Below, piece after piece: positions 1-64,000 of a stretch of 64,000 nt of DNA (positions within the stretch are counted from its first letter, which is position 1; each line of letters begins with the position of its first letter). Made by a program: the position numbers and the translations under genes. The notes under the pieces were generated by a model. That model searched no databases, was not told the origin of the DNA, and worked only from the letters and a program-made list of their open reading frames with translations. Source of the stretch: Telmatactis stephensoni (taxonomy: Eukaryota > Cnidaria > Anthozoa > Actiniaria > Isophelliidae); assembly GCA_029948255.1 (NCBI GenBank), contig JALIZF010001770.1:396001-460000 (forward strand), given 5' to 3'.

Positions 1-496
1 TTTCCGACAGATCAATACAGGTAGGTCGATCATTGGTTTGACTTTTCAAGGTTGAAGATGAAGAATCAGTCGAAGGTTTATGACCGTTCATCGATAGATT
101 GGGTATCGCTTTACTAAGTGAGTCAATGATTATAAAGAGTTCATTGTTTTGCTTTTGTAGTCGCTGCAGTTCAATTTGCATATCGGTCATTTCGCTTGGT
201 TGATTTAGAGCGGGAAATTTAAAGTTTTGCTTTAAATTCACAATTTCATGACTAATACTTGTTTTTAGCTCTTCTATCTTGAGATCAATGTATTGCTTGC
301 TTGGATCGTCGATGTTTCCCCTTAGTGTTGTAGCAGTGGAGCTCGAATCGGCGTCGGATAGTTTTGGAGGCGAAGCTTGTCGTTGTAAATATTCTTTAAG
401 TCGAGTTTGAAGATCGCCTTTCTTGCCACTAGAATCGAGACCTTTGCTAGAAAGCTCTTTCCGGAGTTCGGTAACTTTCATTTTCATGACTTTCAT
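1..496 (-). CDS. SAP-domain protein, partial (runs off left edge)
   Basis: Open frame of about 165 codons from the ATG at 494-496 to the window edge with no stop. The first 35 residues match a SAP motif (MKVTELRKEL..KGL...GKKGDLQTRLKEYL), a small helix-extended-helix fold that binds DNA in chromatin proteins and also occurs at the start of many retroelement gag-like proteins. A Ser/Thr-rich linker follows, then a probable coiled coil (MTDMQIELQRLQKQNNEL) around residues 105-130. It lies directly against the broken end of the Polinton polymerase at about 588, so it is probably the 5' end of another element (gag-like ORF) inserted there. The SAP call is good; assignment to a retroelement is inference because the rest is outside the window. 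Confidence 0.6.
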   Translation of the reverse strand, partial: MKVMKMKVTELRKELSSKGLDSSGKKGDLQTRLKEYLQRQASPPKLSDADSSSTATTLRGNIDDPSKQYIDLKIEELKTSISHEIVNLKQNFKFPALNQPSEMTDMQIELQRLQKQNNELFIIIDSLSKAIPNLSMNGHKPSTDSSSSTLKSQTNDRPTCIDLSE

Positions 497-587
497 GGTA
501 GATAAACTTGAAGAGGACAGTTAAAGTTGAAGAGTTTACGAGCACCAAGTTCGCGTGACCGTGCACGACCGTATAATAGGGGATTGT

Positions 588-2357
588 GTGGCTTTACTAT
601 ATCGATGGGTAATTTGACTTATTCCCCCGCGAAGCCCTTTTTCGCAATACAAATGCATATCTGGATCTGTAAGTAACTGTAACTCGACCCCAGTCATTTT
701 CAGACAAGCCGACCATGACAAACCGGGGCTGGTGTAAAAGTGGCCTGGGTCGAGTTGATAGTACTCTAAACAAATATTACGAAAATTTTCAAAAACATCT
801 GCTAGTAATAAAACATCCGACCTTCAAGTACAAATCGTGGTAGTCCCCTAAATGACGGCATTGAAAAGTCTGAAACACCTGCTGCGCATGTGCGTAATCA
901 CTTTCCGAAACAGTGGTTCCCGTTAACGAACTGTAAAGTGATGAATGGCGGGCAAACGGGGCTCTTCAAACCTTTCAAAACTATCCATGTACTCATAGGG
1001 ATACACCCCTTTCCTTAACAGGAGATGGACTTTATCCTCCTCTACATACTTTTTCAGTATTCTAAACTTATCATCTCCTTCCTTATTTAAATTGCTGACT
1101 AGGCGTCTCAAGGAACCGTTCAAAAACTGCAAGGAATCAATAAACACTAAATTCCCTACCGTGAAGGAAATGTATTTCTCCGTGTTGTTGGGAATGCAAG
1201 CTGATCTTTTCCGAAGTTAATTTGCCAAGTCCTTGCATGATCAGGTGATTGTCATACCCACGGAGGTTATGTAACACCACAGGGATCCTACCCGTAAACT
1301 TGTAATTCAAATTGCATTCATTATGGGGCCGCTCCCGATACAACCCGTCAAATGACCAATGGTCCGCGAACTCAATCTGCCCCAAGGGGGACCCCACAGA
1401 TATGGACAGTCAGTCGCTGCTTGGAATTCGCGCTCCTGGTCTTTCCGTGATATTCATAGGGACTACCACCGTTAAAATCTCGGAAATTTTGTTTTTCCTC
1501 CTCCAACAAACAGTTTAAAAACTTATCGACTCGCATCTACCCACGATATACCACAGGGGGCTGACAAAATTGCTCTACAGTGGACACTATTACGTACCCA
1601 AACCCACAGGGCTGGTGGTGTTGGGTTTTTTTGTGTACCACTTACATGGTCCTCCAAAGGGGTGCTGTCCCATTCCACGAGTAGAGACTCAAAATCCGCA
1701 TAAATCATGAACGGCACTTTCAACTGTTTTTGCACCTCTTTGAAGGCCAGGGTGGTATGGTCTTCGTCAGGCAGTTTGATTTTCTGCGGACCGTGTTTAC
1801 TGCAGTGAAGGTTCGTGATCTTCTAATAAAATCTTGCCTGACAAAGCCATGCAAACAGTAGACACAATGAAACATTCGCCCATTATAATATTCATACTAT
1901 GTAATTAACCTATCTAAATCTCTGATCAAACAGTAGTGGCGTCTTCTCATTCTGAGAATACAGTAATAAGTTCACATGGAGCCCCCTTTTCTCTTTGGTG
2001 ATGTAGAGGGGAAAAAGCTCCCCATCTTCGAATCCAAAGACACAGACAGAGATGTCTTGGTTTTGCCGCTCAAATTTTGGGACTTGTTTTATCTCTACGG
2101 GGTAGTTGATGCCCTCCATATTGAGTTCCAACTCATACCTGGTATAGTTGTATACTCGATGTGGATTATTCATCATCACACTTTATTTAAATTTTTATCC
2201 AATAGAGAAACATTACCTTTTTTATAAATATACAAATAATTTACATTCATTTTATATGTCTACATATATACATTTCTACATTTCTACATATATTACAAAT
2301 TTCAATGATATTTTACATGTTGCCATAGTAATATAATTTGATTGTGTTTATATATAA

Positions 2358-2412
<55 letters not shown>

Positions 2413-4913
2413 CATACAAGCATACATATACACACATACATATCCTAAGTTTATTGGCAAAGGTATAAATGATATGAATTCGAAGCATGTAAGGCAATGT
2501 TTATCTCTAAAGGTGAGGCGGTGCAAAAGAAGCCACAGGCTTATTACTTTGTACCGTCTCAAATTTATATGAAAATATTATTGGATATAGATATAAAGTT
2601 TTAAGGAACAGATGGATAGGGTGTTTGGCTGCCAGGACAGACCAGGCAAAACATTTTTGGTCTTCATTTTGTATATTTAGGACTGCCTTCTTGTCTTTGA
2701 TCTTTTTTGGGAGGGGTAAATAGCCAGCTCCTTCTAGGGGTTTGTAAACTGTTACCCCCAAATCAAGATGGAGGACCTGGTGAGAGGATAAAATGGATGT
2801 TGAGCTTTGTTCTTGTAGTTATTATCACCATTGTTATTATTACCTACCTCATCAAGCTGCCATCCAGAGCCTTCTCTCTGATATTCTAAAAAGGAGGTTT
2901 TGATTTTTTCTATTGCTTCATGATAAGTTTTTTCTATGTCGTGAGGATTGGTAGTTGTGTTACATACACTTCTAAAATGGGGATTAGAGGTCTGTTCTTC
3001 ACCTTCGGGGGTGGACTTGACCATTTTCACGTTGCTGCATAAAAACCATTTTATGCCACGATGCTTTTTTAACTGTTTTTGTAACTGGTTTACAATGGTT
3101 TTCTTTTTCCCCTCCAGTGTGAGCAGAAGATCATGTTTTTCATTTTTCTTTGGTTTGTATTTGTGCACGGTAGCATTGCTATCCAAAGCACAGTCGGCCT
3201 CCTCTCCACCTCCTTCTTGTTCTGTCTATAAAACAAAATATTGCAATGAATCTCTTTTCATGTAACACATTCCAGAATATTATATTTTAAAAACCTACCT
3301 CAGTATTATCATCACCTAACATTTGCCCATCATACTCTTCGAGCATTTCAAGTGGAATGTTTGCCAACTGGGGATAAAAAAAAATTACTGTTAATCCTAT
3401 TATTGAAATTGGGCCCCTTTTGTGTGCGCACTATGATTTGTGTGTGTGCAGGTACCTCAATATACACGACATTGGAGTTCCTGTGTTATGGGACATGCTT
3501 GTGTGACTATCTTTACATAATATTGTCAAGTAAATTATAGAAAACTAAAAACTTAGAAAAGTATAAACTTAACTATGCTAGAGTAAATTATAGAAAACTA
3601 AAAACTTTGAAAAAGAAGAAACTTACTTCATATTCTTCCAGTTCCTGGCCAGAGAGTTTTCTTTTCTTTGCCGGTTGAGGTGAGCCATCTTCCGTTGCAC
3701 GTTTTCGACTTTCACAAGCTTTCTGCACATGTCTGTCGAGGTCGTGTTGTCTTTTGAATTCTTTGCCACAGCGTGGGCAGGGGATTTTTTGGGTAGGCTG
3801 ATGAAATTCTCGCACATGCCGTTCTAAGCTTCTTTTGTGCTTATAGGTCTTTACACAATGTGAACACTGGAAAGTCTGTGAACCAAATCGAGAAAGACTT
3901 GATGTTAGAAATTAACATACAGACCATGAGTAAATAATAATTCACTCGAGGTTTTTTTCAAGGCTCCGGAGCATCATTTCAGGGTAATAGAAACTTGAAT
4001 GAATTAAAGTTTTATTATAGATTTATTTTAAAATCAATTCGTGTAATTTCTTAACAAAATTCAGAACTGATTTGTAAACAAGCGTGTACAAACAAGGATT
4101 CTCTCGAGCTTATAATTTTCTACCTTAGTCTACTAAGTTATTTAATATCTAGCTTCCATAATCAGTCTACTGATGTGAACAGAAATAGTTTGTTAACCAA
4201 TTGCCTAAACATATTTCTATGTAGAAGTTGTCACTATGGTGCGCGACAGAAACTTTATGCAAATGTATGCAAATTCAGCACACCGTTCGTCGTTCTATAA
4301 AGAAATATATTACTGTACTTACTTTTCCCGCAATTGCGCACCTAGAATCTCTTCATAAACTAATTTTTATCGAAGAAAGTTTTTGACAAGCTTCTGTTCG
4401 TTTCCAAATACAGATGAGGTCAGTAAAAAATCTAGAAACAGTTTTCCCTAAATTAATTTCTGTGTAAAATTTGTGAACCAAATACAAAACTAATACCGAT
4501 TTCCTTTGTATCTCGAAGAATGTAAACAAACGTGGATGAAAATAAATTCGACTTTCCATTGGGCTATTTTTTATCTTTATCGGTTTTGACTAGCTTAATT
4601 ATTAAGCTATTTTGCTTATGTAAAACAAACTGAAATTCAACTCACTTGTTGTAATGGAGATGGTGTAGCATTTACTTCGGTGTGTGCTTCATGAGCTCCT
4701 TGTGCTTCATATGCTCCATTCTGTAAAGACAACCAAAGTGAATTAGAGGATGTTCAATTCAAAAGATCTAGAAAACTTGAAAAAATAAATACTCGCCTCA
4801 TCTGGGAAAGTGAGCACCATCAATCGATCGACTGCCTCGGGAATTTGTTCACTGGAAAGGTCATTACTGTAGATGTACTCTTCAAAATCTTGTAAAGAAG
4901 TGAATTTGTCCAT
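588..4913 (-). pseudogene. Polinton/Maverick-type protein-primed DNA polymerase B, decayed and 3'-truncated
   Basis: Multi-exon polymerase relic. Exon 1 starts at the ATG at 4911-4913. Exons at 4646-4720, 3627-3875, 3299-3367 and 2848-3225 have good splice sites. Exon 3627-3875 holds two zinc fingers, a C2H2 (CSHC...HVREFH) and a C2HC (CPRC...HVQKAC). Downstream blocks match family B polymerases of animal Polintons: VYKPLEGAGYLPLP near 2750, EGINYPVEIKQVPKFE near 2110, the exonuclease motif IYADFES near 1700, HNLRGYDNH near 1270, KGVYPYEYMDSFE near 990 and the start of the palm region near 585-860. The blocks are out of frame with one another, and the N-terminal part of the exonuclease is separated by a TA microsatellite. 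The catalytic palm motifs are absent because the gene stops at about 588 against the SAP ORF. Non-functional. Confidence 0.8.
2353..2410. repeat. (TA)n microsatellite
   Basis: About 58 bp of almost pure TA/AT dinucleotide inside the decayed polymerase gene, between the block near 2110 and the block near 2600. The open frames read through it on both strands are low-complexity Tyr/Ile artefacts. Confidence 0.95.
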
Positions 4914-5019
4914 ACTGTAATGAAAAAGTTAGGTTCAAACGTACACTGAAAGCCTTCTAGTCTCAGAGTGATGCAGAAACTGATTGTGCTCGCCTTTTTT
5001 ACGAGTTACAAATGACGTG

Positions 5020-5350
5020 TCTTAACAATAAAACTGCTGAGTCATTAATCAAAATGTACCGCCAATAATCGTAATTATGTACATTATCTCATTATAAATG
5101 AACATTTATCCCTACGCCAAAGACTTGCTCGGACGTGTCTACAATAAAACTGCTGAGTCATCTGGCGTAATTTACCGCCAATAGTCTAAATTATGCACAT
5201 TGCTCATTATAAATTTACCGCCACAAGGCCTTATTTAGATAAGTTCAAGTTCAAGTTCAAGTTCTTTATTCATTATATTGCTTATTATAAATTTAGTGCC
5301 GGTGTCAGTATTAGACACATTGCTCATTATAAATTTACCGCCAAGACTGT
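5020..5350. repeat. Short direct repeats between the polymerase and capsid-like ORFs
   Basis: Two roughly 75-bp units begin near 5025 and 5140, each starting ACAATAAAACTGCTGAGTCAT and ending CATTATAAAT. Shorter copies of the last part (GCTCATTATAAATTTACCGCC) recur near 5204 and 5321, and a degenerate CTTATTATAAATTTAGTGCC lies near 5279. A tandem CAAGTT run sits at 5243-5262. They occupy the 5' flank of the polymerase gene, so they could be promoter repeats of the old Polinton or simple tandem duplications. Nothing decides between these. Confidence 0.6.
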
Positions 5351-5579
5351 ATTATGTACATCGGTTTATAAAAATTTATAATGCTTTTGACTTTTACCGG
5401 ATATATATATTAGTCTGGAATATTTGTGAGTTCTATGGAGAAAATAGATTTTTAAACGCATTCGGAGTTTTATTCGCGCGCCACGAATTAAACTTACACA
5501 TGTCTGATAATGAAGAACAGTTTTTATTCAGGTAGAATTCAAATTACAAGCTTGAACTACAAAGTTTCTAATAACTTTT

Positions 5580-6362
5580 CTAGCCAAAGTAGGGAGAGAT
5601 TTTTCTAAAGTGAAGAGTCAGAAGGACTCGTCCGAATTCAAAAGGGACTTTTTGGCCAGTGTCAAGCCTTAAGCTTACTTCAACAGAGTCAAACTGTTTT
5701 TGGTTGAGGGACAGGTATTGAGGATTTAGAAAGGATTTAGTAATGTGGTCTCCGTCTTTGCCTTCAAAATTAATGGCTCTTAAAAGCTGAACTTGTGAGT
5801 CACCAACAAACTGGGATTCAACCAGGCTACAATAGGCGTATAAGTTATGAAATCCATAATCTAAATCGGCTGCATTCGGTGCTGTGGTGGTTTTACTGTA
5901 AAGAGTGTCGGGTTTGAAACCTAACAGGGTTCCAACATCAGAGAAGAAGAGCTCTAAACTTTCACCAATTCTTGCAGTTACTTTTCTACTGACAGAATTG
6001 AAGGAAAAGTGAACATTGTCCTTGTGATCTGAACTTTGAATCAGCTCGTTCATGGTTGTTATAATACTTTGAAGGGAAGAGTAATGACCAGATGGAATTG
6101 TGTAGCTTTTTACGACCATACCCTTCTTTACATAGAATATATTCCACTTGTTGGTCATGTGGATATTGTTCCAGGTGTGGGGATACTGGATTTCAGTTAA
6201 GGCAACCTCCCATGCTCCTGTTAACACAATCGTTTTAGGAAAAAGGACTCGATATTCCGTTAGCGTGTTAGAGGGAAAGGTATTCATGCTAGAGTTCGAA
6301 GGCAGCCAGAGGTAAAACTGTGTACTCTCCATTACGTTTCTAACAAGTGCTCTCGTAGTCAT
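5580..6362 (-). CDS. Polinton-type minor capsid (penton-like jelly-roll) protein, intact ORF
   Basis: A single uninterrupted 260-codon frame. It begins with a segment rich in the family pattern FYLWLPSNSS, then LTGAWEVALTEIQYPHTW, and ends with VPFEFGRVLLTLHFRK. This combination is typical of the roughly 250-aa proteins that accompany polymerase B in animal Polintons and are predicted to be the minor, single-jelly-roll (penton) capsid protein. It lies on the same strand and 670 bp upstream of the polymerase start, as expected for one element. No major capsid, ATPase, integrase or protease gene is seen nearby, so this is a leftover of a larger element. Family call good; the capsid role rests on published structure predictions, not on this sequence. 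Confidence 0.7.
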   Translation of the reverse strand: MTTRALVRNVMESTQFYLWLPSNSSMNTFPSNTLTEYRVLFPKTIVLTGAWEVALTEIQYPHTWNNIHMTNKWNIFYVKKGMVVKSYTIPSGHYSSLQSIITTMNELIQSSDHKDNVHFSFNSVSRKVTARIGESLELFFSDVGTLLGFKPDTLYSKTTTAPNAADLDYGFHNLYAYCSLVESQFVGDSQVQLLRAINFEGKDGDHITKSFLNPQYLSLNQKQFDSVEVSLRLDTGQKVPFEFGRVLLTLHFRKISPYFG

Positions 6363-6372
6363 CCAACGATTA

Positions 6373-7325
6373 ATGGTGTCATGCCTAAAAATTCCTATCT
6401 ATAAAAAAGTTTTGATGAGGTGGTTGCACCGGGATAAAAAGAACTGTTCTGTAAAGTATAAATGTTATGTGAAAAGTTTTGTGTCTAGAACTTATGTAAA
6501 TTCGCGATCAGTTCTGCTTCATTTGTTTAGTCAAAGCTTTTTCATTGTGTTTCTTTCAAAACACTGTGTTTCAAAGGCACACACATCCCTTGCGGTTTGG
6601 TAATTATGTTTCTTTCAAAACACTGTGTTTCAAAGGCACACATTCGGTGGTGTCTTTACTTCTCAAGTATTTTAAAAATGTATCGTTTTTAGTGTGCAAA
6701 CTCTAGTATTTCAAGAATTTGCTTTTTGGTATTTTGAAGATTTTATAACGTTTCAAATTTTTGAAATCAAACCAATAATTTCTTTCAACATGATAGTCGA
6801 CAAAATTGTTTTTGCAGGTGGTTAGTGAATCAAACACAATAGATCCTTAAGCGTGGTACATGCCACTACCAACTCGTTCTTTTGTTTGAAATTCCGAAAA
6901 CGTCGTTCGGTTGCTGCGCAACGGAGTTCTCAGTATTACGTTTGTTCCTCAGTCGCACGAGTGATGGAAGCTTACTCAGACGCACCGAGAATAATTCCAT
7001 TTGTTTTTCTGCTCCGAAATATTTGTTTGGTTGCTGCGCCATGGAGTTTTCAATCCTGCAAGCAGATCGCCGGCGCATGACTCCCTGGTCGCTGTTGTGT
7101 GACTCCCCTTGCAGCACCGGCACGTGACCTCCTCTCTATTAGGGGCGTGACTTCCCCTGCACCGCGCGCACTGGCGCGCACCGGATGTAGAACTCTTACT
7201 TTCCTACTACTATCAGTCATCAGCCAACTCGATCATCCAGGTATACCAACCAGTTCCAATGATTTGCAATAATTTTGTGTCTAAATTCTGAAGTGACTTT
7301 GCACTGTGACTTTATTATATTTCAG
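6373..7325. other. No gene seen; short tandem duplications
   Basis: Non-coding. A 37-bp unit starting TGTTTCTTTCAAAACACTG occurs at 6548 and 6607 (59-bp period). A second diverged pair (GGTTGCTGCGC preceded by TTTGTTTGAAATTCCG or TTTTTCTGCTCCGAAA) lies at about 6880-6930 and 7005-7050. The last bases form the polypyrimidine tract and AG of the splice acceptor for the kinase exon. Confidence 0.6.
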
Positions 7326-7885
7326 GTTTACCATTGTTATTTGGAGTTTCTATATCTGATAAACCTTTAATCATGGTATCCCAGTTCCATGGCATTGATG
7401 GAAAATGTGTTACTTTGAGAGATGCACATAAAAAGGCAGTACTGAAGACACCACAAGAATGGTCTCAAGTGTTTATTGAAATAGCTGAGGCTTTACAGTA
7501 TGTACATGATAAGGGTTTTTTACATAATGATATTAAAGGTGACAATGTGATCATAACTGGAACCCATGAAAACTATCACCCAGTTTTGATTGATTTTGGA
7601 AAATGCAAAAAGATAGAGAATGCAAAATATTACAAGTTGAATAAAGCAGAACAGCTTGTGTATAAACGTAAATATTGGCACATTGCTCCAGAATTGATCA
7701 AAGGCACACACTCGCAATCTCAAGAGAGTGATATCTATTCCTATGGTATTATGTTAAATCCTATAGCTATGTCATTTTCTTATCAAGGCTTGAAAAGATT
7801 GTCTAAGCAATGTGTGCATGAAAACCTAAGTAACAGACCATCTCTCACCACTATATGTGATACCCTTTCTGAATTTCTCAGATAA
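7326..7885 (+). pseudogene. Lone 3' exon of a protein-kinase-like gene
   Basis: A frame of about 186 codons that begins at a good splice acceptor (tatatttcag, 7325) and ends with TAA. Kinase landmarks are in order: alpha-E helix region EALQYVHDKGFLHNDIKGDNVII (HRD box written HND), DFG in VLIDFGKCKK, APE in WHIAPEL, and SDIYSYGIML of subdomain IX. The C-lobe that follows is shorter than in an ordinary kinase, and the N-lobe (Gly-rich loop, VAIK lysine) is not in this exon or visible upstream. I see no upstream exon between 6373 and 7325. Such kinase-like genes are multicopy in cnidarian genomes. It may be the last exon of a gene whose other exons were displaced by insertions, or an isolated relic. 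The Asn in place of the HRD arginine does not by itself remove activity. Confidence 0.6.
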
Positions 7886-10800
7886 TTAAAAAATCATTGT
7901 GATAGCAAATGATTATGATTAAAAGTTGCTTTTTTGGAAACATTTGACTTCAAGACATTTGTACCAAAAATTTGGTAGTAATTATGGTATTAGGATTTAG
8001 ACTGGTAAATTGGACACTGGATTTCATATTTTTCTACTTAATTGAATTCATATAAGTTTGATCAAAAGCAGTCAGATTGGTGTTCATAAAAAAGTCAGAT
8101 TATTGTTCATAAAAACACTTTCCTTCCAATTGGACAAACAGCTACTTTTGTTTCTCCTTTATCTTTAAATTCCACCTTTGCAAATCTTGAGTATATTCTT
8201 TGAACTGGCATGAAGCATGATGGCCCAGGTTGCTGATATTTACTTTTCAAAACTTTCACAGGATTTCCAATCATGTCACAGTGTTTATCTGCAGAATGCC
8301 ATTGGACAGTTGCAAAATAATACAAATGAAACTGAGTTCCAATTTGAATGGAATGCCTAAAGTAGAACTTTACTTTGCCAGGTGTTAAATTAAAAGATTC
8401 TTCCCTAATATCCCCATTAGGTAGAGTCCATGATGCCAAAATGTTACTTGATCTGATGCTTCGCTGTTCTAAATTTGAGCCATATCTAACATAGTTCACT
8501 GATATTGATCCAAACTTGTAAATGATTTCTGAAAGATTGCATATCTCAATAACAATGTTTGGAAACATGATTTGGTAGACTTTTCTTAGTAGCTCTAGGT
8601 CATCTGCATCAAAGTGGCTCATAACATGTGTTGAGGGCGCTGTTATTCCACTTTGATTCATCCAATCTATGTCATGTATAGGGTAGATTTGTGGTATCCT
8701 TTGGAAAGAAAAAGACTTTATCCAATCAGTATTTGGAGGTACAGTGCTTTTGACATCAGATGCATTTCCACATAAACCTATAAATTGATCTTGATAATCT
8801 TTTGGTAAAGGAGCTCCATCAAAATATCTTGAAACTAAAAACTTTCTCATTATCTGTAATTCAAGTGACCTGTTGTTTGTTGTTATACTACCCATAATGC
8901 CATTAAATCTCTCAAATGAAAAGCACCAAAACCCAGTGATTGGTCCATGGTCAAGAATAATATCTTTTAAATGTCCATGTAGGTGCATATTAGGTGTCAC
9001 GATTTCTTTGCCATACAACTGTTCTACAGTTGTACAGAATTTGATTAACAGATTGTCTGCAATGTCTAGTTCAGTTTTGGAGATGACTGGTCGACACAAG
9101 TATTGACAAGCAAGAACAAAACTTTGCCAACACTTGAAATGTTCCTCCAGTAAAATATCATGCAAACAGTAAATGGAATAGATGATTGTCCAATTTTTCC
9201 ATTGCTCTGCTGTATACGAACCAGAATTACTTGATATTTTTTTTGGTAATCTTCCAATATCACTTGGAACATCTATTGAGCCAATCTGTTTTTCAATTTC
9301 CACAATGTTTTTACTAGTGAGAATTTTACTGTCAACCCATAAGTTAAACATCTTTTTAGCTGTTCCCAAGAATAAATTGTGCATGGGGTCAACAGCCGCA
9401 AACCTAATTATATCAATATAGGCTAATTCCAATAAAACACTGTAGTGGGCTATTCCAGCTTTTTTACCCAGGTTTTTGGAAGCTGAAATGGTTTTGCTTT
9501 TTTTCATTTTCTGGGCAATTCGTTTGTGGTCAGTATGGCAACGTTGTTTCCAAATAGAACGGTTAAAACCAGAGTAGTCTCTCTTTTCTCCAAAGTTGCC
9601 AGGGAATTTCTTTAGGCATCTAGAGCAACCGAGCTCTCCAGAATGACTTTTGAAACCACATAGTTTTCTTGTGGCAGGTACATCCGATGATATACATAGA
9701 AGTGCAGCTCTAAATGTTAAGGGTATTCTGCTAAGTGGAGTCTTTATTTTTACTCCTTTCCATAAAGCTTTTAATTCTTCAATGGCAGGCTGCAAAAATT
9801 CATTAAGATTTTTAGGTTCCTTGTCAAGCGATGGAACTATTCCAATCACAATGATGTTTTCCCATTTGAACCTTTGCTCTCTTGGAAGGTTTAATAAAGC
9901 TAAGTAGAACACCCCAACAGAATAGTCTTTTCTGTGACTCATGGGTTGGAAGAAATCAAAATTTAGCATAAACCCGTAGTTGCGTGGAGATTTTAAAAAG
10001 TCAACTCCATTAATATTTTGAAATTCACTCCACAGTCTGCCATCTTATACATCGGCCATCAGATTATTACTCAGTTCTCTCTTTCTCCACGATTCACAGC
10101 TTTCAATGAACGATTCCCTGCCAACAAGCTTTTCAAGTTCCTCTATTATGCTGTTAGAGCAATAATATTTTATAGGGTAGAAGAGGGTTTTCCCGTTGTT
10201 TACAGTGACTTTTGTAACCATTTCAGAATTACAAAGTTTTTTACGGCCTCTTGAGAAGTAAGTGTTTGAACATCGTTTAGCTTCTTGTTTGTTGTTGCAA
10301 ATCGTCAAGCAGGAATCATATCTGTATAATTTTGTACATTTTGGGCAAACAACATATTTGTTGAAATTGTCTCTGTCCAAGTCTAAAAACTCTCTCATCA
10401 TATACGTTGTTGCAGGAAAGCTACATACTAGTTTAGCAATCAAGTCACTTGAAAATTCTACACCAAGTACTTTAAACCATGCCATTAGAAATTTCATCAA
10501 CCAGGCCATGCCATTATCACTAATGTGACAAGCTACTTGCCAGCTCAATAGGAAGTAGACAAGCCAAAAGACCAGAATGTTTAGTTTTTGTGTTGTGTTT
10601 TTGTGTGGCTTTGCCTCTGTAAGAGGTGTAGGCATCATGACATCTTTTTCAAGGTTTTCAGGTAGCTCATCCCAAATTTCCTCAGTATCCATAGTGTCAC
10701 TGTCACTGTCACTGACTTCGGCAGTGGTTTCATCATCACTGCTTCCTACGTTTCCTTCACTATCTAAGTCGTCTTCACCTGACTAAAAAATAACAAATAA

Positions 10801-11455
10801 CATATGTTAACTTGATTGCAATGGAATAGATTTCTGTTATAAATTATTATTTTTTATATTTAATGAATGTACCATTGAAGACTTTTTTTAAATGTCAATG
10901 AAACATTGTACATGCACATATGGTATCTTGTAGAAATTATTCTTGTTATAAGTACAGTTACTAACACTGGTGAAAAATGTCTGGGAATGCATGCTTATAA
11001 CAAATGTTTTAAGAAATATGTGAGTTTTAGCTTGAAATGAAATGCTCGTGTTCTCGGTTTATACATAAAATGTCTCTTGTGTTCTTTTGTGGGACAAAGA
11101 TATTGCATTAATGAAGAAATTATGTGAATATTGGCCCATTGGCCCTAAGTTTCAAGAATTGACCTTAAGTTTTGACATTTTATGAAAACCATTGTTGAAG
11201 GCAAGCGTGAAAGTGAAGTTTGCATAAGTTAACAAAAGCATGAAGACGTGACTACGAGTATAAGTGCAGATGTTTTAAAAATGTTTCACAGTTAAATATT
11301 CTAATAAAACACTTTGTTGGTGGGCTGTGTCCCACTTTGATTGTCTCTTCACTAGATGAAACATAAATTACCATTAGCTGTTAACAAAAATAGGGAATCA
11401 AATTTCATTCGGCTCTCACAAAACGTATGTCTTGAATTAATGAGTCAGGCAAAAA

Positions 11456-11690
11456 AGCTTTTTCAATTAACGTTGTCGCTGAAAAAAGCCTAAAAGCTAA
11501 AGCCTTTCATATATCTTATGGGTACTAACAAACTTCTCTGTAGGCTATCTGAGAAATTAAGGAATATGTGTCCAAGTTGTAGAATTTGCAAGCATACAGT
11601 GAGATTTTTATTGTAATGATGTCACGGTGATAAAAATATTTCATGATTCCGCTCTTAGGCTTTTTTCAGCGACAACGTTAATTGAATTAG
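11456..11690. mobile_element. Small inverted-repeat element (MITE-like) in tnp2 intron 3
   Basis: The arm at about 11458-11498 (starts AGCTTTTTCAATTAACGTTG, then TCGCTGAAAAAAGCCTA) is the near-perfect reverse complement of 11654-11690 (starts TAGGCTTTTTTCAGCGACAA). The roughly 155-bp loop has no coding capacity. Likely non-autonomous DNA transposon; the target duplication could not be fixed. Confidence 0.6.
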
Positions 11691-11691
11691 C

Positions 11692-12394
11692 TATCTCGAG
11701 TATATTAAGGCCTGGGTCAATCACTAATTGTATAAATTTTGGATAAAAAAATATTTTGAAGACAAAGAACATCTAAATGAACGTTTTTCTTCTATAATTT
11801 ACTAAACTCGACGTCCTTAAATTTTTGAGGGTACTTTTAAGATGTCACGTGACCTGATGACGTCACAGTGATGAAATATTGTATTGTAAACTTCAAAGCA
11901 AAATGCGGTCGTGGGTATAACACCAGTCTTGAAAGTAACCATGCTTAACTATGAGCCTTAATGTGCTTCCAAACAAACAACCTGGAAAACCTGACTACAG
12001 TTTTTCTTTAGTGAGATAAAGCCCAAAACAGGTCACGTGACTTTTACATATTTCTTTTAAAAATGGAAAAACTCAACAATGTAAAGTGGATGACAAGTTT
12101 TTCGGGCTGTATGTTGTGAAGCACATCCAGGCTCACAGTTAAGCATGGTTACTTTGAACTCTTTAGTAATACCCGCGACCGCATTTTGCTTTGAAGTTTA
12201 CAACACAATATTTGGTCACTGTGACGTCATCAGGTCACGTGACATCATAAACGTACCCTCAAAAAATTAAGGACGTCGAGTTTAGTAACTTATCGAGGAA
12301 AAAAGTTGATTTAGATCTTCTATGTCTTCAAAATAATTTTTATCCGAATTTTAAGTAATTAACGATTGACCCAGGCCTTAATATACTCGAGATA
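11692..12394. mobile_element. Roughly 700-bp foldback element in tnp2 intron 3
   Basis: Two long arms are inverted copies of each other. CTCGAGTATATTAAGGCCTG at 11695 pairs with its reverse complement ending near 12391. CAAAGCAAAATGCGGTCGTG near 11895 pairs with the segment near 12194, and AAGTAACCATGCTTAAC pairs with the segment near 12150. The arms are about 290 bp, the loop about 150 bp and non-coding. It contains several TCACGTGAC motifs. Typical of foldback MITEs. It lies next to the 11456-11690 inverted repeat, so the intron carries two insertions. Confidence 0.75.
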
Positions 12395-13189
12395 CAATTT
12401 AATGCACCGTCGTCTGATTTCTCTTGGCTAAGTATTTAGAATTGAACTCACCTGATCGGGAGTTTCTGGTGGAGTGGCAGTGTCTGAAATAGAAGTCGAA
12501 AATCTTAATTTGAAATCTACAAATTATATCACGTCGACAGTTAGAATACTTTTAAAGTGGTCAAATTCAATTAAGCGTACCTAATTGGTCGTGATTTTGA
12601 TTTTGTGGTTGGTCATTGAAACTTTGAGCAGTAACCGAAGATGATGGATTGAAATTATTATCTCCTGTTGAAGAAAGGAAACGTGGACATTCAATAATTA
12701 GAAATATGGAACCTGTTATCAAAATGTTTCCAACATAAGAAACATAAATACAATATACATATACGGGGGTTGGATACAAAGATAATGGGAACTAATACCT
12801 GCTAGTATTTTAATAAGCCTTCTAAATATTACAGATATTGGAAAATATATCTTACCTTCCTCATCCGAAGACAAATCCTGTTGAGGTCTTGTTGGTGGTG
12901 CAGTATCAGCATATCGTTTCTTCTGATGGCGAATATATGTTGATCGAGTGACCATGTCATCGCAATGATCGCAAAATAAACTCATGCTTGTGATTTCAAG
13001 CTAGTTTGCTGGGTTATTTTAAGAAATTTATCTTCAATATATATTGTAAAGATATTTCAAAGGCGTTTATGTAGTGAATAACGGTCGATCTTGTTGTTTC
13101 ATCGTGTTGTGAAGCTGAAGTTGTGTGTGGCAACAAAAATGCAATGCTGTGATTGGCTGATATAAAAAGCACCGATGCTCTTCCATGGT

Positions 13190-13395
13190 GATGCTTTTTA
13201 CAAACTTTTGTATATCACTTAAATGCGCACAAAAGGTTAAATAACCAATTTCACCTGGCAGATAACTTTTATAAAGCTTTTGTTTATAATTAAATACGCA
13301 CAAAAGATTTAATACCCTTTTTCATGCAGCAGATAACTTTTATAAAGCATTTGTATATCACTTAAATGCGCACAAAAGATTTCATTAGCTTTTTG
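13190..13395. repeat. Three tandem units of about 70 bp
   Basis: Units share TTTTATAAAGC-TTTGTATATCACTTAAATGCGCACAAAAGATTT with differences; copies begin near 13190, 13260 and 13330. Non-coding, just upstream (in gene terms) of the tnp2 first exon. The rest of 12986-13640 shows no other feature. Confidence 0.65.
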
Positions 13396-13655
13396 TAATC
13401 TTTCTTATTATGCAAAATCTCGATGAAAGGTCAGCTCACTGAATGTGAAACGAAAGGTTAATAAAATGTTATCGAAAGACGCAATTACTTTTCTAGGCCT
13501 TTCACAACCAACGAAAGTCACTGAAAGTTTAGTATAAACCTTTTGGTACGTTTTGTAATTTCTGAAAGACTCTGAACTCTGTTTTTTCGTCCTGTGACAT
13601 TTGTCATCGCTTTGAAGTGATTTCATGTTGTCTTCATCTCCAAGCTGAACAGCTT

Positions 13656-13895
13656 TTATTCCTCTCTTTGAGGTACTTGATTTTGTCTCTCATTATAGAA
13701 ATGAGGCATTATTATGACAAGTGTAGAATGATTGAACTTCTTCATGTCTTTCATAACACGAGGAAGAAGTTGAAAAATTACACTCTTGCCACATCCAGTT
13801 AGTAATATACCAAATACATCTTTTCCATCGACTAGTGACTTAATACACAGTTCTTGTTCGTACTTCAATTCCAAAATCTCCGGAAATTTTTGCAA
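13656..13895 (-). pseudogene. RecQ-like helicase fragment (Walker A region)
   Basis: A frame of about 80 codons resembling the N-terminal helicase lobe of RecQ-type proteins that are abundant in cnidarian genomes: LELKYEQELCIKSLVDGKDVFGILLTGCGKSVIFQLLPRV, then a beta-strand STLVIIMPHF. The Walker A is present as LTGCGKS, with Leu and Cys where LPTGFGKS or similar is usual. The frame ends right after the first strand, and no DEAH motif follows at 13400-13655. Truncated relic. A second, different RecQ-like relic lies at 55.4 kb. Confidence 0.65.
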
Positions 13896-13919
13896 ATGTT
13901 TAGTTAAAACAGGTTAACT

Positions 13920-15320
13920 CACTCATAATTACACATGTAGCTTTCCTTGAGATATATTCTTTGCTTTCAAACCGTGACCGTCAATCAAAAATTGATCAAT
14001 CAGAGCCTGATACCAGATTCTGGTATCAGGAATGGTTTTCTCCAAAGGATGCTTACAGGCTCCCCAGAGCCTGTTCACAAGCTATTTCACTTGTCAAAAC
14101 TGTATTCAAGACAGACTTCTTTTTCTTTTTATTTATTATATCATTTGATAATTTCCACGTTCGTTTCATGTTTGATTTATTTTTTTAGCGATTCTTATAG
14201 AGTGAATCAGTTTTAATAACTTTTGTACATCGCTTCCCTGGTTGGATATTGCCATTGAACACTTATACAACTTCTTTTTGTTTTTATCAATTTTAAGAGA
14301 CCACAAGATATCCATGGTTTACTGATCTTCTATTTTATTATTGCACATATTTTTCCCTTCATACAATGGTCTGTGCATCATGATGCCAGAATGTATTAAA
14401 ATAAATAAAAATATAAATGCATAAATCAACAATATGATCATGAACATCTAAAAATTAAATATAATTTCACAATTTTTTACCAAATTTTAATCACAAAATG
14501 TTTCATTTAAATTCAACTTTGACTTTAACTTCATTTTAAAAATTGCATAATTAAGCAAGTTAAAAAATTAAAAAAAGTTGACAAAGTGATAGCACTTGAT
14601 AGCTAGCACTTAATTATAAAAAAACAACAAAAGAAACAATATTGTAATTATTTGTTTTCACCTACGTCATCAAAAACATTCCAGAGCCTCTTAGGGTATA
14701 TAAGCAACATACTTCAGGGTTTCTGTGGAAAGAAGTCTTGGTGTAGTACTACTTGTAACAACTTCGTCAAAACTCTCATCAGCCTTCCATTAAAAAATAT
14801 AGCCATATATGACCTTATTTTTCATTATCATAAAATAAGACCTGATGTGGGATTCTATTGCATAAATTCAAATAGTTTGATTGCACATAGAATGAGTATA
14901 AATCTCTGAGTTATTTGTGACGAACAAATACTTTTAGAAGTCTATATAGGTTAATTAACAATAAAATGTGCAGTGCAAATTGTGGAATGCAGAAAGCCTG
15001 TTCACAGGCCAAGACTATGCGTATTACCCAAGCTGATTTACTCGAAAAAAACAATCATATTCCTGTCATAGTGAAATCAAAACATGGCTATCCTAAAAGG
15101 ATTCTCCTTTATGACCTTCCTGCCTATAAGAAGGTTTAAAAGTTGACTTTTTGTAGAGTAAATTAATCTCGGTCAATATTTGATATTACTTATCAGTTCA
15201 ACTTACCAGCGACTTCAGCATCCATTCCTTCAGAGTAGAATAACTGACTATTTCTAATCTGATGAAGCTTAATCTTCTTTCGAATCATGTATTAACACTT
15301 TCTCAATCTTTCTCCGACAA
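13920..15320. other. No gene seen; one perfect palindrome
   Basis: AT-rich non-coding stretch. At 14006-14030 there is a perfect 12+1+12 palindrome, CCTGATACCAGA-T-TCTGGTATCAGG. GAGCCTGTTCACA near 14066 and a similar AAGCCTGTTCACA near 14996 are short direct repeats. No convincing ORF on either strand. Confidence 0.6.
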
Positions 15321-15792
15321 TTTGAGATTAAAGTCCCTATGACGGATAATATTTTATTTTCAAATTCAGTTCTTGATAGAAAGCATAGTAAAGATCTTTT
15401 AATCTTGTTTTTCCTCACTCCATATTTTCCGAGATATAAAGGTTTCAAATTTCAAAATGCAAATGTGATGACGTAAGTGGAGTAATCCTTTATTATACAA
15501 AAACAAGAGAATTTAAATTACTTGTATTTTTCCATTTGTAACTCATTTCCTTTGGCAAAGCCTGTTGTTTAGTAAAAAATCTGGCTCTCAAATTGAATTC
15601 CTCTTTTTGTAAAACCCATGAGAAGTTTGCAGTGTTGCCTCCTTTTACGTCATCAAATTTGTATTTTGACATTTGAAACCTTCATATCTCAGAAAATACG
15701 AGGTAAGGAAAACCTGGGTAAAAGATCTTCACTATGCTCTCTAAAAATAACTAAGTTTGAAAATAAAAAATTATGTGTCATAAGGACTTTAA
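15320..15792. mobile_element. Foldback repeat with arms of about 165 bp
   Basis: 15325-15490 and 15625-15790 are inverted copies of each other. ATAAAGGTTTCAAATTTCAAAATGCAAAT (shown only in part in both arms) pairs with ATTTGTATTTTGACATTTGAAACCTTCAT, and AGCATAGTAAAGATCTTTTA pairs with AAAAGATCTTCACTATGCT. The loop is about 130 bp and non-coding. The right arm abuts the MITE starting at 15797. Confidence 0.65.
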
Positions 15793-15796
15793 TGTA

Positions 15797-16391
15797 CCTT
15801 ATTCTCCTTTATTTTCGCGGGACTTAAATTTCGCGAAAATTTTCTCGGCACACTTCGTGGAACTTTAATTTCGCGGTAGCGCGGAAGAAAAATTGTGTTT
15901 CATGGAATTTAATTTCGCGAAATTGACGATTAAGTGACTAAATTTTCCTTTTGTACAAAAAAAAAATGTACGTTAATCAACAATTGTAACAAAACCTATA
16001 TGCTGTCCCTTAGCGGCAGCTGTATTCCTCTAAAGTCAGTCTTACAGAGGTAATCAAAAAGTCTTCTTTTTAGTTCCGAGTATCGAGAGTATCGTTACAG
16101 GTCCTTTCTAGGAGATCTCAATAGAACCTTCAATCTCTTCAAATGGATCCTCAGGGGGAAGACTAAACGATTCATCTAATAGTTGGGCGAATCTTGACAC
16201 TGATTAACATCTAAAGTTGATAGATGATAGCTCCTTGTACTAACAGCTTGTGTTAAAAATTGTTTAGGACCCTTGAAAACACAAATACCTGATTTTTCTA
16301 TGTCAATTAAATTCCGCGAGATCAAAGTTCGCGTTCGCGGATCTTTAAGTTCGCGAATTTTTTAAAATCGCGAAAATTAAGGAGAATAAAG
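15797..16391. mobile_element. 595-bp MITE with TA target duplication (Tc1/mariner-type)
   Basis: Left end CCTTATTCTCCTTTATTTTC and right end, read inward, CTTTATTCTCCTTAATTTTC; both are flanked by TA (15795-15796 and 16392-16393). The interior repeats the CGCGAA motif many times near both ends (subterminal repeats) and has no coding frame. TA duplication and inverted repeats fit a non-autonomous Tc1/mariner-type element. Confidence 0.8.
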
Positions 16392-16393
16392 TA

Positions 16394-17221
16394 GGCTGTT
16401 TTAGGCTCAAAATAAAGGTTTTTCTAGTAATATCTCGCTTAACCTCCTTGTACTTTCATCATTCACTCAAATTGACCACCCAAACAGCAAGGTTATTCAA
16501 ATTACACACGTGATAAAATACCGTGTTTTCATTGGTTGATTGTGAAATATGTACGGGATTCCTGTGTATTGAATGCTGACTTGACTTAACACTGGCTAAT
16601 AATTCATACAAAGAGAAAAGATGTATAGTTGTTGGATGATTTTCTTTTGCTATTGGAGCTAAAAACTACTAAAAGGATACAACGAAACAAGATAAAAGAA
16701 AGTTACATATGACAAAGGGTTTTTTGGCAGGTTTTTCTCAATGTAGACGTTTGTAATCGATTGTGAAGAGGACTTAGAGGGCTTTTGGCGCCAATTGTAC
16801 TCTATCACACATACTACATTTTTGTACTTGTATAGTTGCTGTACTGTAGTACAATCAGTAATTGTTTTATTCAACCTGAAAAACCTTTTATTTACTGGAT
16901 TTTATTTGAAATTTTACCAATTGAAATAGTCATTTTAACCAAAAATAAATTGGTCATTATAATTGCTAGATTTGTTTTTAGTTTTATCAAATATAATAGT
17001 TGTTTCAACCAAAAACAAATTGGTAATATTGTCGCTACCAAAACTGTTTTGGTTAAAACAACCAAATTGTTTTGGTAGCAACCAATTAAATTGGTAAAAT
17101 TGGTAGTTTCAACCAAACAGTTTTTACAGTGCAGGGCTGCAAAGCTAAATAAATTACAATCTATATATATATGTATATGTTCAGATATTGTTGATAAATA
17201 AATATGATATGTATATAACAT
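16394..17221. repeat. Non-coding; self-complementary TTGGT/ACCAA cluster at 16895-17115
   Basis: No gene. From about 16895 to 17115 the sequence alternates AACCAAAAACAAATTGGTA-type and TTTTGGTTAAAACAACCAAA-type words, so both strands carry the same words and long hairpins are possible. This may be a decayed terminal inverted repeat or a small foldback. The ORFs on both strands here are a consequence of the repeat. Confidence 0.55.
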
Positions 17222-17633
17222 CGAACATCTACATCTACATCTTTATTGTTGATAAAAATCGTTCAAAATCAACTTTAAAAATATAGATAGTATAGATAAT
17301 TATATGAATAGATAAGTATATGAATTGTTAATTTCGAATAAATAAATAGCTAGTAAATAATGCTTTAGAACTGAAAAAAATACTTATTTTGTATTGATAT
17401 ATTGTTCTTATTGATAACATTCTAGGCATGCAAGCACTCTATTGTAGATAGTTATCCAATTTAAATTTAAATTTAGCTAATGACTTTGTGTTAACTAGAT
17501 CAGAGGGCAGACAATTGCACTCTGATATTGATCTTGGAAAAAAGGAATACTTGAAAACGTCCTTGGAAACTTTTGGTAACCTATACTTGAATGAATGACT
17601 ATTGCGAGTTCTTCTTTCGGTATTTGGTATTAA

Positions 17634-18614
17634 CCCTTAAACCACCATATGGACATTATGGTCCGTCAGGAAAGTTGAACACTAATATCATTATTTTTAT
17701 GTTTACAAAATGCAATTAAAACATTAGATATGACTAAAACAATGTCAAAACATAGTTTCTGATAATAATTTGATGTGATAAAATCAAAATCTATCCTGTG
17801 GTGTGCCATAACTGAAAGCATTCCACAGTTAGTGGAACATCACATTTTTCACAGTAGATGCGGCCATGGCTTCCACACCCACAGACACAGTACCCTCTGG
17901 TGTCCCTTCTCTTGGGCCATTGCTCTAGCTTATCAAACCTTGTTCCTAATTGTTAAGATAATCTTCCTAGCCTTTTCCTGCATGTGAAAGTGCCGCACAA
18001 GCTCAAAACAAGTTCATCCCTGAATGCCTTTTGGTTTCTTGCTTCTTGATGACCTCAGGTAAAACACTCACAAATCCAAGCATTCACAATGACCATGTCT
18101 AGCATTTGCATAAAAACTGGCATCCACCATTTATGTGATTTTCTGGAACACTTATAGTAAGCCAGATGCTGGTCATTGGTGTCCATACCACCCATGTACA
18201 TGCAATAATCCACAACAACTGACAGGCACTCCTTCACAACACATTCTGCTTGCCCTTTTTCTTTATGCCTGACATTTTCACTGCCTGGCTTTCCCATTGT
18301 TGACAGTATGTGCACATCCTTGGTGTCTTTCCATTTCAGTGCAAAAAATCGTGGTTCCTTCATCAGCCATTTACTCTCTCCAGCTGTCAGTTTGGTGGCC
18401 TGCAAATGATGAGGAAATCCCACCCGATTTGGTCTGGTTGTCCCTGTACAATAAATCCCGAGCTCAAGAAGTGAATTTGCAAGAGACAAGCTGGTGTAGA
18501 AAGTGTCAAAATATTTTCTGAAAATACGATGGGAAAATTTTAAATTCTTAATTTTTGATGATTTTTTACAAATTATCTGCAAAAATCTGTATAATTAATT
18601 CAGTGGTTTAAGAG
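17634..18614. mobile_element. piggyBac derivative, 981 bp, internally deleted
   Basis: Flanked by exact TTAA (17630-17633 and 18615-18618), the piggyBac target duplication. Left end CCCTTAAACCACCATATGG; right end, read inward, CTCTTAAACCACTGAATTAA. It carries only the C-terminal part of a transposase. It sits in the LINE coding frame. Confidence 0.92.
17792..18582 (-). pseudogene. piggyBac transposase, C-terminal part only
   Basis: The frame 18055-18582 carries YFDTFYTSLSLANSLLELGI, YCTGTTRPNRVGFP, a MYMGGMDTNDQHLAYY block with the conserved catalytic-core aspartate, and SHKWWMPVFMQMLDMVIVNAW, all typical of PGBD-type DDD transposases. After a stop at 18055 another frame continues the C-terminal cysteine-rich domain at about 17792-17925 (YCVCGCG..GRIYCEKCDVPL..CFQLWH). 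The N-terminal half and the first catalytic aspartates are absent; the frame starts 30 bp inside the right end, so the 5' half was lost by internal deletion. Non-autonomous. Confidence 0.85.
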
Positions 18615-20535
18615 TTAAATATTCTTCTGGTTTGATATCTAGATTATGACTTAATTTGTACATTAGTGTCAGCCTGTTCTTCTTACTTCTTCTTTCCAGT
18701 GAGTCCCATCCTAATTTTGCAATCATGTCTGTAACACTTCCTGTTTGGTTGTAATTCTGGAGGCAAAAACGGGCAGCTTTCCTTTGGACTTTCTCCAAGG
18801 TTGAAATATCTTTTTGGTAGTGTGCGTCCCACGAGGCACTTGCGTACTCTAGTTTGGGTCGGACGATACTGGTGTAGGCCGTTTCGCGTACTTTCCTGGG
18901 GCAGTTCCAGAGATTTCTCTTGATCAACCCCAAGGATCGACTCGCCTTGCTTGAGATAGATGAAATATGTTCAGACCACTTTAATTTACTGTTAACAGTA
19001 ATTCCTAGGTACGATACTGAATCTACTTGTTCAAGTTTAGACCCACAAAAGAAATATGTCCGTTGAGGAGGTCTTTGCTTATTTGAAATGCAGATGATGT
19101 TGCACTTTGAAGGATTAAATTGCATTTGCCACTCATGTTGCCAAATTTCTAGGTTGTTGAGATCGTCTTGGAGATTGTCGCAATCTGAGTCTTCAACCAC
19201 CACTCCATACAGGAGAGTGTCATCGGCAAACAGCTTGACTGTAGAGGTCAAACCGTTTGGGAGATCATTAATGTATGTTAGGAACAACAACGGGCCTAGA
19301 ACTGACCCTTGTGGTACACCCGAGGTCACCGAGGAAGGGGGAGATGTTGCACCCTCACAGATGACGGTTTGGACCCTCTTAGTGAGAAAAGATTCCATCC
19401 AAGACAGAAGGCTTCCACGGATGCCGTAACGCTCCAGTTTCACTAGTAAGCGTTGGTGCGGAACTTTATCAAAGGCTTTTGTGAAGTCTAACACAGCAGC
19501 ATGGATCGATTTGTTTTGTTGTAAAGAACTTGCAATATCATGAATAGTAAGAATAAGTTGAAGCTCTGTGGATCTTTTTGATCTGAAACCATGCTGGCAG
19601 TCTGTTAGTATGTTATAATGTTCAAAATGTTTCATCACATGGCTATGAACAATGTGTTCAAGGATTTTCGATGCTATGCAGGTTAAGGATATAGGTCTGT
19701 AGTTGGAAGGAACAGACTTTTTCCCTTTTTTAAAGACACCACATACATTTGCTGTTTTCCATCTACTGGGCACAGTTCCACTTTCAATAGAATCTTGGTA
19801 AATATCAGTTAGAATAGGAGCAATCTCAACTGCATGTTCTTTTAGAAACCACGGTGGAATAGCATCAGGTCCAGAAGCTTTATTAGTCTTCAATAGTGAT
19901 AACTGCTTTGCAACTCCATTAATGGTGATAGACAGACTGTCAATGGCTGGTATTCTGTCATATCCATATCAGGTATGTTTGATAAGTCTTCTTGAGTAAA
20001 AACATTTGAAAAATGTTGTATTGAGTATTTCAGCTTTCGAATTGACTTTTTTGCTTTGTTATAAAGCCTTTGTTTACGCCTGGCTAGACGTTTCAAAGAG
20101 TGATTAAACCATGGTAGATTATATCTTGAACTTGTCCACTTTGAGGGGATGCAGGAATCCATTATACGGTGGATGTTATCTTCAAAGCAGCTCCATTTTT
20201 CGTCAATTGAATTAAAACCCCTTGTATCCATATAAAATGATAGTTTTATAAGTTCTTCTTTAATACGAGTAGAATCGGCTTTCTTTCTGATGAATATTTT
20301 GCGCTTTACATTCTTCTTCCTACGGCATAAAGTGTTCACAGAGAATAACACATTATCATGATCTCTGATACCAGGAACTACCTTGACATTTTCAATGATG
20401 TTGGAATTATTTGAGAGTATCTTCTCGTTGGTTCTTTGACGTGTTGACTCAAGTCATGATCATCAATTATTTCCAAAAGTCTATCAGACGCAGGAGAGTG
20501 GCTTTGAATATTCATTATCCCAATTATCCCAATTA

Positions 20536-20604
20536 CAACCATTATCGTTGAAGTGCAACCCACGAAGTTCAAAGTCTCGTTTTCAAACTAGCGTTTACAC
20601 TGCA
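20536..20604 (+). repeat. Left terminal inverted repeat of the two-gene DD34E transposon
   Basis: 69 bp, exact reverse complement of 27230-27298, directly after target TA 20534-20535. Starts CAACCATTATCG and ends GTTTACACTGCA. Confidence 0.95.
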
Positions 20605-20659
20605 GTCAATCAAAATCCTGGGACCGAGTTTGACCGAGCGATCCAGACTTGACAGCAAG

Positions 20660-23600
20660 ATGGCGGTCAGTCCTTACGATATCGAAGAGGTACTTGACGA
20701 AGAGGATACACAATTATTCGAGGGAGAAAATGTAAGTAAACTCATGTAGATCAATCTATAAACTTTGTTCATCAGCATTTGTAAAAATTAATCATTACAA
20801 GTCTGTTGTAGTGCTGGTTCTTCACATTTATACCGTTCTAAATTTCCCGCCGCAGGTCAGAAGAGAAGTCCGGCTTTTTCTGTCAACGAAAAAAGGAAAG
20901 GTTGACGGGGTGGAGACAACTCCTTTTACTTTACCCTCTAAGTGGGATTTCAAAACTTTAAGAGCTGAAATAAAGCGTCACATAGAAAGACTGAAGGAAG
21001 AAGACGTTATTATCAATAATATATATTACAAGAAATCTAAGGGTAGAGGGGTAGTGAAAGTGGAAAATGACAGTGACTTGCCGTTCATCCTTAAAGAATA
21101 TCCAATTGCTTATCCCAGCGGAAGGAAAAAAGAGTCCAATTCTATTGTTTTGGCCGTTGACTGGAGTCTAAGCAGTGAGTATACTTGATCAAGCTGTAAT
21201 ATAAACACTGTACAAATTTGAAACAAAATTGTCAATAACCTTAGACATTAGACATGTATGTGTTTATTATTCTTTTCACTGTACATGCAATTTTATCTAT
21301 ATACTTATTTTACTTATTTTTATAATTCTTCATCTTTAAGTTCAAATTAATTAACAAAGGAATTCAAACAATAACAGCCGTTAAAATAAGGCTTATTGTT
21401 ACATGCTCTAATAATAATTGCTTGCATTTGGTCATGTTATTGTTTGTACTTTCACAATAGTTAAAGTTGAATTCCTTCATTGCTTATTTAGAACCAGAAA
21501 CACCAAGGAGATCTCCTAGACAGAAATCCTACATGGACATATTTGTATTCAAAGCAGAGGAAGTTAGGGGTAGAATAAATGTCTCTGGGGCAGCCAAGAC
21601 TTTGCATAAAGTGGACAAAAATGCCACTCTTGAAGAGATAAAGATGCTTCTGAGAACTTACAATGACAAAGAAGCAGTATTTGTCCCACTCAAGGGGTTA
21701 TATTGGATGAAGAAAGGAACAAAACAGTGTGTTGCACTGCAAGATGATAGTGATCTGGAAAAGGCTATGGAGCAATATGGAAGTACTAACCTTTGTCTAG
21801 CTTGTGGAACTTTGTCATTGGCTAGTTCAGGTATGTTTATTTGTACAACTGTTCAATGCATAGGGCCACAAGTACACATGCTGGTTGTATGTTTTGTTTG
21901 AATACAAATGCAAATAAAATTTATCCCAAAACACAACTATTTATAAATAGTCTGTGTAGGAGCAGTACTATAGCATTATATCTCACTTGTTTAAATTATT
22001 TATATCAGTTTTTTAATGAACCTCATTTTAGATCATAGTAGTAAGAGAAAATTGCAATATGATGGGGACAAAAGGGATGAAGAGATGATAAAGAACCTTG
22101 AACCAAAGCAACCAAGGAAAGATGAGAATGATCTCTGGAATCAGTGTCATGCTCAACTCATTAAAGATTTGGAAAAAAAAGGCACCTTATGGAGATACAG
22201 CCATAAACATTTAAAGCTTTGGACTGATGAGATACTCGAGGGACATTCATCAGGAATAGGTGAAGAACCAGATTGGATAAAACACATGGATAAAGTTGTC
22301 ACGCCACCAAAAACATCACGAGTGGCTGCTGTGAATCAACAGGACAAGCAGGGGAAATGGCCAATACAAAACACTAACTCATTTGGCCAAGGATATACTG
22401 AAAATATGTTCAATACTTGCATGATGAGCATGATGGCAACCACCATGACAATGCTTTCTCAGGTAAAAATAAAGACTGATATCCATATCACTAAATGTAT
22501 GATAGCACAATATTTCCCTCTGCCAGTTTGAACATGTAATGTAACTTATAAAGCACATTAAATAATCAACCAATAGACCACTTTCATAATTCAGTTTTTT
22601 CCAGTAGAGAAAATGAGGGCCTTGTGCAAGAAATTATCAATGTTATGTGAGAAATTACTTCAAGACAAATATTTTCAGAAAATTTTATCACTTTTGGTTC
22701 AATATCAAAAAAGTTATGCGCTGTCAAAAATAGAGAGTTTTGTATGTAATTTTGACCAAAAAGCCTTGGTAGCCTCGTTTTGGTGGATTTTCAGAATTTT
22801 AAATCCCCATATCTTGTCAAGGATTTAATGTTTTGTTTTGAAAATTGCACAAATTATCAAAATCAACAATCTTAATAATTTCAAATTGATACAGTTCCAG
22901 AAATAGTAATTTTTCATTATTTATGCTAATTAGCAGCGGCCATTATGAAAGTCTTGTATTAAATTTTAATGTAAACTTCAAACATCTGATTTTCAGTATT
23001 TTTCAATAATGACATTACTTAGTACATAATTTATTTTAAGTCTTTCATAACAACTTTCAATGTAAAAGATAACTATGATAACAATAACAGCTAATTAAAA
23101 GTTATAGTAATATTATTAATCTTGTTCATTTTATCACCAATAATTTATTGAAATAATGGCATTGTATCAGGCACACGCTGTTACATGTATGATGATAAAA
23201 AATGATCTATTTATTATATTAGCTTTCAGGAAAACAACCCCATCAGATGCCATCTTCAACAACTATTTCATCACCACCATTTATGCAGCCTTCACCATTT
23301 CAAATGCCAATTGCCAATAATTGTGCTTCCAACTCAGCGCAAACATTCGTGCAGCCTACACTTTTTCAAATGCCAACTGACCCATGTACTTCTAGCTCAC
23401 CATCAACATCCACGCAGTCGATATCAACATCCATGCAGGCAATACAGTCTTCACCAGATATGCCATCATCCCAAGAAAAACCCAAGGAATTGTCCTATTT
23501 CTCACTGCAAGAGTGCTGTAGTTTCCTTGCTTCTCTGGGACTCAGCCATCACATTTCAAAGTTCCAAGACAACAACATGGATGGCCAGTTGCTTAGTGCT

Positions 23601-23804
23601 TTAGCCCACCCAAACTTTGGTAAAGTTATGCTCGAAAGTATGGGGTTTTCTGCTGAAGAGCAGCAGACATTAGTTGATGGCATAGCTTACTACAAAAGTC
23701 CTTCTGAACCACCTTCGCTATCACAAGATGAATCTCAAAGTTTCTCTTTCTCTCAATGGGTAGATGAACAAAAAGATGTTAGCAAGAAATTTCACTTGGA
23801 TTAA
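20660..23804 (+). CDS. PB1-like/SAM-domain accessory protein of the DD34E transposon, five exons, 580 aa
   Basis: Exons 20660-20731, 20856-21174, 21492-21830, 22032-22462 and 23223-23804; every junction is GT-AG and the phases (0, 1, 1, 0) close to exactly 581 codons. ATG at 20660 follows the inverted repeat closely. Exon 2 (residues about 25-130) and exon 3 (about 131-243) each contain a ubiquitin-fold/PB1-like stretch ending in the same pattern, NDSDLPFILKEY and DDSDLEKAMEQY, suggesting an internal duplication. Exon 4 is charged (KEKGTLWRYSHKHLKLWTDE) with a Met-rich end. Exon 5 is Ser/Pro/Gln-rich, then has a SAM-like domain (FSLQECCSFLASLGLSHHIS..F....MDGQLLSAL...LESMGF, residues about 475-540). 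SAM and PB1 are protein-interaction folds, so a scaffold or transposase partner is plausible. No catalytic motif seen. The exact function is unknown. Confidence 0.8.
22568..22965. other. AT-rich part of intron 4 with weak inverted ends
   Basis: ACTTTCATAAT at 22580 and ATTATGAAAGT at 22943 are inverted copies; the interior is non-coding. Possibly a decayed MITE; the arms are too short to be sure. Confidence 0.3.
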
Positions 23805-23967
23805 ATTATTATATACATGTATACGGGCATTTTAATGCTGTGGGCGTCAAAAAGTTTATAAAAAGCACAACAATACAGTTGATATTTAAGGGCATGTAAA
23901 AAGGTGCCATTTTGGTCTGACTCATTTTTTGCGTTTTATAATGTTTATAGTTATTCTATTGTTTGAA

Positions 23968-24141
23968 TGTTATCAATAGACTTCTGAAGCTTTGATGTCA
24001 TGTATCGTACAGTATATGCAATGCATTGTGGGACATGTCTGGGATAAAACATGGTGGATTTAATTTGTTTTCTTAAACTGATCCCACAATGCAATGCAAA
24101 ACAAGTGGTGATGTAAAGGCTTCAGGGGTCTATTAGTCAGA
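23968..24141. mobile_element. Palindromic MITE between the two genes of the DD34E transposon
   Basis: TCAATAGACTTCTGAAGCTT (23972) pairs with the reverse of GGCTTCAGGGGTCTATTA (24118), and ATGCAATGCATTGTGGGA (24018) pairs with TCCCACAATGCAATGCA (24083). Total about 170 bp, no ORF. Confidence 0.6.
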
Positions 24142-24572
24142 GTGACAGTAGTATTTGTTTCACACGTTTATGAAAACTATATGGGTTACTTTGTTTCAGA
24201 GGACTCTTTGCAATTGATAGTTATAGTAAAATACTCCAAAACACACCCAAAGTCTATGCATGTATTGCTTTAGTAATCATAATTTCTTGTTTTTTTTTTG
24301 TCAACCACCTTAGTAGTTCAAATACACACTAAAAATATAGACATAAATGAACACAATGACATTAGAGAGCCTACTAAGCTGTTGATACATTGTATCTTGC
24401 TTATTGTTATTTATTTTATGCAGCATATCCACAACTGTCAAACTCTGACAAACAGACATCAGGTTGGATCTGGAAAAAGGCAAAAACCATTATTATAAAT
24501 TAGATTGATATCTTTGTTAGATATTTACAGAACATCCTAATTGCAAGAGCACTGCAACATTAAATAAACATA

Positions 24573-24877
24573 GGGGGTATTATCCTCGGGAACCCAGGGG
24601 TAATCTTTTGTCATTTGTTCCTCACTCCCAGAAGAAATACCCCTAGGCATGAAGTCTGTTAGACCTTGTTCTCGATTCGAAATTTAAAATGGCGGACGCT
24701 TGTCTCTGATCGGTCAATAGATTGAGTTGAACATTCTGATTGGTTGTTTGATTACTGCCCGCCATTTTGAATTTTGAATTGAGAACAAGGTCTAACAGAC
24801 TTCAAGACCTCATGCCCAGGGGTATTTTTTCTGGGAGTGAGGAACGAATGACAAAAGATTACCCATGAGGGGGTAAT
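24573..24877. mobile_element. Roughly 300-bp foldback MITE
   Basis: Arms of about 110 bp: GGGTAATCTTTTGTCATTTG at 24598 and its near-perfect inverse ending near 24865, CTCACTCCCAGAAGAAATAC near 24631 with its inverse near 24828, and GTCTGTTAGACCTTGTTCTC near 24656 with its inverse near 24783. The centre has short direct words (CCGCCATTTT) and no ORF. It lies in the 3' intergenic space between the convergent genes of the larger transposon. Confidence 0.8.
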
Positions 24878-25033
24878 TACAGACAAAAGAATCAACTGAG
24901 CTTGAGCAATTTTGTTTTTAACTATATTTTTACTGATTATTTGTTATTAACATTTTAATGGCACAGTGTTCCTACAATTTGTTATTTATAAGCTTACAAT
25001 TTATTACATGTATTTCAGATTTACTTATCTCAA

Positions 25034-27104
25034 TCAACACACCTGACTTAGTGCATATTCAAAACTTCTCTTGGGATTATCATTGCAAAATTGTCTATGT
25101 TTTGCAATCCACATTTTGGCTATGTTGAATGCCTTTTCAATTGGATTGAAGTCGGGAGAATATGGTCTGTTGGGTTAATAAAATTGAACTTTAAGTCTGA
25201 ACTCTACATCATTGTGAGATAAATACGATATTTCTTGTATGTTTTGTTGTTATAATTACACAATAAAAATATGTACTCAGGTATGTCATGTAAATATACT
25301 TACGGTAAAAAAATCACTATTCCTCCCCTTTCTCGGACCATTTCCAGTACCCTCCCAGAATCATGAATTCTACAGTTGTCCATGATAACAACTGAATTAG
25401 ATTCTCCTTTTGCAAGGGATCCAATGTAGGGCAGGACAAAGTGTTCCACAGCATGTTCAAATTGATCTCTGTTATAACTACCAATGATGCAGTGTCCAAA
25501 AGCACCTTGGGTGGTGATCCCACCAAGAACACTATATCTGGTTCCTCTTACAAAGTATCCTTCAGTGGAAACTTTTGTACCTTGGAGTCCTCTCCCATAT
25601 TTTCTCTGTAAAATAATTTATTTTCTTAGTTATAAAATCTAATATTACTTTCAAACAACTAATACAGCTTTAAAGACAAGTTATTTTTTGTATAATTTTT
25701 TGTCATGTTTTATAAAACCTCAGATTTTCAAGATGGAAAAGTCTTAAAGTGATAAGAAAGTTAAGTTCTAATAAATAATTTATAAAAATATTATAATTAA
25801 TAATACTAATTATTATTCAGTCTTAAGGGTAGTAATCAAACACATCAAAGTCAGTGTTATTTAACATGCCTAAATCAGAATAGACCATTTCACTTATTCC
25901 CTCACTGGAGGACCAAACAATGGTTATTCTCTCTCTTGAGAATTGATAACTTTTGTCATGCGAACATTTTTCATTGTTTTGACCTCCAGTCAGGGAATAA
26001 GTGAAATGGGTCTATAGGCATTTTCATTGAGATGCTTCAAGCCTATATGACTGAACTGAACTGAAAGGCAGCATGCTGAAATATATCATGATATAAAGAA
26101 CAACAATAGTGTAACTTTACATGCAAGTTACTTTGACCAAATGTCTTTTCAACTGAATGCATTTTTGGAGAATGGTTATATAAAAAGCTTAATATGTTAC
26201 ATGTACTTGAGTATAAGTAATAATGTATGTGTTAGAATTTAATAAAGAACTGCATGTACCTGTAAATTTCTATTATCCTTTGATGATTCATCAATAAATA
26301 GGAGCTGATCACGACGAAAAGCAGCAATTCTTCTTCTAAATTTGGCTCTCTCAACTTCGTTACGTTGTTTTGCAATAATCTGTAACTAAACGTATTATGA
26401 AAGTAAACTATTTACATGTAGCCTTTTGCCCACAGTACTTTTACAGATTTATAGAGGAGTCTGGAAGAGACATCAAAAACCCTATAAAAAATTCAAATCG
26501 GGCTAATCACACCCAAATATTACACCAGGAACAAAAACAAGCTCAACTCGAAGTAAGCAAACTGTATTTCAAGTATTCTCCTTTTTTAACATATTGACCA
26601 ACAGGAATCAGCTTGAGCTTCCTGTGTTTTGCCTTGTTTGTTTTGTTCATTCCAATATCAGGTATATATAACATATACAGTTACCTTTCGACGTGAAAAT
26701 CCCATTCTTTGTAGAGCTCTTTCAATCAGAGACACCGATAATTTTTCGTTTCTTCCTGTAATAAACTGAAGCCATTCGGCCATTTCTTCAAAGTAAAGGT
26801 CCGGATGTTCATCAACAAGACGGTGTAAAAGTAGGATTTCCTGTGCTAAAAATTGAATCTTGTAAAACTTAAGATTTATTAAAGCACATACAACATATGA
26901 TTGCAAGCACTTACGTGAAAGTTTTCTTGACTTCCCAAGTCGTACTTTTCCTTTGATGCTTCCTGTTTCTTCGTAAAGTTTTTTAATTTTTTTAACAAAC
27001 GAATTACTCACATCCAATTTTTGGCATATTTCTTTTACCGAAGAACCCCTGAGACACAATCTCACAACCCTCCATCGCAAACTTTCGTCGTAAATACGAG
27101 GCAT
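25034..27104 (-). CDS. Tc1/mariner (IS630) superfamily DD34E transposase, five exons, 301 aa
   Basis: Exons 26915-27104, 26685-26845, 26260-26379, 25304-25605 and 25034-25166; GT-AG throughout, phases 1, 0, 0, 2, exact closure at TGA. ATG at 27102-27104 (MPRIYDES). Two helix-turn-helix units bind the repeats: RWRVVRLCLRGSSVKEICQK..VSNSFVKKI and LSVSLIERALQRMGFSRRK. The catalytic triad is visible: D in LLFIDES, D in VIMDNCRIHD, E in YSPDFNPIEKAF, with 34 residues between the last D and E. DDE transposases of this type cut and paste at TA, matching the flanks. Introns are unusual for the family. The gene starts 126 bp inside the right inverted repeat and converges on the SAM gene. Confidence 0.9.
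25880..26018. mobile_element. Small MITE in transposase intron 3
   Basis: ATAGACCATTTCACTTATTC near 25882 (continuing CCTCACTGGAGG) pairs with the inverse of GAATAAGTGAAATGGGTCTAT ending near 26015 (shown here by its first words GAATAAGTGAAATG). Arms of about 45 bp, loop about 50 bp, no ORF. TA may be the target (..TA GACC / GGTC TA..). Confidence 0.65.
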
Positions 27105-27229
27105 AATTATATAGAACAGACGATTCTCACAAGTGAAAATCACTCGAGATCAGACGCCATTTTGGATCACTCGGTAAACTCGGTCCCAGCTCATTTTGAT
27201 TGACGGCAGTGTAAACCTGGGTACGAGAT

Positions 27230-27298
27230 TGCAGTGTAAACGCTAGTTTGAAAACGAGACTTTGAACTTCGTGGGTTGCACTTCAACGATAATGGTTG
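27230..27298 (-). repeat. Right terminal inverted repeat of the two-gene DD34E transposon
   Basis: Exact inverse of 20536-20604, followed by target TA at 27299-27300. Confidence 0.95.
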
Positions 27299-27300
27299 TA

Positions 27301-27694
27301 ATATCATATCTTTGCGTGAAATCATGAGTCGCACTCGTTGCACTGATTTCTTGGTTGACAAGGCCGTGTAGGTTTCAAACAGATACTACAAGGATATTTG
27401 TCACCTGGGTTGAGCTCAATATCCCCTCCGAGTAGAAGTAGCAAAAACAACGGCATGGAACTATCGGCATGGAGACGATCAGATTATGTCAATCTTGGCC
27501 GAGTGTGTAAAACAAAGGATGATTTCTGTTCCAATGGCTACAGCTCCATTCGATGAGAATGGGACACAAAATATAAATCCTGAGATTCCTTCCTGTTGTC
27601 TATGGGTATTTTCTTGACTGGAATTCCATTTCTGTTTAAGAATACAGGTTAATAAGACAAGAAATAGTGGAGCCCAAAACTTTGTGCCCGCCAT
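27301..27694 (-). pseudogene. LINE N-terminal leader with 2A-like motif and PHD-like zinc segment
   Basis: Minus strand. A short hydrophobic leader (MPLFLLLLLGG) runs into GDIELNPGD at about 27400-27430. This is the 2A-like translational-skipping signature GDxExNPGP with the final Pro changed to Asp, known at the N-terminus of some CR1-like LINEs of marine invertebrates. It is followed by CSICLKP..CQPRNQCNECDS-FHAK, the start of a PHD/RING-type zinc finger of such LINEs, with a stop where a Trp or Tyr is usual. The frame then reaches the TA target of the DD34E transposon. The 27479-27694 frame upstream (MAGTKFWAPLFLVLLT) may be another part of the leader. Together with the matching RT downstream this is the 5' part of the same LINE. 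Confidence 0.65.
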
Positions 27695-27699
27695 TGCTG

Positions 27700-29240
27700 A
27701 CCGCTGACATATTATGCAAATTCTAAATTACGAAGATGGACCTTAAGGTGCCTGGAAACAGTTTTTTTGGTCACCAACCAATAACAAATACACGGTTTAA
27801 AAACCACTTCCCCGTGGTCAGTGTTGGGTTTGTACTGGCAATCCTCGTATGTATGCATATTATGGGGAAATCCCGTAAACTTTACTATAGAATCTTAAGC
27901 AAACTCTGGAAATTTATCTTGGAAGTATGAACTAACTTTTTACCAAGCTTCGGGAAATTTAATTTCACAAACCCCAAATTATGGAGTCTTCAATCTGGAT
28001 TATGAATTTTTAAGACGATTGTAAATATCTGAGCGAAAAGCGATGTAGAGAATTATTATATTCATATACATCAGTTGATTTTATGCTAGTAGTTGTTTAT
28101 TACGCTCTTTACTTATCTGAAACGTTTGGAGACAATTCCTTTATATTTGGAAGGTAGTAGAGCCTCAGAAAGAAAGATGACTTTTTTGCACAAGTGTCCA
28201 CAAATTCAGAAACCGGAATCAGACTCTCTTTTCTCAAAACTGACTCCAACAATTTCTTTCCAAACTTCTGTATAGGAAATATAATCCTTTCCAATTCAGC
28301 ATTATTGAACTTCATTTGGCTGGAAATTCTAGAACGAACACAACAGCAGAAACAAAATTGGCTCCATTGCCTTTCAATAAATTGTGTCTCGAGTCAAACG
28401 AACTGCCTTCGAATGTTTTGGTTCTGCCTATTGTTCTCTGTAACAATAGTGGGATTAAGGGATTAGTGTTCTAATTATTGTACTGATATTGATGAAATTA
28501 ATGTTATGATAAAAAATTGCTACGACAGCATGTAAATCACTTCCAGGTATTATCACAAGCTAAGACGTTTCTGTTAAGGCAATACCTTTTTCTCGTTGAC
28601 AAGCACTGCTTTAAATGATAACATACATATAAGTAGAATCAAGTCACACACTCGTTTCTGTCCCAATACAGACACAGGAACCTCAGCGAGATGAAATATC
28701 TCTAAATTTAGGGTATTACATATGACCTTCAAAAGCAAGAACAGCGTCAAAAAATATTGACCAGATGGAGTGGCATTTTGGATGATTATTCTGATTACTG
28801 CACATTGTGTCAGCCGCAAACCCAAAATAGTTTATAATCACATACACCTGGAATATCCTTCAATAACACAAAATGGAGCACCATTTTGCCATCATAAAGC
28901 TAGAAATCCATGTAATTGCTACAAAAACAACTATTTGAAAACTGTGCAGTTTTCATGCACCATTTTGAAGTGTTTCTGCAGCACTAAATGAGTTCTCATG
29001 AAACATTACAGGCATATCATCATCACGATCATTGAATTTAAATTCGTATGTGTAGTATAAGTTCCTTTGTCATGAGTCACAAACCAAACAAATTAAACTT
29101 TATTTGTATAACAACATTTGAAATGACTCTACTAAACTGACATACACAACTGCAAGACTGCACTCGCTCACGCCATTCTCACGCATCCACGTACGTCACA
29201 ACACTCACTCTACATATGGTAAATCATCCACACGATAATC
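27700..29240. other. No gene seen
   Basis: AT-rich. Short frames at 28093-28315 on both strands and 28574-28825 (minus) have no recognisable pattern and no splice partners. The strand-symmetric nature at 28.1-28.3 kb suggests chance. Part of this may be LINE 5' sequence or the 3' flank of the minus-strand gene at 29.2 kb. Confidence 0.5.
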
Positions 29241-31895
29241 TCAAATTGGGCCATTCTTTCGTTTATAACATTCAATAAAATTTCTGAGGGATTGTCTTGT
29301 AGCAAATGTTTTCTCTAGTCCTTTAGAGTTGTGCTTTTGCTTTTTGTGCAACCTGGTTGCTCTTTCATACAGCTCACAACTGTAGTTGTCCACGCTTGAA
29401 TGACGCTTGATTTCACTGGCAGCATGGACAGAGTATTCAAGATTTTCTGTACAGTAGCCTAGCCCACAGAATTCTTCTGATTGTATGGCATAGGCCCACA
29501 AAAGACTTAATCTTGTGATGCTTTCAATGGACCAACCCAAAATCTCTTAAAGCTTTGGAATAAAGTATCTGAAGCACAAAACTTCCAAAAATATTAAAGT
29601 TACAACGAATATACAATGTTTTTGATCATAATTGACAGATTTCTTTACATTTTTCAACTTTGTTTATATTTACCTTTTTTCTATTTTTACACAATTCCTC
29701 CATGTATCCTGTATACCTTACCAAATAATTTTCATAAATTTTGGTTAACTTGCTTACATGTCCAGTTGATTATATTGATCATGTGACTTTCAATGTCAAT
29801 CATGGCTACTATAGACACTAATAAGAACTTTCAAAAACATTCCAAATTACACATTTATTACCTGCAATGTTAAGTCTTCTTTGAAGTCTTTTGACTTTCT
29901 CACATAAACTTTTGTTGAGTTGCACCAATGCCTGGCAGTCAGTGTTGTCACAATTTATGTTAAGCACATCTGATTCAATGCAATGCTGATCATCATCGCT
30001 TATCACCATTGGTGTAACATAAGTGGAGCTTTTCTTTTTGACTGGAATTGGCAAAGATTTTACTGATCTCTCATTGAGTACTGCATGATTGTTTATCCCG
30101 CTTGTGTCATCCGGGAGAGGCAGGTCTAGTGGATGATCACTGTTGGTCAGTCTTGTCCTTGCTTGCTTTCTCACAGCAGTTTTGGCTTCTCTTTTCTTTC
30201 GTGCTTCCTCTTTCTGTGCCTCCTCTTTGTCTTTTTTATTCTCTGTCACCAGCCTGCAACCACCAACCACCACCTTGTTGTCTTTGCCAATGACTTTCTT
30301 CTTTTTCTTGTTCGATATAGCTTTTGTTGGTTGTTTTGCTGATGCATTATCATGCTTGATGCCCATTAATGATCTTCCTATGGAACTGTTCTCATTGAGC
30401 ACTGCATGATTTTTTATCTCGCTTGTGTCATCTGGGAGAGGCAGGTCTAGTGGATAATCACTGTTGGTCAGTCTTGTCCTTGCCTGCTTTATTCTCACAG
30501 CAATGGAACTGTTCTTAAAACTGTTTTCCACGTTTCTTCAAACGTTTAAGCAGCACATTCTTGTCATCTGTCAAATATGAAAATGTGACATTGATTTATT
30601 TATTTATTTAATATTTCCTTTGTACTTCTTTCTTAATTAACATTGAAAAAAAAAAGATATCTTATCAAAAGTTCGAAAAACCGCTGGTCAGCTGTTATTG
30701 GCCACAGCCACAGGTCACGTGACCTTATCTCCCCTAAAAGTAAAAGTGCAAAGTTTCAGCTCAATAAAGAAACAACATTAAACTAGATAATATAATGTTA
30801 GATAATTTCTTAAGATTTGTTTGGAAAAATGCACTGGAGAGCAAGGCTATGCTCTACAGTGCTTTTTTTCCAAATGAACCTTAAGAAAACATCCAAACTT
30901 GAACAAGCCGTCATTATGCTTGTATGACATCTCATGACCTGAAAATTTATACTTTTTACTAATTTCAAGGTGCTCTTTTCATTTCTAGATTTCATTTTAA
31001 TGATGCTGCTGATTTAGGGGAGATGAGATCACGTGACCTCTAACTGCAAAAGGCCTATATTATCTCCGTTTAAAATGCATGGATGTCCCCCAATTTTTTT
31101 TCATGAATCAAAACCCCTTTAAAAAGTATGCAAGAAGAAATGTAGAAAAATTGAAATAAAATTGGGTCTCAATTAGTGGCCCCCGTCCTCAAATGTATTG
31201 ATTGATGAAACAGGGTCAGATATATGATCAGGGGTTACAAAACTAGTAGGGGAGCAGAACGTCAGTTCACTAATGCCACTGACCTTGTACTTCTATAAGG
31301 GTTGCCTCATAGAATTTTTTGTCGGGGTGCCAATATGCAAGAATAGTGTCCCCCTCTTGGATATCGTCTTCGTCTTCTGAATCAAGTGGTTTCACTTCGT
31401 CTCCTGCCAACACCCTTATAGTTTCAGGACTGTCTTCATATTGAACTTGGAACCAGTTTTCTAAACGTTTTAAAGGCAATTTTTAGTATGAGGCCTGGAT
31501 ATACATCCTAGAAAGATTTGAAATGCAAGGACGTTTTTCCAGCCTTTTTAGTAGTACTACTATAAATGCTGAAACAAGTGTTGTTTTGTCGTATTTTGCA
31601 TTATGCAACACTTCACAAAAATTAAAAGACAATACTTGTTATTTTTCAATTCAACCATTCAACTATTGTTATTTTAAAAAGAAAAACGAACAATTGTTTT
31701 TCGGGGCATCTTCAGGATGGCGGCGTATGCCTTTGCTGCGCCTATCCTAAAGAGCAAAAACTAGAAAATGGTATAATTACGAGAGTTTCCAATTAAAAGG
31801 AAATAATGTTGGACTAAAATAATTTCTTAAAAAAAGTATTGAACTTACCATCTTCCTCGAACTTTCGTTTTCGAGAAACTCGTTTTTGCATCGCC
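29241..31895 (-). CDS. Unrecognised multi-exon gene, divergent from a tnp2-type transposase
   Basis: Exon 1 31847-31895 starts MAMQKRVSRKRKFEED (nuclear-signal-like basic cluster), phase 1. Exon 2 31284-31460 encodes an acidic stretch (DSEDEDD) and GDTILAYWHPDKKFYEATLIEV, which resembles a Tudor-like strand pattern. Exon 3 (about 29862-30575) is Lys-rich and has a duplicated unit, ARTRLTNSDYPLDLPLPDD..IKNHAVLNE and ARTRLTNSDHPLDLPLPDD..INNHAVLNE, then a coiled coil (LVQLNKSLCEKVKRLQRRL). Near 30530 the frame entering the exon (DDKNVLLKRLKKRGKQ) stops, so a frameshift or alternative splice is needed. Last exon 29241-29545: WSIESITRLSLLWAYAIQSEE...YERATRLHKKQKHNSKGLEKTFATRQSLRNFI. I do not recognise the family. 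Its start is 193 bp from the start of the tnp2-type gene on the other strand, so a shared promoter and a two-gene transposon are plausible. Confidence 0.5.
30711..31043. mobile_element. Roughly 330-bp MITE in an intron of the divergent gene
   Basis: AGGTCACGTGACCTTATCTC plus CCCTAAA (30711) pairs with the inverse of TTTAGGGGAGATGAGATCACGTGACCT at 31013-31040. A second internal palindrome (GGAAAAATGCACTGGAGAGC against GCTCTACAGTGCTTTTTTTCC) sits at 30820-30875. No ORF. Confidence 0.65.
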
Positions 31896-32087
31896 ATCTT
31901 TCGGGTTTGTGAAGTTTGTAAGTACAGCAGACCAAAGACCAAAAAAGGTGCCAAACCAAAACGAGGCTAGCCTCACTCCTGTGCAATCTAATAATCCCAG
32001 TATCCCATGCGTGCAAAGGCTTGACTGTCATGCCTGCCGTTGGCGAGAAAAGAAAATGTGGCCGATACCGTCAATATTTAAGAGAAA
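31896..32087. promoter_or_regulatory. Short divergent intergenic region, probable bidirectional promoter
   Basis: 193 bp between the ATG of the minus-strand unknown gene and the ATG of the plus-strand tnp2-type gene. No clear TATA box. It must hold both promoters if both genes are used. Inference from arrangement only. Confidence 0.35.
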
Positions 32088-33517
32088 ATGAACCCTTTAA
32101 TGCTGAATCTTTCCGAAGAAAAATCCGTCCATCAACTAAGAAAAACTGGCATTTCACAGGAAACCTTGAAATTACACCACACTCAAAATAATGACATCAA
32201 TGTAAATGCTGGCAGTCCTGTGATGGCAGACGAAATAGTGCAGATACAACAGGAAACATCAGTCAAAAATAGTGATGGCAACCAACCAAATGATGAATGT
32301 TTTAACCAGTCTGATTCTGAATCCACAACTGGAACTATTTATGAGCTAGATACTGATTACTCAAATGAGAGTTCAAACGATGACACTGATGCCGAGTCTG
32401 AGGCAACTTCCAACAATGACCCTCCACTTTATGAAGGTGCTCAAATTTCTATTTCATCTAGCATTCTTTTGATTTTGTCTTTCGCCCTTAAGCACAAGCT
32501 TACGGGATAGTGTTTGACTGACTTCCTGGCTGTTATCGAGGCCCACTGCCTGAAACCCAATTTCTGCAAATCTTATAGTTATTTCAAGAAAATGAAAGGT
32601 GGATTAAACAAGCATATTTTTTTGTAGCTATTGCAATGGCTACATTTGCCAACATAAAGATTTGGAACCATTGCCCCATTCTTGTGGAGTATGTGGGAAG
32701 ATTGTGGATGGTAGCTCATTCTTTTTGGAAGCTACTATTACTGATCAAGTGATTAAACTTTTCAAAGGTAAGCAGCTAGTGTTGGATGTCTTGATGGCCA
32801 AACACAGGTTTTGGACTTCAGAGCTGGGCTGTTCAAAATCTGATTAGCACTAATCGAGGGTTAACTCTCTAAAGAACTTCAAAACATATAGCATATTTTA
32901 ATAGACAGTTTGATGTGTACACTAGGTAGCGATTAAAGTCATTAAAACACCAATTTGAATGCACTTCGATTCTGCCTTTATTTACGTGAAGTACACGGTC
33001 GACGATAGAGATATTGTTGTTGTGTATTGTTGTGGTTCAAACTGAAATTACAATGGCTATATATGAGGGACGATTTAAAGGCAAATAACAATAGTCCTAT
33101 GACGATTACAATTGCATGGACACTAGAGCAAATCAAATCAATTAAGCGATACTTAATGATAGTTACAATTAACATAGACAAAGTCACTTACTTTGGTGGG
33201 CTAACGTGGGTACACAGAAACTTGTAGAATTGTAGATATATACTTGTTGAAATTTTAGAGACTTGATATAATGTTGTCGACTCACGCGAGGTTGATAAAA
33301 GACTGAAACCTAAGACGCTATCACGCTACTGTAGCTAATCCTATTTGCGTGACTAAGTAAACCTCGATAATGATATATGATAAACGCGACATGTTGTGTG
33401 ATCTAAACTAACAGTATGGATGGGTATTTTATGAGTCACGCAGTATTTTAATGAGCCCACAGGTTGAGTCAAAATACAAGTGAACAAGTAAAATGTCCAG
33501 CCTTACTACACTTCAAA

Positions 33518-33730
33518 CAGGGGCGTACCGGGGGGTCTATGTCATGAATCATGAAAAATAAAAAGCGAAAAATCCCAAGTCACGGGACGCCAGTTTTTAT
33601 ATTTTGGCTTTTCACGTGTCAAGAGAGAAGTGCCATGCACGGATCACGAGAAATGATTTATTAAAATCCTGAATCACGAAAAACAAAAATGCTCGATCAC
33701 GCGTCACGAGTAAACCCCTGTACGCCCCTG
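33518..33730. mobile_element. 213-bp hAT-like MITE
   Basis: Ends CAGGGGCGTACCGGGG and, inverted, CAGGGGCGTACAGGGG, flanked by TTCAAA on both sides (33512-33517 and 33731-33736; CTTCAAAC against GTTCAAAC if an 8-bp duplication is assumed). CAGGGGCG termini and a 6-8 bp duplication fit hAT. The interior is made of short CACGA/TCACG words. It lies in a tnp2 intron. Confidence 0.8.
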
Positions 33731-36216
33731 TTCAAACCATCTAATAAGCTATTTATTGTCCAACTTTCTACTTTGAGTTGAAGTAACACTTTAATTTTTA
33801 AAATGCATTTTAGGACAAGAAAGTTTATTTGAATTTTTTTCCTCAAGTGTTGTAAAATGGTGGATTAATCTTTGATAAGTGCAAATCCACATTTGGACAA
33901 CCCAACCCAGAATAGTAGGACATGCTTTCCCAAAGGGTATACTATATACTGCCATGAGTGGGATAAAATAATAAAAGTTAATACAACTGAAACAGTGCCA
34001 ATTTGAAATCCAGGTAAAAGATTTTTGTATGTAAATGTTAACTATACATGTATCTTAAATTTATGATGCCTTTTTGTCAGAGAAAAGTACAGTCTGTAGT
34101 GTTGATGTTTCTTGTCAGTTCTCATAACCCGGATATTTATAATTATTAAGTTATTTCTTTCTTTCAAAGATTCTGATTTTGTTAGAGGTCTCCGTTATCG
34201 TTTTGAAAGAAAAAGAAGTCAGAAGCTAATATTGAAGATGTTTATGATGGCACACTATACAGGGAAAATCTTAACGATGATGGGTTTTTGAAACAACCAT
34301 TTAATTTATCATTCAAGATGAATACTGATGACATTTCAGTATTTAAGTCTTCAAAGTTTGAGATGTGGCCTATCTTCCTCTCTATTAATGAGCTTCCACC
34401 ACATTTAAGGTAATAAATAATGTATAGAAAACTCAACTCGATTTACAAATATTTTTATACATGCAGAACAATTATTTTCTTTTTTCAAGAATAATAATCA
34501 CATTTTTAATACACTTTAAAATTACGGACATAACAAGGAATTTAATAATACAAAATATTTAATTCTTAATGGGGCATCTATGCTCCTTTGACCTAAGCCT
34601 TGATGTCACTGGAAGTTTGGTATCTGTAACTGCTATCTCAGTCAATGTGTGGGAAGTTCCACCATTTTGAGTAGAATATATTACTTCAACTCTTTCTCCA
34701 AAACATCTTGATAATCTAGTTTATAGAGCTAAACATATTGTAATATCTTTCTTCAGATCTTTAAAGAAATACAGGCTTTTCAGTGGCTTGTGGTTTGGAG
34801 AAAGCAAGCCCTTTTTTTCCACTTTCTTCAAGCCTGTTATTGACAATCTGTGTAAAGCTTATACTGAAGGTAGGTTCTGGGATGCAATTTATGTGACAAT
34901 TTTTTTTAAGAATTAAGTAATTTGAGTCTCATATAGATCACACTTAACCTGCAAAAACTCAAAATATTGAAGGGATTACAGTTGAGTTGCCCAATAAAGA
35001 TTCTACCACTTCAAAGATTATGGTCCTGTCAGCTCATTTTGACCTCCCAGCTGCTGTACTAGATCAAGCCACCTACACTGGATATGATGCCTGCTGTTAT
35101 TGTTTAGAGAAAGGTGAAACGGTCAAAACTTCTGCTAGAGGTCATGTGATGACATACCCTTTCCGAGATACTGGAACTGGTCATGTAGATCTTCGATCCT
35201 CAGCAGCAATAGAGCAAGATTCATCCAAAGCATTACGTGACAACTTAATGGCAAGTTTATTCTTTACAGTACCAGTATTTTGCTGTATGGTATTTTGAAA
35301 TAGTTTAAGGTGACTCATGCCTATTGATTTCTTTGTCGGGCATTTATTTCATTCACGTCCTTTCAAATTAAAACCTTATCCAATTTCTGACAATTTACAC
35401 TGCCTGTTATGACACAAAAATTTGTGGTCAAAACTACTGCTAAAATCTAAACAAAATTTCAAAAACAGCAAGAAATATATCTGTAATAAGAAAGACAAAT
35501 GACTATTTTGTATCACAACTTCTAAGGACTAAACTGGCATGATACATGCTATATGTAATCCTCTATGACTTTCTACTATATTGATTAATGAAACAGAAAA
35601 AAAAATCACCTTAGATGTTTGGATTTATGACCAATGTTTCTCAAAATGCCATTTTTAAAAATGGTTTGAAATATTTGACCCAATTTGCAGAAAAATGATT
35701 ACCGGTACAAAGTTCAAAGCTTTAAAACAATGGCTGCAGATTTCTTAGGAATAAGACAAGGTTTTGATGTAAAAAGACACGATTGACATGAATGCCAGAC
35801 AAGCAAATCAATAGTTACAAGGCACATAAACACAGGATTTTATGCCAGTAGTGTTAATCCCTTTGTTTTGAATTTGTCCTTAAGGTTAATGGTTTCAAAG
35901 CTCCAAGCCCTATGCTTGGTCTTCCCAATTTCAAAATACCATTAGGTGTTGGTATAGATTACATGTATGGTGTCTGCCTTGGTGTGGTAAAGACTATGGT
36001 TGGTCTTTGGTTTGATTCCAGTCACTGTGGAAAAATATGGTATTGTGGAAATCTGGTGCATAAAGTAGACCAACGTTTGCTACAAATCAAACCTCCCAGC
36101 TCAATAACTAGAGTGCCAATGCAAGAGGTATTGAAGCTCACAGAAAGCACTGGAAAGGTATTGTTCCACAAGTTCAACTACAATTATATGTCACTTTATA
36201 ACATAGCTACAATCTT

Positions 36217-36392
36217 ACACACACTCTGATTGGCCAGAAAGCTATGAACTATTTGCCCATGGGCTGCACTGCGCTCATACTATCTGTCATCGTCTTTTTC
36301 TAATTATTCGTTTTTAAGATGGCAAGAGATATAATACGCACTCTGATTGGCTGAAAAATCTATGAACTATTTCCCCATGGGCTGCAAGTCTC
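36217..36392. repeat. Two direct copies of a short unit
   Basis: CACTCTGATTGGCCAGAAAG with CTATGAACTATTTGCCCATGG at 36222 recurs as CACTCTGATTGGCTGAAAAA with CTATGAACTATTTCCCCATGG at 36339. Non-coding, inside a tnp2 intron. Confidence 0.6.
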
Positions 36393-38160
36393 TGTTTTTT
36401 ACGTTCTAGGCTCTGTTATGAATAAATGGATCATTTGCACAGATATAGAGCCAAACATTTTCCCATCCAGCCCTCCCACTCAGTCAATAAGTACAGTACA
36501 TAGTCTTTATTCTTATTTTTGTTTTTTGTTTTCCTTTCAAGCCACAGAATACAGGAACTGGCTCTTATTTTACTCACTCCCCTGTATGAGGCATTCTTTC
36601 CAACGAGCTATTCCACAACTATGCCTTGCTAGTCGGAGGAATATATCTTCTTTCTAAAGAGTCTATTTCACAAGCTGATTTGAGAAAAGCAAGGATCCTT
36701 CTTATGCATTTTGTTGAAATGCTAGATGTTTACTATGGTATGTTGATATAGTCATGATATAGTCATTGGTAGTGAGAGATGGACAGACAGACAGACAGAC
36801 AATAACTAAAATATGTTATAACTAACAGTGCTCAGACTCACTCATCCCAACATTTTCTGTTCTATGACCAAAACATTTTTTTCCTATTTTCCAGAACCGA
36901 GATATGTGTTGATGAACATGCACAATTTGCTTCATTTGGTTGATGACGTCATTGCCAATGGCATACTGCGGTGTAACTCTCTTTTTGTGTTTGAGGATTG
37001 GAATGCAGACATTATTAAACACTTTCATGGTGCTCAAAGTGTTGCAAATCAGGTTTGTTAACCAAGTCATATTTCCTAAAAGGTTTTGTCTCCCCCCCCC
37101 AAGATGTTTCACTTCTTAATGTTAGTATATATATTTTACTACATTAACTATTATAGTGTTTCATTTTGTACTCAGCTCTTAACACAATTAAATGACAATT
37201 TACCTAACTAGTTGACATTGAATTTTACTTAGATCATGAGTGCTGTTTCATGTCAATAAAGCATGCCAGATTTGATTTCAAAGATGCCAGAGGGAAAAGT
37301 CAAAGAGATGGTATTGAAGTTTATAAATGGAAGTGAGAAGTAAGTGTCACAGCAATAATTAAAGCCCTGAAAAATTGTAGCCTTTGACAGGGGGCCTGTC
37401 TGTATAATCACAATCACCACAATCTATCCTATACTTGGGTTGAAAGCTCATAGTTACAGTTTGAAGTTTCAATTCGATAGGTTACCTTTTTCTACAATAT
37501 TGTGTAATTACATAATAATTAACAGCTCAGAATAACATTAAAGTTATATTTAGTAGTTGTTTTAAATTCTCTAATGCCACTCTTTGCTCAGCAAGCTGTA
37601 CCATTCTGGAATTTGCACAAAATATCACATAACCAGTACTTATTGTTCCGTATTCCTTTGTAGGGGCTGCCATATTGCTATCAAAGACATCTACATAGTA
37701 GGACTTAGACCAGTATTGGAAGATGATGTTCTGTCCCAAGTTAGTGTAGATACACTACATGAAGTTCAGTTCTTTACCAGATCACAAGTCAGAGGAAAAA
37801 TGATTCATTCTAAAAGCTACAAGCGAGTGTCAGTGAGAAACACATTTACAATTTCTTACAAGCAACAGAATGAAACTAAGTTTGGCCAAGTAGAGATATT
37901 TCTGAAGTCATCTAGTTGCATCTCAACTGACTATGCAGCAGTGGTCCTGCCATTTGCAGAGAAAGTTGGTTTGGTTTTGCCAAACCGCACAGTGTTAGGG
38001 GTTTCCCCAGTGACTCATATTACTGTATGAAGGCCTCCAAAAATGACCAGTGTATTTTAGTTCCAATTGAAGACATTGAAGACATATGTGTTTGCATGAC
38101 ATTTAAAGATGATAATTTATATTACATTGCAAATTTTCCCAATCACATTGAGAACGATTA

Positions 38161-39900
38161 GCCAATCTTTTGCTAAATACACATTAAGATCTATTTTCTG
38201 ATCAAATCACTGTATTTGTATATGGGCTGCCTTTAAGTGGCTTGTCTGCCCCACATCTCTACACTGCCAAGCCCCCACCCCCCCAACCACCTCCCCAGAG
38301 ATGTTGATGTTTTCAATATCAATGTGATATCAACTGTATTATATTGTTTTTGCGTGGAGAATCATTCATACTTAATTGTAAATAAGCTAATTAATTGTAC
38401 TTAATTATACATTATACTTATTATGATTTTGAGCTAATGGAAAAATTTGTGACCACAATTGCCAATAAAAGCCATATCTATTGAATATAAGGGTTTTATG
38501 GGGTATATATGGTTTTTGTGTGGAGAATCAATTGCTACTATTATGAGCTAGCTTGGGAAAATTTCCCAATTAAAGCCATATCTATCGAATATAAGGGTTT
38601 TATGCGGAATATAGAGTGCCCATATAATTTACACATAAATGATGTATTTCAGATTAGAATCGATATAATAACCATATCTGGATTCTAATTGAAAATACAA
38701 CAACTTAAAATCCATATTTTGGTTTAAGTGAAACAGATCCTTTTCATATATGGTCCATGTATGGCACTCATGAAACCCATATTATTTCCAAATTATTTAT
38801 TTGGTAAGGGATATTAGGGATATTTCAAATAATCGGTGTCGTCATTATGACGTTAGAAGATTTTGCTATATATTGTTATTAATGTTTCTAATACTTATCT
38901 TCAAAAAATCAAAAATCCAAAAAGATAGGATTTTGGGGACTTCAGAGCTCTTTCACTATGCAAAGTAGAAGAACAACCGAACTTCAAACAAAAAAGTTGA
39001 ATGAAGAAGTAATTTTCATAAATTTCCTATTTCCCATATGATTATTAGATTATTAGACAATTGCTTCTTCTTGAGTTGTCAATTTTGTGTCAATTTTAAA
39101 ATATTTATGAACAATCCTATTTTTGAAATATTTTAAGGATGACTTATTTATGAATAAATTCTTTTATTTCTATTATATTTGATATTTATGCGGAATGCAT
39201 ATATTTTATAAGCTTAATTATATTTTTAATGAATCAAATTGGTCATAGAAAATGAGAGTATTAAACAAAATTATAAATAAGTTGATTGTTCGTTGATATG
39301 TAGGCAACATTAGTAAAACTTCACTTTAACTGTTTTTTGTAAGGTTTTTGACAAATTGTCTGTCTTCAGAGTTGTGATGGAAAAACATAATGACCGGAAT
39401 TTGTATCAAAGCTAGGGCAAAATATACATAGTTAAAGTAAGTCTTAATAGATTTATGGTTATTTAAGAAATATTGCAAATGTTACACTACATGTTGTTAT
39501 TTAATGCTTTGATCATGCCATTTTATAGATTAGGGAATGATTATAATATTTTAATTCATATAGAAAAATTACCAAAATTGTTATCATTGGAAATAAGACT
39601 TTAACTGAATTGTAATTAATGATTAATGCATTTTGAATACTACAATAATTTGTACTCTTGAGCAAGAACATGGTTAAAGATATATTTTACAGTATATTAG
39701 AGCTTGAAGTTTTTACAGTGTTACTGTTATTGAGATAAATCTTTAAGTGTATTAAATAGTGGTTTATTACACAAAGTTTCCATGTTTTTCATTGCTCTCT
39801 TTTTTTCTCTTTGCTTCTTTTCTCTTTTTTGGGGGGTGGGGTAGGAGGGTGGGGTGGGGAGGTGTTGTCTAGGGGAGGGAAGGGCTGCCAGCATAACATT
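38161..39900. other. No gene; duplicated AT-rich units and a G-rich tract
   Basis: GTGGAGAATCA words at 38354 and 38521, and GCCATATCTATTGAATATAA at 38470 repeated as GCCATATCTATCGAATATAA at 38575, show local direct duplication. At 39829-39885 there is a run rich in GGGG on the plus strand (several G3-G5 blocks) that could form a quadruplex. The rest is AT-rich and shows no gene. Confidence 0.5.
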
Positions 39901-39914
39901 ACATGGTTTTGTAT

Positions 39915-40139
39915 TGGATGTTTTACATGATTTTTACATGGTTTTGTTGAGAATTTACATGATTTGCTAGCATAAAATACATGGATTTTACAGGATTATG
40001 ACATGGTTTGGTTGATGATTTACATGATTTGTCGGCAAAAAAATACACAGATTTTACAGGATTATTACATGGTTTGGTTGAGAATTTACATGATTTGCAG
40101 GCATAAAATACACGGATTTTACAGGATTTTACAGGATTG
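39915..40139. repeat. Minisatellite, about 63-bp unit, 3-4 copies
   Basis: Units contain ACATGGTTTTGTTGAGAATTTACATGATTTGC..GGCA(T)AAAATACA-GGATTTTACAGGATTAT with small changes (first parts shown). Copies begin near 39938, 40003 and 40067, with a final TTTTACAGGAT doublet. It keeps an open frame on the minus strand (repeated KPCNNPVKS) that is a by-product of the repeat. Confidence 0.85.
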
Positions 40140-40141
40140 AA

Positions 40142-41190
40142 CATGTTTTAATTGTTGGCTTTATGGAAATGTTGCTCCTTTACGAGGCCATAAACGAGAA
40201 TGTCCTTATAGGCATTGCATTTGTGTAAAATGTCTATCGCACAATACGCTACAAGAGGAAAGACTGATGAAGAAAAACAGTCCGTCACTGCTGACAATAA
40301 GTTTTCCAGAGATGAAAATCAACGCAAGTGCTAGCGATGTGCTTGCAATAGCTGAGTTCGAAGATGCATGAGAAAAGACTCGTAAAGCTATGGCTGTAGA
40401 TGAGTAAAGAAAAGGTATACTGCATAGAGAAGTGATGTTTTTGATGATTTTAAATTTTCACTTTAAGTTTGCATTCAGTTTGCACTCTTAACTGTTCAAC
40501 TTTACTTTTAAACAGAACAAAAGAAAAAGCAACTGGAGAAACATTCCGAAATGTACTCTAAAATTTATACCTATGCTCGAGAAGTAGAAGTCGCAGCACC
40601 AAACATGTCGCTGTTGCACATTATGAAGACTGCAATTCAAATGCACCAGATGTCTCCTGTGCCTCCTGGGAGTACTAAAGGAACCAGTTAAAGTTATGCC
40701 TGACATCCCATTTAAGGAAGATGAATTCAGTAGAAATCTGAATAACTTATGTTCAGTTCTGGCAACATATCCAGGACAACGCTCGCAGCATATTTGGTTG
40801 AGAAGAAGGGCAATGTTAATTCTCTGGTGGAGATGATCTTGGAACAGAGTCATGATCTTGACTCTAAAGTGGTGGATCTTGCCAGGGAGCAAGAAAGCAA
40901 GGTCCAAGATATATCTGCTACAATATCTGTATCAACAGAAACTTTAAAATCCATCCTCAACACCGTAGAGCACAAAGAGCAAAAGAGAGATGGTCAAGGT
41001 CTGTCCTTCCACCACCCTGAACAAAGTACATGTAACACAACTGCTGCTATAAGCCACCCATTGTCCGTTGCTTTGTCATCTGATCAGGATATTGTTGCCA
41101 ACCAGGATGTGCACTTTTGTCCAGCATGTTCAAAAGCTGTGGATATCATGGCAAATTTCTGCTCTTTTATTGTGGTCAGTTGTTGAAAAA
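40142..41190 (+). pseudogene. DM-domain-like gene relic with a C-terminal zinc ribbon
   Basis: At 40142-40235 the frame reads C-FNC...YGNVAPLRGHKRECPYRHCICVKC, which follows the DM (doublesex/mab-3) zinc module: CxxC, LRGHKxxCPYRxCxCxxC. The frame stays open to a TGA near 40369 and includes a second ATG-containing helical part. A separate frame at about 40544-40690 (SEMYSKIYTYAREVEVA) and the frame 40749-41186 follow; the last has a helical stretch and ends in FCPACSKAVDIMANFCS. One base later the frame gives CGQLLKK, so the zinc ribbon CxxC...CxxC is present with a one-base slip near 41163. Broken by stops and frameshifts, and apparently without introns. Could be a retrocopy of a DMRT-like gene or a transposon-borne DM domain. 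The DM call rests on the motif only. Confidence 0.5.
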
Positions 41191-41194
41191 AATA

Positions 41195-42240
41195 CCTACT
41201 GTCGTCTTTGAACGTGTTTAATTGTTAAACAAGTTTTGTTATTTCAATAATGTTATTAAAATAAACTCAAAGCGAAATAATTTTAGATCACTCTGAGATT
41301 GGATTTCGTCTTTGAACGTGTTATACCAGTTTTGTAACATCAATATTTTTAGTGAATTAAAAAAATGGAAGCCAAATAAATCACTCTGAGATTCTTTGAT
41401 AAACATTGACTCTTCATTGGGCAGTAAGGGTAGGTTTACATAGACGGTTTCATCCCCAACTAAGTTTCTGTTGCAGGGATAAAAAGTCTTCATGTCAACG
41501 TAGATGAATTCTTGCATTGTTTTTGTTTGTATGGAAATATCTCACGCATAAATCATGTGGAACTGTAAACATCCCAGCTCGGGATTAAAACACTCTAATT
41601 GGGATTTGCCGTTACAGTTCAACTGAGATGTCAGTGAAGAACCATGCCAAGACCGTGTCATTTTCAAGTCAACGAAATGTACTCTCTTGCAGGGTTTTAT
41701 CCATTCCTTCAGGAATCAAAAGACAAAGATTCAGTCACCATGTTGGAATGACAAACAATGGCTGAGAAATCTTTTAAGTTTACCAAAGATGGTTGCTTTG
41801 ACGTCACATGCAATGCAGCAATAGAGGATATTAGACAACTGCACTGCAAACCAGTGCAAATCTGTACGCGTATTACATACCCTGAGTATCAGGCCCTGTG
41901 GGGAGGGTGATGGGGACTGGGGAGGTCCTGATACTTATATATATCATAGTCCGGAGCGCGCAAATATATTGCCATGTTACACATTCTGGTTAAGGGTATA
42001 GGGTGCGTTTGAGGTAATGGTCTTCATGTTAGAGACTCGTATAAATGTGAATGTATATTTGTACCGATCTCCATGTCAACTTTGAACTAAAATTAGGCTG
42101 TTAAAACCCATCCATCCATTTATTTCGTCTTTACAGTAGAGCAAGTTAACCACAATAAAACAAATTAAAATCGAAGAAATAGACATCACAATGAACATGG
42201 AGTGTTCTTTACTGATGAACTAAAAAAATAATTTATTTTC
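41195..42240. other. No gene; one roughly 106-bp direct duplication
   Basis: CGTCTTTGAACGTGTT at 41203 and 41309 starts two diverged copies that both end in ATCACTCTGAGATT. The remainder is non-coding as far as I can see. Confidence 0.5.
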
Positions 42241-42244
42241 CATG

Positions 42245-42640
42245 ATCTTCAGTAGAACCTCCTTACATTTAAAGGGGAGACTCCAAGAAATGCATCACTT
42301 ATAGCTAACAGAGTGTTCTCTCTCAGTGCTCCTGGTGTTCTGCGGGGTACTGCCTTTGCCATACCAAAAACCATTTCAATAGGATTTAGGTCATAACTGT
42401 AAGCAGGAAGCATCACCAATGTTATGTTTTTTTACTGATAGAATATTTGCCAAATTAGCTTCATTGTGTACGTTGGCATTGTCTGCTATGAGGTAAACGT
42501 TATTCGGAATTAAAGGTAAAATTTGGTTCTCGATCACTTCATTAACCATTTGAATGTTAAAATTCCCTTGAATAGGAACAGCGGTTAAGACTCCCTCAAC
42601 ATACCCTGTTACACTCATCACTGATTGACTACTCCAAGGT
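42245..42640 (-). pseudogene. Tc1/IS630-type transposase, C-terminal fragment
   Basis: Frame with VMSVTGYVEGVLTAVPIQG, LIADNANVHNE (second catalytic D region) and, after a frame slip near 42420, AYSYDLNPIEMVFGMAK carrying the DDE glutamate. It is joined head-on at about 42640 to BEL gag with no gap. A matching N-terminal helix-turn-helix lies at 46.2-46.5 kb on the same strand, so one transposase gene may have been split by the BEL and LINE material between. Confidence 0.65.
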
Positions 42641-43908
42641 CTTGCAGCTTTTTGTTGTCTTTGCATCCAATCTTGGGGAACGCACTCAGCTTATCCATAT
42701 GGACTTTTGTGATAGCATCTGATCCAAATCGCTCACACAGCCTCTTCCATGTCTCCTTTACTCCGTCTTCTGGATTCTCTATGTAGGCGTTACGTAGACT
42801 CTGAACAAGTTTCTTAGAGTGTCCTGTGGTGTACTCGACCATCAGAGATAACTCCTCACTAGCTGACACATTGACGTCTTTGATCATATTCTTGAAAGAT
42901 GCTTTCCATGTTCTGAAGTTTTGTGGGGCATCGTCGAATTTATCAAGTTTATTTGCAATAATCTCTCTTCTTGCCATGAACTGTATATATGATTCCACAG
43001 TTTTTCTTTCTGATGATTGACTACCTCGACAGTCGTTGCTCTGGGCTTCCTGTGTTTTCTCGTTGCTAGGTGACATTCGAATGGCTTCCTCGTTTTCATC
43101 TTGACCTTGCTGGGCATTCAGAAAATTTAAAACTCTTTGTTTAGAATCTAGTTTAGGAAGCTCAAAGGGCTTAAAACTGTCGTTTTCTTCTTCAAAAAAA
43201 GGTTCTTCTTCGATGGCTGCTAGCCGGGCTCTAGCGACTTCAACTTCTTCATTGAGACGTAATTTTTGAAGGAGTTTTTCCTCTTCTTTTTTAATCTTTG
43301 TCAAGGCGTCATGTTGTTCTTTCAATTTTTTTTCGAGATCCTCTATTCTTTTTTCTGATTGCCGTTCAACTTGCGTTATCTTTTCGCATATTTGTGCTCT
43401 TTTTTTTGGCTGCTGCAGCGTCGGCTTTAGCTTGAACACGCATAACAGAGGAAGAGCGGGAAGACGCGTAAGAACTGCCGTGCGAGCGAGTTGAACCTAG
43501 TTCTTGTAAGAGGTCATTTTTGCGAGCGACTGCATCAGTTATTGCTGAGTTTACAAACTCCTTTCGATTCTTCATTAAGTCATCAATGATTTTTGCTTCA
43601 TCCTGACATTCTTTAGCATTTGCAGAAGCGATAATATCGAGTATAGCATGATGTGTTGATTCATAATCGCCGAAGGTAGAGTGTAGCTTGTTGATGGCCG
43701 TGCGAATTTCATCGACTAACTCCGTAGTTTTCTTCAAATCTTCAATGGCTATTTTCGCGTTTTTCCAGTCAACTTCTAGTTTTGCTCTACCTTCTTGAAT
43801 ATGGTTTTCTATTACCTTGAGCATGGGTTTCCTAACCCTCTTCTCGCCGTGTAGAAGATCTTCCGTTTCTTCGCAGGTTGAGTCGTCTGGCCGATTTGAG
43901 TCGCCCAT
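42640..43908 (-). pseudogene. BEL/Pao-type gag fragment
   Basis: Starts MGDSNRPDDS at 43906-43908. The first 165 residues are helical and coiled coil (VDEIRTAINKLHSTFGDYESTHHAILDII). After a one-base slip in an A8 run near 43405 the second frame continues (KRAQICEKITQVERQSEKRIEDLEKKLKEQ), followed by an acidic segment and a DUF1759-like capsid region: IANKLDKFDDAPQNFRTWKASFKNMI, LSLMVEYTTGHSKKLVQSL, WKRLCERFGS. Such Gag regions precede protease and reverse transcriptase in BEL/Pao elements, none of which follow here; the frame ends at the Tc1 junction at 42640. LTRs were not identified. Confidence 0.75.
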
Positions 43909-44164
43909 GATAACAACCAGGAGTCGAAAATGACTTCTTTTACGACGAGGTTTGTCTTTTCGTGTTTGAAATCTTGACTTGATCCCTTTTTTCACTGTTC
44001 TGGCCCAGTATCACGACCAGCAGCTAACCATAAACTTACAAAATGTTTGGTGAAAAAAGGATGAACTAGTACGACTAACTGAAAGACTACAAAATCGGCG
44101 GGAAAAAACTCTCCTTCAGCAGGGGGGGCACAGGGTACCCATAACACATTCCTTTTGTACTAAT

Positions 44165-44450
44165 TTATATAGGGATTCTTTCTTTAATCGAATAGTCATA
44201 CTTTGGAATAGCCTGTCTATTACTGTAAGACAACGGTCAACTTACTCCACGTTTAAGACCAAACTTTATGAATACTACTTTAAGAAATTAGATAGTGACT
44301 TTGATATTGAACTCGTACCTGGAAATCGATTTGTCCACGATGTAGATCAGTCAACAGGCCTCAGTGCTGTTGACAGTCACTTGACATCTCTTACTTAGAC
44401 CACTTGTAACTATGGACCTTAGGACCGCTTAATTTCATTAAACTACTAGT
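44165..44450 (+). mobile_element. 5'-truncated LINE, C-terminal tail of reverse transcriptase ORF
   Basis: Plus-strand frame with FFLNRIVILWNSLSITVRQRSTYSTFKTKLYEYYF, the usual C-terminal signature of CR1/L2-like LINE ORF2 (N-R-x2-x-LWNSLP..S..TFK..L), ending at the TAG near 44397. There is no RT upstream. Insertion with extreme 5' truncation is normal for LINEs. Confidence 0.7.
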
Positions 44451-44548
44451 AGTCTACATAAGCCTTGCCCTCTTACCCTCCCTCGGTCCTTCTTGCCGTA
44501 TCCCTCCCCCTACATTGGCTTATGGAGGCCGCTATTAGTATTAATATA

Positions 44549-44700
44549 TAGAGAATACTTCATGGAAAGTGCGCGCGTACGGTTTTTATTCACGAGTTGT
44601 GAAGTATCATAAAACGAACGAGCGAGTCTTCGAGCGAGTTGAGTCTTATGATACAAAACAACGAGTGAATAAAAACGGTACAAAGCACTTTCCATGGTGT
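44549..44700. mobile_element. Hairpin-forming palindrome, about 150 bp
   Basis: ATGGAAAGTGCGCGCGTACG (continuing GTTTTTATTCACGAGTTGTG) pairs with the inverse strand of 44628-44697. The centre GCGAGTCTTCGAGCGAGT forms the loop. No ORF. Typical short palindromic MITE. Confidence 0.7.
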
Positions 44701-46020
44701 TTTCTGTTTATCATATACAAATCGAGATTTCTATAAATTTTTGTCGTTTTGCTGTGAATATGGATATTGCTTTTCCACGGTCAAGATTTTGATTTTAAAA
44801 GCACAAAAATCTCTAGAAAACAAAGTTTAAATAACAAACAGACGTCAAACCAAAACAAAACTAATATGTATTTGTATCTAAATTGAATTACAGTATAAAA
44901 TTATAATTCTTTTCAGTGTAACTTGGACTTTTTGCTCACTGACAGGTGTTTGTTTACAAAACGAGCAAAGACAATGCGAAGAATTTGAATTCATTCAAAG
45001 ACAAACTTACGGTCAAATTCACGCCCGTTAAACATACCTGGCGTTTCAAATGTCCCTCAAAACTTGAAATAAATTATCTTGAACTGGATTTATCAGTGTT
45101 TTTCTCCAAGCTTTTGTTGAAAGAGCTCATTTGGACTAAATTTCCATTCAGCGACTCTGAAACTGCCGGTCGTGAATCCTCCTTCGCTCTTGCCGCAGCA
45201 CATCGTGGTTTTGACAATCTTTTTCCCCATAGAGCTCTTATTTTGCATGACATTGATGACTTTAATTTGTGATGAATGAGCTTATCTGCTTGAAGTCTTA
45301 CTGAATAAAGATTAATTGAACAGCCAAGACTGAAAATCCTTCGATAAAAAGTGCTGAGAGAAGCCAGTTTGAAGAGAGTTTGAAAAATTTTCATCAGAAA
45401 TGAAGTCGCTTCTGATTGGACGTATCGTTTTTCTCACACGTGGAAAAAAGCGATACGCGACTTCTGATTGGACGTATCGTTTTTCTCACACGTGAAGAAA
45501 ACGATACGCGCATTCTGATTGGCGGAGATTGGTAAACAAACGAAAATCTATTGAATGGCTTTTCTGTGAGTAAATCTCGATATGTATATAATAAATATAT
45601 TTTATTAATAATTATTGTTTCGTCAAATATATCTTGTTACTGTTCAACTAGAGATAGATTACTATGAACTGTCTTTGTATTGATTAACGTCATTGTTTGT
45701 ACTGTAACGCAAGTTAAGTATGATTGACATATAGGATTACATTACATGATATTTTAAGATGGGTCAATTAAGAATTATTGTAGAACACGTGTAAGCTAGA
45801 GCTAAGACTAAGTGAAGTTAAGCGATGGGAGATTCCACAGAAGTAAGTAGTTTTGCATGATTTGTTATTCCGATATATTATAAGATTTTGATACGAGTGC
45901 TGTAACTTACGTAGATCGAATAAAATCAAACAAGAAGAAGTATACGATTTGAATCCCTCGTCGTTTCGTTTGGGGTACACTCGATTGAAGCAGGAACCAA
46001 TTATTAATAAAGTGTTTTAT
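44701..46020. repeat. Non-coding with a tandem unit at 45405-45530
   Basis: TTCTGATTGGACGTATCGTT with TTTCTCACACGTG occurs twice (45410 and 45470), plus a partial third copy with CGATACGCG. The words CGTATCG and CGATACG make each unit self-complementary. The 44946-45272 frame has no recognisable pattern. Confidence 0.55.
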
Positions 46021-46027
46021 GTATGTC

Positions 46028-46227
46028 AATTTTTTTTTTTTTTTTGTTCGTTGTTGGGGGCAACCTTGCCGGGACCCTTTGAGTCCGTTAGTTGCTCCCT
46101 CACCTAGTTTCAAACTGTGTTATTATGTAGTTGTGTCTTCTCAGTTCGTTTTGTTTTCTCTCTTGTTATTGTAAATTGTGAACTAAGTGGAAGCTTCTAA
46201 ATAAATAAATAAATAAATAAAATAAAA
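46028..46227 (+). mobile_element. LINE 3' tail with (AAAT)n end
   Basis: A T run at 46028-46046, then GTTGGGGGCAACCTTGCC and, at 46190-46226, CTTCTAAATAAATAAATAAA ending in AAATAAAATAC. This is a short, 5'-truncated retroposon tail. It stops the helix-turn-helix frame at 46228, so it inserted into that older transposase. Confidence 0.55.
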
Positions 46228-46464
46228 TACAACTTTAGGTCGATGATTTGTTTGCGTTTTAGGTGCCAATGTTGCTCTTTGCTGAAACAAGTCAACCAGT
46301 CTCGATACACAATTGTAACTCACTTTACAGTTAAATGCAGTATCAGCAATGGACTGTGTAGCCATATACATCATGATAATATCAAATTTTTTTGAGTAGG
46401 AAGAACCATAAGAATAGCTCCCGCCTTGAGCATTGAGCCTCCAGGACATGGTTATGTCACTCAA
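46228..46464 (-). pseudogene. Tc1/IS630-type transposase, N-terminal helix-turn-helix fragment
   Basis: Frame with SKKFDIIMMYMATQSIADTAFNCKVSYNCVSRLVDLFQQRATLAPK, two-helix DNA-binding pattern of Tc1-like transposases, ending QTNHRPKVV where the LINE tail begins. The rest of the gene may be the fragment at 42.2-42.6 kb. Confidence 0.5.
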
Positions 46465-46469
46465 TGTTG

Positions 46470-49400
46470 AAGGCCTAGACTGAGAATTAAACTCAATTCA
46501 ATGTCACTTGTATGCATGTGAAAGTGTACCCCGATCAGAACGTCCAAGTCAACATTCTACTAATGGTTCCATTAATCCATTCAGTAAATGAAGTGTTTAA
46601 TTTAGAAAACAGAATAGAGTGTAATTAGACTAAGAGTAGGAGGTAGTCCTCATTAACTTGTCTCGCTTCAATTACATTTTTGGTACAAATTAGTACTATT
46701 TAGATTTTGTACTTTTTCACGGGTTTAGTGCGATTACTATACTCTACCTCTTGCTATAGAATGATTTCCATCGGACTGTGAAATAGTTACTAAGCTAATA
46801 CACACTATAGTAGATCCCAATTTGTTTCCTTTTGTTGAATTTTGACTGCTATACACTAATAGCCAGTTAGCATTTCACAGTCTGATGAAAATCACTCTAT
46901 CATAATAGCAATAGAAGATAGCTTTCTATGACTCTGCCTGTGAAATAGAGCACTTATGATGTATACGGCTCGTGATTTTCAAACTTTTCTCATGTTAATC
47001 CAGCATCACGCATGCTCTATTTCACCGGTAGAGTCGTAGAAATGATGTTTAATAAACAAGCAGGAGTGTTTTATCAAGTTTAAAACCACATTGCTGCAGA
47101 GGATATAACATGGCCGCACGAAGATATGGAAATTATTTTTGAGTGTTGAGAAATATATCGCACGAGTGAGCGCGACAAACAAGTGCAATATTTCTCAATG
47201 TGAGAAGATAAATTCTATATCTCCAAGCAGTCATATAATTTACTTTTTATCATATGACAATCAGTGGTACAACACCCATTTTCTCTTTTTAGTTTTTTAG
47301 CTCAATTACCATTAACTTATCAACACACGCCAACTGACAGGTCCCGAGAATAGTTAAAAAATTTGAATCTTTTTGAAAATTTATTTACTTTTGTGTCATA
47401 AAAAATTGCAAGAAATACCACTTCAGCAAAATCAAATGACCAATCAGTCTTAAGCTTTAATATTTCATAAAATGAATAACTTAAATGACAAAGCAGTGTC
47501 ATTGATCAACTTTTGCGTTTCAATGGCCACGTTTGTCATAACCTGCCTATTTCTTCTGTAAAAATGAATGAAAACAGTTCAATCGTACTGTTAATTTTCA
47601 CAAAGAATCATGATAATAAACTCCACGAACTAAAAGTTGGGGCGGATTTGAATTTTGGCAGGGAAGAGCATGGCGTATTTATTCACTGAACTGGAACATA
47701 TAGAAAACTCTGTGTTTTGGTCAGTTCTCTTATACGTTCCAGTTGAATAAACAAGAGTTTTCTATATATGTTCCATTTGGTTCTGAGAAACAAATGTACA
47801 GACTCATTTACAAAAATAGACTTAATAGTGAACGCATATCCCTTGAAAAGAGAGTTTAGTTTAGAATTACACATATATATGAAATCTTAACACAAAATTA
47901 ATCAGAAAATATTACCTCAAGATAAACTGCTGGAGTGATTTTATTTAACCCGTGGAAATTAGTACACATAACATTTACCACAAGCATTAAAGCTCAGTTG
48001 TAATTTAGTACAAATTCAATAGTCATCATTTTTTCTCAGATCAAATAAAATCACCCTAACTACTGTGTTCTTAGTATGTGCACTCAACGAAAACATGTTG
48101 AACGTTAAATTAATAGTACAATTGCTCGACTAACACACTCATTCAATCCTTCCTTAACTTGATTAGGCTTGATCTAAATTTATACTGGCCAACTCTGCAT
48201 CAGTTATGTTGTCAGTACTATCAACTGTGATACATTTCTTGCACTGTTATCAAATGCCCCTCAAGTTAGATTTGGATCATCAATTCCACTATGTTGAAAT
48301 GTATTATCCAATAAATTTGATAAATCAATGTTACTTAGTTCTGCATCAGAAACAATCTCATCCAAAAGACATCCAATTCAAATGATGGAAACTCAATTGG
48401 ATCATCTGAAAATGAAACACTTGAAGCGATTGAGAGCGATTGAGAGCGACACTTGAAACACTTGAGAGCGATTCTTTCTCTTGTAGCATCTTTCATTTCT
48501 ACATCAAGACATCTCAATTGAATAAGTCTAAAATAGTCAACATTCAACTTTTTTGAATGGGTGGGTTCAGTTCATGGTTGACATTCCTGAATGTTTACAT
48601 CCTGATGATAAGTTGATCCCGGATTGATGCCCTAAAATGTGCCAAACAAGTCAAAAAACGTGTTAAGGTTTCATCGATTGCTTTTCCATGGCCAAAGCTT
48701 TTACTTTTGTGTTAACCAAAAGCCCACCATTGCAAAGATCGTTTAGGAAGCGATTAACTATGTTCGTCTTTCAATCTGGCATGTATTGTCCACGTATAAG
48801 AGTTACGCATTCTGGTGACGCATTGGGCTTCCTGTGGTGTTACTATCTTACGGACTTACGCAACGATGACATAGTGGCTTTGCCTCTTGGAGGCAGTAGC
48901 CACAAAAAGCCAGTAAGCACAAAAACCACTTTCTAGGTCAATGTCACTTGACAGCCTTAGCATCTTCTCCAGTCTTGCAGCTTTCATTTTCTATCCTTAG
49001 GCGTGAATGTAGATTTGGGGTAGGGAGGTTTTTACAAAAAAATTGAAATGCAACTTTGCACCTAAAACAAATTAAAACTTAAAACTTATATAGTGCAAAA
49101 TTATTTCACTTATTTCAAAAATAGTTGTCGAAGCATTGATTGACAATTAACATCGGTACTTTTAATTGTAATTAATGTCTTCATTTAAGGTATTACTTTG
49201 TTTCTTCAATGTATTTGAGGAATCACAACTATGTTTATCCTGAGCTTTTGAGTCACCGACCCATCTTCAGGGAAAGTGAAAAAGAATGTTCACAATGGCA
49301 AAAAATGCATGAAAACAACATTCAAATCAATCGTTACCTGGCACATGCGCTACACCCAAAAACCATACAAAGAAAAATACATAATGCTTGGGATATACAT

Positions 49401-49680
49401 AGTTGTAATTCCTCAAATACATTGAAGAAACAAAGTAATACCTTCAATCTAATTCCAATGTACAACGAAGTGTTAAATCTTAATTTATTCATGGTTATGT
49501 TTGATACACTTTCCATACTGTATGTCTTCAGCTCTGCAGGTGAATATGTGTGCATGCATGCTTGATGCGAGAAAATAAATCTCAATGAAATATACCATCA
49601 TACCTTGAGATAAATCGTCAATGATGCAATAACTTATTGAAATAAGTGTATGATATTCAAATAATCATTTGATTGAGTGA
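46470..49680. other. No gene seen; inverted repeats
   Basis: At 46690-46920 lies a degenerate palindrome with TTTCACGGGTTTAGTGCGA and GTGAAATAG words, a distant copy of the MITE family seen at 52.2 and 62.4-63.0 kb. At 47688-47792 GAACATATAGAAAACTCTGT pairs with the inverse of AGAGTTTTCTATATATGTTC. GCGATTGAGA occurs in a short run at 48424-48470. The plus-strand frame 48688-48936 (RLTMFVFQSGMY) has no family I recognise and no partner exon. Confidence 0.5.
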
Positions 49681-49689
49681 CATTTCCAG

Positions 49690-50285
49690 TACATTCATTC
49701 CTGCTCTTTATCAAAATCCTGTTCTGGAATGCTCTCACAGTCTTGGTGAAACCATTGCTGACATCCTTCACACTCTACCATTCTATTATTTTGTTGTTTT
49801 GAGTATCCATCCCAAGGCTTTCGACAGGTACAGAATATCTCAACCTAAATTATTTTCTGCCAACATCTTTTTGTTAAAATTTGTCCAGGAAGCATTGGAA
49901 ACGGAGATATCTTATTGTTGTCGAAACAGTTTAGAAGATGAGACCTCAGAGCTTATTCGTCATAATTTACCCTTGCTGGATCCTGCTGGAATGCCAAGCT
50001 AATTGTAACAGTCCCATTGCAAAGGCTATCATAATAGTCAATCTCACTGGTGTCTGGTTGGCTTTTGTGGATGTTGGAGCAGCAAACCCAATGAGTCCTT
50101 CCAGTATGCAATATTTGGATATATTGACACCGAAACACAGAAAATCCTCCAAGTGGGCCCAACGTTGAGTTCTCAAGGCCTTGTAGGGTTGGGAATTGCT
50201 TGCTTAGGAGGTTCTGTGCAATGTTAATAGATTCGTCAGTAAGCATTTTGCCATCATGTATGGCACTTCGTTCTGAAGGTGACAA
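49690..50285 (-). pseudogene. Ulp1-like protease fragment with C-terminal PHD finger
   Basis: Minus strand. The frame 50285-49953 reads HDGKMLTDESINIAQNLLSKQFP, then ILHTGRTHWVCCSN (catalytic His) and IDYYDSL (catalytic Asp) of a C48/Ulp1-like cysteine peptidase. The segment that should hold the catalytic Cys (xDCGxxA) is missing between DSLCNGTVT and SLAFQQDP. The next in-frame part, LRSHLLNCF, is the usual C-terminal end. After a stop near 49855 comes CTCRKPWDGY...MVECEGCQQWFHQDCESIP...WKC, a good PHD finger (C4HC3) at 49690-49840. The protease-PHD arrangement is common in cnidarian multicopy genes linked to mobile DNA. Dead copy: missing nucleophile and two stops. Confidence 0.7.
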
Positions 50286-50359
50286 AACTAATTTTGGGCG
50301 TTTGTTGCATGTACATGGTGAACAGTGTACAGTTCCAACATATTGTATGTCATCATCTT

Positions 50360-50419
50360 CACATTTATCATAATTGTTATCTTTATCAGCATCCCTACAA
50401 TCACCATCATGATTATATT
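50360..50419. repeat. Left part of the 36-bp minisatellite, split by Harbinger
   Basis: About 1.5 degenerate units (TTATCAGCATCCCTACAATC then ACCATCATGATTATATT) that continue as the large array right of 54117. Confidence 0.75.
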
Positions 50420-50611
50420 AGGGAGTTTAAGCAAACGCTACGGCAGCCTCTAGTACGGCAGTCAAAGTAGAGGGGGGACTGGATATAGTACGGCATCGTA
50501 GCCCGCCATATTTGAAATTTAAGCAACACACTCCTGCATCGTAGTACGGCAAGACTAGCCTTCACTATTTTTATTTTGTTTCATGCCAGTTATCGTTTGT
50601 TTTTGCTCTTG

Positions 50612-52211
50612 ATGACTTCGTTCAAAGACACAAGAGAATTGATTGTCCTTTCTTATGACCAAGGAGTCTTAAATGACGACGAATTCGTGGTTTTGTGGGA
50701 ATTGTATAAATCGTCAAATTTAGACCTGCCGTATGACTCGTACCCTCGTTTTGTTTTCGACGAGATAGATGATGACGAGTGTTTGGCCGAGTTCAGAGTT
50801 AAGAAAGAAGATATTCTATCACTTGTTGAAGTTCTTCAGATTCCAGAAACTATATATTGCAATCAGCGTAGCAAAGCTGAAGGAACCGAGGCACTTTGTA
50901 TGCTTCTAAAGCGTTTAGCCTACCCTATTCGGTTCAGTGATATGGTGCCGAGATTTGGTCGTCCTGTACCCGTTTTATGTATGATAACCAACCAAATTCT
51001 TGATTATATTTATACTACTCATGCTCACCGAATCACCCAGTGGAATGATTCAATACTGAATCCCCAAGCCTTAGAAACGTACGCTCAAGCAATCTACAAC
51101 AGAGGTTCACCCTTGCAAAATTGTTTTGGTTTTATTGACGGGACAGTGAGGGCGATTTCAAGGCCTGATAACAACCAAAGAATTGTTTACAACGGCCATA
51201 AAAGAGTCCATGCTCTAAAATTTCAGTCTTTGGCGATACCAAATGGGCTTATTGGGCACCTATATGGTCCAGTAGGTGAGTGGTCACGTAGATGACATGT
51301 ACAACTGAAAAAGTATATAGAAAAGTTATCTTTCCTTCCGGGTTAAGTAAACTCACTCTAGTTAGAGTGGTTTTCAGTATCCCATGAAACAAAAAGTATT
51401 AGTTAGTGTGATAGAGTGCTTGTAAAAAAAACGTGAAATAGTTAGTAGACTGAAAGACACTAGTAGACCGTATTTCCATTTGACTGTTTTCTTTTGTGTC
51501 TACTGAACTATTACACACTAGCTATTATTTTTTGTTTCACATTTGGGGGGGGGATCACTCCAGTCAGATAACAATGGAATTAGGGTGTATTAAAAAGTGA
51601 TACACTAAAGTGTGTTCCATGGGTTTATGAAAACCACTCTAGTAGTAGTAGTAGTGGTAGGATTTAGTAGTAGTAGTATAGTAGTAGATGTAAAGCATGC
51701 ACCTTAAGAATTGATAGATCTACTGATAAAAATGTTGAATTTTCTGATTAAATGTCAAGGATTCCTACTAAAATGTGATTCGTTTCCAATTTCTCTAGAA
51801 GGAAAAATGCATGACGCTGGTATGTTACGAGATTCCCAGCTGTTGCAAAGTCTACAGACGTTTGCCTTTGACCCTAATGGACAGATGATGTGCATCTATG
51901 GTGATCCCGCTTATCCACTACGCCCAAATTTACAAGCACCATTTCGACATGGAATCCTTACACCCCAAATGCAAGCTTTTAATGCTGCAATGAGCAATGT
52001 GCGCACATCTGTAGAATGGCTATTCGGTGACGTCATCAATTACTTTAAGTTCCTAGACTTTAAAAAGAATTTGAAAATTGGATTGAGCAGTGTGGGAAAA
52101 ATGTATGTGGTGTGTGCCCTTTTGAGGAATGCACTCACTTGTCTGTATGGCAACCAGACATCACAGTATTTTGGACTTGATCCACCAAGTTTGCAAGATT
52201 ACTTTGCATAG
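50612..52211 (+). CDS. Harbinger transposase (HARBI1-like), two exons, 358 aa
   Basis: Exons 50612-51275 and 51799-52211, GT-AG, phase 1, closing to 359 codons. The ATG at 50612 (MTSFKDTREL) is the first Met in the frame. DDE_Tnp_4 landmarks: a helix-turn-helix region near residues 65-120, D in NCFGFIDGTVR, GHKRVHALKFQS, MHDAGMLRDS after the splice, D in MCIYGDPAYPL, E in RTSVEWLFGDV. All three catalytic residues are present and the frame is open, so the protein could be functional. In this superfamily the transposase needs the Myb-like partner for nuclear import and end recognition, and that partner is broken here. The stop codon TAG overlaps the first bases of a MITE (see 52209-52344). Confidence 0.9.
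51357..51645. mobile_element. Palindromic MITE in the Harbinger intron
   Basis: TCTAGTTAGAGTGGTTTTCA near 51357 (then GTATCCCATGAAAC) pairs with the inverse of GTTCCATGGGTTTATGAAAACC at 51614-51635. A second, inner palindrome (GTTAGTAGACTGAAAGACAC against GTGTCTACTGAAC) lies at 51441-51525. The GTAGTA microsatellite follows at 51640-51690. No ORF. Confidence 0.65.
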
Positions 52212-52344
52212 AGTGCTGGCACTGAACCCATGAAACAAATAGTACTAAATAACACTAATTAAACAATAGAAAATAAAGACTTTCATGATATTCAGTGCTA
52301 TTTAGCAACTACTTACAGTTCACAGGTTTAATGCGAGCACTCTA
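52209..52344. mobile_element. Palindromic MITE starting at the transposase stop codon
   Basis: TAGAGTGCTGGCACTGAACC at 52209 pairs with the inverse of GGTTTAATGCGAGCACTCTA ending at 52344. If TA is the target duplication, the element is 52211-52342 and the stop codon TAG consists of the target TA plus the element's first G. Interior ATAGAAAATAAAGACTTTCA as in the other copies. Confidence 0.7.
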
Positions 52345-52912
52345 GTATCAATTCTTTATATAATTAGGTGTGTCAAAATAGTATTCCAGTATGTCAGACA
52401 TCAACAACAACAATTTACAATATAAATGTTCAATAAGTATTTTATACTTATTAGTCTAACTTATAGGCAATATTTTGGGCCTATTCACAGGTAAAAGGGT
52501 GCCCCTATATAGTAGGGATAACTCTTTTGTTTTTGTTATGTATAAATGAGTCACCCTATTTAAATGAAGGTATCTATCTTTTCCCTGGGGTCACAAAACA
52601 AAAGAGTCATCCCTACTACATGGGATCACCCTCTCTCATGTGAAAGAGCCCTTAGCCTATCTAGTGTTTGTATCCTATGAAGTTTGTAATTGAAAATCCA
52701 ATTTTGTTAAGAATTATTAACTTCATGTACAATAAATGTTCAAATCTAAAAACTCAATACAAAATTCATTTTTATCCACTGGTCTGGTCATTTAATTGTG
52801 CCAGAGAATGGATCAACATTAACCTAAAGAAACATTCAAAATGAATGAAAAGCAACATATTTCAAAACTTCTAACATATAACTATACTCAAATTGATATA
52901 TAACTATGCTGT

Positions 52913-53782
52913 TCATGATTTTCGTGGTAAGAGTCTTTCCAAAAGTGTCATCATTGCAGCAGTCTGTTGTTGCTGCTGTTGAAGCATTTGCATTTGCATT
53001 TCAAACATTTTATTCTGCTGATTCAAACCTTGTGCCTGTCTAGCAGCCTCTTGTTCTTGCTCCTTCTTCCTGAGGGCAATTTCCTCCATTTTTAGCTCTT
53101 TATCCATTTCTGCCTTCTCTTTAAGAAATTCTACAGCATCAGAACTGGTTCTCCTCCTTTTACCTTTCTTAGATTCTTCTTCTTTAGGTTCAGATCTCTT
53201 TTGGGTCTCTCCATACCTCTCCATAGCTTGTTTACGTAAATCTTCAGCTGTTTTTTTATCTGCTTCTACCTTCTTTTGTGTACTCTCAGAGTCTCTCGAT
53301 TCTTCTGCTAGCTTTTCTCTCAATTATTTCACTGACTAAGGCATCCAGTTCAGATTCTTCATCTACTTCTATACCACTTGCAGCTTCTTCACCCTTGATT
53401 TTCTCGTGATATCTGTTTTGAAGTCGTTCAATTCTTTCTCTGACTCCTCTTTGCCCAACTCTGAATTTTACTTCGATATTCTTGTTAAGTGTCTCAGCTA
53501 TCTTAGTCCACGATTTCCCTCTATCATTACTCCCTTTTTTTGTATTTATATGGCTCTTCAACAAGTGTCTCACGACATAAGAGCACGTCGTGCTTCTCAG
53601 TCCAATCCATAGGCCTATAAATAAAAGGAAAAATAAAATCGTTCTGGGCAAGGTAAAATGCTGAAAGGCTTTATCGTTTTAATATTCAATATTTAGCTAT
53701 CGAATTAGGACAAGTTATGCTCGTTATACAACAGAATAAACATGCAAATAACTTACGGAGCTCTTTTGACTTTTGCCGCCAT
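52913..53782 (-). pseudogene. Harbinger Myb/SANT-like partner gene, frameshifted
   Basis: Exon 1 53757-53782 (MAAKVKRAP), exon 2 from the acceptor near 53633. The correct frame starts MDWTEKHDVLLCRETLVEEP, the trihelix Myb/SANT-like domain, then loses frame in an A7 run at about 53535-53541, where one A too many is present. The next frame gives KGSNDRGKSWTKIAETLN, FRVGQRGVRERIERLQNRY and IEVDEESELDALVSEIIER. A second slip near 53310 separates EKLAEESRD...KRRRTSSDA and a long Glu/Lys/Gln coiled coil ending LERLLPRKS. It normally binds the element ends and helps the transposase; two frameshifts make this copy inactive. Confidence 0.85.
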
Positions 53783-54117
53783 GTGATTTCTCGTGTATAT
53801 TGAGAATGCTTGTATATTCACTGCAAAAAATGAAGACAAACAAGTTGGATTGATCAAAAAAACTTACTTAATGATTACTTCATGTACTTTCAAAAGCAAA
53901 TAAATACTTTTAGTACAAGGAAAAGCACAAAAATCGTAGAAAAGTGGTCCTAAAAACTGAAGTCTTACCGACTACGTCAAACTCCTTCTCAAGTAGTAGG
54001 ATTCGTCGCTACGGCGAGTCCACACTCTTGCGCATGCGCAGTGTCATCCTTTGAGCAAAAGTTACTTCCGGTGGCCGTAGTAGAGGCTTGCTGTAGCGTT
54101 TGCTTAAACTCCCTATT

Positions 54118-54530
54118 GATTAACATCCCTACAGTCATCATCATGATTATCTTTATTAGCATCCCTACAATCACTATCATGATCATCTTCATTAGCATCC
54201 CTACAATCACTATCATGATCATCTTCATTAGCATCCCTACAATCACTATCATGCTCATCTTTATTAGCATCCCTACAGTCACCATCATGATCATCTTTAT
54301 TAGCATCCATACAGTCATCATCATGATCATCTTTATTAGCATCCCTACAATCACCGTCATGATCACCTTTATTAGCATCCCTACAGTCATCATCATGATC
54401 ATCTATATTAGCATCCCTACAATCACCATCATGATCATCTTTATTAGCATCCCAACAGTCATCATCATGATCATATATATATATTAGCATCCCTACAGTC
54501 ATCATCATGATCATATTTATTAGCATATGG
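54118..54530. repeat. 36-bp minisatellite, about 11 units
   Basis: Unit of the form TCATGATCATCTTTATTAGC-ATCCCTACAATCACCA (16 bp shown after the dash), exactly 36 bp in most copies, with variants AGTCATCATCATGATCATC and a TATATATATA interruption near 54475. Because 36 is a multiple of three the frames stay open on both strands (repeated IFISIPTI and GMLIKMI); these are not genes. Confidence 0.93.
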
Positions 54531-55402
54531 CCTGGGCACGAGTAATAAGTTATTTCCCAGTGCACTGTAGTCAAATTATTTGTTTTCTACTGCTTATCAT
54601 GTAGTTGCTTTTTACGTATATTTCAGATCGAATTATGGTAAGACTGTGCTGTATTGATCTATTTTGAAATTTCTTTTAAATTGTACTCAAAACCAATATG
54701 CATACAACGTACGTAGATGAGTTTGCATAAAGATGAATCATTTAATCTTACAACTAGAAGATTTGGTGTTTTGGGGGAAAGGAGCTAGGGGATACATTAG
54801 TGATAATTTTTTTTTATCCAGGAAACCTACTCGCAAAGCAATTTTCAGTAGGGTCTTGCATTTGCGTTCTTTGCATACAAATTTGGCTTAGTAGTCAAGC
54901 CAAATAACTTCATTTAGTGCTAATTAACCAAAGACAAGGAAATTCCTAACTGTATCAACTAAAAGGGTCACATAAATCAAATTCTAGAAGCAGAACATAA
55001 GCACATATATATAGATGACTTTCGAGAAGTAAATCGGCGCCCCTAAATTTTGCATGTTGATTATAGGGCTGGTGAGAGAGGGGGGATATTTTAAAGGCTC
55101 GTCACTCATGGTGATCAAACTGCGAGAGGAAACTGCCCATGCGAGGCATGTAAAAAGCAAAAATCGATGCATACACAGTGCTCAACATGTGTGGTAATAA
55201 GTTCTTAGAAAGGGCTTTCTGTCAATTGCTTTTTAGCCTGCAATGCATCCGGAATTTTCTCTCTAAATACCGTCTGCGCATCAGCGCACAAAACTGTGTT
55301 CTGAGACCCCTTGCATTGATTGGTTGTTACTACAGCGTTTCTTATTGGCTCAGACGCTTCCTTCTCTCTGATTGGCCAAGAGTGTATCTTGTGAAAACCA
55401 AA

Positions 55403-55895
55403 ATGGTGGCTGTAAGCGAGAGTGCTTGGAAAGAAGCATTTTTGGCCATCGAAACCCAGTTTGAAGTGGTTATATAACCTTTTACCTGAACAGAAACAAG
55501 CGATCAAAGGATTCTTTAGCAACAAAATGTGTTTGTAAATCTACCAACAGGATACGGGAAGTCACTGAAGTCAGTGTCTTCCCATAGTATCCGATATCAT
55601 CCATCATAAAGAGAGAGGTTCAAGTGTGATCGTTGTTCTCTCTCCACTTAAATCTCTGATGGAAGATCATGTGAATTATCTTGGCAGTGTTGGTATTCCA
55701 GCGATTGCAATAGTTGACGAGGGAGATCCTGACATAATTCAGCAGGTCATGAATGACAACTATATCTTAGTGTTTGGGTCCCCCGAGTGTTTCCTGTCCA
55801 CAACAACATGGCAAGGCTTATTTAGCACTCCAAGTTTCAGAGAAATGTTAATTGGCGTCGTGATAGATGAGGCCCATTGTATTGTTCAATGGTAG
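55403..55895 (+). pseudogene. RecQ-like helicase fragment (motifs I to II)
   Basis: Start-like MVAVSESAWKEAFLAIETQFE at 55403. After a slip near 55475 comes LLPEQKQAIKGFFSNK, and after another slip a Walker A LPTGYGKSL near 55545. From 55626 a clean frame carries IVVLSPLKSLMEDHVNYL (motif Ia), VFGSPECFLS and DEAHCIVQW (motif II/DEAH with the RecQ-typical aromatic loop) and ends just after it, at a splice-donor-like GTAGGT. The second lobe is absent. Relic of a cnidarian RecQ-like multicopy family. Confidence 0.7.
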
Positions 55896-55899
55896 GTAG

Positions 55900-57095
55900 T
55901 TAATTTTCATTGTTTAGCTTCGCCTAAACTCTGTTTAGCTATTACATGAAGTGAAATTAAACGGTTACATAGAAAAGATCTTACTTGACTTAGAAGCTTA
56001 GATATTATTAAGCTAAACAATAATTATTGAACAATAAATATTGCCTTGGCTGCCAATATAAAAACCCAGGTTACGTATGGTTATTTCAATTTAACATGTA
56101 CAAAAATCCATATGTAAAAAAAACTATTACTAACTGAACTGAACTCTTTTTTTCATATTTACTAGTGATAAATTGAAATTATAGCGGAGCTACCTTTGGC
56201 CCGCGCGAGCGGAGCACCATACCTAAGAAAAAATGGTAACCCATCCAGTTGATTTTCATGCACACACAGGGAGCCCAACGGCTGTACATCCGTCATCCGT
56301 CCGTCCGTGTACACCGCGATGCTGATTAGCTAATTGCTTTTTGGCGCCAACTTGACGTGCGCTGACACTTTGAAAACTGAAAATTTACAAGTTTCCTTGC
56401 AGTTTTAACTTGCAAAACTTAAAAATATTATTCTGGAAACCTCGTAAAAATTTAGCGATTTTCATGATCATCAATCTATGCCAATCTTGACTGGCTAAAG
56501 TGAAAAAAAACCGTACGTTTGAATTTTTCTTTGGGCCCGGTGTCAATTCAAAAACTGCTCGAAAGACGAAGGAAACAGAGCATATTATCAAAGTTGGACG
56601 ACTTTTTAGTTGGATTCACAGCTTTAAAAAACTTAGTCTCATAATCAATGAGTTATTGAGGATTGTGTATTCTTCGTTTCGTGAAGATGCCTTCAGTAAA
56701 GCTGCTTAAAAATCTAGCCAAAGTTGGAAATCAAGAATCGTCTGCATTGAGCGTAAAACAATGACTATGCTTCTAAAAACAACAAGGCAAGCACTTCAAG
56801 GTAAAGACCCTGGCCAGAAAATGATGTCAAAAAGTCTCTTGTACCTATATTTGATCTTTTATCCTTTTTTTATTTGGGATTGATGACTTTAAAAAAATAA
56901 TTTTTTATGCACGTTTAAACAGTCAAGTACAAATGACATGTTCAACGACATTTTGTTTTACGGTTAACTTTTAATAATAAAATTAGCAAAAAAAAAGATT
57001 TTGAACTTATTTCAACCCCACTAATTGTGTAAATACAGCTCAAGTTTGGGTCTGGAAGTTTCTCAGTGAGCCCTATGAGACCTTAAATGCAATTT
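55900..57095. other. No gene seen
   Basis: AT-rich. At 56184-56300 there is a local GC-rich segment (CCCGCGCGAGCGGAGCACC, CCGTCATCCGTCCGTCCGTG) that stands out and may be the terminus of an unrecognised repeat. The frames at 56385-56709 are not supported. Confidence 0.45.
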
Positions 57096-57099
57096 GAAA

Positions 57100-58140
57100 A
57101 TGCTTAATTCCTTGTTTTTTCTTGTTATGTCAAGTAGCTGTTTTTATAATCACTTTAAATTGTATTATCAGTGTAATCTAGAAGGCTAGAGAAAAGTATT
57201 CAGCTAGTGTGTCATTCTATTCTACATTAGATAAAACAAAACAACAACCACAAAAAGCAACATGTCACAATATAGGGAAGACAGACAAATCAAGATATGT
57301 TGTTCTGTAATATTCAGGATGTTGAAAAGGTTTAATTAATTGTATCAATTTAAAAAAGGTTTTGGAGATTTTGCTTTCTATTTCTGAGAATTTTGAACAA
57401 CTACAAAGTCAATTATGAAATCTGACAGTGAATCTGAATATTGAGTGCACTGAGCTTACAAGCCCATACAATAAACAAACAAACAAATGCTCTTTAAAAT
57501 AATCTTCATTTCAACTTTTTCAAGCCCTTTACAATTGGGCAATTACCACAAGAAGACCAATTCATTTGAATCAAGAACATAAAAAATATTAAAATTGAAA
57601 TTGGAGCTCTGCTATTAGGAAGTAGTTGTTTTGAGTTGTTTTAGTGTAACCTGGAAGAGAGAATTCTTGTTTTGTGTAGAAGACAACTATTTATCTGTGT
57701 CATTCTATTCTACATAGTACAAAAACAAGGTTCCACAGTACTGTCAGAAAATGATGTTCTGCAATGTCTAATTGTTTGATTGAAGGATGTTGAAATGGTT
57801 CAGTATTTATGTGAATCAAATCAGTTTGAGGGGTTTTTGCATTCTATTTCTGAGAATTATGAACCACTACTACAAAGTCAATTATAAAATCTGACTGAAT
57901 CTGAATAAATATCACTGTGGTAACTGAGCTTGAAAGCCCTATAATTCTCAAGAAACTGAAGGGAAAGAAATAGAGCTTGATCTATAATATTTATTTCAAC
58001 TTTTACAAATGTAATCTTTGTTTGCCTATTACCACAGGAAGCCCAATTCATTTTTAATCAAAAACGTCAAAATAAAACAAAGTATTTAAAATCATTATTA
58101 TTATATTGAAATGGGAGCTCCGCTATTAGGTAGTACCTAA
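57100..58140. repeat. Diverged tandem duplication, period about 490-510 bp
   Basis: GTGTCATTCTATTCTACATA-type words at 57209 and 57697, TCTATTTCTGAGAATT at about 57378 and 57842, CAAAGTCAATTAT..AATCTGAC at about 57405 and 57875, and GGAGCTC(T/C)GCTATTAGG at 57602 and 58112 are in the same order. Non-coding on both strands. An ancient duplication or two copies of one element. Confidence 0.6.
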
Positions 58141-58337
58141 TTTTTATATTATTGATACTGTTCAGCATCCTTTTTAACACATATGAAAACCCCATCATAT
58201 TTTAACAATAGAAAAGCGTTATATGTTGTAGTATAATATTAAAATGAAATATAAAAACGTTTCTTATGGGTGACCAGTATGCATGTATTGTTTTGATGTA
58301 CAATACTTTCTTTTAAATGATCCACCAAATTAAACTA

Positions 58338-59096
58338 AACTTTATGCCATCCCTCAAATGTTAAGAGCCCAGGAATGATACATGTAGGGATATTGCTGAC
58401 CGAGCTAGCTCTGTTTGATGGGGCAAAAGACCAGACACAACACAAATGTTTGGATAAAAATCTGGCTATGTGCCAAGGACACATAGCCGGTATGTTTATT
58501 ATAAATAAGCTTCAATCAGAAGATGGCCAAATTGACTTCAATGTTACAATTTAAATATGCGCCCCATCAAAGGTGAGGGATAAAAAACGCCACATGATTA
58601 TAAAAACCATGTAATGACACAGTGGATGGAATGGGGAGGAGGAGGGTAAAATTATTCAAGAAAACAAGAGGAGCTGAAGTGAGGACTTTTCACTCTGAAA
58701 CAGTTTTAGCAGCAAAGGGCCCCCAGAGGGGGGTCAATTAAATTGGGAAATACAAATGCTAGGCACCAGGCCTCCAACCATTCTCCACCATTCATTCAGA
58801 ATGAGGGATAACATAAAAACATTATTGTAAACAATAATACCTTTATGCCATCCCTCAAAAGTTAAGAGCCCAGGAATCATACATGTAGGGATATTGCTGA
58901 CCGAGTTAGCTCTGTTTGATGGGGCAAAAGACCAGACACAACACAAATGTTTGGATAAAAATCTGGCTATGTGCCAAGGACACATAGCCGGTATGTTTAT
59001 TATAAATAAGCTTCAATCAGAAGATGGCCAAATTGACCTCAATGTTACAATTTAAATATGCGCCCCATCAAAGGTGAGGGATAAAAAATGCCAAAG
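58338..59096. repeat. Two nearly identical 250-bp direct repeats
   Basis: 58341-58592 and 58846-59096 share almost every base from ATGCCATCCCTCAAA to GGGATAAAAAA(C/T)GCCA, including GCCCAGGAAT(G/C)ATACATG and ATAGCCGGTATGTTTATTA. The 250 bp between (58593-58845) are unique and contain a G-rich patch. The unit is non-coding. The outer words (ATCCCTCA and TGAGGGAT) are inverted, so each may be a MITE-like unit, or the pair may be terminal direct repeats of a short LTR-like element. Confidence 0.75.
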
Positions 59097-59154
59097 ACCG
59101 ATTGGGTAAAGCGGTCACCCCACCCTAGCTCGGAAAGCAATCTAATATGCTAGT

Positions 59155-59446
59155 TGTTACTGAGTTGCCCCTGCAACTGTAAAAAGTTTGAATTAGTTAT
59201 AAATTAACAGAAAAAGGTATGAAAGGTCATGCTAGAAATAAAACAAATATAGATTGTAATAAATGACATTAAACATTCGCCTCGTTGAAAGGCTTTAATC
59301 AGCGAAAAGTTCACTTACTACATTTCACAAGAACATGGCGGCTAGTAAAGACAAATCCGCTGACATAAGTTCATGGGTTCACCACAGGAACCCCGAATAT
59401 AAATTTCAACAAAAGTTAGTAACTTAAATTATTAATTGTCACTACA
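59155..59446 (-). repeat. Gypsy 3' LTR, 292 bp
   Basis: Begins TGTTAC and ends CTACA on the plus strand (TG..CA rule), directly after the Gypsy pol tail and a G-rich polypurine tract on the minus strand (GGAAGGGGTGAA). No second LTR is in the window, so the 5' part is lost. Confidence 0.7.
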
Positions 59447-59469
59447 TTCACCCCTTCCTATAAATTGAG

Positions 59470-59965
59470 TCTATCTACAGGGCGACGCTCTCTCTGTGAT
59501 CTTCTCAATACAATAGGTTCTGGTTCGTTGCTTGGTTCAGGAATTTTATCAGCATGATGACCTTTATCTTGAAGGGGTACACACGGGACTTCTAGATCAA
59601 CACTGGGAAGCTGGGTTGAGGTGGATGACTCTTGATGATCTCTTGAAGTTGGGTGGGTGTGGATGATTCTGGATGTTCCACTTGACCATAAACAGCAAGA
59701 TGTTTAGTTGAAACTGTTGTTTCTCTGCCATCAGGATATCGAATATGAGCATAGTGAGCATTAGCATGGAGAACATCAGCCTTTTCAACCAAAGGATAAA
59801 ATTTACTGGGTCGTACATGACGCTTTACATAAACAGGACCAGGCTCAGCAAGCCAAGTAGGAATCGAACTGCCTGTAGATGAACGACGAGAAAAGTTCAT
59901 GAAACGTTCGTGAGGAGTCTCATTCGTCGCCGTGCATAGTAGAGAACGGATTGAGTGCAATACAT
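59470..59965 (-). pseudogene. Gypsy-type integrase C-terminal tail
   Basis: Minus frame starting at the left edge of the ISL2EU insert: VLPDVLHSIRSLLCTATNETPHERF (integrase core end), then WLAEPGPVYVKRHVRPSKF, HANAHYAHIRYPDGRETTVSTKHLA. After a slip near 59595 comes VDLEVPCVPLQDKGHHADK ending in RRSQRERRPVDRLNL and a stop, the usual C-terminal motif of metazoan Gypsy pol, 20 bp before the LTR. The upstream pol (protease, RT, RNase H) is missing. Confidence 0.8.
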
Positions 59966-60149
59966 CTGGTAGGACCAATAGCTGTTATTACAGTTCCGCA
60001 AGTCATTCTTGTGGTACAGCGGTATCTACGTGGAAATACACGGAAACGAGGCTTTCGGGCGAAGACATCATGAATTTCTGAGGTTCAGTGGAATATTCTC
60101 TTCAATTTCTTCTTTACTGTGCTTTTAAAGAAAGATTTCAGCCTTCTTT

Positions 60150-61751
60150 ATGATGACGAGACACTGCATAGCATATGGCTGTGTCAACAGTAGCAATAAA
60201 CCAGGATGTGCTGGATTATCTTGGCATTCTTTGCCTATCAAGAACAAAACATTACTTCGAACCTGGCTGATAAAAATCAAGCGAGAGAACACTCCCGTCA
60301 CGAAGAATTCCTACTTATGCAGTGCTCATTTTTCTGCAGAATGTTTCCAGAAAGCTATAGGTGGCAGCAGAGTATACTTAAAACCAGGATCTATCCCTAC
60401 GATATTTAGTTTTAACCAAGAAAGGCCTTCGAGGAAAGCACCTCTCGATAGATCGCAGTCTGGAAAATCTACACGTAAGGAAACATGTTCAAGCCTTGCA
60501 GACCTCGAGTTAAATGGAGCAGAAAAACACAATGATATTCAAGGTGATATTAATTCATTACCACGTGAAAAAAACGACGAATACGATTCTACCGAAGAAA
60601 TACTTGACGAATCACAGCCAATGGAACCAGAACTTACTGGCATCAGTCAGGAACACTCTGCACAGATTGCACAGCTCGAAGAGAGGCTCCAAGCAATGGA
60701 GAACAGACTAACGTGTACCAAGGAACTTCTTGAACGCCGCATTGCTGAACTTGAAAGGAAGCTAGAAGAGGAAAGAGAGGCCAGAAAGAACTTGGAACAA
60801 AAGCTTTTGGAAAACGTTTTCAACATCGATAATATCAAAAAGAATGACAAACTTTTCAAGTTTTATACCGGTTTTGAAAATTATGAAGTTTTCAGTATGA
60901 TACTGAACTTTCTTGGAAGAGAGGCAGCTTCTAGATTAGACTATGGGAACAAAGATCTAGAAAGGGTGGATTTAAAAGACAAACCAGGACCTCAACGGGC
61001 TCTTTCAGTGGAAAACGAATTCTTTCTCCTTTTGTGTCGTTGTAAAGTTGGGCTACTTGAGGAAGACCTAGCTACTAGATTTAGAATATCTCAGAGCCTT
61101 GTAAGTAAAATTATCATTACTTGGATCAAGTTTGTGTACTTCAGGTTCAAAGAACTGAACATCTTCCCAGATAGAGATATAATAGAGCTTCACAAACCTC
61201 AGTGCTTCAAAGATAAATACAAAGGTACCACAGTCATTATTGATGCAACAGAGATCTACATTGAAAAGCCTAGTAACCCTGAAGCACAGCAGTTGACTTT
61301 TTCCAGTTATAAGAACAGTAACACACTCAAGTCATTGATAGGTATTACTCCAAGTGGTAGTGTCTGTTTTGTTTCACAATTATATGGTGGATCAATATCA
61401 GATAAGGACATTACATTGAAGTCTGGATTTATTGAAAAGCTTCAAAGAAATGACGAAGTCATGGCAGATAGAGGATTCAATATTCAAGAGATACCAGAAA
61501 TTGTTTGCAAAGGTGTGAAGGTGAATGTACCCCCATTCATGAATGAGTCAGGCCAATTTACTGAAAGTGAATTGTTAAAAACAAGGCGGATTGCAACACT
61601 CAGAATCCATGTTGAGAGAGCCATAGAAAGAATAAAAAATTATCACATTCTAGACTTCATTCCAGTCACATTGTGCAAAAATGGATTAATTGATATGATT
61701 TTTTTCATTTGTGCTATGTTCACCAATTTCTTACCTCCCCTTGTAAACTGA
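60150..61751 (+). CDS. ISL2EU transposase: THAP domain, coiled coil, DDE core, 533 aa
   Basis: Intact single exon. Residues 1-90 form a THAP zinc domain (HCIAYGC..., LPIKNKTLLRTWL, NSYLCSAHF, KPGSIPTIF) that binds DNA at the element ends. Residues about 168-222 are a long coiled coil (QIAQLEERLQAMENRL..ELERKLEEEREARKNLEQKL) for oligomerisation. Then a helix-turn-helix (LATRFRISQSLVSKII) and a DDE_Tnp_4-type core: D in GTTVIIDATE, D in DEVMADRGF, E in LRIHVERAIERIK. The start at 60150 (MMTRHC) places the THAP cysteine at position 6, as usual. Open throughout, so possibly functional. Convergent with the YqaJ gene at 63.2 kb. Confidence 0.85.
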   Translation: MMTRHCIAYGCVNSSNKPGCAGLSWHSLPIKNKTLLRTWLIKIKRENTPVTKNSYLCSAHFSAECFQKAIGGSRVYLKPGSIPTIFSFNQERPSRKAPLDRSQSGKSTRKETCSSLADLELNGAEKHNDIQGDINSLPREKNDEYDSTEEILDESQPMEPELTGISQEHSAQIAQLEERLQAMENRLTCTKELLERRIAELERKLEEEREARKNLEQKLLENVFNIDNIKKNDKLFKFYTGFENYEVFSMILNFLGREAASRLDYGNKDLERVDLKDKPGPQRALSVENEFFLLLCRCKVGLLEEDLATRFRISQSLVSKIIITWIKFVYFRFKELNIFPDRDIIELHKPQCFKDKYKGTTVIIDATEIYIEKPSNPEAQQLTFSSYKNSNTLKSLIGITPSGSVCFVSQLYGGSISDKDITLKSGFIEKLQRNDEVMADRGFNIQEIPEIVCKGVKVNVPPFMNESGQFTESELLKTRRIATLRIHVERAIERIKNYHILDFIPVTLCKNGLIDMIFFICAMFTNFLPPLVN

Positions 61752-62408
61752 CAACTTAAACTTAATGACATTTTTTATTTTTAGAAGAGTATTAATACTA
61801 TGAAGATGTGATACTGTATTTGGCATTTTATTCCAGTTTTTATTGCATATAAATGGACAAATTGAAATGCAAACTAGCGCCTTGGCATGTGCACCTGCAT
61901 GATTAATGACTGCTAAAACCTTTTACTTTTACAGGATTGATACAAAAGTGCAAACATAACCATGATAGTACTATAATTTATTATTAAGAATGGCTTTTTT
62001 TGGCTTTTAACAAATGAATATTTTAATGTCTAAGCTTCATTGGTTTAAACCAGGCCTCCCCAGGATGGCTTGATGAGCTGAAAACCAACCTAATTTGCAC
62101 AAAATCCTTTTTAATTCTCCAATTAGCTCAATTTAGTACTAATTCATAGGTGGCTACTTTGTGGTTATATCATTTGCACTCTCTTTATATTACCAAAATA
62201 TGATAACCATTGCTTCTCATTGTCTCCTTCATAAATGGTTGACACCTACTGTAGATCACATTCCAAACTTCTTCTTATAAAAACCAATAATCTTTGAAGT
62301 TATTAGTTTTGGCTCACACACCATATGGTGATATGATGAATTTTACTTTCACACATGAAACAAATTAAAGTTAAAGTACCAAAAATATAATAATTTGGAA
62401 CTAGTCTT

Positions 62409-62552
62409 GGAGTGCTTTCAGTAAATCCATTAAAGAAATAGTTAATACTAAACAGTACTTAAAAAACAATAGAAAACAAAGGAGTTAGCTGAAATTATTA
62501 CTAACTTGCTACTACATGTAAATAATGTTGACAGGTTTAATGCAAGCACTCC
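62409..62552. mobile_element. Palindromic MITE, family of 52209-52344
   Basis: GGAGTGCTTTCAGTAAATCC pairs with the inverse of GGTTTAATGCAAGCACTCC; the interior contains CAATAGAAAACAAAGGA, as in the other copies. Confidence 0.65.
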
Positions 62553-62834
62553 AAGTGGAAGGTAATGTGTTGTGTAGTTGCTACTTTAACTGGAGAGTTT
62601 TTTAACCTACTAATCACAAATGTTTGATGGTAGTGACTGTTACCAAATAAGGCATTTCTAATTTCTGGAATAAACAATGTCACCCTATTAGAGTCATTAC
62701 ATTTAACCCATGAAATAGTTGGTGGACTACTACTAAGGGTACAGACACTGAAAGTGTGCAACATAAATAGCAGTAAATACCGGCAGTGCTAAATTATCAA
62801 TTAGCACTAAATAGTGGAAACTATTGCACACTTT

Positions 62835-62980
62835 TAGAGTGCACACACTAAATCTGTGAAACAAATAGCACCAATTACTACTAAATAGTGTTGATAAGAC
62901 AATAGGAAACAAAGGAATTTTCATAATTTATCACCTACTTTGTATTATTTATATTTCACGGATTTAGTGTGAGCACTCTA
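62835..62980. mobile_element. Palindromic MITE, family of 52209-52344
   Basis: TAGAGTGCACACACTAAATC with TGTGAAAC pairs with the inverse of TTTCACGGATTTAGTGTGAG plus CACTCTA; the interior contains CAATAGGAAACAAAGGA. The nested outer pair is at 62729-62999. Confidence 0.7.
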
Positions 62981-63184
62981 GTGTCTGTACTCTAGTTAGT
63001 AGTAAATTATTATGGTGTGCTTTTTTTTATAATTGAAGCAGAAAATTCTGACATTCAGATTACATGGGTTAAGTGTAACAACTATGCTTTTACTGCATTA
63101 ACAATATTTTGTGAGCAATTTAAATCCACTCTGTCAATTGTGTTAAACAGTACTTTGACTAAAAGCAGTTTTCACCCATATTGT

Positions 63185-64000
63185 TTACATTGCTCTCAGA
63201 ACTTTACCTAACCTTGGCAGACCAATTGCAATTCTTGGGTAAGCAATTTCAGTTGCAAGGTGCTTGTCATAGAATTCTTCAAGTTTTGGTACGACATTGT
63301 TTGCAAACTCTTTGCTCTTCTTCACACTGAATATGATAACATATTTCAGATCAGAGAGAACTAAATCTGCATACTCATATTCCATACAATAAAGTTGTTG
63401 CTGGACTTGATAAAAGTACTGGTGTTTTTCATTTAAAACCAGGTCACCATGATGAATTTTACTGATTCCTCTCTTGCACACTGCTTGTGTTAGTGATATT
63501 TCCCCAGGGAATACTCTTTTAACTTCTACTAGACATCTTTTAAAAACTTCTCCATCAGGGGATGCACCTAGGAAGGGATGGGTGGATGAAATTATGAATC
63601 CCACTTTATGAACTTTGCAACCTAGTTTATCTTCATACAGTTTCAAAATTTTGCTTTCATCTTCAAGTCCCTGTCTCATTTGTTGAGTCTGGAAATTTGT
63701 CTTGTAATGTAGAATCTCTCTGATGGCTTTAGTGGGACTGGTTGTTGGTTTTTGAAGTGCCCTTTTACACTTGGAAGCAGTTATACGATATTTTCTGTAC
63801 TGATTCCATAGCTTTGTCTTACTTTGCTGTTGTGTTTTGTTGCTTATCATGTTCCTTTCATCATCATTGACAAACAAATTTTGTTTTACGTTTTCTGCTC
63901 TTTGGTAAATTTCATGTATGGAAATTGGCTGAGCTTTTGGTGGAGAGATAATGTTTTCAACAGTGTTAGGCTTATCCCTTGACATTATCTTTGAAAAACC
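63185..64000 (-). CDS. YqaJ-family nuclease of ISL2EU, partial (runs off right edge)
   Basis: The frame is open at the window edge (codons upstream of the Met at 63983-63985 read GFSKI), so the true start is outside. YqaJ/lambda-exonuclease-like landmarks: NQYRKYRITASKCK, QQMRQGLEDESKI (helix with conserved Q and E), FLGASPDGEV (catalytic D), CLVEVKRVFP (ExK catalytic pair), HQYFYQVQQQLYC (QxxxY..Q..Y helix) and YADLVLSDLKYV. These enzymes digest one strand of double-stranded DNA and are carried by ISL2EU transposons. The end may be a splice donor (TTAGgtaaag near 63205) rather than the stop at 63185. No lesion seen. Confidence 0.85.
   Translation of the reverse strand, partial: GFSKIMSRDKPNTVENIISPPKAQPISIHEIYQRAENVKQNLFVNDDERNMISNKTQQQSKTKLWNQYRKYRITASKCKRALQKPTTSPTKAIREILHYKTNFQTQQMRQGLEDESKILKLYEDKLGCKVHKVGFIISSTHPFLGASPDGEVFKRCLVEVKRVFPGEISLTQAVCKRGISKIHHGDLVLNEKHQYFYQVQQQLYCMEYEYADLVLSDLKYVIIFSVKKSKEFANNVVPKLEEFYDKHLATEIAYPRIAIGLPRLGKVLRAM

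Follow-up and report, generated by a model that had tools for sequence, protein, structure and literature searches.

The IS630-Tc1-mariner group of transposons is usually pictured as one transposase doing all the work, and a typical Tc1/mariner element is short and carries one intronless gene. PIF/Harbinger elements duplicate a 3-bp direct repeat at the target, and piggyBac duplicates the 4-bp TTAA. In the excerpt of PMC7386202, pogo elements are given as 1.20-5.20 kb in length, with one or two transposase-encoding ORFs. For rice and zebrafish Harbinger-type elements, the excerpt of PMC9710019 reports that both proteins are required and, for zebrafish, that nuclear localisation depends on binding of the transposase by its partner. 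The extra gene that the excerpt of PMC7325037 names for the ciliate Tec elements is a site-specific recombinase, and neither PB1 nor SAM is mentioned in that excerpt.

A window of 64,000 nucleotides, i.e., the whole stretch of Telmatactis stephensoni DNA analysed here, contained a transposon of 6,763 bp at 20536..27298 (Table 1). The left and right terminal inverted repeats (TIRs) were identical at 69/69 bp by repeat comparison in the window. Beyond the left TIR, a weaker likeness (88%) continued up to approximately 20645, offset by an additional piece on the right side. An empty site was found in the same genome at C83:937812-937938. It matched the joined flanks of the element at 98%, and its single TA was both the end of the left flank and the start of the right flank. 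The boundaries, perfect 69-bp repeats and TA duplication proposed in a previous sequence-only reading were all borne out. At all 16 insertions inspected (16/16), TTA preceded the element and TAA followed it, and in the window copy the duplicated part of this TTAA target was TA alone. The window was rich in repeats. Short putative MITE-like relatives were recognized (L013-L016), and a separate decayed relative, a relic, was placed at 42.2-42.7 kb.

Table 1. Coordinates of the element's features, numbered within the window.
Feature	Position	Strand	Basis
Left TA target duplication (target TTAA)	20534..20535	.	read from sequence; empty site
Left TIR, perfect, 69 bp	20536..20604	+	sequence comparison
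Accessory exon 1, start ATG	20660..20731	+	predicted splicing
Accessory exon 2, first PB1-fold domain	20856..21174	+	predicted splicing; homologue model
Accessory exon 3, second PB1-fold domain	21492..21830	+	predicted splicing; Pfam; homologue model
Accessory exon 4, conserved helical domain and helical tail	22032..22462	+	predicted splicing; homologue
Accessory exon 5, S/P-rich linker and SAM, stop TAA	23223..23804	+	predicted splicing; Pfam
Probable transposase exon 6, C-terminal CGY	24416..24469	-	homologue ends; predicted splicing
Palindromic MITE-like repeat, transposase intron 5	24595..24867	.	
Transposase exon 5, catalytic Glu (NPIE)	25043..25166	-	predicted splicing
Transposase exon 4, second catalytic Asp (DNCRIH)	25304..25605	-	predicted splicing
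Palindromic repeat, transposase intron 3	25880..26015	.	
Transposase exon 3, first catalytic Asp (FIDES)	26260..26379	-	predicted splicing
Transposase exon 2	26685..26845	-	predicted splicing
Transposase exon 1, HTH / paired-like DNA-binding region	26915..27104	-	predicted splicing; Pfam
Right TIR, perfect, 69 bp	27230..27298	-	sequence comparison
Right TA target duplication	27299..27300	.	read from sequence; empty site

The two genes of the element were convergent, and both were predicted to be spliced. The transposase matched Pfam DDE_3 with 80.5 bits (cut-off 28.6), with no match to DDE_Tnp_4, i.e., the Harbinger type, and scored 142.7 against the NCBIfam IS630 model (cut-off 100). The DD34E spacing is from a count made by eye. 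The earlier reading compared the element with Tc1/mariner; the NCBIfam assignment was IS630-type, and the transposase tree had no rows named as Tc1, mariner, pogo or Gambol references. The five exons recognized previously gave an open frame that closed at 301 aa, but a further exon had likely been missed. When the sixth exon, 24469-24416, was added, the protein became 316 aa, ending in ALSQ followed by IQPDVCLSEFDSCGYAA. Several homologues (P0005, P0006, and P0011, not P0004) terminate with a motif like FFEDCGY, and the gene probably has this sixth exon.

The accessory gene was again predicted as a five-exon gene of 580 aa that closed in frame, with GT..AG borders and 0 internal stops. Single exon borders are not proven, because adjacent GT and AG choices also stay open (570-580 aa among those listed). 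The architecture was assigned as PB1-PB1-helical domain-SAM. SAM_2 was found by Pfam above the cut-off (22.4 against 20.5 bits), whereas PB1 scored 19.1 bits, under the cut-off of 23.6. The PB1 identity of both domains in the window protein is supported by the fold of homologues, i.e., the structure models of P0002 and P0127, which showed the PB1 ubiquitin-like fold. Rows 1-22 of each list of structure matches to these models were PB1 chains, in part by title; those titled phox domain or naming certain kinases were presumably PB1-bearing chains. In VIA-align, PB1 ranked first for the P0002 model, which is a good test of its first PB1 domain only, and in Foldseek the USP7 ubiquitin-like domains ranked first for the same model. 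Of the two PB1-like repeats and SAM read earlier, SAM was recovered by sequence and PB1 by homologue fold. One turn was K/R-rich in both PB1 domains, whereas classical type I PB1 domains have an acidic turn at this place. Pfam gave no match for P0135 or P0141, both of which carry the conserved helical domain, and the accessory profile had no match by sequence among solved structures. No relatives of the accessory protein were detected in the viral (viral_contigs) or bacterial (genome_contigs) collections, both of which may omit records near the window's genome.

The gene pair was found in several families. Families A, B, D, E, and F each had TIRs and matched 9/9 exon queries of both genes, family C matched every exon query except SAM, and 2 further loci were partial. 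Protein identity between families was 43-66%, and element size across the lineage was 4.9-6.8 kb. The autonomous lineage with a PB1-SAM partner suggested earlier is a multi-family lineage, with SAM not found in family C. The first reading had raised the possibility that the SAM gene is a host gene present in a single copy, which was not borne out. In the genome search, its query gave 93 exon matches spread over many contigs, and 51 of the 65 loci with the conserved core domain of the accessory protein had a convergent transposase within 10 kb. The other 14 had no transposase match in that count; at one of these, C429, degraded transposase exons were recognized on reading. From the transposase side, a convergent PB1-family exon was found within 10 kb at 52/65 intron-type loci, against approximately 0.0007 expected per locus. 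With 2 additional loci and a SAM exon at C942, 55/65 of these loci had a convergent accessory exon. The partner was undetected at 10/65, and at C289, the one inspected, the 2.5 kb alongside held neither accessory nor transposase matches. No intronless-looking, i.e., single-frame, transposase relative (0/47) had such a convergent exon at this distance.

The window family comprised 4 long copies, and each had, or showed traces of, both genes. The 3 further long copies beside the window copy each had a defect or interruption. The C101 copy carried both genes, of which the accessory gene had gained an insertion of 1 nt. A nested insertion has apparently divided a single copy into C745 and C691. 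In the C166 relic, the accessory gene was lost from within exon 3 onward and the transposase was frameshifted. Long copies without the SAM gene had been named as evidence against a two-gene element, and the other long copies of this family carry or carried both genes. The copies of this family were 99.8-99.9% identical or decayed.

The transposase and the accessory protein diverge in parallel. The Mantel r between their distance matrices was 0.71 over seven families, and 28 of 5040 permutations were as high. Over both genes, pN was 0.22-0.37 against a pS, near saturation, of 0.74-0.90 in five family pairs. Within families, 0 stop codons were found in 16 comparisons (8 pairs for two genes). In the B pairs and in C389/C546 of family A, the transposase had up to 3 nonsynonymous changes but 0 synonymous ones; its B comparisons included 1 or 4 gap positions. 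The selection on both genes claimed earlier is seen between families, where pN is well below pS, but the codon counts within families, too small for dN/dS, do not alone show purifying selection. Coding exons were less diverged than the remainder in 5/7 pairs, all from families A and B, whose pairs are not independent because they share copies; the C and E pairs showed no such contrast. Several families contained near-identical copies, e.g., 99.8% in E and B, which suggests recent movement of these elements.

It is likely that these elements form a two-gene cut-and-paste lineage of the IS630-Tc1-mariner group, with a transposase and a conserved accessory scaffold kept for the element's own mobility. 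The insertion with its empty site, the gene pairing in several families, the parallel divergence and the constraint on both proteins are observations. The intron-rich DD34E transposase would bind the long terminal repeats and excise the element, and insertion would take place at the TA of TTAA sites. The convergent gene would supply the PB1-PB1-helical-SAM protein, retained for mobility. This protein would act as a scaffold and most likely binds the transposase; its PB1 and SAM contacts may bridge or multimerise transposase-end complexes, and it could perhaps also anchor these complexes to chromatin or the nucleus. Both proteins would be needed for transposition. PB1/SAM-type modules elsewhere link molecules into chains. 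It is conceivable, as a tentative view short of probable, that this is a superfamily-level cnidarian IS630-group lineage with transposition dependent on a self-encoded PB1-SAM scaffold forming chains or condensates. To our knowledge, such a mode of transpososome assembly is known from no other DNA transposon.

The accessory protein could also be a host-interaction factor, for anti-silencing or for docking on host PB1/SAM proteins, and dispensable for the cut-and-paste chemistry. PB1 and SAM are protein-contact modules, and this role would suit the K/R-rich turn and family C, in which no SAM was matched; retention in many families fits it equally. However, the parallel divergence suits a direct partner of the transposase at least as well, and no host partner is known. 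This role is considered rather unlikely. PB1 and SAM are also common in animal signalling proteins, and capture of a host gene could be the origin of the second gene. As a mere passenger it would be consistent with the 14 core-domain loci without a transposase match, among which only C429 was inspected and a host homologue may exist. An idle passenger would decay, whereas the pair recurs in families this divergent, and pN is far lower than pS for each of the two genes. The passenger role is very improbable.

The repeat-rich window and the nested palindromes in the introns might suggest two unrelated elements, nested or adjacent, that were paired by chance. However, a single TIR pair encloses both genes in several families. 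With the exact empty site of the window copy and the 55/65 paired loci, chance nesting was rejected as having a negligible probability.

In this lineage as a whole, a second conserved multi-domain protein was retained through deep divergence. This makes testable the need of this transposase for a scaffold, and the way mobile DNA uses polymer-forming modules. Given the near-identical copies, the lineage could offer a naturally occurring two-component system, with TTAA as its target, for direct study. In the open-access literature, among the matches listed, no description of an element of this kind was found.

Compared with known systems, the lineage shares DDE_3, DD34E, TIRs and the TA duplication with the IS630-Tc1-mariner group (IS630, Tc1/mariner, pogo, Gambol, Zator). 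It differs in its size, its 5-6 transposase exons, its second conserved gene and the TTAA context at every inspected end. Against a typical Tc1/mariner element, the window element has 6.8 kb and two spliced genes. Its target reads TTAA as in piggyBac, yet the duplication is TA only. The ciliate Tec/TBE elements are also DD34E transposons with extra genes, as far as the excerpt describes them (PMC7325037). Against PB1/SAM scaffold proteins, such as p62, NBR1, and MEKK, the accessory protein has a tandem PB1 and the conserved helical domain. PIF/Harbinger, with its Myb-like/MADF partner, likewise retains two separate genes together, a transposase and a partner. The comparison with Harbinger in the sequence-only reading is useful as an analogy of working mode, which may be alike, but not as relatedness: the transposase superfamily is different, the partner is unrelated, and the window copy duplicates TA, not a 3-bp repeat.

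The 69-bp perfect inverted repeats and TA flanks described for the window element by the sequence-only reading were both confirmed: the outermost 69 bases are identical as inverted repeats, and TA lies on either side. Beyond 69 bp, the ends keep a weaker inward similarity, offset by an extra right-side piece. The flanking sequence resembles what we take to be LINE relic pieces on the minus strand. With the joined flanks as query, an empty site was found on another contig (C83:937812-937938) as a contiguous match, i.e., 128 of 145 bases at 98% identity, in which left and right flanks share exactly one TA. Because the flanks overlap there by one TA, the window element inserted cleanly, duplicating 2 bp within TTAA; it is the one copy whose TA-only duplication is demonstrated by an empty site. 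Element borders were scanned by searching for TTAC, and the resulting borders match those from copy comparisons. TTA abutted the element at both ends in 13 elements, in the family D element (judged by eye from the scan output) and in the C166 and C745/C691 copies.

The accessory gene, on the plus strand, has five exons encoding a 580-aa protein. Its introns are GT..AG throughout, and alternative nearby GT/AG choices close as well. For the minus-strand transposase gene, the five exons proposed earlier do give 301 aa, but the gene probably does not end there. A candidate sixth exon at 24469-24416 (-) would yield ALSQ joined to IQPDVCLSEFDSCGYAA, for a predicted total of 316 aa. The homologous transposases P0005, P0006 and P0011 run on to a motif such as FFEDCGY; P0004 does not.

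The genome search covered the 483.5-Mb assembly, in which the window falls at C177. A full copy was found at C101:322549-329305 (99.8%), with an identical transposase and one additional nucleotide in the exon 4 A-run of the accessory gene. C745 holds the left 764 bases and C691 the right 6,001 bases of a copy; together they look like one copy that a different TIR element has broken at a TA. At the junctions (loci L010 and L012), an element with the ends CTCAAGTRTGTTAAGGCCTGGTTCAG is inserted at TA and seems to be what splits the copy. Each of the long copies has both genes or traces of them; in C166, a 4.3-kb copy (about 94-97% identical), the accessory gene is gone from within exon 3 onward and the transposase is frameshifted. 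C289:31k is a relic, with the PB1 exons the sole part found. Matches to the element's repeat also occur as inverted pairs (76-89%) on 19 contigs; the pairs span about 280-350 bp and look like short non-autonomous relatives.

With the accessory protein as query, 93 exon matches were found in the genome, and related families A-H were distinguished from the window family. Element limits were set on representatives from near-identical copies; inverted repeats served instead in D, in F and in the third copy of B. Of the nine exon queries used, four came from the accessory gene (two PB1, core, SAM) and five from the transposase, covering every exon but the short accessory exon 1 and transposase exon 6. 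All nine matched in families A, B, D, E and F. No SAM match was found in family C, even with the family profile, and neither PB1 nor core was found within the stretch of family H seen.

Features of the window element and related families in the same genome
Feature	Location	Length	Copies	Description
Two-gene transposon	20536-27298 (window)	6,763 bp		
Palindromic repeat	Intron between transposase exons 5 and 6	273 bp		
Family A		5.76-5.79 kb	three	TIRs
Family B		6.4-6.8 kb	three	TIRs
Family C		4.9-5.1 kb	two	TIRs
Family D		6.5 kb	one	TIRs
Family E		5.4-5.8 kb	two	TIRs
Family F		6.7 kb	one	TIRs
Family G	C429	7.5 kb seen		Degraded
Family H	C942	5 kb seen		SAM plus four transposase exons

The transposase search listed 145 matches, which are lower bounds with 126 of 752 candidates scored. 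At least 65 fell on transposase exon 4 with an identity of 44% or higher (the intron-type lineage), at least 47 were longer single-frame relatives (23-30%), and at least 33 were other exons of the intron-type lineage. The core-domain search gave 66 matches (77/77 candidates scored), counted as 65 loci; these and nine PB1-only loci from the accessory-protein search formed the partner set. A convergent partner exon within 10 kb was found for 52 of the 65 listed intron-type transposases and for none of the 47 listed single-frame relatives; by chance, about 0.0007 would be expected per locus. One single-frame relative, at C367, has a partner exon nearby in another arrangement. Conversely, a convergent transposase lies within 10 kb at 51 of the 65 core loci, and C429, among the 14 without a match, carries degraded transposase exons. 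Further partners at C60:622064 and C735 and a SAM exon at C942 bring the paired intron-type transposases to 55/65. No partner was detected for the other 10, one of which was inspected in part with nothing found.

Among seven families, identity is 43 to 66% for the accessory protein (PB1, PB1, core) and 48 to 62% for the transposase, and the two sets of distances correlate (r 0.71, reached in 28/5040 permutations). In the five family pairs computed, the accessory gene had pN 0.22-0.35 and pS 0.79-0.90, and the transposase had pN 0.25-0.37 and pS 0.74-0.82, with pS close to saturation. Copy-to-copy comparisons within families showed no stop codons, one or four gap positions in the B transposase, and few codon changes, with nonsynonymous ones alone in some of the comparisons. 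In the A pairs (three) and the B pairs (two), coding exons were less diverged than the rest (Fisher p 0.002-0.03, with copies shared between pairs); the C and E pairs showed no such lower divergence.

In a midpoint-rooted tree of 41 transposases, families A-F, H and the window element cluster with P0005 and P0004 (98/92). P0005 is from Actinia tenebrosa and adjoins family E (100/99), P0004 is from Acropora muricata, and Dendronephthya and Montipora proteins fall outside this group of eight families and two proteins under this root. Exaiptasia and Actinostola both have relatives of the accessory protein, and two of those in Actinostola share 161/162 residues on contigs that differ in length. 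These relationships make a sea anemone the probable host. In the annotated Actinostola protein P0003, the PB1/core part is fused to a different kind of HTH region; this could reflect a fused gene model or a second partnership with a transposon.

Other elements were recognized in the window. At 50516-53678, two plus-strand frames, which we take to be of Harbinger-type transposase (the first without a Pfam hit), accompany a minus-strand Myb/SANT-like frame with a MADF match under Pfam's cut-off; together they may be a resident two-gene element with which the present one can be compared. A 540-codon frame at 60129-61751 comprises a THAP domain, HTH_Tnp_4 and the DDE_Tnp_4 endonuclease. On the minus strand are a decayed DD34E transposase relative of another lineage (42252-42690), a Transposase_21 (tnp2) match of a different superfamily in one frame at 8107-10782, whose adjoining frame had no Pfam hit, a DDE_Tnp_1_7 (PF13843) fragment (18055-18594) adjoining a reverse transcriptase frame (18595-19968), and a 272-aa frame (5580-6398) with zero Pfam hits at E 0.01.

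Like its relatives, the window transposase would use an N-terminal helix-turn-helix to bind the element's ends and would cut at TA. The contact modules of the accessory protein form chains in other proteins. The simplest reading is a scaffold, which would bind the transposase and join or concentrate the end complexes; the main rival is a host-facing role, such as anti-silencing.

DNA transposons with two genes are already known. Among the matches listed, no report of a PB1-SAM partner of a DNA transposon was found in the open-access literature; Repbase lay outside the search, so consensus sequences for such elements may exist there unnamed. Harbinger's Myb-like partner is reported to bind the transposase and to be necessary both for bringing that enzyme into the nucleus and for transposition itself (PMC9710019). 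The scaffold proposed here would parallel that partner in working, not in descent.
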